Assembly: GCA_000697665.1 (NCBI GenBank) | Contig: KL197712.1 | Span: 254,991-318,990 of the forward strand | Length of the DNA: 64,000 nucleotides | From: Jaapia argillacea MUCL 33604 | Taxonomy: Eukaryota > Basidiomycota > Agaricomycetes > Jaapiales > Jaapiaceae | Direction: 5' to 3' | Shown: in pieces, positions 1 to 64,000 of the stretch | How the letters are laid out: each line of letters begins with the position of its first letter | How positions within the stretch are numbered: position 1 is the first letter of the stretch | Program-made: the position numbers and the translations under genes | Notes under the pieces: model-generated | Told to the model about the DNA's origin: nothing | Databases searched by the model: none | What the model saw: only the letters and a program-made list of their open reading frames with translations

Positions 1-1287
1 CCAGTCTTGAGCTGGTCTATTCCAAACCAGCCACTCTTGTGTGTCATCGGTCGACCTCATTACTCCTTGATCGCTATTCGCACTCCTCATCCAGCGCTGC
101 TGCCAGTCACATCCCTGGTTGTTGTTTGTTGCTGACAATCGGTTGCGTCAGTATTATCTGCCCTGGTACTGCAAACGGTTTCCATCGATTCCACGCATCT
201 TTGCAAGTTATATATGGTGTAGCAGTTCCTCCATGCTATCGTCTCCATTATCCTTGCCATTGTCTCCATCATCTTTGAGACTACACATCGACTCAGCGAC
301 GAGCTCGGGATGGAACCCATTACGCACTGGGTTACAGAAACGGAACGAAAACTCAAAGAGGTGGGTTTGCATCGACGCAGATGGCATTTGAAGGGCAATC
401 GTTCCCCGTGGTAAATTTCGAATCCCCCCTTTCAGAGGGTGGTGTGGATTTCAATTATTGTACACTGTTCAATCGAGTTATTGTTACCGCCAACGAGATC
501 GTCCTCTGCATTATTGTAAATCCATTGAACAATTGCCGCTATCTACCCCCGCGATCCTTTCCCCAGAACGCCTCTCCTTGCAGCTCACATGTGCTGAGAA
601 GTGGAATGGATCCATCGTGGTCTGCGCCCGCTCCAAGTTCAGGTATGGTTTTACCCTCGGTGGATCTCCCTTTGAATGTTTTCCCCTCCCCGCTCGACAC
701 ACCACTTCATTCATCTAATCGATCCCGTTTCATTGTTGGGAGAGAGGGTTAGATACCTCCGGAGTCTAGATGAAAGTTGTGCAATTCTCGAGTATCGTAC
801 TGGTCCCTACATCCTGCGGCCCAGGCAGAATTATCCAGACACGCCTCTCAGTAGTTAACAGTGGAATGTACGATGCAAAGTTGCATGTACAACCGCAGGT
901 CACTCGTTTGTGTGTCCAGGGAGAGCCGAGCAAGAGCCGAGTACGAGGATCTGGCGTGATTTGCGGACTTCAGAGATTGAGCCGAGGCTCCTGGCACTGG
1001 TTGCCCTCAATTGCCTCTTCCTATTGCCCTTGGACGTCGCGCTGTATCGTACTCGTATACACAAATGTCTGGATCAGAATGGGAAGATACTTCTGACTCT
1101 GAGCCCGCCGTTGATGAATTCAGAGAGCTTGATTTCGGGGGACCGAGCACAGCTGCCAGTCGTTATCTTATACCGCCATTGCATCCTCCCTTTATCCCAT
1201 TCCCTACCTTTAGAGGCCGGTTCGTTTCCAAATCCTTTTTATTACGTCGTTTGCTCAACTGATTGGTTTCGGTGACAACCTTTCAGG
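1..1287. other. Left flank, no gene supported
   Basis: I see no convincing gene here; the open frames are short and unlike known proteins. The stretch at about 142-453 is repeated in direct orientation after the first F-box gene (about 3243-3709). The rest is AT/pyrimidine-mixed DNA leading into the F-box start at 1288, and it lacks the leader shared by the minus-strand F-box paralogues. Confidence 0.6.
142..453. repeat. Direct repeat flanking first F-box gene, left copy
   Basis: This block matches 3243-3275 plus 3452-3709 in the same orientation, from the shared GGTTGCGTCAGTAT start to TTTCAGAGG near the end. The right copy carries about 175 extra bases near its start. The pair brackets the plus-strand F-box gene about 3.2 kb apart. 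It could be the footprint of a segmental duplication, or the remains of a mobile sequence; no target-site duplication is evident to me. Confidence 0.7.
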
Positions 1288-3147
1288 ATGCCCATGCAGG
1301 ACAAAGTTACAGAGCAGAAACTCCTAGCTCTCTCGGTTACCCACAAACCAAACCCCGCCCTGACCGAAATCGACACCTCAATCGCTACCCACTTGGAATC
1401 GGTTCGCCAACTCCGCTCCAAACGGAACGCACTTGTTCCCATCTCTTGTCTCCCTCCGGAGCTTCTGGCCAAAATATTCATCGAATATGCCATGTGCACA
1501 GACATGGCAGCCGAACCGGCCATGTCCTTTCGGCCAGAGGTTTGGTGGATTGCCACCACTCATGTTTGTCGACATTGGCGGGAGGTAGGATTGGGTACTC
1601 CGAGATTATGGTCTCGTCCACCATTCAAGAAGCCTAAATGGGCGAAGGAGATGTTGATCCGTTCGAAGTCAGCTCCGTTGCAAGTGAATGCTACCATCGG
1701 GAATATGGAACATTTACGCGCCGTGGAGAGCGCTCTCAAGCATATGTCCCGTATCCAAGTGTTATCCATCGCAGGTCCTCGTTCCGAACTTGGCAAATTG
1801 ACATTGTCATCCCCAGCACCCCTCCTCGAATCACTCTCGTTGAACAATTGGACCGAACACGATCGATACTCCATACCAACGAATGCATTCAACCTGGAAA
1901 CTCCTTCACTTCGGAAGCTCGAATTGAGGAAATGCAGTCCGAATTGGAGTTCGCCCATGTACGAGGGGTTGAGTACGTTGAAAGTGGAGGCGATTCCGAA
2001 ATCTGCGAGACCTACGCTCCCGCGACTTCTTCAGATTCTCGCATGCATGCCTCAATTGGAATCACTTTCACTTCTCGAATGTCTTCCATCCCACCCCCCC
2101 TCGCAGTCCCATCCAACCCCCAGTAGCTCCTCTGGGACTACTACGATTCCCCTCCCCGCCAGCATTACCGTAAATCTAGACAAGCTCGTCACGCTCCAAC
2201 TCCAGGGCGCGTCCCTTGACTGCACCGCCCTCCTCTCCTCCCTCTCCATCAATCCAAAAACACGTCTCAACCTCGAGACATACTCCCCTGTCCTAGCTCA
2301 TTTCGGAGCCCTTTTCAAATCCACCAAATCCCTTGGTCTCTCCACTCCAATGCTTGGCTTGAGAGTCTCCAGTCAATACGGTTGCGTCAGGCTTCGTTGG
2401 TACGACCGCCTCGAGCCCGACCCTTACAAACCCGAGTTAGGCTTGCGCGTGATGCCAGATATCACGGCGCCACACACCGAAATCTACTTGAACCGGTTAT
2501 CTGGACCTGATTCGAACGCTGGGTACGGAGGACTTGTAGTCGGCGCGTGTGGCGCTTTGGATTTACGACGCTTAGAGGTGATGCAACTCAGTGGGAGTAT
2601 CGACACTGGCACCATACCGTATAAGTGGTGGAGAAGTCTGTTCGGGAAATCGGTGAAGTTGAAATTGTTGAGTATTGAGGGGCATACGTGTTTTGATTTC
2701 GTTGCCGCCATTGGGAGGGGTATCGATCCGGAGGGTCCAGCTTCTCCCCGGAAGGAACCCGCGGGTAAGGCGAAGGCCGGACCATCCTCTAGCTCAACTT
2801 CAACAACCACCCGAGCCCAAAAACCCCTCCTATTCCCCCAACTCAAAAAACTCGAGATCCACGGCGCAGATTTCGAATCGGGCTGGTATTCTAATCCTTT
2901 TATCGACTTATCGTTTTATGAACTTCTCCTCAAATCCTTGAGATCTCGAAAACGAGGGGGAAAACAAGTGGAGGAATTAGAACTGGTGGCGTGTTCGCAT
3001 ATCTTCGAGGATGATGTGATCAGGCTTGGTAAGGTTGTTGGGAGGGTGGATTGGGACGGAGAGGATTGTGCCGATGAGGACGAAGATGAGGACGAAGATG
3101 ATATAAGTGATGAAGGAGAGGATTATATGTTTTCGGATTACTATTAG
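1288..3147 (+). CDS. F-box-like domain protein, paralogue 1
   Basis: Single-exon gene for a 619-residue protein. Residues about 25-48 form a predicted helix before the F-box, which starts at the PISCLPPELLAKIF segment (residues 51-64) and runs to the THVCRHWREV and LWS motifs near residue 105. The middle is leucine-rich and irregular, as in fungal F-box proteins with cryptic LRRs. The C-terminus is a run of Asp and Glu. F-box proteins of this kind usually link a target to Skp1 in SCF ubiquitin ligases; the target is unknown. It is the only cluster member on the plus strand and is tail-to-tail with the next copy. It is bracketed by direct repeats, and the ATG chosen is the first in frame. Confidence 0.85.
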   Translation: MPMQDKVTEQKLLALSVTHKPNPALTEIDTSIATHLESVRQLRSKRNALVPISCLPPELLAKIFIEYAMCTDMAAEPAMSFRPEVWWIATTHVCRHWREVGLGTPRLWSRPPFKKPKWAKEMLIRSKSAPLQVNATIGNMEHLRAVESALKHMSRIQVLSIAGPRSELGKLTLSSPAPLLESLSLNNWTEHDRYSIPTNAFNLETPSLRKLELRKCSPNWSSPMYEGLSTLKVEAIPKSARPTLPRLLQILACMPQLESLSLLECLPSHPPSQSHPTPSSSSGTTTIPLPASITVNLDKLVTLQLQGASLDCTALLSSLSINPKTRLNLETYSPVLAHFGALFKSTKSLGLSTPMLGLRVSSQYGCVRLRWYDRLEPDPYKPELGLRVMPDITAPHTEIYLNRLSGPDSNAGYGGLVVGACGALDLRRLEVMQLSGSIDTGTIPYKWWRSLFGKSVKLKLLSIEGHTCFDFVAAIGRGIDPEGPASPRKEPAGKAKAGPSSSSTSTTTRAQKPLLFPQLKKLEIHGADFESGWYSNPFIDLSFYELLLKSLRSRKRGGKQVEELELVACSHIFEDDVIRLGKVVGRVDWDGEDCADEDEDEDEDDISDEGEDYMFSDYY

Positions 3148-3242
3148 GGTGCCGTTGCCCCTTGAATTGTTAACTAGGTATGTATTTTCCGTTGCGTTTA
3201 CTTCCCACTTGCTAGCGATTTATCTTCGCTCGCCTTCAGATG

Positions 3243-3709
3243 ACCGGTTGCGTCAGTATCACCTGCCCTGGTACCAACTAAGTAGTTGAGGCGTCGCATA
3301 CACTCGTCGAACATGATTGGGAAGGCGACGAGATTTTTTCTTGACCAGGCGTTCTGTTTCATTGCAATACTTTCGTCTCAGACAGGGCGCACATTGTTAC
3401 ATTCTTAGCTTAGGCCAACCGCCGGTGGTCCTTAATATTCATGCTGGTCCTTTACTGCCACAAACGGTTTCCATCGATTATAAGCATCTTTGCCAGCCAC
3501 ACAAGTATGGTGCTATTGTCTCCGTCATCTTGAGTTGAGACTACCCATCGACTCAGCGAGGAGCTTGGGATGCAACACATTACGCACTGGGTTATAGAAA
3601 TGGGACGAACACTCAAAGAGGTGGGTTTGCATCAGCGCAGATGGCATTTGAAGGGCAATCGTTCCCCATGGTAAATTCCGAATCGCCCCTTTCAGAGGGG
3701 GGTGTGGAC
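3243..3709. repeat. Direct repeat flanking first F-box gene, right copy
   Basis: Right-hand partner of the block at 142-453, read in the same orientation. Similarity covers 3243-3275 and 3452-3709, separated by an insertion. It lies between the convergent 3' ends of F-box paralogues 1 and 2. Confidence 0.7.
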
Positions 3710-3871
3710 GTAGTGAGGAGGTAGGCCACGAGATCATAAAAACTCTCCATCGTGGACACCAGGCAAAGAAATCTGAACCCGACTTCACTGGTCATCATGT
3801 CCAAAACACAGATTCCCCCACCACCTCCCCCCCGAATTGTAAAGTCCATACTCAGAAAACCTTACTGTGGA

Positions 3872-5707
3872 CTAGTCACTACTATCCGAGTCCAATGGAT
3901 CAACGTCGGTATCAAGGACATAGTAATCCTCATCCGACTCATCCTTAGCACAGTCCTCTCCGTCCCACCCAATATCCCCAACTGTTGCCCAAATCCCATC
4001 AAGAACGTCCAGATCAGTATGGCTGCAACCTCCCAACAACAACTTCTCTACTCTCTTCCCGTATTTCTTCCTCCATTTCAACATTTTCTTAAGGACATCG
4101 ATGAAAGGAGCTGAGATTTGGGAAGCGCTGCGGTAGAATGCTTCGTCAAGGTCTGCGAAATTGATTGAGAGGGTTGTCAGATTTGGAAGCAGGATTGGTC
4201 CTCCAATCCTCGTTGTGGGAGCTGAACTCAACCTGGACGGTGAGCCTGCCAGGACGATCGCCGCGCGGCCTGGTTTAACAGTCTCCATGCCGCTCTTGGT
4301 TTGCTCCACGCTCTTCCCGAGAGCAAAGAGAGCCGGAAAACATGCTCTCCCGCTTACAGTCAAGGTCTTGACCCGCTGCAATTTCTCGAATAAACGCCTC
4401 CACCAGCTTTCATTGATTGTACCCTTGGTCATATGGACATCGGTGTCGGCATGTATCTCTTCCAAACGCGTCAAATCCATCAAGGAACATCCTTCTGTGA
4501 GGATTTTCTCAGCGCACTCCGATCTGGCCTCGGAAAGGACCTCGGATAACCTCAGACAAAACTCTATATGAGGTGTTCGGTCCCAATGTACGCTAGCACC
4601 TTTGGTGGTGTCAATTTCCTCTGGGATAATATGGGAAGAGGGAAAGGGGCGATCGTATCCTTTCAGAGTGACTGTGGCCCGGGTCCATGAAGTTGAGATC
4701 TCGAGACAGAGGACGGATGTGGAGATAATCAGTTTTTTGGCGGAGGCGAAGAGAGAGGTAAAGCGTGACGATGTGGAGGCGAAGCTCGACAGTTTAAGGG
4801 CGATGATGGGAGGGACAGATAATGAGGAGACTAGGAGCGAGCAGCAGAGGGCTTCACCTTCGAGGTGGAGCTTGGTTAGCATGGGTAGGAGGATGGGGGG
4901 GCTACTTGGACGGGAATCGGTGGACACGGGTGGGAGACAGTTGATTAGAGAGAGAGATTCCAGTAGAGGGTTACTACCCAGGATCTCGGGCAGTCTCGTG
5001 AAGGAGGGTCTCGCAGATACGAGGTCAAAACTCGTATGAAGTCTCAGACATGTTAACCCACTGAACATGGGTGAATCCCAGCTGGGAGCACACCCAGTCA
5101 ATTCGAGTTGTCGAAGCGAGGGAGTCACGAGGTCGAACGCGTTTTCTGGGATTGGGAGGGGATCTTCAGTTATCCAATTGAATAATTTGAGTGTGTGGAG
5201 GAGGGGTGCAGGGGAAGTGAGTGGTAAAGTCCTGAAATCGGAGGCCCTCAATTCGAGCCCTAAAACTCGAATGCGAGGCATGTGTTCCAGAGCCATGCGA
5301 ATTTGAGGCAGGACTCTGGACGATTCGGAGGCGACCTCGACTTGAAGCGGGGCTATCTTCGAACGTGCAATCATCTCGGGCACCCATTTGGGTCTGTGGA
5401 ATGGCAGCGAGCACCACAGACTTGGAGTAGCGAGAGCAACTTCCCTCCAACATCGACAAACATATGTTATCGCTATCCACCAGACAGCGGGACTCCCCAA
5501 AGCAAAACCAAGTGAAAGGTCACTTTGTGTAGCATGTTGGAATATATTTGCAAGAACTTCGGGTGGAAGCCGGGAAACGGGTACAAGGGAGTTGCGTTTG
5601 GTACATAGTTGACGGATGGACTCGAAGTGGGAGGCGATATCGGAGTCGATGGTAGCGAGAGCGGTGTCGGATTGGGGATCTGACAGGAAAGAGCGGTGTT
5701 GTGCCAT
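3872..5707 (-). CDS. F-box-like domain protein, paralogue 2
   Basis: Single-exon, 611-residue paralogue. I start it at the ATG of MAQHRSF (5707). The open frame extends three codons upstream, but only to a non-ATG codon, and the context AAAATGG is identical in the other minus-strand copies. A helix with IDSDIASHFESIRQL precedes an F-box around residues 43-95 (VSRLPPEVLANIF, then TYVCRCWREVALATPSLWC). The leucine-rich middle and acidic tail (DWDGEDCAKDESDED) follow the family pattern. It is probably an SCF substrate receptor. The leader upstream resembles that of paralogues 3 and 4, so these arose by duplication of gene plus promoter. Confidence 0.85.
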   Translation of the reverse strand: MAQHRSFLSDPQSDTALATIDSDIASHFESIRQLCTKRNSLVPVSRLPPEVLANIFQHATQSDLSLGFALGSPAVWWIAITYVCRCWREVALATPSLWCSLPFHRPKWVPEMIARSKIAPLQVEVASESSRVLPQIRMALEHMPRIRVLGLELRASDFRTLPLTSPAPLLHTLKLFNWITEDPLPIPENAFDLVTPSLRQLELTGCAPSWDSPMFSGLTCLRLHTSFDLVSARPSFTRLPEILGSNPLLESLSLINCLPPVSTDSRPSSPPILLPMLTKLHLEGEALCCSLLVSSLSVPPIIALKLSSFASTSSRFTSLFASAKKLIISTSVLCLEISTSWTRATVTLKGYDRPFPSSHIIPEEIDTTKGASVHWDRTPHIEFCLRLSEVLSEARSECAEKILTEGCSLMDLTRLEEIHADTDVHMTKGTINESWWRRLFEKLQRVKTLTVSGRACFPALFALGKSVEQTKSGMETVKPGRAAIVLAGSPSRLSSAPTTRIGGPILLPNLTTLSINFADLDEAFYRSASQISAPFIDVLKKMLKWRKKYGKRVEKLLLGGCSHTDLDVLDGIWATVGDIGWDGEDCAKDESDEDYYVLDTDVDPLDSDSSD

Positions 5708-6034
5708 TTTTTGCAATAGAGATGGGCTGAGATATATCGCGTTAAGGGTGAACCGAGCATCGCACGGAAAAGTGGGTAATGACGGACTGGATTATAGGAT
5801 AGTGAGGTTGAACCACAGCAACTTGGTCGGTTACATCGGATAGCAAAGGGTTGACACATCCTGCTGAATGGATTGCGCCATCTAAAGGTTGTCGTTGCGG
5901 TGTGGTCATAATGCGAGAACAAGATCTCAGGTCACGGAGGTCACACCTTTAGCCCACCTTCTTCTGATTCTCTCTTTACCAGTACTCTACAAAAACAGAA
6001 CGCCACAAATTTTAGGTTCCACCCTCAGAAGACC
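5708..6034. promoter_or_regulatory. Promoter and leader of F-box paralogue 2
   Basis: This 327-bp gap holds the upstream region of paralogue 2 (its first 220 bp or so resemble the leaders at 7817-8030, 10399-10600 and 13021-13230) and the 3' flank of paralogue 3. No other gene is visible. Confidence 0.5.
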
Positions 6035-7816
6035 TCACTGCCAACTAGTCCCTCGATAGAAATGACCACCCCCGTCTGATTCATCCTCATCCTCGGCAAG
6101 ATCGATTTTATCCCAGTCGACATTCGCAACCGCCTCCCCAATCCGATCAACAGCATCTTGGTGAATGTGCCAGCATTTTTCCAACACCAGCGTCTCTACT
6201 CTCTTCCCCGCTGTCTTCCTCCATGCTAACGTTTTCATCAGAAAAGCGATCAAGGGAGTTGGGCCGTGGGCACCACTGCGGTAGAAGTGCTCTTCCAGGT
6301 CAGCGTCGTGGATGGAGAAGGTTCTGAGATTTGGAAGGAGGATTGGGTTTCCAGCCCTACTATCGGGGGTCGGACTCATACGGGACGATGAACTTGCCAT
6401 CATCGTCACCGAATTACCTGTTCCAGCAGTCTCCAAACCAGTCTTGGCGCTTTGTACACCCTTCCCGAGAGCAGCAAGAACCTCCAGACATGCACTGCTC
6501 CCGAATACGGCCAAGCTCTTCACTCTCGGCAATTTTTCAAATAGCCCTCTCCACCAGCTTTCCCGCATCGCGCCCGTACTCGCACTGAGAGCGGTATTGG
6601 CAAAGAGCTCTTCCAAACACGTCAGATCCATCAAGGAAAACCCTTGTGTGAGGATAGACTCAGCAGACTCCACTCTGGGTTCGGATGGGTCCTCCGATAA
6701 TCCCAGACAAATCTCGATCCGAGGGGGAGGAGGGAGAGTTGGGTCTGAGTGTATGGAAGAAGGAATGGGGCGATCGTATCCTTTAAGAGTGACTGAAGCC
6801 CAGAAAAGTGACAAATTTAGACACACGATGGATATGGAGAGACCAAGGGTTCTTATGGATGCGAAGAGAGAAGTATCGCGTGATGAAGTGGAGGCGAAGC
6901 TCGACAGTTTAAGGGCCATGGTGGGGGGGACGGAGAGGGACGAGATTAGGAGGGAGCAACGAAGGGCATCGTCTTCGAGGTGGAAGGTGGCTAGCATGGG
7001 TAGGAGGATAGTGGAGTTCCTTGGGCGGGAATCGGAGGTCGTTGGCGAGAGACAGTTAATCAGCGTGAGTGATTCTAACTGAGGGTTATTACCGAGGATC
7101 TCGAACAGTCCACTGAAGGAGGGTCTCCCAGATTCGGGTCCAGACTTGGTATTAAGGCTCAAACATGTTAGCCCCTTGAACATGGGCGAATCCCAGCTCG
7201 GGGTACAGCCGGTCAAGTCGAGTCGGCGAAGTGAGGGAGTTACAAGGTTGAACGCGTCTTCCGGAATCGGGAAGGGATCTTGAATTATCCGATTGAATAA
7301 TTTTAATGTATGGAGGAGGGGTGCTGGGGAAGAGAGTGGTAAAGTCCTCAGATCGGAAGTCCTCAATTCAAGCCCTAAAATGCGAATGCGAGGCATGTGT
7401 TCCAGAGCCATTCGAATTTGTGGCAGGAATTCGGAGGATTCAGATGCAACCGTAACTTGAAGAGGAGCCATCTGTGAACGTGAAATCATCTCAGGCACCC
7501 ATCTGGGTCGTTGGAATGGTAGCGAACACCATAAGCTCGGAGTGGCGAGAGCAACTTCTCTCCAATATTGGCAAACGTGAGTTATCGCGATCCACCAGAC
7601 AGTGGATCGGGAACATCCCAAAGCGAAACCAAGCGAGATGTCACTTCGTGAAGCATGTTGACCGAATATATTGACGAGAACTTCAGGTGGAAGGCGGGAA
7701 ATGGGCACAAGGGAATTGCGTTTGGTACGCAGTCGGCGGACGGATTCGAGGTGAGCGGCGATATCGGGGTCGGATTGGTGGTTGGCATCGAAAATGAAAG
7801 CCATGTGTTGTGCCAT
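6035..7816 (-). CDS. F-box-like domain protein, paralogue 3
   Basis: Single-exon gene, 593 residues from the conserved MAQHMAF start at 7816. An in-frame ATG 12 codons upstream (7852) would add MVIYLSTSPLQK. The sister genes lack that ATG, so I prefer 7816. The F-box contains ISRLPPEVLVNIF and ITHVCQYWREVALATPSLWC, and the C-terminus has the family's VDWDK/acidic ending. Unusually, the frame stays open upstream into the leader as far as 8053, but only with a non-ATG first codon. An SCF adaptor role is likely from family knowledge; no partner can be inferred. Confidence 0.83.
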   Translation of the reverse strand: MAQHMAFIFDANHQSDPDIAAHLESVRRLRTKRNSLVPISRLPPEVLVNIFGQHASRSDISLGFALGCSRSTVWWIAITHVCQYWREVALATPSLWCSLPFQRPRWVPEMISRSQMAPLQVTVASESSEFLPQIRMALEHMPRIRILGLELRTSDLRTLPLSSPAPLLHTLKLFNRIIQDPFPIPEDAFNLVTPSLRRLDLTGCTPSWDSPMFKGLTCLSLNTKSGPESGRPSFSGLFEILGNNPQLESLTLINCLSPTTSDSRPRNSTILLPMLATFHLEDDALRCSLLISSLSVPPTMALKLSSFASTSSRDTSLFASIRTLGLSISIVCLNLSLFWASVTLKGYDRPIPSSIHSDPTLPPPPRIEICLGLSEDPSEPRVESAESILTQGFSLMDLTCLEELFANTALSASTGAMRESWWRGLFEKLPRVKSLAVFGSSACLEVLAALGKGVQSAKTGLETAGTGNSVTMMASSSSRMSPTPDSRAGNPILLPNLRTFSIHDADLEEHFYRSGAHGPTPLIAFLMKTLAWRKTAGKRVETLVLEKCWHIHQDAVDRIGEAVANVDWDKIDLAEDEDESDGGGHFYRGTSWQ

Positions 7817-8053
7817 TTTTTGCAATGGAGATGTGCTGAGATAAATCACCATACGATCAGATGGGAATTTTACAGACAAAAATGATGACAACAGACTGGA
7901 TTGCAGGGCTGGGAGGTTGAGCCAAAGCAACCTGGCCAATTGGATTGGATGAGAATTCGGCTTGATATGGCAGCGGAGGCTCTGCGCTGTCCGAAGCGTG
8001 TCGCTGTGGTGTGGCCATAGTGCCTGGAACGAATAATGTAAAATCGAAGCCAC

Positions 8054-8586
8054 CTCCTACGCGCGGGTTGTAGTACAGGTATCAGTGGTCGGGTTGATCA
8101 TGCGACGTTGAGACACCTCGCACCAAACAGGCGCGTCAAACGATCTTTCCCAGAAAGGCAGCTCCTCCTCCTCCTCCTCCTCCTCCTCCTCCTCCTCCTC
8201 CAACACCATTTCTGTGGGGCCTAACGCACCCTTGGAGGATGGGCTTCATATCCATGTCATAAGTGTTTGGATACAAATTAGATTTCAACAAATCCATTTC
8301 TTTGGGGTCATTCTTAGGTCAATACATGGGGGAGGGCAAATGTCTTCATTCCAAGTACATGAAATATACAACTGATGAGGATGAGATGTTGTAAGAGAGA
8401 CAATGAGCTTGTTCAAGGATGTGGTGGGGGTAGGAGGAAGAGTGGGAAAAATAGAACCAGGGCGAGGACGGCGAGAAGACAGTGACGCTCCTGGTGGTTC
8501 ACGCGTTCACGTCCAAGTCACATAGGTCCATCGCTTCCGAGCCCATAGCGGTTCGAACTTCGGAGCCATGCTTGAACATACCTACC
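8054..8586. other. Intergenic region between F-box paralogues 3 and 4
   Basis: No gene seen. It contains the upper part of paralogue 3's promoter, the CTC microsatellite at 8161-8201, and the 3' flank of paralogue 4. Confidence 0.6.
8161..8201. repeat. (CTC)n microsatellite
   Basis: About 13 consecutive CTC units lie between two F-box genes. It is not within a coding frame I can support. Confidence 0.9.
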
Positions 8587-10398
8587 CTAATATCCATATG
8601 AGTCCTCATCGCCCACCAATAAACCACGATCATAGAAGTCCTCATCATCAAGGTCAGGATATCCCTCATGATTATCCGGTCCGTCCCAACCGACGTCCCC
8701 AACCATCCCCTCAATCAGATCAACATCACATGGATTAATATACCGACATTCTTTCAACACCAGCATCTCGACTCTCTTCCCACCTTGTTTCCGCCAGGTT
8801 AATGTGTTCATAAGGAATTTGAAGAAGGGAGCTCGGTTGTCATCATAGGAGAAGGATTCTTTGAGGTTGGCGTCCTCGATGGAGAGGGTTCTGAGATTTG
8901 GTAGGAGGATCGAGCTTCCAGCCACGTTATCAGGAGCCAGACTCGGGCAGGACGATGACAGAGTTATCGCCGCCGCCGGACGAGCTGGTCCAACAGTCCT
9001 CAGCTCACGCTTCCCGAGAGCAGTGAGAACCTCAAAACAAGCTCTCCCCACAACAATCAAGGTCCTCACTCCCTCCAATTTCTCGAACAGGCCTCTCCAC
9101 CAGCTTCCCTTCATCGCACCCACACTTGCACCGTCAGCAGTGTTGGCATGGATCTCTTCCAAATACGTCAAATTCATCGTCGAGCATCCTTGTGTGAGGA
9201 TACTCTCGGTAAACGCCGATGCTGGCTCGGATGGAATCTCGTTTAACCCCAGACAAATATCTATATGAGGTGCTACGTCTGAACGTAGGCCGGTGCCAAT
9301 CATTTTCCCTGACAATAAGTCGGACGAGGCTAAGGGGTGATCGTAGCCTCTCAGGGTGACTGCGGACCAAATACTTGAGATCTGTAGAGATAGGATAGGT
9401 GTGGATATACCAAGGTCTTTGGCGGAGGCGAAGAGAGAAGTAAAGTGTGATAAGATGGGAGCAGAGCTTGAGAGTTTTAGGGTCATGGTAGTGGGGACAG
9501 AGAGCGAGGAAAGTAGGTGTGAACAGCAAAGGGCTTCACCTTGGAGGTGGAGGGCGCGTAGTATCGGTAGGAGGACGGTGGCATGCCTTGGACCGGAATC
9601 GGAAGACATGGGGGAGAGACAGTTGATTAGACTGAGTGATTCTAATCGAGTGTTACACCTCAGGACGTCAAGCAGTGTGGTGAGGGTGGATCTCCCAGAT
9701 TCCTGTCCAGAGGCGAGGCTAACGCTCAAAGATGTTAATCCACTGAACATGGGGGAATCCCAGCTCAGAGTGCAGCCGGTCAAATCGAGTCGGCGAAGCG
9801 AGGGGGTTACGAAACCGAACACGTCCTTGGGGAGGGGGAAGCCATCGGGAGTTATCCGATTACATATCCTGACTGAGTTGAGGAGGGGTGCTGGGGAAGA
9901 GAGTGGTAAAGTCTTGAGATCGGAGGGCTTCATTTCGAGCACTAAATCTTGGATGCGAGACATATGGACCAGAGCCATGCGAATTTGAGGTATGAGTCTG
10001 GAGGATGGAGAAGTAACGATGACTTCGAGAGGAGCCATCTTTGAACGTATAATCATCTCAGGCACCCATTTAGGTCTGTGGAATGGTAGCGAACACCATA
10101 AACTCGGAGTAGCGACGGCAACTTCCCTCCAATGTCGACAGACATATGTTATCGCTATCCACCAGACCTTGGGACGCCTCAAAGGATACCCAAGCGAAGC
10201 TTCCTTTTTCTTGGCATATTGGATGAATATGTTTGCAAGAACTTCAGATGGGAGACGAGAAATGGGCACGAGAGAGTTGCGTTTGGTACAAAGTTGGCGG
10301 ATGGATTCGAGGTGAGTAGCGATATCGGAGTCGATACTGGCGATATCAGGGTCGGATTGGTGGTTGTTATCGGACAGGAAAGCATTGTGTTGTGCCAT
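8587..10398 (-). CDS. F-box-like domain protein, paralogue 4
   Basis: Single-exon, 603-residue paralogue started at the ATG of MAQHNAF (10398). IDSDIATHLESIRQL precedes the F-box (ISRLPSEVLANIF, residues about 45-57, then TYVCRHWREVAVATPSLWC). The leucine-rich centre contains family motifs such as LRRLDLTGCTLSWDSPMF. The C-terminus is acidic and Tyr-rich. It is the closest intact relative of the broken copy at 11203-13020, with long stretches nearly identical. It is probably a substrate receptor for an SCF E3 ligase. Confidence 0.85.
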   Translation of the reverse strand: MAQHNAFLSDNNHQSDPDIASIDSDIATHLESIRQLCTKRNSLVPISRLPSEVLANIFIQYAKKKEASLGYPLRRPKVWWIAITYVCRHWREVAVATPSLWCSLPFHRPKWVPEMIIRSKMAPLEVIVTSPSSRLIPQIRMALVHMSRIQDLVLEMKPSDLKTLPLSSPAPLLNSVRICNRITPDGFPLPKDVFGFVTPSLRRLDLTGCTLSWDSPMFSGLTSLSVSLASGQESGRSTLTTLLDVLRCNTRLESLSLINCLSPMSSDSGPRHATVLLPILRALHLQGEALCCSHLLSSLSVPTTMTLKLSSSAPILSHFTSLFASAKDLGISTPILSLQISSIWSAVTLRGYDHPLASSDLLSGKMIGTGLRSDVAPHIDICLGLNEIPSEPASAFTESILTQGCSTMNLTYLEEIHANTADGASVGAMKGSWWRGLFEKLEGVRTLIVVGRACFEVLTALGKRELRTVGPARPAAAITLSSSCPSLAPDNVAGSSILLPNLRTLSIEDANLKESFSYDDNRAPFFKFLMNTLTWRKQGGKRVEMLVLKECRYINPCDVDLIEGMVGDVGWDGPDNHEGYPDLDDEDFYDRGLLVGDEDSYGY

Positions 10399-10795
10399 TT
10401 TTTGCAATAGAGATGTGCTGAGAAAATCACGATACGATCAGCTGGGCCTTGTACAGACGAAGATAATGACGACAGACTGGATTGCAGGGCTGAGAGGTTG
10501 AGCCGAAGCAACCTGGCCTGGGAATGCGGCCTGATATGTCGGTGGATGCTCTGTCCCATCCCAACTTGCATGTCGTTGTGGGGTGATCATGGTGTAAGAA
10601 CGAGGTGAAATCCTAAAGTGCTATCAGATCTCCAAATGGCAGGTCTTGTTACAGGCCATGTCGAGGGTCACACTGTTATTTAATGTTCTTCAGCCCACCT
10701 TCTGAGTCTTGACGTTAGATGCGTATTTACGAGGCTTCCCAGAATCCCAAATGGAGAGCACAAATTATGGATCCCCCTCACCGCCAATCAGTCCC
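10399..10795. promoter_or_regulatory. Promoter and leader of F-box paralogue 4
   Basis: About 200 bp next to the start codon are shared with the other minus-strand F-box copies. The remainder up to the deletion scar has no recognisable feature. Confidence 0.5.
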
Positions 10796-11068
10796 TAAGA
10801 ACATATGGTAGATGAAATCTTCATCATCATAATATTCATAAATACCCGTCCGACTCATCCTCGTCGTCCACAACACGATCGACTTCGTCCCAGGCGACAT
10901 TCCCAACGGTCTTCCCAACCCCATCAACATCACCTTGTTTGATAAGGGCTGGGAGGTTGACCCAAAGCAACCTGGCCAATTGTATCGGATGAGAATGCAG
11001 CCAGATATGTCGGTGGATACTTTGTGCTGTCCAAAGCGTGTCGTTAACGACACGTTGCGTGGCCATGG
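10796..11068 (-). pseudogene. Internally deleted F-box copy (scar)
   Basis: Read on the minus strand, 11068 down to about 10946 matches the shared F-box promoter/leader (TTGGCCAGGTTGCTTTGG, CTCCCAGCCCT). It is joined directly to the last ~45 codons of the family: GNVAWDEVDR and an acidic DDEDESDG ending. The whole F-box and leucine-rich body, about 1.75 kb, is absent. So this is a sixth former member of the cluster that lost its centre by deletion. Junction position is uncertain by a few bases. Confidence 0.75.
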
Positions 11069-11202
11069 TGTAACGAACAAGGCACATCTACACTGGTGCG
11101 AACTCTGACCTGTACTTAGACTGTAGCGCTAGGGTTGGTCGTAAACAGAGACGCTCCAAATTGTACATTCCATCCTCAGACAACCTCGCGACAAAGAAGT
11201 CC

Positions 11203-13020
11203 CTAATATACTTCATAGAAGTCCTCATCACCGTAGCCACGATCACTCTCATCTGATTCCCCATTAGCACAATGTCCGTCCCAATCAATACTTCCAACAT
11301 TCTCCCCAATCCGATCAACAACATCTCGATCAATATGCTGACACTCTCCTAACACCAACATCTCCACTCTCCTCCCACATTTCTCTCTCCATGTTAATGT
11401 GTCCACAAGAACTTTGATGAAGGGAGCTGAGCTGTCGCCATAGAAGAATTCTTCAAGGTTGGCGTCTTGGATGGAGAGGGTTATGAGATTCGGCAGGAGG
11501 ATTGAGCTTCCAGTCCTATTATCAGGGGCCGGACTCGAGCTGGACGATGACCCTGTCATCGCTGCCACAGGACCAGCTGGTCCAACAGTCACCAGTTCAT
11601 TCTTGGCCCTCAGCTCACGCTTCCGGAGAGCAGCGAGAATCTCAAAACATGCTCTTCCCACTACAGTCAAGGTCCTCACTCCCCGCAATTTCTCGAACAG
11701 ACCTCTCCACCAGATTTCCTTCATCGCACCCACACTGCCACCGTCCATAGTGATGGCATGGATCTCTTCCAAACATGTCAAATTCATCGTCCAGCATCCT
11801 TGTGTGAGGATACTCCCGGTGGATGTTGATGCGGACTCGGATGGAACCTCTACTAACCCCAGATAAATCTCTATATGAGGCGTTGGGTGCAAACGTAGAG
11901 CAGCGACACCTTCGGCAGCGTCAATGTTCCCTGCCATGGAGTGAGAAGGGGCAAAGGGGCAGTCGTAACCTCTCAGAGTGATTGCAGACCAAGAACTTGA
12001 TATCTGTAGGGATAGGATGGGTACGGATATACCAAGGTTTTTGGCGGAGGCGAAGAGAGAAGTAAAGTGTGATAAGGTGGGATCAGATATCGAGAGTTTG
12101 AGGGCCGTGGTGGTGGGGAGAGAGAGCGAGGAGAGTAGGTGCGAACAGCAAAGGGCTTCACCTTCGAGGTGGAGGAAGATTAGCACGGCTAGGAGGACGG
12201 TGAGATGCCTTGGATGGGAATTGGAAGATGTAGGGGGTAGACAATTGATTAGAGTGAGTGATTCCAATTGAGGGTTACTCCTCAGGATCTCGAGCAGTGT
12301 CGTGAGAGTGGGTCTCCCAAATTCCTGTCCTGAGTTTATGCTAAGTTTCAAAGATGTTAATCCACTCAACATGGGGGAATCCCAGCTCGGAGTACAGCCA
12401 GTCAAATCGAGTCGGCGAAGCTAGGGGGTTACAAGGCTGAACGCGTCTTTGGGGATGAGGAAGGCATCTCGAGTTATCCAAACACATATCCTGAGTGAGC
12501 TGAGGAGGGGTGCTGGGGAAGAGAGTGGTAAAGTCCTGAGATCGGAGGGTTTCAATTCGAGCACTAAGTCTCGGATGCGAGACATGTGCTCCAGAGCCAT
12601 GCGAATTTGAGGCATGAGTCTGGAGAATTGAGAAGTAACGTTGACTTCGAGTGGCGCCATCTTTGAACGTGTAATCATCTCAGGCACCCACTTAGGTCTG
12701 TGGAATGGCAGCGAACACCATAAACTCGGAGTAGCGACGGCAACTTCCCTCCAATATCGACAGACATATGTTATCGCTATCCACCAGACAGCGGGGCGCC
12801 CAAAAGCATACTCAAGCGAAAGGTCGCGTTGCTTGGCATATTGGACAAATATGTTTGCAAGAACTTCAGATGGGAGACGAGAAATGGGCACGAGAGAGTT
12901 GCGTTTAGTACGCAGTTCGCGGATGGATTCGAGATGCGCGGCGATCTCGGAGTCGATGCTGGCGAGAGCGGGGTCCGATTGATGGTTGGCGTCTGGCAGA
13001 GAAGCATTACGTTGTGCCAT
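11203..13020 (-). pseudogene. F-box-like paralogue 5 with one in-frame stop
   Basis: From the ATG of MAQRNAS (13020) to the normal acidic C-terminus the frame is continuous over 605 sense positions, except for one TAG at 12421-12423 (codon 200). The paralogues have TCG (Ser) there in the context VTPSLRRLDLTGC. The F-box (ISRLPSEVLANIF; TYVCRYWREVAVATPSLWC) lies before the stop, so a 199-residue truncated F-box protein could still be made. No frameshift is seen, which points to a recent nonsense mutation, a base-call error, or read-through. The leader upstream is intact. Confidence 0.8.
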
Positions 13021-13259
13021 TTTTTGCAATAGAGATGTGCTGAGATAAATTACGATACGGTCAACTGGGCATTGTGCAGACAAACAGTAACGACAGACTG
13101 TATCGCAGGACCAGGAGGTTGAGCCATAACAACCTGGGCAATTGGACCGGATGAGAATGAGGCCTGATGTGTAGGTGGAGGCTCTGTGGTATCCAAAGCG
13201 TATCGTTGCGGTGTAACTGTAAGCCTACCAAGTTGTGGTGTGGTGTTGCGGAGAAGATC

Positions 13260-13322
13260 ACGCGTCACATCTGGGTCACTAAGTGATACACGTGATATAA
13301 TTACGTACGCACCTTGACGCGT
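13260..13322 (+). promoter_or_regulatory. Two ACGCGT (MCB-like) boxes upstream of PIF1
   Basis: ACGCGT occurs at 13260-13265 and 13317-13322, within 120 bp of the PIF1 start, with a CACGTG between them (about 13289). ACGCGT is the binding site of the MBF G1/S factor in other fungi, which would suit a DNA-replication helicase. The same hexamer also occurs elsewhere in the window (about 8503), so this is suggestive only. Confidence 0.35.
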
Positions 13323-13377
13323 AAAAGGACTGTAAAAGGAAACTTGTGGACTTAGTGCAAGACGGCGACCTCAACAA

Positions 13378-15980
13378 ATGACGCCCCCTTCGAAAGCTCC
13401 AATGTCTGGTCTTCGAACAGTCAAACGCGACTATTCAGAACCAACACCTAGCCAAGACTCTGCCTCAGAAATTCCCTGGGATCCAACGCCTCCGAAACCA
13501 CTGACGGGCATCGAGAAAAGACTCAGAGACATCCAAGATGCTATCGAGAGTAAAATCACCTCCTCTGAACGACTCCTCAAGAAATCGCCGATGTTGACTC
13601 TTCCTAAATCTACCCCGACTTCCATGATCAATTCCGCACCAGCTTCCACCTCTCACTCGTTTCCGAACTCGAACAAGCGGCCTTTCAGCTCTCAGCAACC
13701 TGGACCTTCGTCCAGCGCGCCTCCGCCAGCGAAAAGGAGACAGCTGCCCGAGACTTGGGATCTACTCTCAAGCAGAACCGATTTCAGCGAGGAGCCACCT
13801 TTCCATTCGAATCACGCGTCGACGTCGGGATCGGGCTCGAGGTCCAACCCTATTAGTATTGGTGGGACGACGACGTCGGCGAAGGCAGCTTCAAAGCCTG
13901 CACCCGTGTTTTTGAGTAAAGAACAGACGCATATACTCGGTTTGGTGAACGATGGGATGAGTTTGTTTTACACCGGTAGCGCTGGTACGTGATCCACATC
14001 TCCTTATCACCTCTGGCGGTCCTTGGACAACTGTGATCTTATCGACGCGAGTTTTTGGCGCGCATATACCCTGTGCTCTTGGATTTGCGCATCCGAACTC
14101 TTGAAACGCTCCCAAAAGCTTGTAACTGGAGTTGACTTTTGTTTTTAGGAACGGGAAAATCGGTCCTCCTCCGAGAGATTATCAAGACTCTCAAGAAGAA
14201 GTTCATCAAGATCCCAGACGCGGTTGCCATTACAGCATCTACGGGTACGTCCTAACTTATTTTATCACCTTAGCCGATCTCACTCTTGGTCTATTCTTCG
14301 TACGCAACAGGTATCGCAGCGTGCAACATTGGCGGCGTCACCATCCATTCCTTTGCTGGTATTGGCTTAGGAATAGAAAGCGCTGAAGATTTGACCATGA
14401 AGATCAGGAAGAACAAGAAAGCAAGTGCCAGGTGGTTGAGAACTAAGGTATTGATTATCGATGAAGGTGGGTTTTGCATCTTATGACCATATTGCCGCGA
14501 AGGGGAAGTCTGATACTGGCTTAGTTTCGATGGTGGATGGCGATTTGTTCGATAAACTGGCTCGGATTGGGAGTTTATTGAGGAAGAGACCTGAACCCTT
14601 TGGTGGGATCCAGGTATATTTCCCTTTGTCTTCGCGTTGTTTCTTCACTCACCCTCCTGCCACTGCTCTCTTCTATCAATGATCACATAGTTGGTCGTGA
14701 CAGGCGACTTTTTTCAATTACCACCCGTAACGAAGGGCAACGTTCAAGTCAAGTTTGCTTTTGAAGCGACGCGATGGAATGAGTGTGTCCAAAAGACTTT
14801 TAATTTGACGAAGGTGTTCAGGCAGACTGATCAAAGTGCGTATTTCTCTCCCGCCGCACCTTCGAACGACCCTCAATACTAGATGCCGTCTTTCGCACCC
14901 CACAGCATTTGTCGACATGTTGAATGAGATGAGGTTTGGGAGATTGTCGGCGAATTCCATCGCGAGATTCAGGGCATTATCGAGGGAGGTTGAATATGAT
15001 GACGGTTTGGGTCCCACAGAACTGTAATTCCCTGCTCTTCTTTCCCTTTTCCATCCAGTGCTAACGCCCCACCCCAGCTTCCCCCGCCGCGAAGACGTCG
15101 ATCGATCCAACACTACTCGTCTCTCCCGCCTGCCGACTCAATCGCAGACCTTCTTCGCCTCTGATACGGGTCAAATCGAAGGGCCTCAGCGTGAAAAAAT
15201 GCTAGCCAATTTCATGGCTCCATCCCAGCTTACTCTCCGAGTCGACTCGCAAGTCATGTTGATCAAGAATGTTGACGAAACTTTAGTCAATGGGAGCATG
15301 GGGAAAGTGGTGAGGTTTGTCGATCCTGCTACGTATGGCACTGAGAGTGATATGGACGGGGAAGTTGATGAGATCGGTGGAGGGGATGGAAAGGGTGGGA
15401 AAGCAGGGAGTGGGGGGAAAGTGGAGAAGAAACCAGCCGGAAGTGGCAAGCTGTTGCCTATTGTCGACTTTGTGATTCCAGGGAGGAGGGAGACGAGGAG
15501 GGTTTTAGTCACCCCTGAGAGTTGGAAAGTGGAACTTCCGAACGGTGATGTTCAAGTTGCGAGATCACAGGTTCATTTTTTATCATCGTTTGTGGGGTTT
15601 GTTACTGACGCTGTTGCGCAGTTGCCGTTGATTTTGGCGTGGGCCATGTCGATTCATAAATCCCAAGGGCAGACTCTTGAACGGGTCAAAGTGGATCTTG
15701 GAAAAGTATTTGAAAAAGGTTGGTTCCACTATCGTCTCCCTCTCTACGCAGCCCTCGAGACTGATAATGTTGTATTACTCAGGTCAAGCATACGTAGCGC
15801 TTTCCCGTGCAACATCTCTCGAAGGACTTCAAGTCCTCAACTTCGATCCAAAGAAGGTAAATACGCACCTTCTGTCTGTTACCATACTGTCCGGGTACTG
15901 ATAGCAGATTGTCTGGATAGGTCACCGTGCACCCGAAGGTTGTGGAGTGGAGTAAAACTCTTGAAACGATCACAGAGTAA
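13378..15980 (+). CDS. PIF1: PIF1-family 5'-3' DNA helicase
   Basis: Ten exons join to 644 codons: 13378-13984, 14149-14244, 14311-14466, 14525-14613, 14691-14835, 14906-15023, 15078-15570, 15622-15718, 15783-15856 and 15921-15980. The N-terminal ~180 residues are Ser/Pro-rich and disordered. The helicase core then shows all key motifs: Walker [16 protein letters not shown], motif Ia [13 protein letters not shown], Walker [21 protein letters not shown], and the C-terminal [10 protein letters not shown] and [17 protein letters not shown]1 enzymes unwind G-quadruplexes and act on telomeres, replication forks and mitochondrial DNA. A 51-nt intron at 15571-15621 is in frame and stop-free, so retention would add 17 residues. 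Confidence 0.93.
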
Positions 15981-16369
15981 TGAGTCATTTGTCTTGGCGA
16001 TAACCAGGGCGGCTTCAATGCGTGGATGCTCGATCACACTTTTGTAACTTATTGTACTGTTTATGCGAAGTCGTGCATTTGTAAAATACAGTGGACATCC
16101 ACACTTATACGGCTACTACTTTTCTGCATAGGCTTTGAACCCATCCTCAGGGTGGTTTCTCTGCTCCTTCCATCCATCCTCTCGGTATTTGAACCAGGTG
16201 AGTACCCATTTCATCTCATTCTTTACCAAATCCACCTCCTGGAGCTACTGGCTGATTGTGATCATTACCATGTCATCCCCTTACGAGTAACAAACACCAC
16301 AATAACATATGAATACATATAACGGAAGAGAGTCTCTGCGACATTCCCTTCTGGCTCCCAGGAAGTCCT
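15981..16369. other. Convergent 3' region between PIF1 and FunK1
   Basis: No gene seen. The 3' untranslated regions of two convergent genes presumably lie here. Confidence 0.6.
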
Positions 16370-18841
16370 TTAGCTTTCACTTTCTTTCTCGTCTACACTT
16401 CGTAGCCCCGTATTACCCCTTTCCTGACCGCTACGGCCTGGCGAAAGCTGGCGGAGGACATCCCCAAGCCAAACTAGTGGTATCCCGACAGAGTGGTCCT
16501 TGATCTTCACGAAACATTTCTGGAGACCAACTACACCTTCTGGGAAAACAGTGTTGTCAATCGGGCCACCAGGCAAGGGAAGCTCGGCCTTTGAGTCAAG
16601 GTGTTTGAGCCTGAGTCCCATGCGATCGAGAGCTTTTGCAGGTGCTTGAAATACTGGGGGAAGAGTAGTGGTAATGTCGGATTCGAGGCCGGCTAGGAAG
16701 AACTGGTATCGAGATCGAGAGCCGAGGACACGGGGAAAGATTTCGTTTGCTCGTCGAATCCGGTGATCAACTTCCTCGACGCTTGTTTCCGCGCCCGTGC
16801 CATTTAAATACAGTGAGGAGATGGCGACCCACCACAGCGACTCGGTGTCGTGAAGAGGATTATGAGAAAATGAACACCGCGGCTCTGGGGGCGGTTGCGG
16901 AGGTCGCGGCGAAGCTGGACTGAATATATCTTCCAAATCATCCACTAGGCTGACGTGGTTTGCTGGCAGGTACGACTTGAACATGTAATCCATGAACTCC
17001 ACCTCAACGGACATGAAGTCCAGTGTTCCCTAGCGAACGAGCCGGATTAGCACTGTGTAAGTGAGGAGACTTAGAGAATGCACTGTCCGTACTGCATGAC
17101 CACCTTCCCCATCAATCTTCTTGGCGTACTCGAGATCGCATAGCTTGCCCCCGTCACCAACTTGGAGAATGTTGCCTGAACTGATGTCACGGTGAACCCA
17201 ACCACAAGCATGCATGAGATCAAGAGCTGCATAGATTGAACTTCCATTGCAACTTGATGAAGAGTTAAAGCGACCGACCCTTAGCACCATCTACCAGAAC
17301 ATGGAAGAACTTGTCTAATGATTTGACTTCAAAGACGGCGACGCCAACCTCCTGAAAGACAACACGATAATGCACCTGGGGGTGGACATGACGGGAGTGG
17401 GAGACGGGTGCACGAGTCAAATTAGGAGCATCAAGTGTGGGGGAAGCGCCGGAACTATTGACATCTGGACGGCTGAGAGCGAGGGGTTTGCACCACAGGT
17501 GGAATTTGCCAACGTGGCTACCGGAAACTTCTGCGTTTCGCATTGCGAGATCAAGTGTTCGGTCAGCAACGTTATCGATGAGGACGTCGCCATGAGTGAC
17601 AATAGTCAGGAAAAGCCGCTGAAATTCCTTGAGGGAATCTGGCCCTAAGGCTTCGACATCAGTTTGTAGTCGTTGGTAGATGTCTGCCTCCCGCAAACGG
17701 TCGACATCCACCCAAACATCTCTTAAGGCAACCTCTTCCCCAACCTCTTTTCCTTCATCGTTCAGACGGCGAGCTCGAAACACTCGAGTTCCCCGGCCTC
17801 GAATGGCGCCCGCACCCAAGTTTGAGAGGAACTTTGATGAGCGGAATTGCATGGCTTTTCCTTGGGAATGAACCGTAATGTCGAAGTAAGTTCTGTTGTC
17901 GGTTACATGACGAATGATGGTGGGGTCCCATCCCATTGAGACACGGCCACTATAGAGCACCGACGAGACGAATTGAATCAGCTTCTCATGCTCCTAAGTA
18001 AATCGTGCGCATTAAACATTCGGCTCCCGGAAAGGGATGGTCAAAGAACCCTCACGGTTATAAAATTGAACGGTTGGGTGACCAAGACAATTTGACGACA
18101 GCAAAACCATATCCTGGTGGTCGTGTCCTCGATTGTGAAGCCCAGGGTGAACCTGCGACAAGGGTCACTTCGCATGATGTGATGCATGCTCCAAATGACC
18201 TTTGCAGTGACCTAGAGATGGTGATAAGAAAATGACTGCAACCCAAGAGCCGAACTCACATCATCATCAAGACTGTTATTATCAGTGTTGGCTGTTTTGC
18301 ATTCCCCCGCAACACCAATATTGTACCAAGCACTCAAACGACTCTCCGACGAACTTCCACTCCTTACCGTCGAGGCGATAGGATCCAATTCAAAATATGC
18401 GTCTGGTCGTGTCAGGTTTGTTCGCTCCAAGTAAGGAACGCGATCGGGGTTATCGACGTATTGAAATCCTGCGCGTTGGCCGCCATCGCAACACGAGACG
18501 ATGGCTTGCACAACATTTTCTAGCCGTTTAAACACAGCTTGCTCTGTGCCGATGATTGTCGCAGGATTGAAGGGGAAGGCCGACCACCTGCCCCCAATAA
18601 TGTGCTTCTCCGCTATAAGCTTCTTCACGGAACTTGCATCGACGTGAGAGGGAGGCAGGATGTGGTCTGCGAAGTACTGGAAGGAGAGTTCTGGGACGGA
18701 GGAGCCGAGGTCCGCCAGGATGGCAGAACGGTCAAGGCTAGGAATTCCAGAACGATATGCACCACCGATGGCGTGCTTGACAATGGTAGGCGTTTCGAAG
18801 GTGATAGCAGATCCTCCCGAGGGGAGGGGGAGGGCGTCCAT
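16370..18841 (-). CDS. FunK1-type protein kinase
   Basis: Five exons (18841-18260, 18211-18056, 17993-17279, 17226-17084, 17029-16370) give 751 residues. FunK1 hallmarks are visible: a long N-terminal half containing the GWDPTI segment, the catalytic loop HRDISSGNIL (about residue 495), DLEYAKK in place of the usual DFG, and GTLDFMSVEV. The lysine expected in the small-lobe strand appears as Arg in VALRDVW (about residue 337), which may affect ATP binding. FunK1 kinases are expanded in multicellular basidiomycetes and presumed to be Ser/Thr kinases; the target is unknown. An alternative upstream start in another frame cannot be excluded. Confidence 0.87.
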
Positions 18842-19273
18842 GTCCTCTGGCGGTAAGCAAGTTAAATTTGGGGGTGGTCGGAGTCGACATGTTCAACTTG
18901 AGTACCTGAGCGGCCCAGGTCGTGGAGCGGCTCCACACAAATTAGAAGGCAGAAATATTACCAAACTCGACCATAGCCCATACGCGTACTTGTGTGGGCT
19001 GACCGACCGAGTTTTGGACTCCCCTTCACAGTTTGCAGGGACTAAGCATGATTTGATTGACTTGTCAGACTTCGGCTCACCTTGTCGGCTAGTTTCACTT
19101 CGATTTCCTCACGAACTTGCAAACGAGTTTTTACACAGTATACACGCCATAATATTGATACAAATGATGGGGTAACGCTACAAGATCGATGAAATAGGAT
19201 TGCTTCGGACGAAAGCCTTCAGGTACAAAACTAAATTGGGGAACCAATAATTGTTGGTGGGGTGGGGGTTGTC
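18842..19273. other. Gap between FunK1 gene and next gene
   Basis: No gene supported; it should hold the FunK1 promoter and the 3' flank of the next gene. Confidence 0.5.
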
Positions 19274-20384
19274 CTAGGACTTGCGTGGCGGCGATGCGAG
19301 GCGTAAGGTTGACGTCGACGGGTTCGTGTGCGTGATGGGTCGGAATCGTAGCCTGGACTTGGTGGAACGACACCATCGCTTGATGCGATGGAAGAAGGCA
19401 CGAAAGATGGATAATGGTGGGGTGATACGTAATTTGGGTTTGGATCGGTGAGAGGCTGGTTTTGAAGCTGTCGTTACTCGACCTCTCGAGTCGACATCAG
19501 GGATTTGGAGACGGACAGACAGGGTATCGACTACCTGAATGACCGGACGTCAGAGCAGACGGAAGGGAGATGAAAGGTTGGTAACAAACCGAGTGTGCCT
19601 CTGATTCACTCAAGGAGACGCTACCATCATAAGCATGCTCATAGTAGGTCTCTCCGGTGTATAGATATGGCAGTTCCTCGTCTTCATCGTACTCGTGCGG
19701 ATGTTGAGCCTGATGCTGTAGTTCGGCTTCTGATACCAACGAGACATCCACGCCGACTTCTTCGTCTGGAGCAGTGACGAGAATCCTAGGTGGTCCTGAC
19801 TCTTGCCTCGAATGTTCCTCTATCAACTGTTCCATCGCCTGTAGGTTTTCCCAATATCCTGAAGGGAGCCTTGGAGATCCCTCGTCGAACGTGCTGGCCG
19901 TCAAAGAGCGCCTGAAATCCGAGGTCAGGGCTGACTCGATGTTGACGTCTTGGTCGTTAGTTCTGTCATTCAAGGTTGATGATGGGGTCGATATTGTTGA
20001 ATTGGGAGTGTCAGCCGCATCCGTGGAGACATCCGGTGAAGGTTCGGGCGTCTCTGTGATAGAGAAAAGAGTAGATTTCGACTTGGATTTGGTTAGGCTG
20101 TAGGAGGGGAAAGCCAATTTGGCTGAGACGCTTGATAGGGTGTGGGTGGTAGAGATGTGAGGTAGGTCAAAGGTAGGTGTAGTGAAGGTACTTGTTGAGG
20201 CTGTAGAGCATTCATACTCGTGCTTGTGATGATATGGAACTTGGTCAAGCGTTCCTTCCATAAACCCGAGGGCGTTGATCCCGATGGAGAAGAGTGGATC
20301 CGAGGCTGAGTTTTCGGAGTTGAATAGGACGAAACCAATGTCATCTTCTGGGGAATGTGAGGTAGCTGAGGATGGTTGGGACAT
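19274..20384 (-). CDS. Uncharacterised low-complexity protein
   Basis: Two exons (20384-19590 and 19534-19274, 55-nt intron) give 351 residues. The N-terminus is MSQPSSATSHSPEDDIGFVLF. The centre is rich in Ser, Thr, Asp and Glu, with no domain I recognise. A stretch of acidic residues is followed by a basic C-terminus (FFHRIKRWCRSTKSRLRF) that could bind nucleic acid or act as a nuclear signal. The frame can be extended upstream only with a non-ATG codon or an unseen exon; an ATG in another frame lies at 20535. It may be intrinsically disordered. Confidence 0.55.
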
Positions 20385-21013
20385 TTGCACTGATAGGTTG
20401 GGTTTCGGTAGCGACGGGTTTCGAGGATAATTGGAAGACGGTGTGATGTGGTTGAAGGAGAAGAGCAGAGCAGTGTTCTTGCGAGGCTGCGGTTAGCGGA
20501 TGGCAGGGATCTGCCAGTGATTTGGAAGATGTCATGATGATAACATGTTGAGTTGCGTGGATGTACTGATGTGGTCTTGGATGTGTTTGCGGGTTTGACT
20601 TTGCCTGGCCACTGTCGCCCTCACCTGTGTCTGTGATCAGTCAATACTCGTGTCCATTTGACGCCAAGGGCAGGAGAACGCGAAGGGGAACCCCCCCAAC
20701 CCACGGCCGCTGATTTGCGAACCGATCGGCACCAAGTGCTCAAGCCCACCATCCACCAGGGGGCCGTAATTAGCTGCAAGGGGCTCCGAAAAACTGGTCC
20801 TGTGGGTGACAGAGTTTTGATTTCTCCTCTGTCGAGGGATCATATTCAGAAGATCACATCTGCAAAGCCGTAATCTCCTTATCTTATCATCGGGCAGCCT
20901 GCAAATAGGACAGTCGAACAAACAAGACTTCCGCTCAATGAATCATACGTGCACACAATGTAGTAAACACCTGCGTTGGGGCGAAATGGCAGGACAATGG
21001 CCTAGCATTGGGA
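20385..21013. other. Gap with no supported gene
   Basis: Only short open frames are present on both strands. It probably includes the promoter of the 19274-20384 gene. Confidence 0.5.
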
Positions 21014-21562
21014 TCAAGTGACGTCAAGTGGGAAGGGAACGCAGGTGTCGCGCAGTCGCGACGCTCCCTGGAATATTCGCCGGGGTGGGGCTCTATACCA
21101 CCAGGGTTTGGGCGACGAAAGAGTATACTTATCCCCACCATCCGACTGAGATTTTACCGTGGTTGTCGGGTATGATTGTATAGGAGGAAGATCGTAGTCT
21201 GAGATCCTGGAGTGTAATTGGGTTGACTTATGAACATTCCCAGCGTAGGTGAGACGATGCAAGGATAGATTAGCGCTCGACACGTCGAAAATTAGGACGA
21301 CATACCGTCGAGGTTTCAGACGCTCCGGGGACCCCACGACGTGGTAAAGCTTTTGAACCACGAAACTTCCCATAATCATGGCGACATCGAAACCGACGTC
21401 ACTGAATCCAGGATAGAGAGTAACCGATGTCGCCGGATCACGCCCAACGTCTGGTCCATGCCCAAGAGACTTGATTAACGCGCCTGATACACTGGGACGA
21501 ATATTTGTTGAGAGGCAGGCATCTAGTTTACCTTGAGCTTGGTGCTGGAAGCCAATCTCCAT
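21014..21562 (-). CDS. Doubtful ORF, hypothetical protein
   Basis: An ATG-started frame of 182 residues, MEIGFQHQAQGKLDA onward, with no domain I recognise. A GTAAAC donor-like site just inside the start, and open frames upstream, suggest it may instead be part of a spliced gene that I could not assemble. It ends just before the tandem-repeat region. Confidence 0.25.
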   Translation of the reverse strand: MEIGFQHQAQGKLDACLSTNIRPSVSGALIKSLGHGPDVGRDPATSVTLYPGFSDVGFDVAMIMGSFVVQKLYHVVGSPERLKPRRYVVLIFDVSSANLSLHRLTYAGNVHKSTQLHSRISDYDLPPIQSYPTTTVKSQSDGGDKYTLSSPKPWWYRAPPRRIFQGASRLRDTCVPFPLDVT

Positions 21563-23523
21563 CCAGGATGCGGGACGAGAAAACGCACCATGGAGGCCTG
21601 AGCCAAAACGGCTATCGATAACGGTGGAGTTTGTGCCTCAACTCTACCCCGTCCATACATATATCCAGAACGCGTCCATTCAGAAACCATCGGTGAAGGT
21701 CCTGTGGACTCGAAACTGCTGGCAGCGTGGTATCTGGAGTATCTCTTGGCCTTCGTTGTGGACAAATTCTTGTATTTTGGGGTGTTGAAAAAGTTGGATG
21801 ACAAGGAGTGGATTGGGTGAAACGAAGCCAGAGAGAGGGGCAGGTGGGGAAGGTGGCTGGTCGAACGGTTAATTCCAGGTGCTCAGAATATACAGAGAGT
21901 TCTGTAATCCTCCAGCGCGAGTGGTCAGTCCAGGGTGCAATTAGAACTTCACCGTGTGTGCCGTCGCGGACTTTCGAAGCAGTTCCCGATGAGGCAGGGT
22001 CCGTGGCCCGTCTTCTCCAATCCTGGACACTCACCCACCTTCATCAGGCCCGAAATTCTTCTATCAGTCGATGGTTCGATATCTCTGTCGCTTTGGAACG
22101 GCGTAATTTGGTCCGCCACTAGTTGGAGATTGGGGGGCAATCCTCCTTACTTTCAGCCGATGAGCGTCCGACAGTCGCACACCATTTCCCAATGCTGGAT
22201 ATCTTGTTTTCTAGTCTTGAATCTTTCGTAGTTGCCACTTCCCTCCTCTTGGCAAGTTTCTGGCGACTTCAACCTTCAAAAACGTTGTCGGCAGACGAAG
22301 GGGCCGCTCCGACGCTCCAACACATACTGTATCATGATCTTGCCCTAGCTTGCCCGTTGTCTGGAACGCGCAGGAGCCCACCGATCGAGTTATCAGGGTG
22401 CGAGCTTGATTGGAACCATATTATACGACGGTGAGTCCCTCCCAACTCATTTTGAACGGATGTTGTTCGGAATCTTGCATCGATTGGATATGTTGGAAAA
22501 TTGGCTGAGGAATCTTTGGTCCACCGCACCTGAGCGCGCTGTCCCTCTGGTCTGAGATGGCTCCGTGTCGCAAAATGGGCTTGATCACACTAGATATCGA
22601 GTATTCATCTTGCGCTGGATGGTTTGATAGGTTCAGTCGAATTCATCGATGACTTGGTTGGAACGAGACTTGCCTGCCAGGTTCCAGGTGACATATCGTC
22701 ACGTATGTCACATAACGTGACATCGTTGGGATTCGTGAGGGGGCGAGGGCGAAGAAGGGCAAAGATGGCTTCATTCACAGAGGATATTACTGAAGGAACA
22801 CATACTGATGTTTAGTGACTTTTCTGCTGCATATAGGGAAAGAAGCCGGTCTTTCTCCACGTCCGAACATTTCCTGGCATTCGTGTGGGTCCAGGCGACA
22901 CGGAAGCAAACCTACATTTGGGCGCAAAGCATTGAAGCCAACGGGCCTAGTCTCTCGGGACACCTTCAAGATATCACCCCACCAATTGCAAGGTTCACGA
23001 GCGCGGAAGATGGAAGGTGGAGTGATTGGAGCTCGTCCTCACTCCGTGGCTCTGAAACTGTAACTTGGGCTTGGGCAATCGATTCCCAAGCTACGCCTCG
23101 CTCCAACCTCACTCTCATCAAGTAACTCCATCCGTTGCTTTTCACCCTCCTGTTGGCGACGGCAACATTCGAGGCTATGTCCCTCCATCAGAACGGGCAG
23201 AGGCCAAGACTCCCACCAGTTACTGCGACGGTCTGCCGTATTTTCCTTTCCGCACCCATGGCCCGCAAAGGTCGATGGGAGACCACGCTCGCAGTTCTTT
23301 CCAAAGCAAATCAAGAGCAAGCAGGATATAATGGCCAGTTTGTTGCCGAGGTCCAGTAGTTCTCTCTCGCGGCTGTCGAGAATACAAGAGTCAAAGGTCG
23401 CACTTTCGCTTCCCTATTGGCTGTTCAGTGTCTCCAAAACGGGCAACACTCTTTCCTCCCAAACAAAATTCGCGCATCCGAACCCTGAACGCGCCTGATG
23501 AAATTTCTAAAATGTTTGTAGTC

Positions 23524-23530
23524 TATTTAG
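23524..23530 (+). promoter_or_regulatory. TATA-like box of repeat-unit gene, copy A
   Basis: TATTTAG, followed by CCG.GGCATGTGG, lies 142 bp before the first codon position. It recurs at 27736 in copy B and 32361 in copy C at matching distances. A pyrimidine-rich leader follows in each case, which is typical of a fungal core promoter. Confidence 0.5.
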
Positions 23531-23665
23531 CCGAGGCATGTGGTCCCCTGCATCCCTTGCCTTCCCTTTCGACTTTCGTATCTTCTTGATCTCCTTTCTC
23601 TCTCAATTTTTGGCCCTTGCTGTTCTGTCGGCAAAGTAGCATCACGATTCACCTCCTACACCTGG

Positions 23666-24242
23666 GTGCGCGTTGAGGAGCGACCTTACCCCTCTTTCAC
23701 CCTCGCCGTCAGCCAAGCACAACATACCCCGCTCGAGGTCATCGATCGCCGTTCCCATACCCATCCGTATACAAGGTTGTCCTCACTCAGGCTCGACGAT
23801 CCGTTAATGGTAGTATTCCTCTTCCCTTTCTATTCGCTTTCTCTCGATGATCTAATTCTTCGTGAGAAGGTGACTGTGGACTATCGCTATGGTGACCCCA
23901 TGTTTTTTCCAAGTCTGGCGTGGGTGTGTTCGGCGCGTTATGCTACGCCGTGTTGTTTATTGACTTCGACGCGCTTCGACAGCCTGACATCACACCCGAG
24001 ACGGAAGATAGGGAAAATGCTGTCAACCTGGAAGCTGCCTTGGACAACCATGATGTGGAGGATGGAACTGGGTCTCCTCCGAGTCTGCGCAGAAGTCGTA
24101 AACGATTCTCAACCCTGGTCATTGTTCGTTCCCATTTAATACCCCTCGTCCTCGCTACTCACCCTCACTCTTCCCTTAGGATTTGGCTCTCGCAATCAAG
24201 AGGAAATGTCAGGGAGTGTTGACAGGGAGCAAGGCGACTTGA
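23666..24242 (+). pseudogene. Repeat-unit small gene, copy A (start codon lost)
   Basis: Exons 23666-23809, 23870-23923, 23983-24123 and 24180-24242 join to 134 codons in one frame. They match copies B and C codon by codon. The position of the start ATG in B and C is GTG here (TGGGTGCGC versus TGGATGCGC), so normal initiation is lost unless another start is used. Exon 1 contains RPYPSF and THPYTR; exon 3 contains ENAVNLEAALDN and RRSRKRFSTLVI. No known domain recognised. Confidence 0.6.
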
Positions 24243-25947
24243 GCTCTTTCCCGTACGACTACCGTGGATGTGGTAGCATAAAGTCGGTGTCCTCTGTTTG
24301 TGTCCACATGGTCAACGCTCCTGTTGCTCAGGTCTACGGTTCACACAACTGATCTTCCAATGTGTCTGCACGGAATTCTATACATGTTATATACATGTTA
24401 CTCGCTCGTCCCTCTGGCATTACATGTGTGAATTCTTGTCGATCTTGTCATTGATGATAGTCCACTCAAGTACTCAAATCGTGGTGCACTTGAACGACGC
24501 TGCGTGTATGAGAGACGGAGAAGCAGGGATCAGAATCTGGAGACTAGTTTATGAGCTCAAAGCGCCTGTGATAAATTCGGGATCATGGGGATGGTATTCA
24601 AGGTCTGTCCCAGGATGTCAGCAGAAGGCGAAGTCCGCGTGGTAGTACGTTTGTCTCGTAAGTGTCGTGGCGGGTTGCGATCAAGTAAGGGTAAGATCAC
24701 AATCAGTCGATAGCGCTCATCGCAAATGCATTACATTGATATTCTACCAAGGGCCAAAGGAAACCATGGGTCATGGGCAATTCACTGTACAACATGCTGA
24801 CGGCTTGCTCAACATTCCACTACATAGAGGTACAACAGGCTAAGGTGCAGCGTGTCTTCGATGACAGGCACGGTCATAAGTGATAATTTCTAAACGGGAT
24901 GAAGGTGATGGAGCTCGAGTTCGAGTCCACCAAACCTTCCAAAATCCAACTGGAAAGCCACTGGATGCGAAGGACGCGACCTGTCACCGACGACCAGCTA
25001 TCGGATAGTGTAAAGCGAGAAGACGCGAACTAATGTAGTTCCAAAATGGAGGAGTATCCATATCCGAGTCATATGATCTCCAGATATCTTCGATACACCC
25101 ACTCGGCCGCTACTCTTGGTTGCAGACGGGAATGAGAGATCCTATCCCCGAACTACACATATCTGCACACTTGTGATGACTTCTGTTTGAACTATTGCTG
25201 TGAACCGGGCATAGGGGACGAATTAGTTCAGTGTAGAGGTGACAGTGCATGTCGCATGATCAAAAGACTCACAAGGGTGGTCTTGAAGCTGGGCAGGTTT
25301 CCTTATACCTAGAAGCTTGAGTCGAGAGACCAACATGTCGACTAGGTTTTAATATAAGTCTGTACAAACACCTCATCGGGGGTTCATTACCCTGAAACAG
25401 AATGGGCAGCACGGTTAGCATTCTTATCGTCGGCGTCAGTGTAGTGCTGCAAGACAGATTAGCGCTCCTGGACTCGTAGCGTTGTCAGTGGCGATAAGCT
25501 ACGAGCGGCGTTCTGACCCATCCGAATAACTGAAACGAATCGGCGGTGAAGCTTTGGAGTCGCATAGTCGTCGCGTAGGAGCATTTGTTTTTGAGACGAC
25601 AATGGAGGTAGGCGATATTGTTGGTGTCGTCGCGGCGACTACGATCAGAGCTCAAAACATGATAGGTGCGGAGGACAAGGTGATATCTGTTGGGATACTA
25701 CCGTACTGTGGGCGCATTGCTAAGCAGCATGCGAATGGCGGATGAAAACAAAGAAAACGGACCTTCGAATAAAGGGATCCAAGCTCGCCGCCAACATCAG
25801 GGAATGTGTGTCGCATCCTACTCAACAGGTCCCTGACCGTCGGGGTTTCGAGGGAGACTGCGCGTTAAGTTCTTAGCAAGCGGTCGGTCGGCTCGAAACT
25901 GGCGGCGGCGGCGTTTTGACGAGAAAACCTAGCAATATATCAGTGGA

Positions 25948-26268
25948 TTAATATTCATCGATGCAAGCGTTAGGGACGGCGCGACTTGGAATGACCGTAG
26001 GAGACAAATCGGGGGGAGGATCCAAGTCAGAATTTGGGCAGGTGGAAGCGATTGTGTCCCAGCGCTGCTCTGGTAATTCAGCTCGGTCCACTGGAGAGGC
26101 TGGAGAAGTTAGAACCTGAATATCGAGGATAGTGAAGAGTTCTGGAATAATTCCAGCGGTCTTCCGCCGCCTCGCGGACTTTCGAAGCGTGTTGCGGAGT
26201 TCCTGATAGGGCAGGGTCCGTGCATCGTCTTCTCCAACCTCGGCAGGCTGGCACTCCCTCATCTCCAT
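25948..26268 (-). CDS. Small conserved ORF of the repeat unit, copy B
   Basis: An ATG-started minus-strand frame of about 106 residues (MEMRECQPAEVGEDD start; the core LPYQELRNTLRKSARRRK is basic). Copy C has the same frame at 30530-30913. Differences between B and C include 3-nt and 9-nt indels that keep the frame, which suggests coding. No domain recognised. It is head-to-head with the rest of the unit. Confidence 0.4.
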   Translation of the reverse strand: MEMRECQPAEVGEDDARTLPYQELRNTLRKSARRRKTAGIIPELFTILDIQVLTSPASPVDRAELPEQRWDTIASTCPNSDLDPPPDLSPTVIPSRAVPNACIDEY

Positions 26269-26380
26269 GAGAATTGAAACACTGGAGCTGATGGCTCGAT
26301 GTCTATGTCGCTTTTGAACGGCACACTTTGGGCACACGACGAGTTGGAGATTGGGGGCTCCGTCGGAGCGTCAATCTTCC

Positions 26381-26626
26381 ATGTTTTCAGCGACTAGGCA
26401 TCCCAATCACGCCCGGACCCACAAACCCTCGACGGCTTTTTTTGCTCTTGTTACCCTGTCATCGTCTTTGTCTGGGCTCTTTTTGACAGCGTATCTCTGG
26501 CGGGTGTCGGTGTCCAACAAGATTGCAGCCAAATTAAATGATTCGCTCGAGGCAGCACATTCCATCTTGACTGGGGGCATAGTGGGGGGCCGCGAATTAT
26601 TGGATCGGAAACAAAGCATACGACGG
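26381..26626 (+). CDS. Possible first exon with a membrane segment, copy B
   Basis: The frame from ATG 26381 gives MFSATRHPNHARTHK and then a hydrophobic run FFALVTLSSSLSGLFLTAYLW. It ends at ACGACG next to a GTGAGCC donor. Copy A has a different sequence but also a hydrophobic segment and the same exon end at about 22432. Copy C lacks the ATG. I could not identify the following exon, so this is only a candidate. Confidence 0.25.
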
Positions 26627-27818
26627 TGAGCCCCTCCCAAATCATTTTGAATAGACGTTGTTGGGAATCTTGCACCGATGGGATATGTTCGAAAATTGGC
26701 TGAAGGAGCATCGTTGACCATTGCCTTTGGGGTCCACCACACTCGAGCGAACTGTCCCTCTGGTTTGGGATGGCTTTGTGTCGCAAAATAGGCTTGATCA
26801 CACTAGATGTCGAGTCTTGATCTTGCGCTGGACGATTTGACCGGTTCAGTCGAATTCATCGATGATTTGGTTGAAGCGAGACTCGCCTGCTAGGTTTTAT
26901 GTGACGTATCGTCACACATGTCACACAACGTGACATTGTTGGGATTCTTGAGGGGGCGAAGAAGGGCAAAGATGGCTTCATTCACCGAGGATATTGTTGA
27001 AGGAATACATACTGATGTTTGGTGGCTTTTCTGTTGCATATAGGGAAAGAAGCCAGTCTTGCTCCACGTCCGAACATTTCCTAGCTTTCGTGTGGGTCCA
27101 GGCGACACGGAAGCAAACCTACATTTGGGCGCAAAGTATTGAAGACTTGAAGTCGACGGGCCTAATCTCTCGGGACACCTTCAAGATATCTCCCCGCCAA
27201 TTGCGAGGTTCACGAGCGCGGAAGATGGAAGATGGAGTGATTGGAGCTCGTCCTCACTCTGGCTCTGAAACTGTACCTTGGGCTTGGGCAGTCGATTCCC
27301 AAGCCACGCCTCACTCCAGTCTCACTCTCATCAAGGAACTCCATCTGTTGCTTTTTATCCTCCTGTTGGCGACGGCAACATTCGAGGCTATATCCCTTCA
27401 TCAAAACGGGCAGAGGCCAAGACTCTCACCAGTTACTGCGACGGCCTGCCCTATTTTCCTTTTTGCATCCATGTTCCGCAAAAACCAATGGGAGACCACG
27501 CTCGCAGTCGTTTCCAAAGCAAATTAAGAACAAGCAGGATATAATGGCCAGTTTGTTGCCTAGGTTCAGTAGTTCTCTCTCGCGGCTGTGGAGAATACGG
27601 AAGTCCATCGGCCGCATTTTCGCTCCCTATTGGCTGTCCCGCGTCTCCAAGATGGCATCACTCTTTCCTCTCATACAAACTCGCGCTTCCGAACCCTGAA
27701 CGCCGTTTGACGAAATTTCTAAAATGCTTGTAGTCTATTTAGCCGAGGCATGTGGTCCCCTGCATCCCTTGCCTTCCCTTTCGACTTTCGTATCTTCTTG
27801 ATCTCCTTTCTCTCTCAA

Positions 27819-28303
27819 NNNNNNNNNNNNNNNNNNNNNNNNNNNNNNNNNNNNNNNNNNNNNNNNNNNNNNNNNNNNNNNNNNNNNNNNNNNNNNNNNN
27901 NNNNNNNNNNNNNNNNNNNNNNNNNNNNNNNNNNNNNNNNNNNNNNNNNNNNNNNNNNNNNNNNNNNNNNNNNNNNNNNNNNNNNNNNNNNNNNNNNNNN
28001 NNNNNNNNNNNNNNNNNNNNNNNNNNNNNNNNNNNNNNNNNNNNNNNNNNNNNNNNNNNNNNNNNNNNNNNNNNNNNNNNNNNNNNNNNNNNNNNNNNNN
28101 NNNNNNNNNNNNNNNNNNNNNNNNNNNNNNNNNNNNNNNNNNNNNNNNNNNNNNNNNNNNNNNNNNNNNNNNNNNNNNNNNNNNNNNNNNNNNNNNNNNN
28201 NNNNNNNNNNNNNNNNNNNNNNNNNNNNNNNNNNNNNNNNNNNNNNNNNNNNNNNNNNNNNNNNNNNNNNNNNNNNNNNNNNNNNNNNNNNNNNNNNNNN
28301 NNN
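27819..28303. other. Assembly gap, 485 N
   Basis: Unsequenced bases. The 48 bases before (27771-27818) and after (28304-28351) are identical. Copy A has this 48-bp stretch once with no interruption. Confidence 0.99.
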
Positions 28304-28403
28304 GCCTTCCCTTTCGACTTTCGTATCTTCTTGATCTCCTTTCTCTCTCAATTTTTGGCCCTTGCGGTTCTGTCGCCAAAGTAGCATCACCGCCAACACG
28401 TGG

Positions 28404-28981
28404 ATGCGCGTTCGGGAGCGACCTTACCCCTCTTTCACCATCGTCGTCAGGCAAGCCCAACACAACCCGCCTGAGGTTATCGATCGTCTTTCCCATACCC
28501 ATCCATATACAAGGTTCTCCTCACTCAGGCCCAACGATCCGTTAATGGTAGGTATCCTCTTCCCCTTTCTTTTCGCTTCATGTCGACGATCTAATCCTTC
28601 GCGAGTAGGTGACTGTGGACTATCGCTACGATGACCCCATGTTTTTTTCCAAGTCTATCGTGGGTGTGTTCGGCGCGTTATCCTATACCGTGCTGTTTGT
28701 TGACCTCGATGTGCTTCAACAGCCTGATATCACCCCCGAGACGGAAGATAGGGAAGATGCTGTCAACCTGCAAGCCGCCTTGGACAACCATGTTGTGGAG
28801 GATGGAACTGGGTCTCCTCCAAGTCTGCGCAGAAGCCGTAAACGGTTCTCAACCCTGGTCATTGTTCGTTGCCATTTGATTCCCTAGTCCTTGCTAGTCA
28901 CCCTTACTCTTCCCCTAGGATTTGGCTCTCACAATCAAGAGGAAATGCCAGGGGGTGTTGACAGGGAGCAAGGAGACTTAA
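28404..28981 (+). CDS. Repeat-unit small gene, copy B
   Basis: Exons 28404-28547, 28609-28863 and 28919-28981 give 153 residues starting MRVRERPYPSF and ending KRKCQGVLTGSKET. One extra T in the run after CCCATG shifts the frame relative to copies A and C. Splicing as in those copies would then break it. Reading through their 59-nt intron restores the frame (59+1=60) and adds a hydrophobic stretch around VFGALSYTVLFVDLDV. No known domain. The shared parts are DYRYDDPMFF, AVNLQAALDN and RRSRKRFSTL. Confidence 0.5.
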
Positions 28982-30529
28982 AGCCCCTTCTCCTGCGTCT
29001 ACGGTGGATGTAGCGGCATAAAGTTGGTGTTCTCTGTTCGCGTCCACATGGTCAAAGCTCCTATTGCTCAGGTCTACGGTTCGCACAACTGATCCTCCAA
29101 TGTATCTGCACGGAATTCTATACATATTAGGCGCTTGTTCCTCCGGTGTTACGTGTGTGGAATCTTGTCGATCTTCTGGTTAATGAGAGAACTGTCCTAC
29201 TCAAGTACTCAAATCGTGGTGCACTTGAACGACAATGCATGTATGTGAGACGGAACCAGGGGCCAGAATGTGGAAACTGGTTCATGAGAAAAAACTGTCT
29301 GTGATGAAGTCGCGATGCCATTGGAGGTCTGTCCCTAGATCTCAGCAGAACGCGATCGCGAAGTACACATGGTAGTACATTTGTCTCGTAGGCGCCGTGA
29401 CGTGCTGCGATCATGGCAAGTAAAGGCAAGGTCGCAACCAATCGATTGTAACATGTTGATGGCTTGCTCAACATCCCATTACCTAGAGGTACACTACGCC
29501 AAGGTGCAGCGTGCCTTCGATGAGGGGCGCGGCCATAAGTGACCAATTCTAAATGGGATGAAGGTGACGGAGCTCGAGTTCGAGTCCATCAAACCGGGGC
29601 CTTCCAAAATCCAACCAGAAAGCCACTGGATGCGAAGGGCACGACCTGTCACCGACGACCAGCTATCGGATGGCGTAAAGCGAGAAGACGCGAACTAACG
29701 TAGTTCGAAAATGGAGGAGTATCCATATCATATGATCCCCAGATATATTTGATACACCTGCTCGGTCGCTACCCTTGGTTGCAGACGGGAACAGGAGGTC
29801 CTCTCCCCAAAACTACACATGTCTACACCATTGTTATGACTTCTGTTTGAACCAATGCCATGGGTCGGGCAATAGGGGACAGATTAGATCAGTGTCAAGG
29901 TGACACTGTATCTCGCATAATCGAAAGACTCACAAAGGGGGTCATGAAGCGGGCAGGTCTCCTTATACCTAGAAGCTTGAGTCGAGAGACCAACATGTTG
30001 ACCGAGGTTTTGATATGGTCGGTATTAACACTTCATCGGGATTGATTGCCCTGGGACAGGATGGGCGGCACGGAACGTTCTGGGATCGTCAGGTCGGTGA
30101 GGTGCTGCAAGACAGATCAGCGCTCCTGAAGCGTTTTCACTGGCGACAAGCTACGAGTGGCGTTCTGACCCATCCGAACAGGTGACACGAATCGGCGGTG
30201 AAGCTTTGGAGTCGGAGAGTCGTCGTGTAGTGGCATCTATCTTGAGATGGCCAAGGAGCTGGACGACATCGTTGGCGTCGTCGGATCGCCTGCGATCTAC
30301 CTCACGGCACGATAGGCGCGGAGGACAAGGTCATATCTGTTGGGAGACTACCGTCCGAGTTGCTACCGCACTGTGGGCGCATTGTTAATCAGCACACGAG
30401 TGGTGGTTGAAACAAAGAAAACGGACATTCGGATAAAGGGATCCAAGCTCGCCGCCAACATCGGGGAATGCTGCGTCCCATCCTGCTCAACGACTGTCGG
30501 GTTTTCGAGGGAGACTGCCTGTTAAATTC

Positions 30530-30913
30530 TTAGCAAGCGGATGGTCGGCTCGAAAATGGTGGTGGCAGCTTTTTGACGAGAAAACCTGGCAATATATCGG
30601 CGGATTTATTGATGCAAGTGTTGGGGACGGCGCGACTTGGAATGACAGTATTACGGGAAGGATCCAAGTCAGAATTTGGGTAGGTGGAGGCGATTGCGTC
30701 CCAGTTCCGCTCTGGTAATTTAGCTTGGTCCACTGGAGAGTCTGGAGAACTTGGAATCTGAATATCGAGAATAGCGCAAAGTTCAGGAATATTTCCAGTG
30801 GTAGTCCTCCGTCGCCTCGCGGACTTTCGAAGCGTGTTGCGGAGTTCCCGATAGGGCAGGGTCCGTGCACCATCTTCTCCAACCCCGGCAGGCAGGCACT
30901 CGTTCTCCTTCAT
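30530..30913 (-). CDS. Small conserved ORF of the repeat unit, copy C
   Basis: Minus-strand frame of about 127 residues (MKENECLPAGVGEDG start; LPYRELRNTLRKSARRRR core), the counterpart of 25948-26268. The C-terminal end differs because the stop used in copy B is absent, so it runs into the junction with copy B. Unknown function. Confidence 0.4.
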   Translation of the reverse strand: MKENECLPAGVGEDGARTLPYRELRNTLRKSARRRRTTTGNIPELCAILDIQIPSSPDSPVDQAKLPERNWDAIASTYPNSDLDPSRNTVIPSRAVPNTCINKSADILPGFLVKKLPPPFSSRPSAC

Positions 30914-32360
30914 CACCGTGGAAATTCAAACATGTGAGCTGATGGCTCGATGTCTATGTCGCTCTTGAACGGCACAGTTTGGGTACACGACAAGTAGGAG
31001 ATTGGCGGGCTCCGTCAGAGCGTCAATCTTCCATCTTTTCAGCGACCAGGCATCCCAATCACGCACATACCCACAAACGCTGGACGGCTTTTTTTTGCTC
31101 TTGTTACTCTGGCATCGGCTTCGTCTGGGCTCTTTTTGCATGACAGCGTATCTCTGGCGGTATCGGTGTCCAACAGGATTGCAGCCAATTTTAATGATTC
31201 GCTCGAGGCCGCACATTCCATCTTGACTGGAGGCACAGTGGGGGGTCGCGAATTTATTGGATCGGAACCAAAGTATACGACGGTGAGTCCCTCCCAATTA
31301 ATTTTGAATGGAAGTTGTTGGGACCTCTGCACCGATTGTATATGTCGGGAATTCCGTCGCTCTAGTCGCGGTTGCTGTCGTCTCCGTGGTCCACGACACT
31401 CGCGCACACGGTCCCTCTTGTCTGGATTGGCTCTGTGTCGCATATTAGGCTTGATCACACTATATGTCGGGTCTTGATCTTGCGCTGGATAGCTCGATGG
31501 TTCAGTCGAATGCATCGATGAGTTGGTTGAAAGGAGACTTGCCTGCCTTATGTTCGGGTGACATATTGTCACGTGTCACGCTTGTGACATTCAATCCGTG
31601 AGCGGGTGGACGGGTCGGATGGAGGGCAAAGACGGTTTCATTTACGGAGGACTCAGCTGATGGAATACATACAGATAGCTGTGTCGAACTGTACGGAAAT
31701 GCCTCTGCTCCAAGAGAACAGTTCCACCATTCCCGACGACCAGTCGTCCATGATCAGGGGACACGGAAGCAAATCTGCATTTGGATGGGAGTGGACCTCT
31801 TGAAGCCAGCGCGTCCAGGCCGCAGGTTTTCCTCAAGCCATCGCCCTAAAAGAGTCCTACCAGATGGATCGCTTTGTTATGGAGTGATAAAACCCTTCCC
31901 ATCGAGGATGCCTGCGAAGACAACACCCAGCGGTTGTTGCTCGCAGAGCCATATAAGCTCTGACAATCGGCTCTGGCAGCTGCTTGCATCCCGCTCTTGG
32001 TGACGAAGATCATGGTTCCCGTCCGCGAAGCAGACTGGCGAGCAGTGGTCGTATCCGTTCGACAGTCATACGACTCCTTCGATTTCGTGGTCGCACGCTG
32101 TACAGGTTGATGGCGCCCATATATGCAACGAATACCTTCAACACTCGTCGGAAGGAAGCAGAATATAATGTCGAGTTCGTCGTCAGTAGATCGTACTTTC
32201 TGCCGTCGCCGCGAAGAAATGTCAAGTCTATCAGGGCTGCTTCTGGTCCCCTATTAGCTGCCCGCGCGTCTCCAAAAGGGGCAACAGTCTATCCTCTCAC
32301 CCAAACTGGCTCCTCCCGAACCTGAACGCCGTCTGATGCAATTTCCAAAGTCCTGCAGGC

Positions 32361-32367
32361 TATTTAG
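32361..32367 (+). promoter_or_regulatory. TATA-like box of repeat-unit gene, copy C
   Basis: TATTTAG is followed by CCGGGGCATGTGG, 133 bp before the ATG at 32494. It is conserved with copies A and B despite the overall divergence. Confidence 0.5.
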
Positions 32368-32493
32368 CCGGGGCATGTGGCCTTCTGCACCTCTCTCCCT
32401 CTCTTTCCTCAGGCTTCCCATCTGGTTTATCGTCCTCTCTCATTTTTTGTCCGTCGTTGTTTATTCCACCAGAACACCGTCGCCGCTCTGATT

Positions 32494-33092
32494 ATGCGTG
32501 TCTTGGAGAGGCCTTACCCTTCCTTCGCCCTGGTCATAACACAGGCGCAATATTCCCCAATCGTGGCCGCTGATCACCGCTCGTATACCCACACCTATGC
32601 CAGGTCCTCCTCCTCCAGGTCCGAGGCCCCGTTGATGGTAGGTTTAGTTTTTCTGTGACTTTCATGATCTATTTGGCGAGATGGAATCTTATACTCTAGA
32701 TGACCGTGGACTACCATTATGACGATCCCATGTTTTTTCCAACTCTTTCGTGGGTACGTGGTCTCCCCATCCGCCGTCGTTATTCGTTGGCATTTTTATA
32801 CCGTTCTAGCCAGAAATTGCTCTCGAAACAGATGACAGCGTGGAAGCTGTTAACTTACAGGCTGCCCTCGACAATCGTATTCAGGCCGATGGGACGGCGG
32901 CTACATTGCGCAGAAGTCGGATGCGATTCTCAACTCTTGTCGTCGTACGTTCTCGTTTAGCAGTATCCGTCCTCCTTCTCAGTCTTCCCACAGGACTTGG
33001 CCCTGACCATCAAGAGAAAGTGCCAGCGCGCGTCGATAGGTTCTAGTAGAGCAACTGCAGTCCTTCCCTCTACTCCGGATATCCAGGCCTAG
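32494..33092 (+). CDS. Repeat-unit small gene, copy C (intact)
   Basis: Exons 32494-32637, 32700-32753, 32810-32944 and 32994-33092 give 143 residues with standard GT-AG sites. Exons 1 and 2 are the same length as in copy A (144 and 54 nt), and exon 3 differs by six nt in frame. Shared motifs are MRV.ERPYPSF, DYHYDDPMFFPTLSW, EAVNLQAALDN, LRRSRMRFSTLVV and DLALTIKRKCQ. No signal peptide, membrane segment or known domain is evident. It is the best-preserved member of this unassigned family. Confidence 0.65.
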
Positions 33093-33464
33093 CGTTGACG
33101 GGCTTGCTTGACATGTGTCGTGCCCCGTATACAGACCGCATCATCGACCCAAAATGTATCTATATCTACTCCCTGTCCTTCACTCTTCTTTGCTCGTGTA
33201 TAATATTTCAATTGTTCACAACTGCCTCGTCATTGAAGTACATCACATCCAGCTGAACACCGAACCTCAACAGATCAGCTGTGTGGCGGAAATCAAGACA
33301 ACACCTCGACATTTGTCCTGACCAGAAAGTTGGATTGGGTCAGCCAGAGAGAGAAAGCGCCAATGAGCTCAAATGAAATAACACCGGTGGATACTGGCAA
33401 CGTGGCAAGCTACATCACATCAGTTGTGACAACATGGAGTCCAGAGAACACACTGGCAGAGGCA
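33093..33464. other. Gap between repeat region and NAPE-PLD gene
   Basis: No gene seen; the similarity among the tandem copies stops at the left edge. Confidence 0.6.
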
Positions 33465-35621
33465 CTCAAACCGAGTTGACCTCCTGCGCTTGCGATCCTG
33501 TCCGTAGAACGATCATCTCCCCAATATCCGTGACCCCAAATCCTCCCTCCTCCATCAAATCACCAACTCCCTTCGCCTCCTTCGCCGTGGACAATAGCTC
33601 CATTGCTTCTGCAGATTCGATCAACGAACCGACAAACGTGGCATGGTGGATTGCGACAGAATGTCTCGCACGAAGATCAAGATGGACGCAGACGGCATCG
33701 TGGGGTGAAGTATGATGCGCGCGGGTGAAATGGTCCTTAGTGAACTGTAAGGACGGTGTTAGGAGGTCGATGAGAAGGGGTGGGGAGAACAGAACTGACT
33801 TGAAGACCAGCGGCGCTCACGAATGACAGTGAACCGCCTCGCCAAATGGGAATTAGCGCAAGGTCGATGGGATAGAACTTTTCGCCGATCTCTGCGAAGA
33901 AAGTTCGTGAGGGGGGGCTATAGCTGAGGTTTGTCCTCGTTCGCACCTTTGAAAATCGGGCATACAGGTTCATGGGCGTTGGCAGACCTATATCCCGTAT
34001 CCCTGAAATTCCTACTATCAGGAAGTCGAGTGGGCTCCAGCAAGGACGGCAGCTTACCCTGCGAAGAAGACGGAAGACCGACCCTCAGAACCTTCACCTG
34101 GATATTGTTCTACAATCCATCCGCACCACAAAGTCGCTCCCTGATCAGTGACGCCTCGACCTATTTGCCAAATTTCCACCGTAAATACAGGCGAATGCGA
34201 AGTGAGGAGAGAAGACTCACCACTCGAGTGTTGCGCCGGTGTACAAGTGAACTTCACCCTCCGCTCAAGCTTCAACCTATCTTTGAAACTATCAACGCTC
34301 GCGGCTGGAATATCAGGATCATCCCTCGCAACTGTAGGGCCCAAATCCGACTCTTCCCACCAATCCAATTCTGATACTTGACGCGGGCTGATTCCTGCCG
34401 ATTTGAACCATTCCTTCAGACCTATGAGACCATACCTTTAAGTATCACTGTTTTGGCTCCGGAAAAGGGGACAATCGCACCAAGTGGCACGAGATACCGC
34501 ACGCCAGGCTGGCACTGGTTCAGAGCCGTGATGGTCGCAAGGTCAAGGTGGTCATAACTATTAGATTTGGCAAAGACGATTGAAACCGTCGGTCTTTGAG
34601 CAGTTAAGGGTGATGCTGGTCAACTCACTGGTTGTGACTGATACAAACAAAATCAACCTCTGGTAATTCTTCCACTTTACACGGTGGCGGTAACGTCCTC
34701 ACCGGTCCCACGTAGGCCACGGGACTAGTCCTATCAGAGAAGACAGGATCAAACATGACACGGACAGGTCGTTTCTTAGGGTCCGACTGCGGCAGTTGAA
34801 CAAGGAAGGACTGAAATCAGACACAGAAAGCCAGGGACGTTGTCAGCAGGGAAATTGTGGATATGGAGGAACAGGAAATCGTACAGCATGCCCCAACCAA
34901 GTCCCAATCAACGCATCTCGCCTCTCTTCGCAAACTTTCCAATCAGGTTTAACGACCCCAATCCTTCTCCTCTTCCTCCTCCTCTCTACTCCTCCCAAGA
35001 CCTTAAACCCTTCATCCTCATCGTCTCCTTCCTCCCCATCCTCCTCCTCCTCAGGTAAAGGCACAGCAAACTGCAGCGGGAACCCCGAAAACAAAGTGCT
35101 GAAACTTGGAGGTGCAGCAGAGGGCCAAGGATTGAGAAAGCCACCTGAAGGGCCATGATGCGAAGGTTTGAGCGGGAGGCTGGAGCTTGAACCGGATCGA
35201 CTACGACTACCGCCGTTTCCACCTGGTGTCGCCAGAGAACCGCGTCGGCTAGCCTGAGCAGCAAAGTAGGACGTCGCTAACGTGAACGATCGGTTCAAGT
35301 TTTGGAATCGCTTCGGTTTCACCGGGCCTTCCCCAAGTCCACCAACGCTCCTGGGACTCGCATCCTCGTCGATCTCCTCAGGCTCAGAATTCAACACCTC
35401 TTCTCCGTTGGACTTGGCACGATTAAGCAAGATACTTCCAAACGAATTCGTTCGGTTTAGGGTGAACATCCTTTGGAGTAGTACTAGCGAGCTGCGTACA
35501 AAATACGGTGGCCGCCCAGCAACAAGAGACCTGAGACACCTAGGGCGAATGTCAAGGAGAAAGGATGGGTGAGAATTTGTTGAACGATGGCGAGGAAAGG
35601 GGAGAAGGGAAGGGTATCCAT
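33465..35621 (-). CDS. NAPE-PLD-like phospholipase D (metallo-beta-lactamase fold)
   Basis: Multi-exon gene. WLGHA joined across an intron to SFLVQL, the metal motif SHNHYDHLD, TPAQHSSG-RGVTDQ, FFAG-DTGYR, CPIFK-EIGEKFYPIDLALIPI and SVAIHHATF occur in the order seen in NAPE-hydrolysing phospholipase D and yeast FMP30. These enzymes cleave N-acyl-phosphatidylethanolamine to N-acylethanolamine at membranes, using two zinc ions. An intron at 34558-34628 splits the HxHxDH motif between HNH and YDH. The ATG at 35621 opens an exon with a hydrophobic segment (FALGVSGLLLLGG), probably a membrane anchor. The first splice junction is uncertain, and a start near 35470 is an alternative. A low-complexity insert precedes the catalytic domain. 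Confidence 0.85.
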
Positions 35622-35806
35622 GATTTGTGCTCCACTGATTCTTGGGCAGTGACGACACTTAAATCGGACTTCAATAGAACGTGGCAAACGGATCACACAC
35701 GCTCACAACGCTGAATCTTGGCCGAGGAAATTCACCACATAGTACATTCTACCAATCCTTAACCCACAAAAAATAAAGATACTCGGAAAATCAGGTTCAA
35801 CCCCTT

Positions 35807-37660
35807 TCATGCATCACAAGCCCTAACGACCATCTCTTCGCACTTTCGATATCCTTCCACCAATCCCTCATAAACACTCCCATCTCCCTTGGGCTCAGCA
35901 ACTTTCCTAACGCCTTCCACCATCCCCGCAACCATCTCCTCAAAAGTCCCTTCACCCTGTCGCTCCCTCCTCCACCAAGCAAATCTCCCCAAAACACCCC
36001 CACCAATAGCAGCAGCCTCCTTACTCTCCGGCACATACACATTCATCCCAAATACCTCCGCCGCCAACTGTCTAATCGTCTGATTCGCCGAGCCTCCACC
36101 TGTCAACACCAGCCTGTGTAAAGGAGGTGAATGAGGAGGCAGGATGGCGGATATACGAGATTTGATTGAGAGGAATTGGGACTCGAGGATTAGGCGGGGG
36201 TGGAGCTCTTTGGGTATTGAGGAAGGGGATAGCGGGGAAGGAGGGGAGGAGGGAGATGTGGGGAGGCGGAAGAAGAAGTCGCCTTGGACACCTGGGGGAA
36301 TGATTTCCGGTAGAGGGAAATATAGCCCCATAATACCCCCAGATCCAGGCTGTGTACTTTCGACACACTCGTTATATTTCCCCCAATCTTTACCCACATA
36401 CTGATCTCGTACCTGCTCTCTCGCGAGAGCTCCATTTTTATAGCACAACATGGCGATTTGGGCTCCAGGGGTTGTTGGGTGCGAAAGAAGATGTGAGGTT
36501 GTGAAACGTGCTGGAGGAGTGTCGGAGGGTGGGATGGAGAGGAGGAGAGTAGTTGAAGTTCCGAGTGAGAGGATTGCGTCTCCTGGAGTGGAGAGTGCAA
36601 CTACTGTGGCGGGGTTATCGCCTGTAAAAGGTGCAATAATACATTCTGAACACGAAAACCGTTGATGAGCATACCAAACAAGACACGAACGGCAACGAAA
36701 AGCGAACCTGGGTTGAAACCCCACCTCTTAACCCACCAACCCCCAATCTTCCCCAAAATGCTTCCGCCAGGGGCTGGCTCCGGACCCAACTTCACTCTTA
36801 GCTCGGGCCCACCACAAATCTCGAGTAATTTATCATCCCATTTACATGTGAGGACATCCATGAGGTTCATACCACTCGCATCCGAAACTTCGATGGGGGC
36901 GATGGCTCCCAGGAAGACGGAGGGGATGAAAGAGGATACGAGAGAGATTCTAGAGGTTGCTGCATAGGCTTCTGGGAAAAGACGGCGGATCTACAGGAGC
37001 GACATGATATATGTCAACATTTACACATGGGGGAGAATGGCAATGATGACTTACTCGGAGGATTTGGTTCCCAGTGAAACGTTCATACGCTCTACTACCT
37101 GTGAGATCGGCGAGAGCTTGGGGACCGCCAATGGCTTCCTCCAGTTCTCGACATTCTTTGGTTGTTGACGAATCCTGCCAGATGGGAGACCGTTGAATCG
37201 AGAAGGCCTTGGGTGAAAGTTGGGATGTCATGGATTGGCTTGGATCCATGCTCGAGAGTAAGGATTCAGCGTCCTTAGACCAAAATACAGATCCATGTTG
37301 CTACAAGTTCAAAGACTTCAGTATGCTGTACACCTCTAGGCGCTAAGCTGATAAACTTACCTGTCCACTCCCCGAAATGGCACAAACACCAGATAAATCA
37401 ATCCCAGCAGCCTTCATCCTCTCCATCAACAAATCAATCGCCTCCAACCACATCTCGACGGGAGACGTGACCTCCCCCTCGGCGGGACCACTGATCGCAC
37501 CATTGGTCGTACCAAATCTTGGCAGATCTTTATCGAACTGAACAGAGTGCTCAGTGACGACGGAAGAATCCTCAGCGATGAGGATGCCTTTCAAACTCTG
37601 GGTTGACAAGTCTAAGCCCAAGAAAAGTGGACCAGCAGGGGTTACGTCGCCGAAAGACAT
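35807..37660 (-). CDS. XKS1: Xylulokinase
   Basis: Four exons (37660-37361, 37300-37055, 36990-36708, 36645-35807) total 555 residues, usual for the family. FGGY-kinase features: [16 protein letters not shown] at the N-terminus (phosphate 1), ISGSGQ-QHGSVFW at the first junction, [35 protein letters not shown], and [19 protein letters not shown] for adenosine binding. It phosphorylates D-xylulose to xylulose-5-phosphate, the last step of xylose use before the pentose phosphate pathway, in the cytosol. It is expected to matter for growth on plant cell wall sugars. No pathway partner is adjacent. Confidence 0.94.
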
Positions 37661-38151
37661 GAAGGTGGCAGAGATGAGTTAAGGGGGGCGGTGGAGAGCA
37701 TATTTTTCAGCTAGGACTTTATAGGCTGATGGGGGGAGGATGAGAGTGCTCGGACCATCTGCGAAGAAACGGGCCGGCAATCCGGCATACAACCGGGGCT
37801 TGCTCGGTGGAATCTGTCTTGTCTTCGACCGCCATCTTCTTTCAGTTCTGAGGCCTGTCCAGCACTTTTTACTCCACCTCTTGAGATTCTCGCTGGGTTC
37901 CTATATGTTTCAGATACCCCAGGAAAATATCAGGATCAAGTGAGGGCAAGCTAGGATAACCCTGGCAAATCCGTCCGATGTTTCTCATGTTTCTTGGGAT
38001 CTTTCGCTCATGTGCCCCCCTATGCTTCTGAAGGTATCCACCTCTGTGAGCGCTGCTTGATCCGTTGCACCGAAGAATGAGACATGTGTCCGCTTTCACT
38101 GACACAAAAGGGATTCTCAGGATCTGCTCTGGCGGGCATCAACATCGGTTG
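37661..38151. other. Upstream region of xylulokinase
   Basis: Nothing recognised apart from the likely promoter of the xylulokinase gene near 37661-37800. Confidence 0.5.
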
Positions 38152-39150
38152 TCAACCAGGTCGACGATTGGCCTCCCAAGGATATATCAGTTTGACCTGT
38201 TCCTTCTTTTCTTCAATTTTACGCAGTTCAGCGTGGTTGCATCTCAGGTACATTATCAAAGTTCACTTTGGTGGCGAGTCGGCTTCTTCGAATTCTGACT
38301 TCTGCATGGCCGTTCTCCCCAATCTCCATCGCAACTGCTGGGAACCGGAAACTTCTATGTTGTGCTTCGGTGCCTGGGTGCTGTCCCTTCTCCACTTGTC
38401 CCACTCCTTGGGTTGATTCTTGTACTTCTCGTCTCGGGATCTCCAAAACTCCCTCGTGGAGGTAGCGTTCTGTCGTCCTTGGATATGGACTTCCCACAGC
38501 CTTCTCGCGAGGGACCCGATAGTCCACACCTTCATCCATCACTCAACGGTTTGCGGAACCAATGCCTCGCAACTCCCCACACCCACGGCGACGATTCCTG
38601 CTATCATTGACGCTTTTCGGGGTGGGCAATGGAGGATCTTCACTTGTCAGAAGGTTTGCAAGAACACCAGGAACTAGTGGATCGAGATGGTGTAAAACGG
38701 GATGGTGATGAGATCCACTGTCACAGGAATATTTGCTACTATCCCTTCCGCGACGTCCTGAAGAATCTCTACCGCCCGTTCCGCGAGCTTGGACGCTCTA
38801 CACACTTTTGTTCGAAGACCCTTCATGATACTTCCAGACCAGATAGGCACGAAGATTTCGTCAGCGCCCATGTAACCCATTCACAAGTGGCAGAAGCGCT
38901 CTGAGTCCAACCCCAACCCTTCCGATGCAAAGGCCGCCCCGTTAGCAGACTCCTGCCCACACAAATTGGCTTTCCGTGCTAGGTCTTTAATATTCGGACT
39001 AGACACCACGCAAAGAGAGAGCGAAACAAAGTCGAGCGTCTCATCTCTGTGGAATGCATCGAGGTCAAGTTCTATCAGCCCTTCACGCTCTTCATCGGCG
39101 AAGGTCGACTGCCTCGAGGTGTCAACGTCTTCTGCGTTGGATGCGACCAT
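38152..39150 (-). pseudogene. Decayed reading frame, identity unknown
   Basis: One minus-strand frame from an ATG at 39150 to 38152 stays in register for 333 codons, interrupted by about five in-frame stops and no frameshift that I can detect. The pieces between look protein-like (DAFHRDETLDFVSLSLCVV; ASKLAERAVEILQDVAEGI; HAELRKIEEKKEQVKL). I do not recognise the family. It could be a dead host gene or part of an old mobile element. By chance such a frame would hold roughly 15 stops, so the signal is moderate. Confidence 0.35.
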
Positions 39151-39494
39151 CCTGTAAGAAATTCAATAATTTTCAATTTAGGCCGGTGAATAACCCCGTT
39201 TGCAGGGATCCTTACCAGTAGGAGCGTAAGGGTGAGAAACCTATTAATCACGATCACTTCGAATTCGGTCAGATAAACACCTTCTAACTGCTTGAACTCT
39301 TTTAGTGAATAGTCGACGCGTATTCCTCTTTCTGAAATTAGAGAGCAAGACTTGGAGCGTAGCCAACGTTGCAAGAGATGCTGCAAAACTGACCATTGAC
39401 AACATAAGATCCTACAACACATCCCCAGCGAAACGAACCTCGACTCAACCCCAAGTAAGCCCCAACCAATCACAGACCTCTCCATCCGCCCCCC
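39151..39494. other. Gap with no supported gene
   Basis: Short stretch between the decayed frame and the 3' end of the Arb1-like gene. Nothing recognised. Confidence 0.5.
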
Positions 39495-42188
39495 TCACTC
39501 TTCTGTATAAAAGCTAGGGATAACATTAATATGCTCCACATACCAAAACCTCCCGTCGCCATCTACCCTCGCACCCTCAGACGTCTGACGAACGATCTGA
39601 ATCCAAGTCCCGGCCAAACCCATCCCCAGCACCAACTTGTCCAATACACTCGGTTGAACCAAAACGGTAATGTTGTCATTGAAGGGATCGTGTCCTCCTT
39701 CCTCATCCTCCTCTCTTCCACCAGAAGCGTCTCCGACCTTATTAGACGAGACGACCCTCCCCTTCGATTTAGGAAGGATAACAGGTGTCCTAATCTCCGA
39801 TGTCTCATCCATATTCCATTCCAACCAAGGTGCCAAAACCATCTTTCCAAACCTCTCCTCCAAATCCCTCTCAACCGCTTCCACATCACCACCAGGCTCT
39901 CCCTCCTCCTCATTCTTGGGCTTCTCAAACCCCAACGATCCTCCTAACACTCCATTCCACAACCCCAGTCTCGTGGGTTAAAACAAGCCTAGTAGGGTCC
40001 ATGACAGTTGACAAACAAGGGGTTTCGTAGTCATCCCAACCCGATTTGTTGGTTGGATCGGAGGGGTTCCATTCGTATGAGTCGTACCCTGCGGATTTAT
40101 CGACGGGCGTGTAGGAGTCGCCCCACCCACCAGCCGTCGTAATTGAATTGGAACCCCGGGTACCAGATGTGGTCGTTGAACCCCGACCAACCAGAGAGGG
40201 ACCGGGGTCAGGACCGGGGGGAGGATCCGTAGAAGTGGGAGGGAACGTCTCCCATTCGGAGTTGAGAGATGCTGAGATGCATGACGAAGAATCCGTTCCC
40301 CACACTCCCGGTTCGCCAGCGTTGGGTGAAGGGTCGAGGTTATCCTCAACAATATCCATTCTCTCTTTGCTCGCCAATGCCTTCTCCACATCATTAGCTG
40401 GGATGATCTCGACACCTTTCATCGCAGACGCCTCTTCAAATGCCTTCCCCCCTTCATCCTTCACTTCCTCATCCTTCGCCTCTCGTACTTCAACCTCCTC
40501 CGGTATCGTAGTTTCGAAGGTCCCACGTTGAGAACCCCATAACTCGAGACAACCCCTACCGAACGCACAAGGTAAAACTTTGGAGATATTATGTGTAGCT
40601 GGTAACTCTTTCTTTGCCTACACGCCCATTGAACCGACATCAGCCATAACCCCACAAACGAAAAGAAGCACTCACAAGATCGGCTACAGTAAGAGCCGCC
40701 CACAGTTTCTTAACTACATCCTCTCCCTCCTCCCCCTCCTCCCCATGAGCTCGGTCTAGAACGTGGTTACGGATTAGGAACCTAATCCAAAATCCCAACA
40801 ACAACCCAGCATCTCGAGACTTCCGTTCATTCCAAAGCAACCCTCTATCCCTAAAATAACTCGTCAAGAAGATTTTCGTGCTCCGTTCTGGATCTTTCAA
40901 GAATGAAGTTAAACGATCGGGGGTTTGGAGAGGAAGGGATTGCTCTTTTTCAGCTGTGGGGTTGGCTGAGTTGGTTGAGTTGAGGTTTGCTGGGTCGGTT
41001 TGGTCGCGGTTGGCTACGTCGGTTGGGTCGGATATGAGAGGGGAAGGAGGTCGGTGTGGGTCGGCGTCTGGTTCTTCGTCAGAGTAAGATATATCTTCCT
41101 CGTCAACCGCCCCGTCGAGGAGTTCGATGGCTTTTTTCTTTATTTTGGAGGTTACGGGGTAGGTTAGAAAACCTATGTACCGACGGTACTAAGCGGTATG
41201 ATAAGTCGGTGAGTTAGGAAGGCGTTGTGAGGTGAGGGTACGTGAAGCATATAGCGGTCGAAAGTGACTCGGAATTCAAACGTCATTGCGGTATGCAATG
41301 CCAAGGAACCGACGAGTCGAAAATAACCCCAAGAATCAAGACAACGGCAATGCTAGCAAAGCCAGATCCATTTCCATCGATGGTCGGGACCGAGGCTCAC
41401 TGGTCGGAAGTAACAGTGGATTGCACAAATGAAATTGGAAACGTATAGAGGAGGAAACGTACCTCGTCCCAAACGATGCGTAAATCTTCGACAAGCCATG
41501 GTCTGCCCACGTGGAAATCGCGGGCGGCTTGAAAGATGCGGTCGCCTGGGGTTTGGTAGCTGGGAGGTGGTGGGGTGTTAGTTCGGGACGAATGGAGGTT
41601 GGTAAGCAGGGAAGGGTAGAGGATCGGGAGCGGCATAAGCGCTCGTGTAAAGAGGATGCGAGGGTTGAGTACGAAACGCGATGAACGTGAAGGTATTGGT
41701 GAGGCTGCAGAGCCTTGCCAATCACTCCATGACAATGAGCGGGTTGGTAGGCGAGTCGAACCATGTATGGTTTTTCGCCACTGGGCACCAATCACGACGT
41801 CCAACCACTCTTCCCCCTCCACAACCATCCAAAAGAAATGATAGAACCCGACTCACAGATCATAGTTCCCAGTCCTCAAATCCTCCCCCTCAGCCCAAGC
41901 CTCCCACCAAGGCCTCTGCGAAAACCCACCACTGGGGATAGCCCCACCCTTCCTCCTCCTCTTCCTCCTCTTCCCTCCCTCATTCCCTGTATAATCTCCA
42001 TGTTTAATCTTCAGCTCAACGGTGAGTATACCTAGCCCGTCGAGTTCGACCCCGTCTCCTAGTAAACGGAGTTGGATACCGGATTGTTTGAATGAGGCGA
42101 AAGGGGTAATTTGAACGTTGGGAGGTGGGGTGGGGAACAGGGGGAAGGTGAGGCGGTCGGACAGTTCGACGTTCATATTGGTGGACAT
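39495..42188 (-). CDS. Probable Arb1-like protein (Argonaute siRNA chaperone complex)
   Basis: Starts at ATG 42188 (MSTNMNVELSDRL) and ends at 39495, with several introns, one of about 285 nt near 41570-41855. In order: KRRKRRRKGGAIP basic patch, PWWEAWAEGEDLRTGNYDL-YQTPGDRIFQAARDF, GFLTYPVTSKIKKKA, an acidic/Pro linker, the conserved centre TSYFRDRGLLWNERKSRDAGLL, AALTVADL-AKKELPA, LPCAFGRGCLELWG, then a Ser/Pro-rich linker and a C-terminal LAPWLEWNMDET region. The centre resembles Arb1, which with Arb2 holds Ago1 and duplex siRNA in fission-yeast heterochromatin silencing. The assignment rests on motif memory only; exact exon ends in the 40000 region are unsure. Confidence 0.5.
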
Positions 42189-42656
42189 TGTTTATGCCGA
42201 TCACCGTACAGCAACGAGTTCACCGTTTGGATTATATCGATTCAGGGGTTATTGTCGTGACCGTCGTGACACGACGCGACAATGAAGGCAAGTATCACGT
42301 GATCTGCGACATTAGTGTCACGTCTCCTGGAATTCGTTCTTGATTATTTTCTTGATTTCTTGGTTGTGGATCCTACTGACGAAAAATCCACCTGAAGCCT
42401 GATTCATTTAAATTCGATTCCCCAATATGTTGTGGACCATTTCAGTGCGTTCTTCGACCCCCAAAACCCTGGGCGCTGTGAAGTCCATCCCCTCGCCGTT
42501 TGCTCACCCACACAACAGTCCAACGCCCAATACTACAAGAAGGGATGGGACCTAGTAAAAGGCGCGTTACCTCACAGTCATCTTGTAAATATCTTCCGTC
42601 AGACCTGACGTTATTGCTACAGCACTTCCGAAGGCCTCGCTCGACTCGAGCGGAAA
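42189..42656. promoter_or_regulatory. Divergent promoter with inverted repeat and E-box palindrome
   Basis: Shared upstream region of the Arb1-like gene (-) and the F-box gene (+). It contains an imperfect hairpin at about 42250-42282, bounded by ATTGTCG and CGACAAT, and the palindrome TCACGTGA at 42295-42302, with further GTGAC/GTCAC words on both sides. CACGTG is a bHLH (Cbf1-type) site in fungi. Regulation is inferred, not shown. Confidence 0.35.
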
Positions 42657-44378
42657 ATGAACAAACACATCAAGATCATAGGTGACTTGCGTTGCCAGTG
42701 GAACGCCTCCATACCCATCTCCGTTCTTGCCCCGGAATTACTCGCGAAGGTCTTCACTTTTTGCGAAGCCCAAGAGCATGGCGTCGGTACCACTCGTGAT
42801 ACAGTGAGACCTCGAGACCTGTGGTTCAAGGTCACCCACGTGTGTCGTTACTGGAGAGAGACTGCTATCCGCTGTCCGACCCTCTGGTCTCGCATTTTAT
42901 GTGACATTCCATCATGGGCGACTCTCTCCCTCCATCGCTCTTTGCAGGCGCCCATTACAGTAGACTGTGCGCATATATCCACGAAGACGGTCGAGGTGTT
43001 GACTGCGGCTCTGCAGCTCACGGACAGGCTGAAGAGAATTTCCTTGGAGGCATCATCCACTGATTTGGAATCTTTGTCCGCCATGCTGGACACTCTGTCA
43101 TCGCAGGAATTTACAATTCTCGAAAAGATAGATTTAACGTGTATCTCCCCAATGGAGCTCGCCGTTCTTGGAGTCACTGATACCTTTATATTCCCACCCG
43201 ACCTTTTCTTTCATACTCCTCGCTTGCGCAGCTTCGAGATCCACAACCTCACAGTTATCTGGGATCATCCTCTCCTCCACACCACCCAGTTGACCCATTT
43301 GAAGATCCAGCACACCCCATCACCTCCGACAATGACCCAACTCCTGGATGTCCTCGAATCTTTTCCTACCCTAGAGTCTTTGGATCTCACCAGTTCGCTA
43401 CCAAAATTGCCCAGAACTGCCAAACCAACGTACCCACCGGCCCGCGTTGTGTACCTCCACCATCTCTCCAGTCTAGAAATTTGTGGGCCCGTCTTTGACT
43501 GCGTTCAATTCACGTATCAACTTGCCGTGCCACCCACAACCACCCTCCGCCTCGTATGGGAGCTCAGCTGCAGAACCGATATATCATGTGTCGCAGAGCA
43601 CCCAATTATCCAAACACTTGGTGGTCCTGCCCCCGTAATCAAACACGCGTCGTTCGCTCACGCCACGGAACCCACTGCACTCCTCATCTCAGCGAGTCGA
43701 ATTTATGTCATCGGCTCAACCATTCCCCTCGATGTCCCTTCTATCACCACTGCACGCTTCCGCATTGGTATCCAGTGGACTGGCTGGTTTCAGTCACCGC
43801 TGATGATACACATCACAGCGGCAATGCGAACTGTTTTCAGAGTGATGGGCACACGCGAATTAGATTCCATTCTTTTCGGTCCTATTCCCACATTTTCGGA
43901 GGAGGAGTGGTTGGTGCTGTCTGATACTTTGAAAACTGTAGTCGCCGTGTATGCATGCGATGACTCAGTCGCGGGACTCGTATCGGCTCTATCGTTCAAG
44001 GGCGAAGGAGCAGAGTCGGCATCAGGACGGGCCGCCCAATCATCCCAGCCAAAGTCGAAGGGGAAGAGAACACATCGAATCAACCCTGCGGATGTATTCA
44101 TGCCGAACTTGGGACGACTTTCCTTAACCACCATCGACTTCCAGGCTGCCAAAACCGGCAGTACCACGACGTTCATGGATTGCCTACTTCGTTCGCTCAA
44201 GCTCCGCAAAAAGATCGGAGCCGGAATCGATACTCTGGTAATCGAACAATGTCGCAACTTATGGGCCGACGGAGATGCTGTTCAGGAGTTGGTGAAGCTG
44301 GTTGACGTGGAGTGTGATGATATTGTCTTCGGGGATCCCGTTGAATCACATGATGAGGATGGAAGCGGTGATGAGTGA
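42657..44378 (+). CDS. F-box-like domain protein, distant paralogue
   Basis: Single exon, 573 residues. It starts MNKHIKIIGDLRCQWNASI, so it lacks the long helix of the cluster members. The F-box spans roughly residues 18-80 (ISVLAPELLAKVF; THVCRYWRETAIRCPTLWS). The leucine-rich middle and acidic end (ESHDEDGSGDE) match the family architecture, but sequence identity to the 1-13 kb cluster is low outside the F-box. A basic insert PKSKGKRTHR lies near residue 475. Likely a Skp1-binding substrate receptor of unknown target. Confidence 0.83.
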   Translation: MNKHIKIIGDLRCQWNASIPISVLAPELLAKVFTFCEAQEHGVGTTRDTVRPRDLWFKVTHVCRYWRETAIRCPTLWSRILCDIPSWATLSLHRSLQAPITVDCAHISTKTVEVLTAALQLTDRLKRISLEASSTDLESLSAMLDTLSSQEFTILEKIDLTCISPMELAVLGVTDTFIFPPDLFFHTPRLRSFEIHNLTVIWDHPLLHTTQLTHLKIQHTPSPPTMTQLLDVLESFPTLESLDLTSSLPKLPRTAKPTYPPARVVYLHHLSSLEICGPVFDCVQFTYQLAVPPTTTLRLVWELSCRTDISCVAEHPIIQTLGGPAPVIKHASFAHATEPTALLISASRIYVIGSTIPLDVPSITTARFRIGIQWTGWFQSPLMIHITAAMRTVFRVMGTRELDSILFGPIPTFSEEEWLVLSDTLKTVVAVYACDDSVAGLVSALSFKGEGAESASGRAAQSSQPKSKGKRTHRINPADVFMPNLGRLSLTTIDFQAAKTGSTTTFMDCLLRSLKLRKKIGAGIDTLVIEQCRNLWADGDAVQELVKLVDVECDDIVFGDPVESHDEDGSGDE

Positions 44379-44737
44379 GGGATGGAAGTTTCCCGTTTCC
44401 TTTCGCCCAAAGACGGACTCGGTTGTTCGAATACTTAATCGAGTACTTACGCTACCTTACAGGACTCGGACGAGATTTGCCCTTGAGAACTGGCGCTAGC
44501 AGGTGAAGTTGGGTTGCATAGGACCTAACAGGTCATTCGAACATCCATGTTCAAACCGGACAGCAGCCTCTATTAGACCTTGTATTTGAGGATACCGAGC
44601 CCGGGCAAAATCTGGTGATGTCAATGTCGGTACCACCGAAGTCGGCGCCACAAGTCGTCACGTTGTGACTGAGACGTGCCAGTGACGGGCGCATATAGTC
44701 ACATCCACGTGTAAGTATCCTCCATCAACCCTCTACA
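44379..44737. other. Promoter region of epsilon-COP gene
   Basis: No gene seen. Several GTGAC/GTCAC words occur at about 44655-44705, including a cluster within 100 bp of the start. Confidence 0.5.
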
Positions 44738-45851
44738 ATGGACTCTTCGGAACTGTACCACATTAAGCAACAATTCATCCTAGGTATGTACACACTGCAC
44801 CCCTTCAGACCTCTTAAATTGAATTGAAATCACAGGCGCCTATAAAAGCCTGGTCGATTTGACTCTCCCCAGCTCAACCTCGCCAGAGTACACCCCGACC
44901 CTCCTTTACAAAGCTCGCGCATACATTGCCTTGAATAACCCTGATGCTGTCGAGGAGTTAATTCCATCTGACGCGGAGAACGTCTCGTTAAGAGCCGTGT
45001 CTGCATTGGCGGAATACGTTGCCGCGACGGATGATGATGAGAAGGAAAGTTCACTTGAGGCCTTGAGGGATTTGTGTGTTGAGATTGAGGGAGATGAAGT
45101 TGAGGGAGATGAGAGGGATAAAGGGGTTGCGAAAGTTCTGGCTGCGACTGCTTTTGCGAGGGCTGGAGAGATCGAGGAGGCGTTGGAGACCCTCGGTGCT
45201 GGTACGAATTCCGACAATCTTGAAGCGTATGTCATTTTCCAACAGGGTCCACAAGGTAGTAGGCTGATTAAATCGGTGTTTGATAGTGTTGCTTTCATCG
45301 TCCAGATATATCTGTCCATCAATCGACCTGACCTTGCCCGAAAAGAATTCGAGAGATCGAAACGTTGGGCAGAAGATGACCTGCTCCTCCAACTCATCGA
45401 ATCGTCTATAGATCTGGTCACCGGTACCAGCTCCTACTCCAACCCCAACTCCTTCTACACAGAGCAACTCGGCAACCCTTCTTTGACATCTCCACACCTT
45501 CTTACTGCTCGCGGTGTCACTCGATTGCTCCGAGGGGAGGTCTCCGGCGCAAAGTCAGATTTGGAAGAGGCTTTGTCCCAGCAAAAGGATGATGCGGAAA
45601 CTTTGGCTGCGTTCACTGTTGCTGCTGGCCTTGGGACGAAGAAAGCGGACGCCGATCAATACTGGAGGTACGTATCCCTGATAAGCTCTTTGGATTAAAT
45701 TCTAAATGATTAACGGCCCGTATATTGTAGCCGGTTGACCAGTGAACATCCCGAACACCCCTTGGTACTTGACGTAGCTAAGAAGGCTGACTTGTTCGAT
45801 GAGTTTGCGGCAAAGTTTACGGTACCTCCTGCCGTCCTCGCTTCGGCGTAA
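44738..45851 (+). CDS. SEC28: Coatomer subunit epsilon
   Basis: Four exons (44738-44783, 44836-45226, 45287-45667, 45731-45851) give 312 residues, usual for epsilon-COP. It starts MDSSELYHIKQQFILGAYKSL. The TPR-like helical solenoid is recognisable in TLLYKARAYIALNN, AFIVQIYLSINRPDLARKE, LLTARGVTRLLRGEVSGAK and LVLDVAKKADLFDEFAAKF. It binds alpha-COP in the COPI coat, which returns vesicles from Golgi to ER. The tiny first exon of 46 nt is typical of fungal genes. Confidence 0.93.
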
Positions 45852-46871
45852 CTTGTCATCTTGCAGAATACTAGATGATATCAGCCTCCCTGCATAACGT
45901 AGGACCCCTTGCCGTGGAAGTGAGAGCCGCAGGCAAGAGTTTGTCCACGGCGACAAAGCGCTTTGAATTTTTGACTGGCGAAGTGGTGGAAGTGGACTGG
46001 CCGAGCGCCTTCACAATTGCAATCGCGGTAGAGTTATTCTCCGACCTCCTGGAACCTCGATAGGAATCACTGCCCCTTGCCTGCTACTCTGTCTGGATTT
46101 GACATTCGGGGAATACAACTCTCCGAGACTCAGAGTTCATCTTGTTGAGCTAAAGTTGTCCTCGGAAAGGGCCTTCCTTCCTGGGTGTATGCGCATGTGC
46201 TTGCAACACCATTTGTGAAGAGTCTTACCTCTTCCCCCCGCCGTTGACATCGTAGTCAACCGTTACATACACCCAGCAACGTCTTGTACGCCGTAGGTTC
46301 CCAGCCGACGATCATGGCGTGGATCGAGGGTGGGTTTGGAGTAAAGATATTCGCCCAATGCTCGGGTGTCTGTTCGGTTCCTGAAATTGATGGGAAGGCC
46401 ACCCAAACTCCAATCGCATCCTGGACCGAATTTCGTATCAGCAGAGAACTCGTGGATCGAATATCGCCAGATGTCGCCCATCATGTCGAGGTCGCGTGTC
46501 GCTTTCGCCGTGCCTATCTTCCAGAAGATCTGAATGCCCACCGCACTGCCTCCCCTTTCCCCTTTGCGGAGGAATTGGCTTTCACAAGCTTTTCATATCG
46601 CCTCAAGTTCAAACGGCGCCCAACAGGTTTCGGCTGCCCGTCGATTCCCTTCTTTATTCGGTTCGCCAGGGTCTGAGTATTCGCATCCCGAGTAATAATG
46701 GGAAGTTGGGTGGATAATGGAAGAAGGCGCTTGACGGACTAGCTCCGAGGCTCCGATATTGATGCAAAGTGGGAAACATCGCCTGGCAGGCTGGGAGTCG
46801 TGTTTAAAGGGAGGCATCTTGGGCGCCGACGATCGGTCTCCCCTCACACCCTTCCTATCTGACGAACAACC
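45852..46871. other. Gap between epsilon-COP and Ppo genes
   Basis: No gene that I can support. A minus-strand open stretch at 46263-46541 without an ATG at its head (DWSLGGLPINFRNRTD, EYLYSKPTLDPRHDRRLG) looks exon-like but matches nothing I know. A plus-strand frame covers the same DNA. The last 200 bp would hold the Ppo promoter. Confidence 0.5.
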
Positions 46872-49800
46872 ATGTCTTCAACTCCCATTGCCCGCAAGCT
46901 CGACGACCATCCCGAGGACCATGGTGTGCAGAAGATCATCAGGGACTTCCGTGAACAGGTTTGTCGATGTCGTCAGGAACTTACTGGAGGATTCGTGCCT
47001 GATCACCAAATAGATCAGGAAGGGCTTCCCCGTTCCCCTCGACTTGTCATCACTGGTGAGTTCACTTGAACGTCTGTGATAAAGTTGACTCAAGCTTCCA
47101 ATGTAGAGTTCAGTGGTAGACGCGATCAGGCATAGCGATGCCATTGATGACCGAAAGATGTTGGTGCGTAATGGATGCATCTTATCCGCCATACCATCTC
47201 TGATGTCATCTCCCAACCCAGCTCGAGCACGTCCTGATGTTGATGTCACGCCTTCCACCGGGGTCTATTCTGACGAAGCTCCAAAACGCTACCGTTGAGC
47301 TTTGTACGTTACTGCTGTGATCCATTACCCTTATTGGGCGCTTATCTTTGGCCAGTGTATAACGACCTCCCCCATCCTCCCGCTTCCTACATCGGTCCTG
47401 AATACGCGTACCGTACCGCTGATGGGTCGAACAACAATATCGAGGCCCCCGACATGGGCAAGGCCGGCACGCCGTACTCGAGGAGCGTTCAGCAGCAGAA
47501 GGCTCTTCCGAGCCACGTTCTACCAGACCCTGGCCTTGTATTCGATGTTTTACTGAAGAGAGAAGGGGTACGTCTCCAGAAATATCAACCTTGGAATCTC
47601 ATCTAATGAAAATGGCATGGTGTAGTTCGTCAAGCACCCGGCTGGCCTTTCCAGTCTCTTCTTCTCGTTCGCTGCCCTCGTCATCCACACGTTAGTACTC
47701 TTTCGTTCCTCTATTCTCTCTGTGCTGAATTGAGCTGCGACAGTGTTTTCCGCACCTCCCACGCCAACGTCAATATCAACGAAACCTCGTCATACGTTGA
47801 CTTGGCTCCATTATACGGAAACAACCAGGAATCCCAGAACAAAGTCCGCGTCCGTGATGGACGTGGTCTCATGCATCCCGATGTCTTCGCAGAGGATAGG
47901 CTGTTACTTCTCCCCCCAGCCGTTTGTGTACTCTTGGTGCTCTTCAATCGTAACCACAACGTCAGTCCAATCCCCTTGTGTGGTTTTGGGTGCTGGGGCT
48001 ATGACTCACCTCAACCGCACAGTACATTGCTAAGAAGCTTCTGGAGATAAATGAACGCGGGACCTACATTGATCCTGCCACAATCCCCCTTGACGACCCC
48101 GAGAGGAATTCGAAGCTCCTGGATCAGGAAGAAGATATCTTCCAGACTGCTCGTTTAATTAACGTTGCGTGGTTTGGAGGTGTTGTCTTCTCTGATTACT
48201 TCAGCTGTATCTTGGGTTTGGTGAGGCAAGGTAGCAGTTGGAGTTTGAATCCGTTTGGTGTAAGACTTATTATCTGGCGAACGTTTGATTTTATTCTGAT
48301 TGTTTGGTGCTGCCATTTAGGAAATTAGGAACGAAGACCGCACTCTGTTCGAGCGTGGCCGCGGTAACGCTTGCAGCGTCGAGGTATGTATTCCTTGCTT
48401 TTAGCTCTTTTTGCGTCATTGACATTGTTTTCTACAAAGTTCAACTGCTTGTACCGCTGGCATGCAACTACCTCTGCGGAAGATGAGAAGTGGGTTGAAT
48501 TGGTATTCAAGAAATTGTTCCCCACGAAAACATACGACCAGGTGAATTTCTATGTTGTTTCGTGGTAAAGTCGACGAGCTAAGTTGTGTATGAAGGTGTC
48601 TCCTATGGACTTCAAAGCCACGGCGAAGGCCATGGAGGCTATGGAGCCTGATTGCACCCACTGGACATTTGGAAAGTGAGGAAATGATCACATTCTATCG
48701 AGCTTTTCTGAGGTGGTTTGCTAATATGTTCCGACGTATAGCCTTCAGCGTCAAGCAGATGGTACGTTCAAAAGCGAAGATTTGGCGAACTTCCTCTTCA
48801 ACGCGTACGTTTGCAGCGTTATATCGCCCCGATATCCTTATCGATCTTTCTTCTACGCTAGGACCGAGCACCCTGCTGCTGCCTTCAGAGGTCGCGGCAC
48901 ACCCCCAGTTATGCGACTGAATGAGATCATGGGCATTGAGCAAAGCAGGAAGTGGGGATGCTGTTCGTTGAATGATTTCAGAAGTGTCAGTACCTGTCAC
49001 TTGATTTTCATTTCCACATCTCTGACACCCAGCGCAATATAGTTCCTTGGCTTGAAGAGTATGTTGAACCATGTCTGCGGCCTGCAAGTTCTCATATTTG
49101 ATCTTAGGATATGCCAGCTTCCGGGAATGGAACCCCAACCCTGAGATCGCTGACGCTGCGGAGAAGTTGTATGGTCAAATCGACAACTTGGAACTCTATG
49201 TCGGCCTCCAAGCCGAAGAAGCCAAACCACTGATAGACGGTGCTGGACTCTGCCCTGGTCAGCTTGTCTTTTTTGCCCTCTCACATACCTCGTCTAACAT
49301 CCCCTCAGGATATACCATCAGTCGTGCCATCCTAAGCGATGCTATCGCTCTCACTAGAGGCGATCGTTTCTTCACTGCAGACTTTACCCCATTCAACCTG
49401 ACCGCCTGGGGTTTCGCTGATTGTCAGCGTGATACTTCTGGCCCTGGTTTCGGCAGTATGCTTGGTCGTCTCTTCTTGCGAGCCCTCCCGGACAACTGCG
49501 AGGCGGAAAGCACTTATACTTGGTTCCCCCTGATGACTCCCGATTCTATGAAGGGCTATTTACAGAAGTTGGAGGTTGCAGGCCAGTATTCGTTCTCTCG
49601 TCCTACTGGCGAGACCCCTCTTCGTGTTGTTGAGGATTACAAGGAGATTCAGACCGTGTTGAAGAGTCCTGACGGCTATAAGGTCGCCAGCGCCTCTCTG
49701 GCAGACTCGTTGGTTGACGGCGCCGGGTACGTGGTTGTAACTTTTAGCATCGTGCCGCTCTCTCATGGCCTCGAACAGTTTCTACCTTGCCTCCTCCGAT

Positions 49801-51444
49801 CCTGTTCGCTCTGCTCGCGAGCAACGTGACGTACTCCGTGCTCTGGGTGATACAGCTCAAGCCACCGACCGCATTGCTCAGTTCTTCTATCAGAAGACCA
49901 AGGAGCTGATTACTACTCGGTCCTACGCCCTTGTTGGAGGCAAGACGAAGTGCATCGATATTGTTGGTGATGTTCTGAAAGCCGTCCCTCTTCAATGGGT
50001 TGCATCCGAGATTGTGAGTGCATTGCTCGATCGCGACATCTTCCCAACTCAATAGGCCTACTCTTTAGTCTGGGTTTGAGTTGAAGAAGGCGAAGGACGG
50101 CCCTGGGCTCTACACTGAAGCTCAGCTGTACGACATTCTGGGGAATATCTATGGGTATGTTAAGGATATTATTTCGTTTCATTTCCATTCAACTCATGCT
50201 CGTCTCTAGTCATCTCTTCCTGGACTCTGATCCATCCAAGGCTATCTCCCAAAAGATCCAAGTGAAATCCCAAGTCAAGGAGCTCGTGAACCATATCAAG
50301 GAGAACCTCCCCGCTAGTGTTAGCGGCCGAGTGAGCAACTTTACTCTTCCGTCTCTATTGGAACTCATGTCATCCAACCGACGTAGTTGTCGCTTGTGGG
50401 TCTACTGGACCAATTCTCCCAGTTATTCAAGACTTATCCCAAGAGTGCGCGAGAGCAATTCGCGGAGGGTCTCTCGGAGTTGGGTTTGTCCGCGGACAAG
50501 ATTGCGAATTCAATTCTGGCCGTGATGGTTGGAGCTACGATCGAACTATCACAAAGTACGTGCCTCCATCGAGTTTAGTCGGCCATTTGTTGACGTAGAC
50601 ATGATAGGCTTGGTCCACGTCATCAATGCATATCTCGGTGATGAGAAAACGCCAGTGAGCACGCCATCTGGATTTGGTGCTGCTTCTACAGCATCATCGG
50701 CTATCAAGGGGTATGTTTTCGAAGCACTCCGTAAGCCCTGCTTCCATCGTCGACGGTCTGAGGCTGATTGACATTGGATGGCGGTAGGACTTGACCCTCC
50801 TTTCGCTGGGGTTTATCGTGAGTGATGAGTCTTAATCGTGATATGTCATAAATAACAATAATGGATGAACAGGTGAAGTCGCGGGGCCGTCCGTAAGTGC
50901 TGCGAAGACCCAGCGCTTGTTTTTGGATATCGCAAAAGCTGGCAACGAGGTTGGTCTTTTTGATGGATGTTTGATCAACAAGCTGACACAGGAGCAGGCC
51001 GGCCTTGCTGCGCAAGGTGATGGTCCAGCTAGTTATCTTTTGGGCGATGGTTGTGCACGGTTCTTGGGAGTGGAGCTCACATCCAAGGTCGCTATTTTCC
51101 TAATCTTGATGTGATGGCAGCCCTCTCATTGTCTTTTCGGTGACCAGATCTTGACGTCCGTCCTTCGGGCTATCTCCGAGTTCAACAATGTTCGCCGGGC
51201 ACCAGGCATTTCGGGTCAACTCAAACGGTGAGTCAGAGGACAGGTAATCATTCACACCGTTCTGATCGGTTTTCTACTCGCTAGTTTCCCGGCCAATGCG
51301 AACCGCGCCGTGCGTTGGGAGTACCTAAACGACAGTCAACAAGCGTCGCCTTGGCCCACCGCGATGCTCGTGCAGGTGTGTACCATTCTGATGCGTTTCC
51401 AAGTTTCTCTCATTCATTTACGCCACCAGTTTGACCTCGCATAA
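46872..51444 (+). CDS. Ppo-type fatty acid dioxygenase (heme peroxidase plus P450-like domain)
   Basis: Long gene with many short introns, roughly 1,000-1,100 residues. The peroxidase half shows PVPLDLSSLSSVVDAI, IDDRKMLLEHVLMLMSRL, HPAGLSSLFFSFAALVIHTVF (distal His), DLAPLYGNNQESQ, FNRNHNYIA, and the catalytic Tyr with proximal His in LYRWH (48452-48463). The second half is P450-like, with the ExxR motif EALR. Its expected heme-thiolate segment reads GDGCARFLG (51043-51069), with Phe where the ligand Cys should be. Ppo enzymes make hydroperoxy-linoleate oxylipins (psi factors) that steer sporulation. Without the Cys it should act like PpoC, giving a hydroperoxide without the diol synthase step. 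Confidence 0.9.
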
Positions 51445-52469
51445 ATGAATTTACGTCTTCGGTTTGTCGATGGTGGACTTTGTTTACGAACGATATCTTG
51501 TATTTTTATGTTTCGTATGATGTGTCCTCGCCCCGAGGGGTTGAGAATCCTTGCTAGTCACGATTCCACTGCCGAATCATTCCTAATCGCCGTTCCTGCT
51601 CGTGAGAATCGACTTCTGACCGCATTCCACAACCTCTTGGAAGACGAAACTTTCCTACGTGAAGGAGGCTCTCTGGTTTTTCCTCTTCATCCCCCAGGAA
51701 AGCACTCGATGCTTCTGGCCGACTGCCTAAAGGGCATTGGTATGGTCCGAGTCGTCATGAGGGTTTGCCAGATCCTATGGCTATCGGCGTCCGTTTATGT
51801 GACATTTGAGAGGAAGGGTGATATCGTTTGTCGAAATATATGCCTTCGATGCCAAAGGGAATCTGAAATCTTGATTGCGACGAGGTATAATTGAGATTCT
51901 TCAAGGACAGGACTATTCGCGCAAGAGCAGGACTGGCGAACCTATTTGCTTTCCCCGACATAGACGTGCGATCAAACTCAAGCAGAGCCAGGAGAACTGT
52001 ATTTCCCATTCACTGAGGAGGTGGTTTGGGTCCGAACCGCCAACAGATTTTGATGTTTCCATTTTAGGAAGTTCGGTTTCCCAAAACGGAGTGGTGGTGC
52101 TTTTGTACCCTTGCTCTGTACAGCTTATGACGACGACGATGCGGGTCACTGACATTTGTCGGTGATGACCCTCGACCCTTCGAGTCCAGCAATGGACACC
52201 GACCATCCGCGATGTTGAAAGGGTTTATGGTGAGCTACCCTTTATCAATACTGTCTTCTTTGAAAATAACATATTACTGCTAGACAGCGGCAGGCCGCTC
52301 CATCTTTATACCTTCAATATATGCTCTCCCCCCCCCTTTCGCCGATATACCCTCATCCGAGGCGTCGATTGAAATCAGTATGTCTACTTCTTTTTGGCGT
52401 CGAGTCTACGGCTGACAAATTTCTAGGTGATGCAATCGAATTGGCGATAGTTGGTCACCCTTGTCTGAC
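51445..52469. other. Gap downstream of Ppo gene
   Basis: Open stretches such as 51520-51780 (plus) look weakly protein-like, but I cannot place them in a gene. Nothing recognised. Confidence 0.45.
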
Positions 52470-53350
52470 GGACTTCGTGGGTTGAGCCCAGCGTCAATTG
52501 GCTGGCCACCTGCTCGTCGTCCCGTCCGTCCGGTTCTCCCACCATCCCAGCCGTCCAGCCTTGGTAGTTCTCGATCGGGTGTCGTTGAGCCCAGCATCGA
52601 CATGTTGGCCACCTGACTAGGAACAACTACCCTCTGGCTATCAGCCCGAATGCCCACGTCCTCCACTCTGTCTCTTTCCAAGCGTATCCCCCTCTTGGAC
52701 GGCTTTGGCCATGTTCCTAGTATCAGGTGTCGTTGAGCCCAGCGAGTCGACGCTGGCCACCTGAATGTGAACAGGTATCTTTGGCTATCAACCCGGAGGC
52801 CAACCTTCTTCTCTCCCTCATCCCAACCGCCCTCACCTGTCGGCATGGGCATTTTTCTATCAGGTGTCGTTGAGCCCAGCACCGATTTGCTGGCCACCTG
52901 ACTACGAAGAACTATCCTTTGGCCAGAATACCCACCTCCATCTATCTCTCCTGACGACATTGGCGGCTTTCTATCAGGTGTCGTTGAGCCCGGCACCGAA
53001 TTTCTGGCCACCTGCCTACGAATAACCATCCTTTGGCCTTCAGCCCGAATACCCACCTTCCTCTTTGCCGCTTCGATCAGGATTGTACGTGTGTTGTCGT
53101 GAGCACTCGTCGATCCTTATCAAACGAAGCAGACTTCTCCACCACCTCTGCCGACGGCCTTGGCAATGATCTATCAGGTGTCGTTGAGCCCCAACGCTGG
53201 CCACCTGAATACGAACAACTATCCTTTGGTTATCAACGAATGGCCACCTCCCTCCTCCTCCCAACTACCCTCACCCAACAACCTTGGCCGTTTTCTATCG
53301 GGTGTCGTTGAGCCCAGCACCGACTTGCTGGCCACCCGCCAATAAACAAC
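52470..53350. repeat. Degenerate minisatellite, about seven units
   Basis: The core GTGTCGTTGAGCCC, followed after about 14 bases by GGCCACC, begins at 52579, 52737, 52864, 52979, 53179 and 53302, with a weaker copy near 52480. Spacing is irregular, 115-200 bp. Each core is preceded by TATCAGG or TATCGGG and followed by ACTATCCTTTGG. On the minus strand the region is largely open (repeated GSTTPDR), but I regard that as a by-product of the repeat. Confidence 0.8.
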
Positions 53351-53663
53351 TATCCTTTGACCACCAACGCTTCAGCCCGAACACCACCTTCCTCTTTACT
53401 GCCAAGATCAAGATTGTACGAGTGTTGTCGTGGGCATCCTTCGATCCTTCTCAAGCGAAGAGTTCCCCTCCTCCACTCTTCCAGCTCAAATTCTGATTTC
53501 GTGGATTGTTCTCTGGTATGCCATGTTTATGCTGACCCACAATTTGTAGGATAGATAGGTGCTGTACCGGGAATTATATTATCTAGAAGAAAAGCAATCC
53601 AACGGATGACTTCCCGTAAGGGTTTGCAGATCGGTCTTTTACAGCAGAACGGACTGTGACATC

Positions 53664-54380
53664 TACTATCACTCAGGGGGTTCTTCAACAGCCTTATCAA
53701 TATTCAACAACCATGAATCTGCCTCTTGTACCTTCCACATCCATCCGGATGGCCTAAGACATGGCATATAACATATTTGGGTACTCCTTGAGGTGTCTAT
53801 CAACTCAGAATAATTAAATCCTTGCCCCTTTGAGTGCAGGAGGCGAAATGAAGTTCATACACGCTTGAGAAAACCCGACTATTTGACAGATCCTGGCTGC
53901 ATTAGCAGGCCGATCATCCCAAGATATAGGATTCTGTACTTTTAAGTAGTACCGCACACACTCTCACTATCCGATCGGGGACATGGGCAGCGGAAGACGT
54001 TCAGCGTACGAGTTGAAGATGAATATTCACCAAGCCCGTCACGGCCGTGATGTATTCAATGTCCGCTTGCTTTCCCATCTGCCATCTGAGGTCCATCAAA
54101 TGCCTTATTCGGCAACGACGAGACCAGTAGGGACCAAAATCTGTGACCCTGGCGTGACGGCTGTTGAAGAACTGTATGGGGTGTAAGCACAATCCTGCCG
54201 AGTTCAGTATTTCCCTGCCGTTGGGCTCTCCACAAGGATTTTGCTCAATTGCTCTTGGTAAATGCTTTGGGTTATATATTATTGCACAGGTTCTCGTTGA
54301 AATCACCCGCAAAAGTATTGAACTCAGCAAGATGTAGGGCAAACATCGATTCCTGTTGAAGAACCCCCTGAGTGATAGTA
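53664..54380. mobile_element. MITE-like element with 28-bp terminal inverted repeats
   Basis: Bases 53664-53691 and 54353-54380 are perfect inverted repeats of 28 bp. Reading inward from a TA they begin CTATCACTCAGGGGG, so a TA target-site duplication is possible, as in Tc1/mariner-type elements. The 717-bp interval encodes no transposase; the open frames inside are under 115 codons and unlike known proteins. It is therefore probably a non-autonomous DNA transposon. Perfect ends argue for a fairly recent insertion. Confidence 0.7.
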
Positions 54381-54999
54381 CTTAGAAGAGAGGGGGCCCG
54401 ACATGCCTTTTCAGGGCGAGAAATCGCACCAGATTATCCAGGGGAGGAAATGCGTGAGGTGTTAACCCAAATAAATGGCCATAAGATAACACACATCCAA
54501 GGGGAGACGACATTTAGCGACCGACTGGTGGTTGAGGAGCGGTAACGGTGCGAGTAGGATCCACTCCTCTAAACCTGAAGACCGAGTCGACTTCTTTTTC
54601 CCTGCACCTTTCCTCATCCAGCCTCGCGTATCAGACTGTGACCCTCCGTCACCCGGTATCAATGGGTTTAGAAATCTTCGCCGAGCTACAGTCTCTTACA
54701 TACGGGAAGTCACCCAATATCCTGTCATGGCAGAGCACGCCTTGTCACCTATCCTTACCGCAACGGGACTTAGGCTCGGGATAGCTGTCGGATCACGATT
54801 CACAAGCCTTGTCTGATCCGTACCACATGAGAAGGCACGATTACTCAGCCCATGCCGAAGCGGGTCGTCATTGCACTCGGACAACACACGTTCACTGCAA
54901 CTCCGCTTGAGTAGACCGAAAACAGGTTTCTTTCACTGGCTAGCGGAGGCCCACGCATATACTCATCCTCGTAGCCTCGACTGCCCGATACTTATCACT
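54381..54999. other. Promoter region of the lipase gene
   Basis: No gene supported; only short frames occur between the inverted-repeat element and the lipase start. Confidence 0.5.
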
Positions 55000-56805
55000 A
55001 TGTCTTCAGTCCATCTACTAGTTCTTATTCATGGGATGTGGGGTTCTCCCGTGAGCCTATCCCGTGAATACTTGCAGTGACCTTGATTTCTCAAGGTAGC
55101 TCTGATAGGCTCATCTACAGGAACTACGTCGAATTGTATCGGAAGTGCATGCCGGTAGTGCTTCTGGATCACCAGCTCCTCTGCTGGAGGTCCTTGTAGC
55201 AGAGACGAATAGTGAGGACTCTACCTATGATGGGATTGATTGGGGAGGTGAGAGAGTAGCCGAAGAGGTCAGTCATTGGGTTGCGTTCTAATGCGAACCG
55301 CTGAATAATATCTCATCGCAGATTTACGAAGCTGTGGCACGTATCAAAGGTCAAGGCAACGAGGTTGTCAAGTTTTCTATTACCGGGTATAGCTTGGGAG
55401 GCTTGGTAGCTCGCTACGTCGTTGGGTGAGTGTCTATTTTTTGTGTCGGAACAAGGAGTGAAGTTCTTACGGGTTGAAAGTGTTCTCCACCAGCGCAAAT
55501 TCTTCGAAAATATAACACCGGTCAACTTTAATACCTTCGCTACCCCACATATCGGGTTGTTACGATATCCGTCTTTCATTTCATCGGTGCTTTCGACTTT
55601 GGGACCTAAACTGCTGTCAAGAACTGGTGAGGATTTTCTTTATCTGGTTCTCAAATCGGGAATGTGGATGTTGACAGCGTCCCAGGCGAACAATTTTATG
55701 GTGTCGATAGGTGGTCTGCTCGGGGAAGACCCCTCCTAGACGTTCTTGCAGATCCAGGTGGGCCACAAACTCACAAAACCCAAAGTTCTTTATGTAGTGA
55801 TGCTCATGCTCTACCAGATCGCATATTTTACCAAGCTCTCACTTTATTCCCTCAGATTACCATCTATGCTAATGCGTACGTGGGGAAGCCACATAATTCT
55901 GCTCATTCACTCAAGCACCGTCATCTAGTGTGAACGATACGACAGTGCCGTATGCGACGGCTGCTATTGAATTTAGCGATCCTTTCGTAGAACACGAGAC
56001 CAATGGAATCTCCATGTGAGTGCCTGTCCCGCGATCTTACTCAATAGCTAATTCCGTTTTATAGCGAATTCGATCCTAAGTACAAACCGGTAATCAAGTC
56101 CTACGAACTACCGACTCTTCCCCCTCCTCCTGAGAAGCTCGTTCCATTCTCCGGCAAGTGGTTCGGCAGCTTCAAACCTTCGAGGCCTCTGTTACCACCT
56201 GCATTACAGTTCCGCTTCCCTTTCAATATTGTGCGTCATCATTGATAGAGACAAGTTAACTGGGGCTGATTGGCTTTCAGTTGATGTACATGGCCTTCCC
56301 GCTGCTATTGCCGGTTTTCCTCAGTCTAATAGTCATCCGACTCTCGAGAGCCGCGAGGTCATCGCGTAGCCGCATTCGATTGCTGGAGAACCATGAGTCA
56401 TACAGACAGCGACTAGTTCACATCTTCGCGGAGGTCGAACAAGAAGTAGAGGATGCTGTTGTCGACTTTATCGAGGAGATCAATGGAGAACCAGATCAAA
56501 CAACCTCAGGGGCTTCAACACCACCTGTGGGGTCTGGCGCGTCGACACCCACGATCAAAGAGGATCGGGTCCTGGAAGCTGCGCAGCCTGGTTCGAAATC
56601 CAAAAGCCAGCCCATTCTCTCACCCGCACAACGGACGAGAATCATCTCGCTTAACAAGTTGCCGAATCTCAAAAAGGAGAGGGCATTTATCCACCCTGTC
56701 AGGAATTCCCATGCGACTATTGTTTGTCGTGACGTGAAGAGGTTTGAGGCACATCGAGTGGGAGCAGGGGTCATACACCATTGGGCAGATCATTTCGTGT
56801 TGTGA
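55000..56805 (+). CDS. ROG1/DUF676-type serine lipase with membrane segment
   Basis: Multi-exon gene from ATG 55000 (MSSVHLLVLIHGMWGSP, spliced to AHLQELRRI) to TGA 56803-56805. The alpha/beta-hydrolase triad is visible: nucleophile in TGYSLGGLVARYV (about 55385), acid probably in NDTTVPYA, and a late His in IHHWADHF at the C-terminus. ITPVNFNTFATPHIG is the usual DUF676 segment. After the core comes a hydrophobic helix (MYMAFPLLLPVFLSLIVI) and a Ser/Pro linker. It probably hydrolyses acylglycerols or phospholipids at a membrane or lipid droplet. Confidence 0.87.
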
Positions 56806-57358
56806 GATGATGTATGTCGATTTATACCCATTCTTCTGTCTGCATTTGTTTCCCCGTCATGATGGCTGTGGGCTCCTGTTGTACACGGTTTTTGTGTGTC
56901 GAATTTGCTTCTGGAACGCTTTCCATAGATTACACCGCCGGTTAGATCGCGTCGCTACGTCTATTTTATCACTCTCTATTGTCCTGGATCCTTCATTGTC
57001 TCGCGGGTTCCCTCCTCTATTGTTCCAAGGGCTCGTTTCCATTCCCGCTGTGATCTGAGTTCGACTTTGCATCACGTGAACGGAAGCATTCGCAGATTAC
57101 ACGCGACGCGACCGATCTATGATTCCTGCCTTTACGAAACCGGCAGACAATTGCGATGAAAGAGCTTTATGGCGTCGCTCGGGCATTGCAGGGTTCTAGT
57201 CGACCTTTGCGTCTTTCAGCAGTTGGGATCTTTGTTTCGCCCTTATACCTTGCGCTGGACGCCCCATCTCTTGTCTTGACCATATCCTAGATCAACCTCA
57301 CGACCTGGTGTTGTTTGTCTAATTTCCACCCCAATCACGAACTGTCAACGATTCTTCA
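56806..57358. other. Gap between lipase and coiled-coil gene
   Basis: No gene seen; it should contain the promoter of the next gene. Confidence 0.55.
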
Positions 57359-59864
57359 ATGTCACCAAAGAGAAGGAGCTGTGGAGGGAAGGCCACCAAT
57401 ACCCGTCGTCGTTTGCGTATCCCCTGGAGTGGCAAACCAACCAATAGACATTGTGAGTGGCCGCCAGACTCGGAAGTAGATAGCACCATCTTAACGTTCC
57501 TCTCGTCGATAGACGCGGTCCGCGCTCTCTTGGAGAAGAGTCGGAAAATACACTGCGGCACAACCCAATTTTTCTCCGTGGAAGAACTGGTAGCAGATAG
57601 TGAGTTGCTTGTCCCGCAGTGTGGCGTTCGTTTCATTGACGCCTTTCCAGTCAAATCACAGGCAGAAGACACAACATACAACCCTGGTCCCCGATGCGCT
57701 CAATACGTGCGACAGTTCCTGGACGATGGTGTACGTGATTATCTCACCTTGACTGTTCTGTCTATCCGTCTAACAGGTTGTCACTCAGTCGTTGGAGGGT
57801 TACTTCGAGTATGATGACTCCACCGACAAATACCGTGTGCGATGCAAGGCGAAAGTATTGTGGGTATCCCTATTCATGTATCTGAATGAGCAAACATTGA
57901 TACCTTGTCAGGATGATGAAGATTCGAGAAGGCATAAAGCATCTTAATATCACCACTCGTGACGAAGAAATCCGTCAAACATTTGTGCTCATTGGGGAGA
58001 AGTTCTCCTCTCCTCGATCCTACACCAAGGCTCAGGTAAGCATAGAGGCTCGACCCCTCGATTATTATATTCACAACGGGTTCATAGATGTTTCGGAAAC
58101 TGCAGCAAACCATTCGGAAACTTCAAGAACTTGAAGGGAACCGCACGAATAGGTCAACTCCCGGTTTCGACTCGTACTCAGACGCGGGTACGATTTCGAG
58201 TGAGCCTATGGACATTGAGGACCCACAAGATGAAGACGTGGAGGTACCTCGAAGACACCATAGTCCTGGCCTAATTGCGACACCGTATGTCTTCCTATTT
58301 TCACACGAATCTGCTTGAACTTACTTTGGTCAATTTCCAGTTGGTTGCGTTTATATCCCAATCAGCGTGGTCCGGGAGACCCTTCCCCATTGGCATCTCT
58401 TAACGATACCTCGACTCCCATTGCGTAAGGACAGCATTATCTTCAGTCATGCATGTTGATGAGCTAATTGGTCTTGTGCGCATAGATCTACGTCCTATCT
58501 GCCTCGCTTCGACCTCTCAGAAGACGAAGCACACCCCGAACTTCCGGGTCCATTCACCCCCGTCGCGTGCGTTGATTTCTCTTTCCACCTTTGTGACGGA
58601 GAGTTGACCTTCCCCACTTGATCAGACATCCGTCGCAGTCAACCCCTCAAAGGCGGGAAGACATTCCGTCGTCGTCGCAATACAGCGCTGGCCTCTCCAC
58701 CGCAGTCGTGTATGCTTCTAGTTCTCTCTACTTCCAGTTTAAATGAGCTGATTCTTCCGGTCTAGTCGAGCTTATTTATCCCCTTCAAGATCAACGGGTC
58801 AGGAAGAGGATGTTTTCTTTTCGGGACCGAGCTCCTCGTCAAGCCCTGCCGCGTATGTACTAATAGATGCTCGTCGACATAGATGCGGTCTGATGCTCCT
58901 TGCCCCCCAGCTCAACATCAACATTACCTCCAATCAAACTCAATGTAGCAAGGGCGTATCCAACTCCAGAAACCGATGCCCGCCGTGGTCGTTCTACCGA
59001 CCGCCTGCTACATACACCAGAGTCCCCTTCACCATCTGATCTTCCGGTCGTTGACGAATACCCCCATGTGATTATTGAAAACGCTGTTTCGTTTTCGATG
59101 GATTTGCCAGATGGTGGTGACATCACATTTCCACATATTGATCTTTCCGTGAGCACATCCGTCTTTCTGTAGAAGTAAGGAATGTCACTGACTGGGAGAG
59201 ATGTCTAGCCTCGGCCCGCGACGGTGGCAAGCCTTGAGTCACAAATTGAGTACTTTCGGAAACGCGCTGAAGACGCAGAGGAGTCTTTAAATCGCGTAAG
59301 TCCAAGTCTTAACATCATACTTTTCATTGCACCAACTGACTTCGCGGCCAGAAACTTAAATATGCAGATGCATTGGAGCTTGACGTTGAAAAACTTGGCA
59401 AGGAGCGAGATGCCTTCCACGACCAGGCTGTCTTGGCCCTGAAAACACTCGAGGAACGGAATAAACTCTGGATGAACACGGTACGCGAACTCCAAGACCG
59501 GTTGAAGACCTATATAAAGGAGCGTAGGAAGGCGGTGGAGATTATCGAGAAGGAAGAAAACCGACTTCGGGATTTCAGAAAACTTGCCCTTTGTGTGTTT
59601 CGTCCATCAGAAGTCATACCGGAGGTTTCCTTTGAGGAATTGCAAGATTTCGTCGAAGCGGAAGAGGTCGAACAGTCTCTGCTTGGCCAGGAGATCGATG
59701 ACATTTTCCATCTATTCCTCCTCTTGCTCCGGGAATCCCAGAGCGATAAAGAGATGGTCAGAGCGTTGGAAGCCGACAAGGCCCTACTCGAGATAGAGAG
59801 GGACCAGCAGAAGGCTAGAACAGCGACATATGCTCATAAATTTCGCTCTTTACTGAACCTGTGA
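57359..59864 (+). CDS. Uncharacterised coiled-coil protein
   Basis: Multi-exon gene from ATG 57359 (MSPKRRSCGGKATNTRRR) to TGA 59864. The N-terminal third is globular-looking (STILTFLSSIDAVRALLEKS, YNPGPRCAQYVRQFLDDG). The middle is Ser/Pro-rich and probably disordered, made of many very short exons. The C-terminal ~200 residues form a strong coiled coil (LESQIEYFRKRAEDAEESL; IKERRKAVEIIEKEENRL). I recognise no named domain. The architecture would fit a cytoskeletal or scaffold protein, but that is a guess. Exons between 58270 and 59200 are uncertain. Confidence 0.6.
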
Positions 59865-61321
59865 GGCCTATTCGTTCTTTACTCCGCCAGGATCACAATC
59901 GCTGATATCTTTCCCAGTGCGATTGACGAGACGGACCAATTTTGTCCAGCCACCCCTCCAGAAGTCCCGCCTTGATTCGATCCAATACTGCCCATCTATG
60001 CCAACTATTGCTTTATGAGTATGCCTCTTATGTAACCCCTGGTTTATGCGTTGTATGGAGTAACTCCCAGCTTTGGCCATTCTTATCATTCGTTCTTTGT
60101 AGCTTTAGTCAATTCTTGTACTCGTAGGCTCTTTCATAATCACACGGCACATTTGCTTCTGCAAGTTCTTCAAATTTAACACCTTTCACGGGGCTAGATT
60201 GTAAATCGGTAGCATCAACAACCATCTTGGCGACATAGCATTCTGACATATAGATAGCTATGAGATCAGAAGAGATACACTTATGAAATAATATAATAAG
60301 TAGAAGTACAGTCCTAAGTTGAAGTCCCAAAGTCCCGATGCCATGAACCTGTTCGAACAGCTCGAGTCGCAGATAACGATACAGAATAGCCATAAGTCAT
60401 AGAGTCCATAGGGGTCCAGCCGAAATTATACCAGGCATAAGTTATGATAAGTAGGGTGTGTGTGACCATGGTTTAAGATAGAAACATGCTGCGTCGGCGA
60501 GAGGTGATGAGAACGAAGTCGGAAGGGAGGAAGGACGCTCGATGTTGCTTTCGAACAGAGCGGGTAACGCATTTCCATACACGGATGATTTGGCGTTCCA
60601 ACATCTTCACGCAGGAGGAGCGGGATGTGTTAGTCCTACAAATGGACATGCCAGATCAACAAATGGGACGTGGAGTTGAAAATATTGAGACGTACTTTGG
60701 CTCGGGCGTCTGCACGGGAGGCAATGAGTAGAGAACGTGGGTGGCGAGGTTGGCCATGTCGTGTCGGTGTGAGGTGATGTTAAATGAGTGTTGAGTTAAG
60801 GTTGTGGATGTGCGTATCAAACGCGGAGAGGATGATATCAAGAAAGAAGAGCGTTAGTTTACAAGAAGGAAAGGGAGTTGGAAGAATCCTGGTTCTGCTC
60901 GATGCTGCGGGGTAGCCTTTATAGCATTCCGAACAATCCGATGCACAGTCGGTCATTGTGCCGTCCATGCCTACATTGTGCTGTTCCCATGCATCAAGGC
61001 AACGCATTCACACAGACCCAAGAAGCAGCGACCACAGGATCAGTATTCTGGGGCACAATAACACAAGGAGGACAATAGTCAATGATGAAAACAATGAGGC
61101 GCGACTTCACCACGGAGCCTGTTGCCGCCCAACAACAGAAATTGCCTTTTGTGGACAATGTCGCTCCAAATTGGACTTTGTACGGGATGGTGCGCCACAA
61201 TGAAGGGAACAGTAAACTGGAGAGGACAAGAGAGCATTGGATTATCGGGTGGATTCTAGGCTATATACAACAGCGATCCAAATAAAACCAAAACAGAAAT
61301 GAAACAGAAATACACAGCGAT
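59865..61321. other. 1.4-kb gap, no supported gene
   Basis: Contains only frames under about 95 codons. A minus-strand stretch at 60780-61007 (FFLDIILSAFDTHIHNLN) is weakly protein-like. It could hide a small spliced gene or non-coding RNA; nothing is demonstrable. Confidence 0.45.
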
Positions 61322-62994
<1,673 letters not shown>

Positions 62995-63227
62995 TGGAGA
63001 CGTGTAGTGCTTGAAGAAAGGGTGATGGTGGTACTTGTCAGAGAACGTTCTTACGCGACCTGGAACATAAAAAGCACAGGGGCGGGTCGGATCTCCCTGT
63101 GATAATGACGCATTGTGACCTTTCGCGGGACTCTTGCGCCATCACCGGAGTTGATGCTGTAGCCATACGATACACGACCCAGAATGTGCGAAGAATCTCA
63201 AGATAGTTCATACAAGCGCTCATCCTA

Positions 63228-64000
63228 TTACAAGGGCGGTACAAAGTGTTCACGACATGGACAGTAGAACAGGGGCTCGAGGTCAGACATAGATCCATTC
63301 AATGGTCCGCATATAGTCGTCCCCCCCGGAATCAAGCCCCACGTCTTGTTGCCTGTAACAACATTTCGGTATCAAGGGGCCAGGGCCTACCCATCCAGGT
63401 CATCAACTCCGTGTGATCCTTGTAAGGATTATCAGTATTCGGATGAATAAGGACGCTGGGTGAACGATCAACATGGTCTCAGCCAGTCAATCAGAGTTGT
63501 TAGGCTCACGAGCAAGGTCCGCGATTCACTGTCAGCCAAGAGAAGAAGGCTCCAGTTTGGTGAGGATTGAACGTGTTTACTTCGAACATTGCAACTGGGT
63601 GAGGGCCTACCAGGAAATGTTGTCTTGTCAGCGAGGACTGAGTGGCACACAGTGGGAAGGACCGCTTACCCACAGGCTTATCCCAGAACTTGTAGATCCG
63701 AAGTTCTGGGAACTCTCTCCTCACTCGTTCGTGAAGTTCTTTGGCGTACTTGGCTTCGGATGCAGAATTTTGCATGTAATAAACTGTCATCGGATGTGTC
63801 CGTTAGCCCATGTGACATATAGCCTGAGAGAAGTACAGCTTGAACTCACTGTGAAAGTCAAGTTCGTTGTTCGACGAGTCAATGGGTTTTGGAGCCTGGT
63901 CGTACGCAGCTGATCTTGGTCCAGGAGGGTTGTATAAAGACTTTCCATCGGGGTTTATCTTGTCAGGGAGAGGCTCTGCGTTCTCGTATCCTGCGAGGGG
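63228..64000 (-). CDS. DOPA 4,5-dioxygenase family protein (5' partial)
   Basis: The coding region enters from the right edge, and the start lies outside the window. Exons read GKSLYNPPGPRSAAYDQ, DFH-IYYMQNSASEAKYAKEL, LRIYKFWDKPVG-PHPVAMFEVN, FFSWLTVNRGPCS-VLIHPNTDNPYKDH and WMG-NKTWGLIPGG, ending at TAA 63228-63230. PHPVAMFE and VLIHPNT carry the metal-binding histidines of this small extradiol dioxygenase family. In Amanita muscaria a member (DodA) cleaves DOPA to betalain precursors; in most fungi the substrate is unknown. It is head-to-tail with the cystathionine beta-synthase gene, 233 bp away. Confidence 0.87.

Follow-up and report, generated by a model that had tools for sequence, protein, structure and literature searches.

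This locus raises the question of how three copies of a small gene came to lie head to tail in one 64,000-nucleotide stretch of fungal DNA (the window), and of whether each copy is still a gene. The reading that we favor, at a probability of about three in four, is that of a small protein-coding gene whose tandem array grew first by a duplication that gave copies A and C and then by an unequal crossover that gave copy B, and which is now undergoing birth and death. The three copies (n = 3) are collinear and occupy these intervals:

21950..26150, forward strand: copy A unit and its 3' spacer; older copy, left homology edge near 21964
26150..30790, forward strand: copy B unit and its 3' spacer; chimera, C-like to the left of about 26650 and A-like rightwards
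30790..33100, forward strand: copy C unit; older copy, gene intact

Judged by their sequences, A and C are an old tandem pair, with 62% identity over 2.4 kb aligned; the collinear stretch of A, likewise 62% identical to C, runs from 21964 to 24252. The spacing from A to B is 4195 nt and that from B to C is 4657 nt, the latter being longer because B contains an assembly gap of 485 N and a repeated 48-bp gap edge; once both are subtracted, 4124 nt remain. Blastn returned E = 0 for the main A–B and B–C spacer and upstream matches and no additional array copies elsewhere in the window. Five comparisons among the right flank of C, the left flank of A and the spacers revealed no homology of the kind that would be a sign of an older duplication. 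The original prediction described a 4.2-kb tandem triplication that had locally amplified a small-protein gene with conserved exons. The three head-to-tail collinear copies support this amplification; B, however, is a chimera of a C-like left part and an A-like right part rather than an equivalent third repeat.

The left part of B is 89% identical to C (435/488) and matches A at 286 of 450 positions, and its right part matches A at 87% and 84% in blastn. Across 869 informative columns, B agrees with A in 14% of the 171 to the left of the switch and in 89% of the 698 to its right, and the single best switch raises the log likelihood by 185.3, compared with at most 7.6 in 300 shuffles. With a support interval of 3 log units, the main switch is placed within 25 nt:

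22448..22473, unstranded: crossover interval in copy A (support interval of the switch)
26643..26668, unstranded: crossover junction in copy B (support interval of the switch)
31300..31325, unstranded: crossover interval in copy C (support interval of the switch)

The switch coincides exactly with the duplication of a collinear 4.2-kb segment, which is 86.5% identical over 4123 aligned columns; 17 of its 18 windows are 0.80–0.93 identical, and the last, partial window is 0.69 identical. The chimeric copy changes over at sites that are homologous between the two older paralogues, and the intervening segment has been duplicated once, collinearly, and is of one age. A mosaic B combined with a segment duplicated exactly at the switch is the signature of one unequal crossover, and unequal crossover yielding a chimeric copy is an ordinary route by which tandem gene families grow. 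The switch is imperfect, with a C-like patch of B near A 23385–23450 and mixed sites at A 22480–22710, so that gene conversion after the crossover is possible.

Copy B is interrupted by one gap in the assembly:

27819..28303, unstranded: 485-N assembly gap in copy B; 27771–27818 is repeated exactly as 28304–28351

Because an identical 48-bp sequence forms both of its edges, the gap is probably spurious. These identical edges, and an A–B identity of 98% over 111 nt beside them, would also suit an artefactual B assembled from mixed haplotypes or by a bad join at the gap. We regard such an artefact as very unlikely, since the switch, ~1.15 kb leftward of the gap, falls within unbroken sequence, a single continuous stretch contains both A and the left part of B, and either side has its copy of the duplicated spacer.

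The gene, whose host has the look of a filamentous basidiomycete, consists of four exons separated by three phase-0 introns of 49–62 nt:

23666..23809, forward strand: A exon 1, 144 nt; begins with GTG, the counterpart of ATG in B and C
23870..23923, forward strand: A exon 2, 54 nt
23983..24123, forward strand: A exon 3, 141 nt
24180..24242, forward strand: A exon 4, stop TGA
28404..28547, forward strand: B exon 1, 144 nt, ATG
28609..28663, forward strand: B exon 2, 55 nt by the homologous donor, or 51 nt (28609–28659) by a donor 4 nt upstream
28723..28863, forward strand: B exon 3, 141 nt
28919..28981, forward strand: B exon 4, stop TAA
32494..32637, forward strand: C exon 1, 144 nt, ATG; coding score 105.1 against a null maximum of 103.0 (60 shuffles)
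32700..32753, forward strand: C exon 2, 54 nt; score 48.2, which by itself falls short of significance; 80–81% identity across copies
32810..32944, forward strand: C exon 3, 135 nt; coding score 139.2, above the null maximum of 103.0
32994..33092, forward strand: C exon 4, stop TAG; score 67.3, just under the null 95% level of 72.3

Copy C carries an intact open reading frame of 143 codons. Copy A has 133 codons without an ATG, and none occurs in the open frame upstream of its GTG start point. In B, one extra T within a T run lengthens exon 2 to 55 nt, and the homologous splice pattern is consequently frameshifted; splicing at the upstream donor, GTGGGT, would keep a frame of 132 codons open. 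Weak-looking donors occur in intron 3 of A and B (GTTCGT) and in intron 1 of A (GTAGTA). Relative to C, A and B differ in length by 6 nt in exon 3 and by 3 nt before the stop in exon 4, multiples of three that agree with the in-frame indels originally proposed. The exon lengths of 144 and 54 nt, said to be kept, hold for exon 1 in all three copies and for exon 2 in A and C, but not for exon 2 of B; of the products of 133–153 residues, the lengths in A and C were recovered, but none of 153 residues.

In the comparison of C with A and B, none of 60 shuffles scores as high as exon 1 or exon 3; the reverse strand of exon 3 reaches 112.7 as well, a shadow signal. Between A and C, identity is 0.67, 0.80, 0.67, and 0.68 in exons 1 to 4 and 0.40, 0.46, and 0.69 in introns 1 to 3, intron 3 being conserved as much as the exons. 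The true frame (frame 0) is the best of six in all three copies, at −0.008 to −0.037 bits per base, near the −0.020 to +0.016 of held-out genes. Values of dN/dS are 0.33 for A–B (pN/pS bootstrap 0.17–0.72), 0.17 for A–C, and 0.09 for B–C, the two with C being rough because pS against C is 0.64–0.73, near saturation; the ratio near 1 that was to count against a gene is not seen overall. One coding indel is present against 5.3–5.6 expected from the spacer (P 0.024–0.033), an expectation based on 32 spacer indels (30 without end gaps). Polarised changes in B number 5 nonsynonymous to 8 synonymous (P 0.009–0.020 under neutrality), and those in A 10 to 1, with 9 unresolved, which is compatible with no constraint (P 0.11–0.17); the two ratios differ (Fisher P 0.013). 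The label of a fast-evolving gene fits copy A alone, which looks relaxed, whereas comparison with C shows constraint on the coding exons.

A putative four-exon coding gene is supported across the copies by these comparisons. Alternatively, all three copies might be decaying or might never have been genes, their conservation being that of recent non-coding repeats, as the missing ATG of A, the frameshift of B by its homologous donor, the neutral-looking changes in A, and the A–B comparison, which by itself does not rise above shuffles in coding signal (34.4 against a null mean of 33.4), could suggest. We consider this unlikely, given that the signal in exons 1 and 3 spans the deep A/C split, that the true frame is preferred, that dN/dS stays below 1, that coding indels are few, and that C is intact.

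Two elements are conserved upstream of the gene. With up to one mismatch allowed, each copy has a single box CTATTTAGCCG and the rest of the window has none (3 against 0.43 expected; 3 was reached in 2 of 100 shuffles), as anticipated for a TATTTAG promoter box kept in all copies:

23523..23533, forward strand: TATTTAG box, copy A; exact CTATTTAGCCG
27735..27745, forward strand: TATTTAG box, copy B; found by the CTATTTAGCCG search
32360..32370, forward strand: TATTTAG box, copy C; found by the CTATTTAGCCG search

The second is a GTGAC-N5-GTCAC element, found 4 times in the window against 0.12 expected; three of the four, one per copy, are not independent because they are homologous:

22688..22702, unstranded: GTGAC-N5-GTCAC element, copy A; conserved, ~1 kb ahead of exon 1
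26901..26915, unstranded: GTGAC-N5-GTCAC element, copy B; from the motif count in the window
31558..31572, unstranded: GTGAC-N5-GTCAC element, copy C; from the motif count in the window

As to RNA structure, 1 of 53 predicted pairs in the conserved block is changed on both sides among three sequences (covariation term 0.02), and Rfam gave no match anywhere in the window at its gathering cut-offs. A short hydrophobic upstream open reading frame begins with an ATG at 23538 in A (33 codons) and 32375 in C (38 codons); its version in B starts at 27750 and runs into the gap. It was set aside as a coding sequence, being absent from the best ten coding segments listed per comparison.

The suggestion of a second, divergent open reading frame is not supported: a six-frame scan of the spacer and left block gave a best score of 37.3 against a null 95% level of 42.1, and one non-exon stretch, in C at 31917–32054, scored 70.7, just under its null 95% level of 72.3. 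A repeated 4.2-kb unit, much of which lacks coding signal, might point to a transposon or a non-autonomous repeat family. This origin is hardly credible for copies that stand in tandem, one of them a crossover chimera, with no further copies in the window; nor, of 48 inverted pairs at 21–34.5 kb, do the 25 longest include any long terminal inverted repeats, the longest being 29 nt at 72%.

Searches of Pfam with copies A, B, and C, of NCBIfam with C and A, and of PHROGs with C gave no match above curated cut-offs. One PDB sequence search gave a single match, NucB, at E 2, which is not credible, and another gave none at E ≤10. The earlier view that no family can be assigned thus holds in the collections covered, which did not include fungal proteomes. 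In viral and prokaryote genome contigs, 28, 84, and 82 pattern matches were found, none of them confirmed by tblastn; misses in these non-fungal collections say little. Literature listings and the beginnings of abstracts held no description of the array gene. The sole Pfam line for C at E ≤1 was CENP_C_N (PF15622; E 0.066), which was rejected at 13.1 bits against a cut-off of 27.

By eye, the spacing VD-x4-D-x2-F[FY] is equal in VelB and in A and C, with VNL following in both, and a highly diverged velvet-domain protein of the VosA/VelB/VeA type (DRR..VD-x4-D-x2-FF..W..VNL, in order) might be proposed. We think this most improbable. Whether run with A, B, or C, with pieces, or with a consensus, hmmscan returned no Velvet match (E limits of 1 or 10), where a velvet-like control scores 219 bits, although HMMER filters hide very weak matches. 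Alignments to VelB, VosA, and VeA (15 sequence pairs with two matrices) gave a best shuffle fraction of 0.138 over 30 tests, and hhalign a probability of 0.1 with only 3 sequences a side. DRR is not kept within the array family (DRL in B, DHR in C), and the Q.P..AR..G and R.P..PPP motifs, invariant in three PDB velvet sequences, are absent from the array alignment A2. Exon 3 is modeled as helices, at low confidence (pLDDT 61), and the velvet fold is rich in β-structure.

The array protein has a basic N-terminal part, no long hydrophobic stretch, and a C-terminal half with basic ends (AVNLQAALDN...LRRSR.RFSTLV.DLAL.IKRKCQ) that is probably helical; the two single-exon folds that were run both have a mean pLDDT of 61. 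From these features we infer a small soluble intracellular protein, which might conceivably bind another protein or nucleic acid.

In the favored history of duplication followed by unequal crossover, one 2.3-kb unit comprising a far-upstream block, promoter, and four-exon gene would first have doubled into A and C, between which wide divergence followed. Mispairing of these two copies at their conserved upstream blocks would later have led to an unequal crossover that duplicated the 4.2-kb segment; the mosaic and the collinearity show the resulting copy B to be composed of the far-upstream left part of C, the promoter and gene of A, and then a second A spacer. Birth and death would now be at work: C appears intact, B appears constrained with a damaged exon 2 that is possibly spliced around, and A, its ATG gone, appears to be losing its constraint as well as its start codon.

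More tentatively, and with doubt, the gene could represent an undescribed, taxonomically restricted family of small helical proteins of mushroom-type fungi with its own far-upstream control block, at which recombination repeatedly rearranges upstream regions and copies. The control block in that case would consist of four GTGAC/GTCAC half-sites that lie ~1 kb upstream and adjoin the crossover point. The array alone reveals no new system; its value is that one stretch of sequence displays the origin of a three-copy array, confines the crossover to 25 nt, and lets one read what has become of each copy. Were the protein restricted to one fungal group, the locus would be a small natural experiment in how a lineage-specific gene arises, forms hybrids, and is lost.

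Among known families, the weak resemblance to CENP_C_N is seen for C only and not for A or B. With the Velvet factor (PF11754) the array protein has in common a few residues in order and spacing (VD-x4-D-x2-FF, W, VNL), but it is probably helical, lacks the core motifs, and gives no profile match. Like tandem arrays grown by crossover, the locus has a middle copy that is a mosaic, breakpoints at matching sites of its two older paralogues, and a duplicated spacer of uniform age; unlike them, it carries a gene without an assigned family, and its breakpoint lies in an upstream non-coding block instead of coding sequence.

The three head-to-tail copies A, B and C each carry one four-exon small-protein gene, and the existence of a coding gene in this array is well supported. 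The exons are as follows.

23666-23809, 23870-23923, 23983-24123, 24180-24242 (+): copy A, exons 1-4
28404-28547, 28609-28663, 28723-28863, 28919-28981 (+): copy B, exons 1-4
32494-32637, 32700-32753, 32810-32944, 32994-33092 (+): copy C, exons 1-4

The three introns of each gene are phase 0, 49-62 nt long and bounded by GT...AG. In the codon-substitution scan, C was compared with A and B, and 60 shuffles served as calibration (maximum 103.0; 95% 72.3); all of them were exceeded by exon 3 (139.2) and exon 1 (105.1); exon 4 (67.3) and exon 2 (48.2) fell singly below the 95% value, and the non-exon stretch 31917-32054 scored 70.7. The reverse strand of exon 3 gave a shadow signal of 112.7. When A and B alone were scanned, no coding excess was detected (34.4 vs a shuffle mean of 33.4). 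Frame 0 ranks first among the six frames in all three copies. Identity between A and C is 0.67, 0.80, 0.67 and 0.68 in exons 1-4, and 0.40, 0.46 and 0.69 in introns 1-3. NG86 dN/dS is 0.17 for A-C and 0.09 for B-C, with synonymous sites against C near saturation, and 0.33 for A-B (pN/pS bootstrap 0.17-0.72). A single coding indel separates A and B, where 5.3-5.6 would be expected at the spacer rate (P 0.024-0.033).

The copies differ in condition. The copy C reading frame is open over 143 codons. Copy A begins with GTG at the place of the ATG in B and C, its first donor (GTAGTA) is weaker, and its changes, polarised by C, comprise 10 nonsynonymous and 1 synonymous, with 9 unresolved. Copy B has 5 nonsynonymous and 8 synonymous polarised changes (P 0.009-0.020 under neutrality; 10:1 vs 5:8, Fisher 0.013), a ratio that suggests constraint on B. 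One extra T in B breaks exon 2 if the homologous donor is used; a candidate donor, GTGGGT, 4 nt upstream of it would give 132 open codons, and the T may be a sequencing error.

The gene product matched no family in Pfam, NCBIfam or PHROGs and nothing credible among PDB sequences; the sole Pfam line for copy C, CENP_C_N, scored 13.1 bits, below the cut-off of 27. Kyte-Doolittle maxima over 19-residue stretches (0.94 in A, 0.85 in C) are too low for a membrane span. Modelled singly, exon 3 formed two helices and exon 1 no secondary structure, both weak models (pLDDT 61). A likeness to the velvet domain, spotted by eye, failed three tests, which were accompanied by a positive control. The sequence weakly suggests a small soluble intracellular protein that would bind another protein or nucleic acid.

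The window has a GC content of about 50%, and its Pfam matches comprise F-box-like, Pkinase_fungal, Pif1-type helicase, FGGY-kinase and coatomer-epsilon genes, a picture consistent with a filamentous basidiomycete. Other features are listed below.

1276-3147 (+): F-box-like ORF, 25.3 bits
3872-13224 (-): tandem cluster of four F-box-like genes, 71-83% identical among the main blastn matches, 4/4 above the Pfam cut-off (26.2-28.0 bits vs 24.3)
13336-16047 (+): Pif1-type helicase (Pif1_2B_dom, 34.4 bits), adjoining the array
16370-18892 (-): fungal protein kinase (Pkinase_fungal, 60.8 bits), adjoining the array
42609-44378 (+): F-box-like ORF, 19.3 bits, under the Pfam cut-off
255-448 / 3511-3708: dispersed direct repeat, about 195 nt, 89% identity
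52534-53460: diverged repeat array found by self-blastn (spacing roughly 110-320 nt, 74-86% identity), absent from Tandem Repeats Finder output
53664-53691 / 54353-54380: perfect inverted repeat pair, 28 bp each, separated by about 660 bp

Upstream of the gene, every copy contains CTATTTAGCCG about 125-145 nt 5' of exon 1 (distance in B without the gap) and GTGAC-N5-GTCAC about 1 kb 5' of exon 1; a fourth match to the latter lies beyond the array at 54638-54652. A block at A 22448-22760, with 73% identity between A and C, is better conserved than exons 1 and 3. It gave no coding signal in the codon-substitution scan, no convincing RNA structure and no Rfam match, and is a putative conserved upstream control region. 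The crossover described below sits at its left edge.

Self-comparison of the window shows A, B and C to be collinear on the + strand, and the array with its chimeric copy B is well supported. A 21964-24252 and C 30817-33068 are 62% identical over their alignment, and identity varies along the alignment. Up to about A 22450, B shares 89% of positions with C (435/488) and 64% with A (286/450); to the right it is A-like, matching A, for example, at 264/307 positions in the next block and 587/653 in the following one (0.53 to C). A single switch divides the 869 columns in which B matches just one of A and C (106 in which only B differs were excluded) into 171 on the left, 14% of them with B equal to A, and 698 on the right, where the figure is 89%. 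The log likelihood gain from this switch is 185.3; the highest value among 300 shuffles is 7.6. The 3-log-unit interval for the switch is:

22448-22473: switch in copy A
26643-26668: switch in copy B
31300-31325: switch in copy C

At the assembly gap in B, the 48 bp 5' of the N run recur exactly 3' of it, and A and B are collinear once this repeat is removed; thus little or no sequence is probably missing. The A and B switches lie 4195 nt apart. Between those of B and C there are 4657 nt, which fall to 4124 when the 485 N and the extra 48 bp are left out. The two inter-switch segments are 86.5% identical over 4123 aligned columns, with 17 of 18 windows at 0.80-0.93 and the partial last one at 0.69. 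A mosaic B together with a duplicated segment is the expected outcome of a single unequal crossover between A and C. Two departures from a clean switch, which could reflect later gene conversion, are a short C-like patch in B (near A 23385-23450) and a set of mixed sites (A 22480-22710). As a mechanism of amplification, unequal crossover is an ordinary one.
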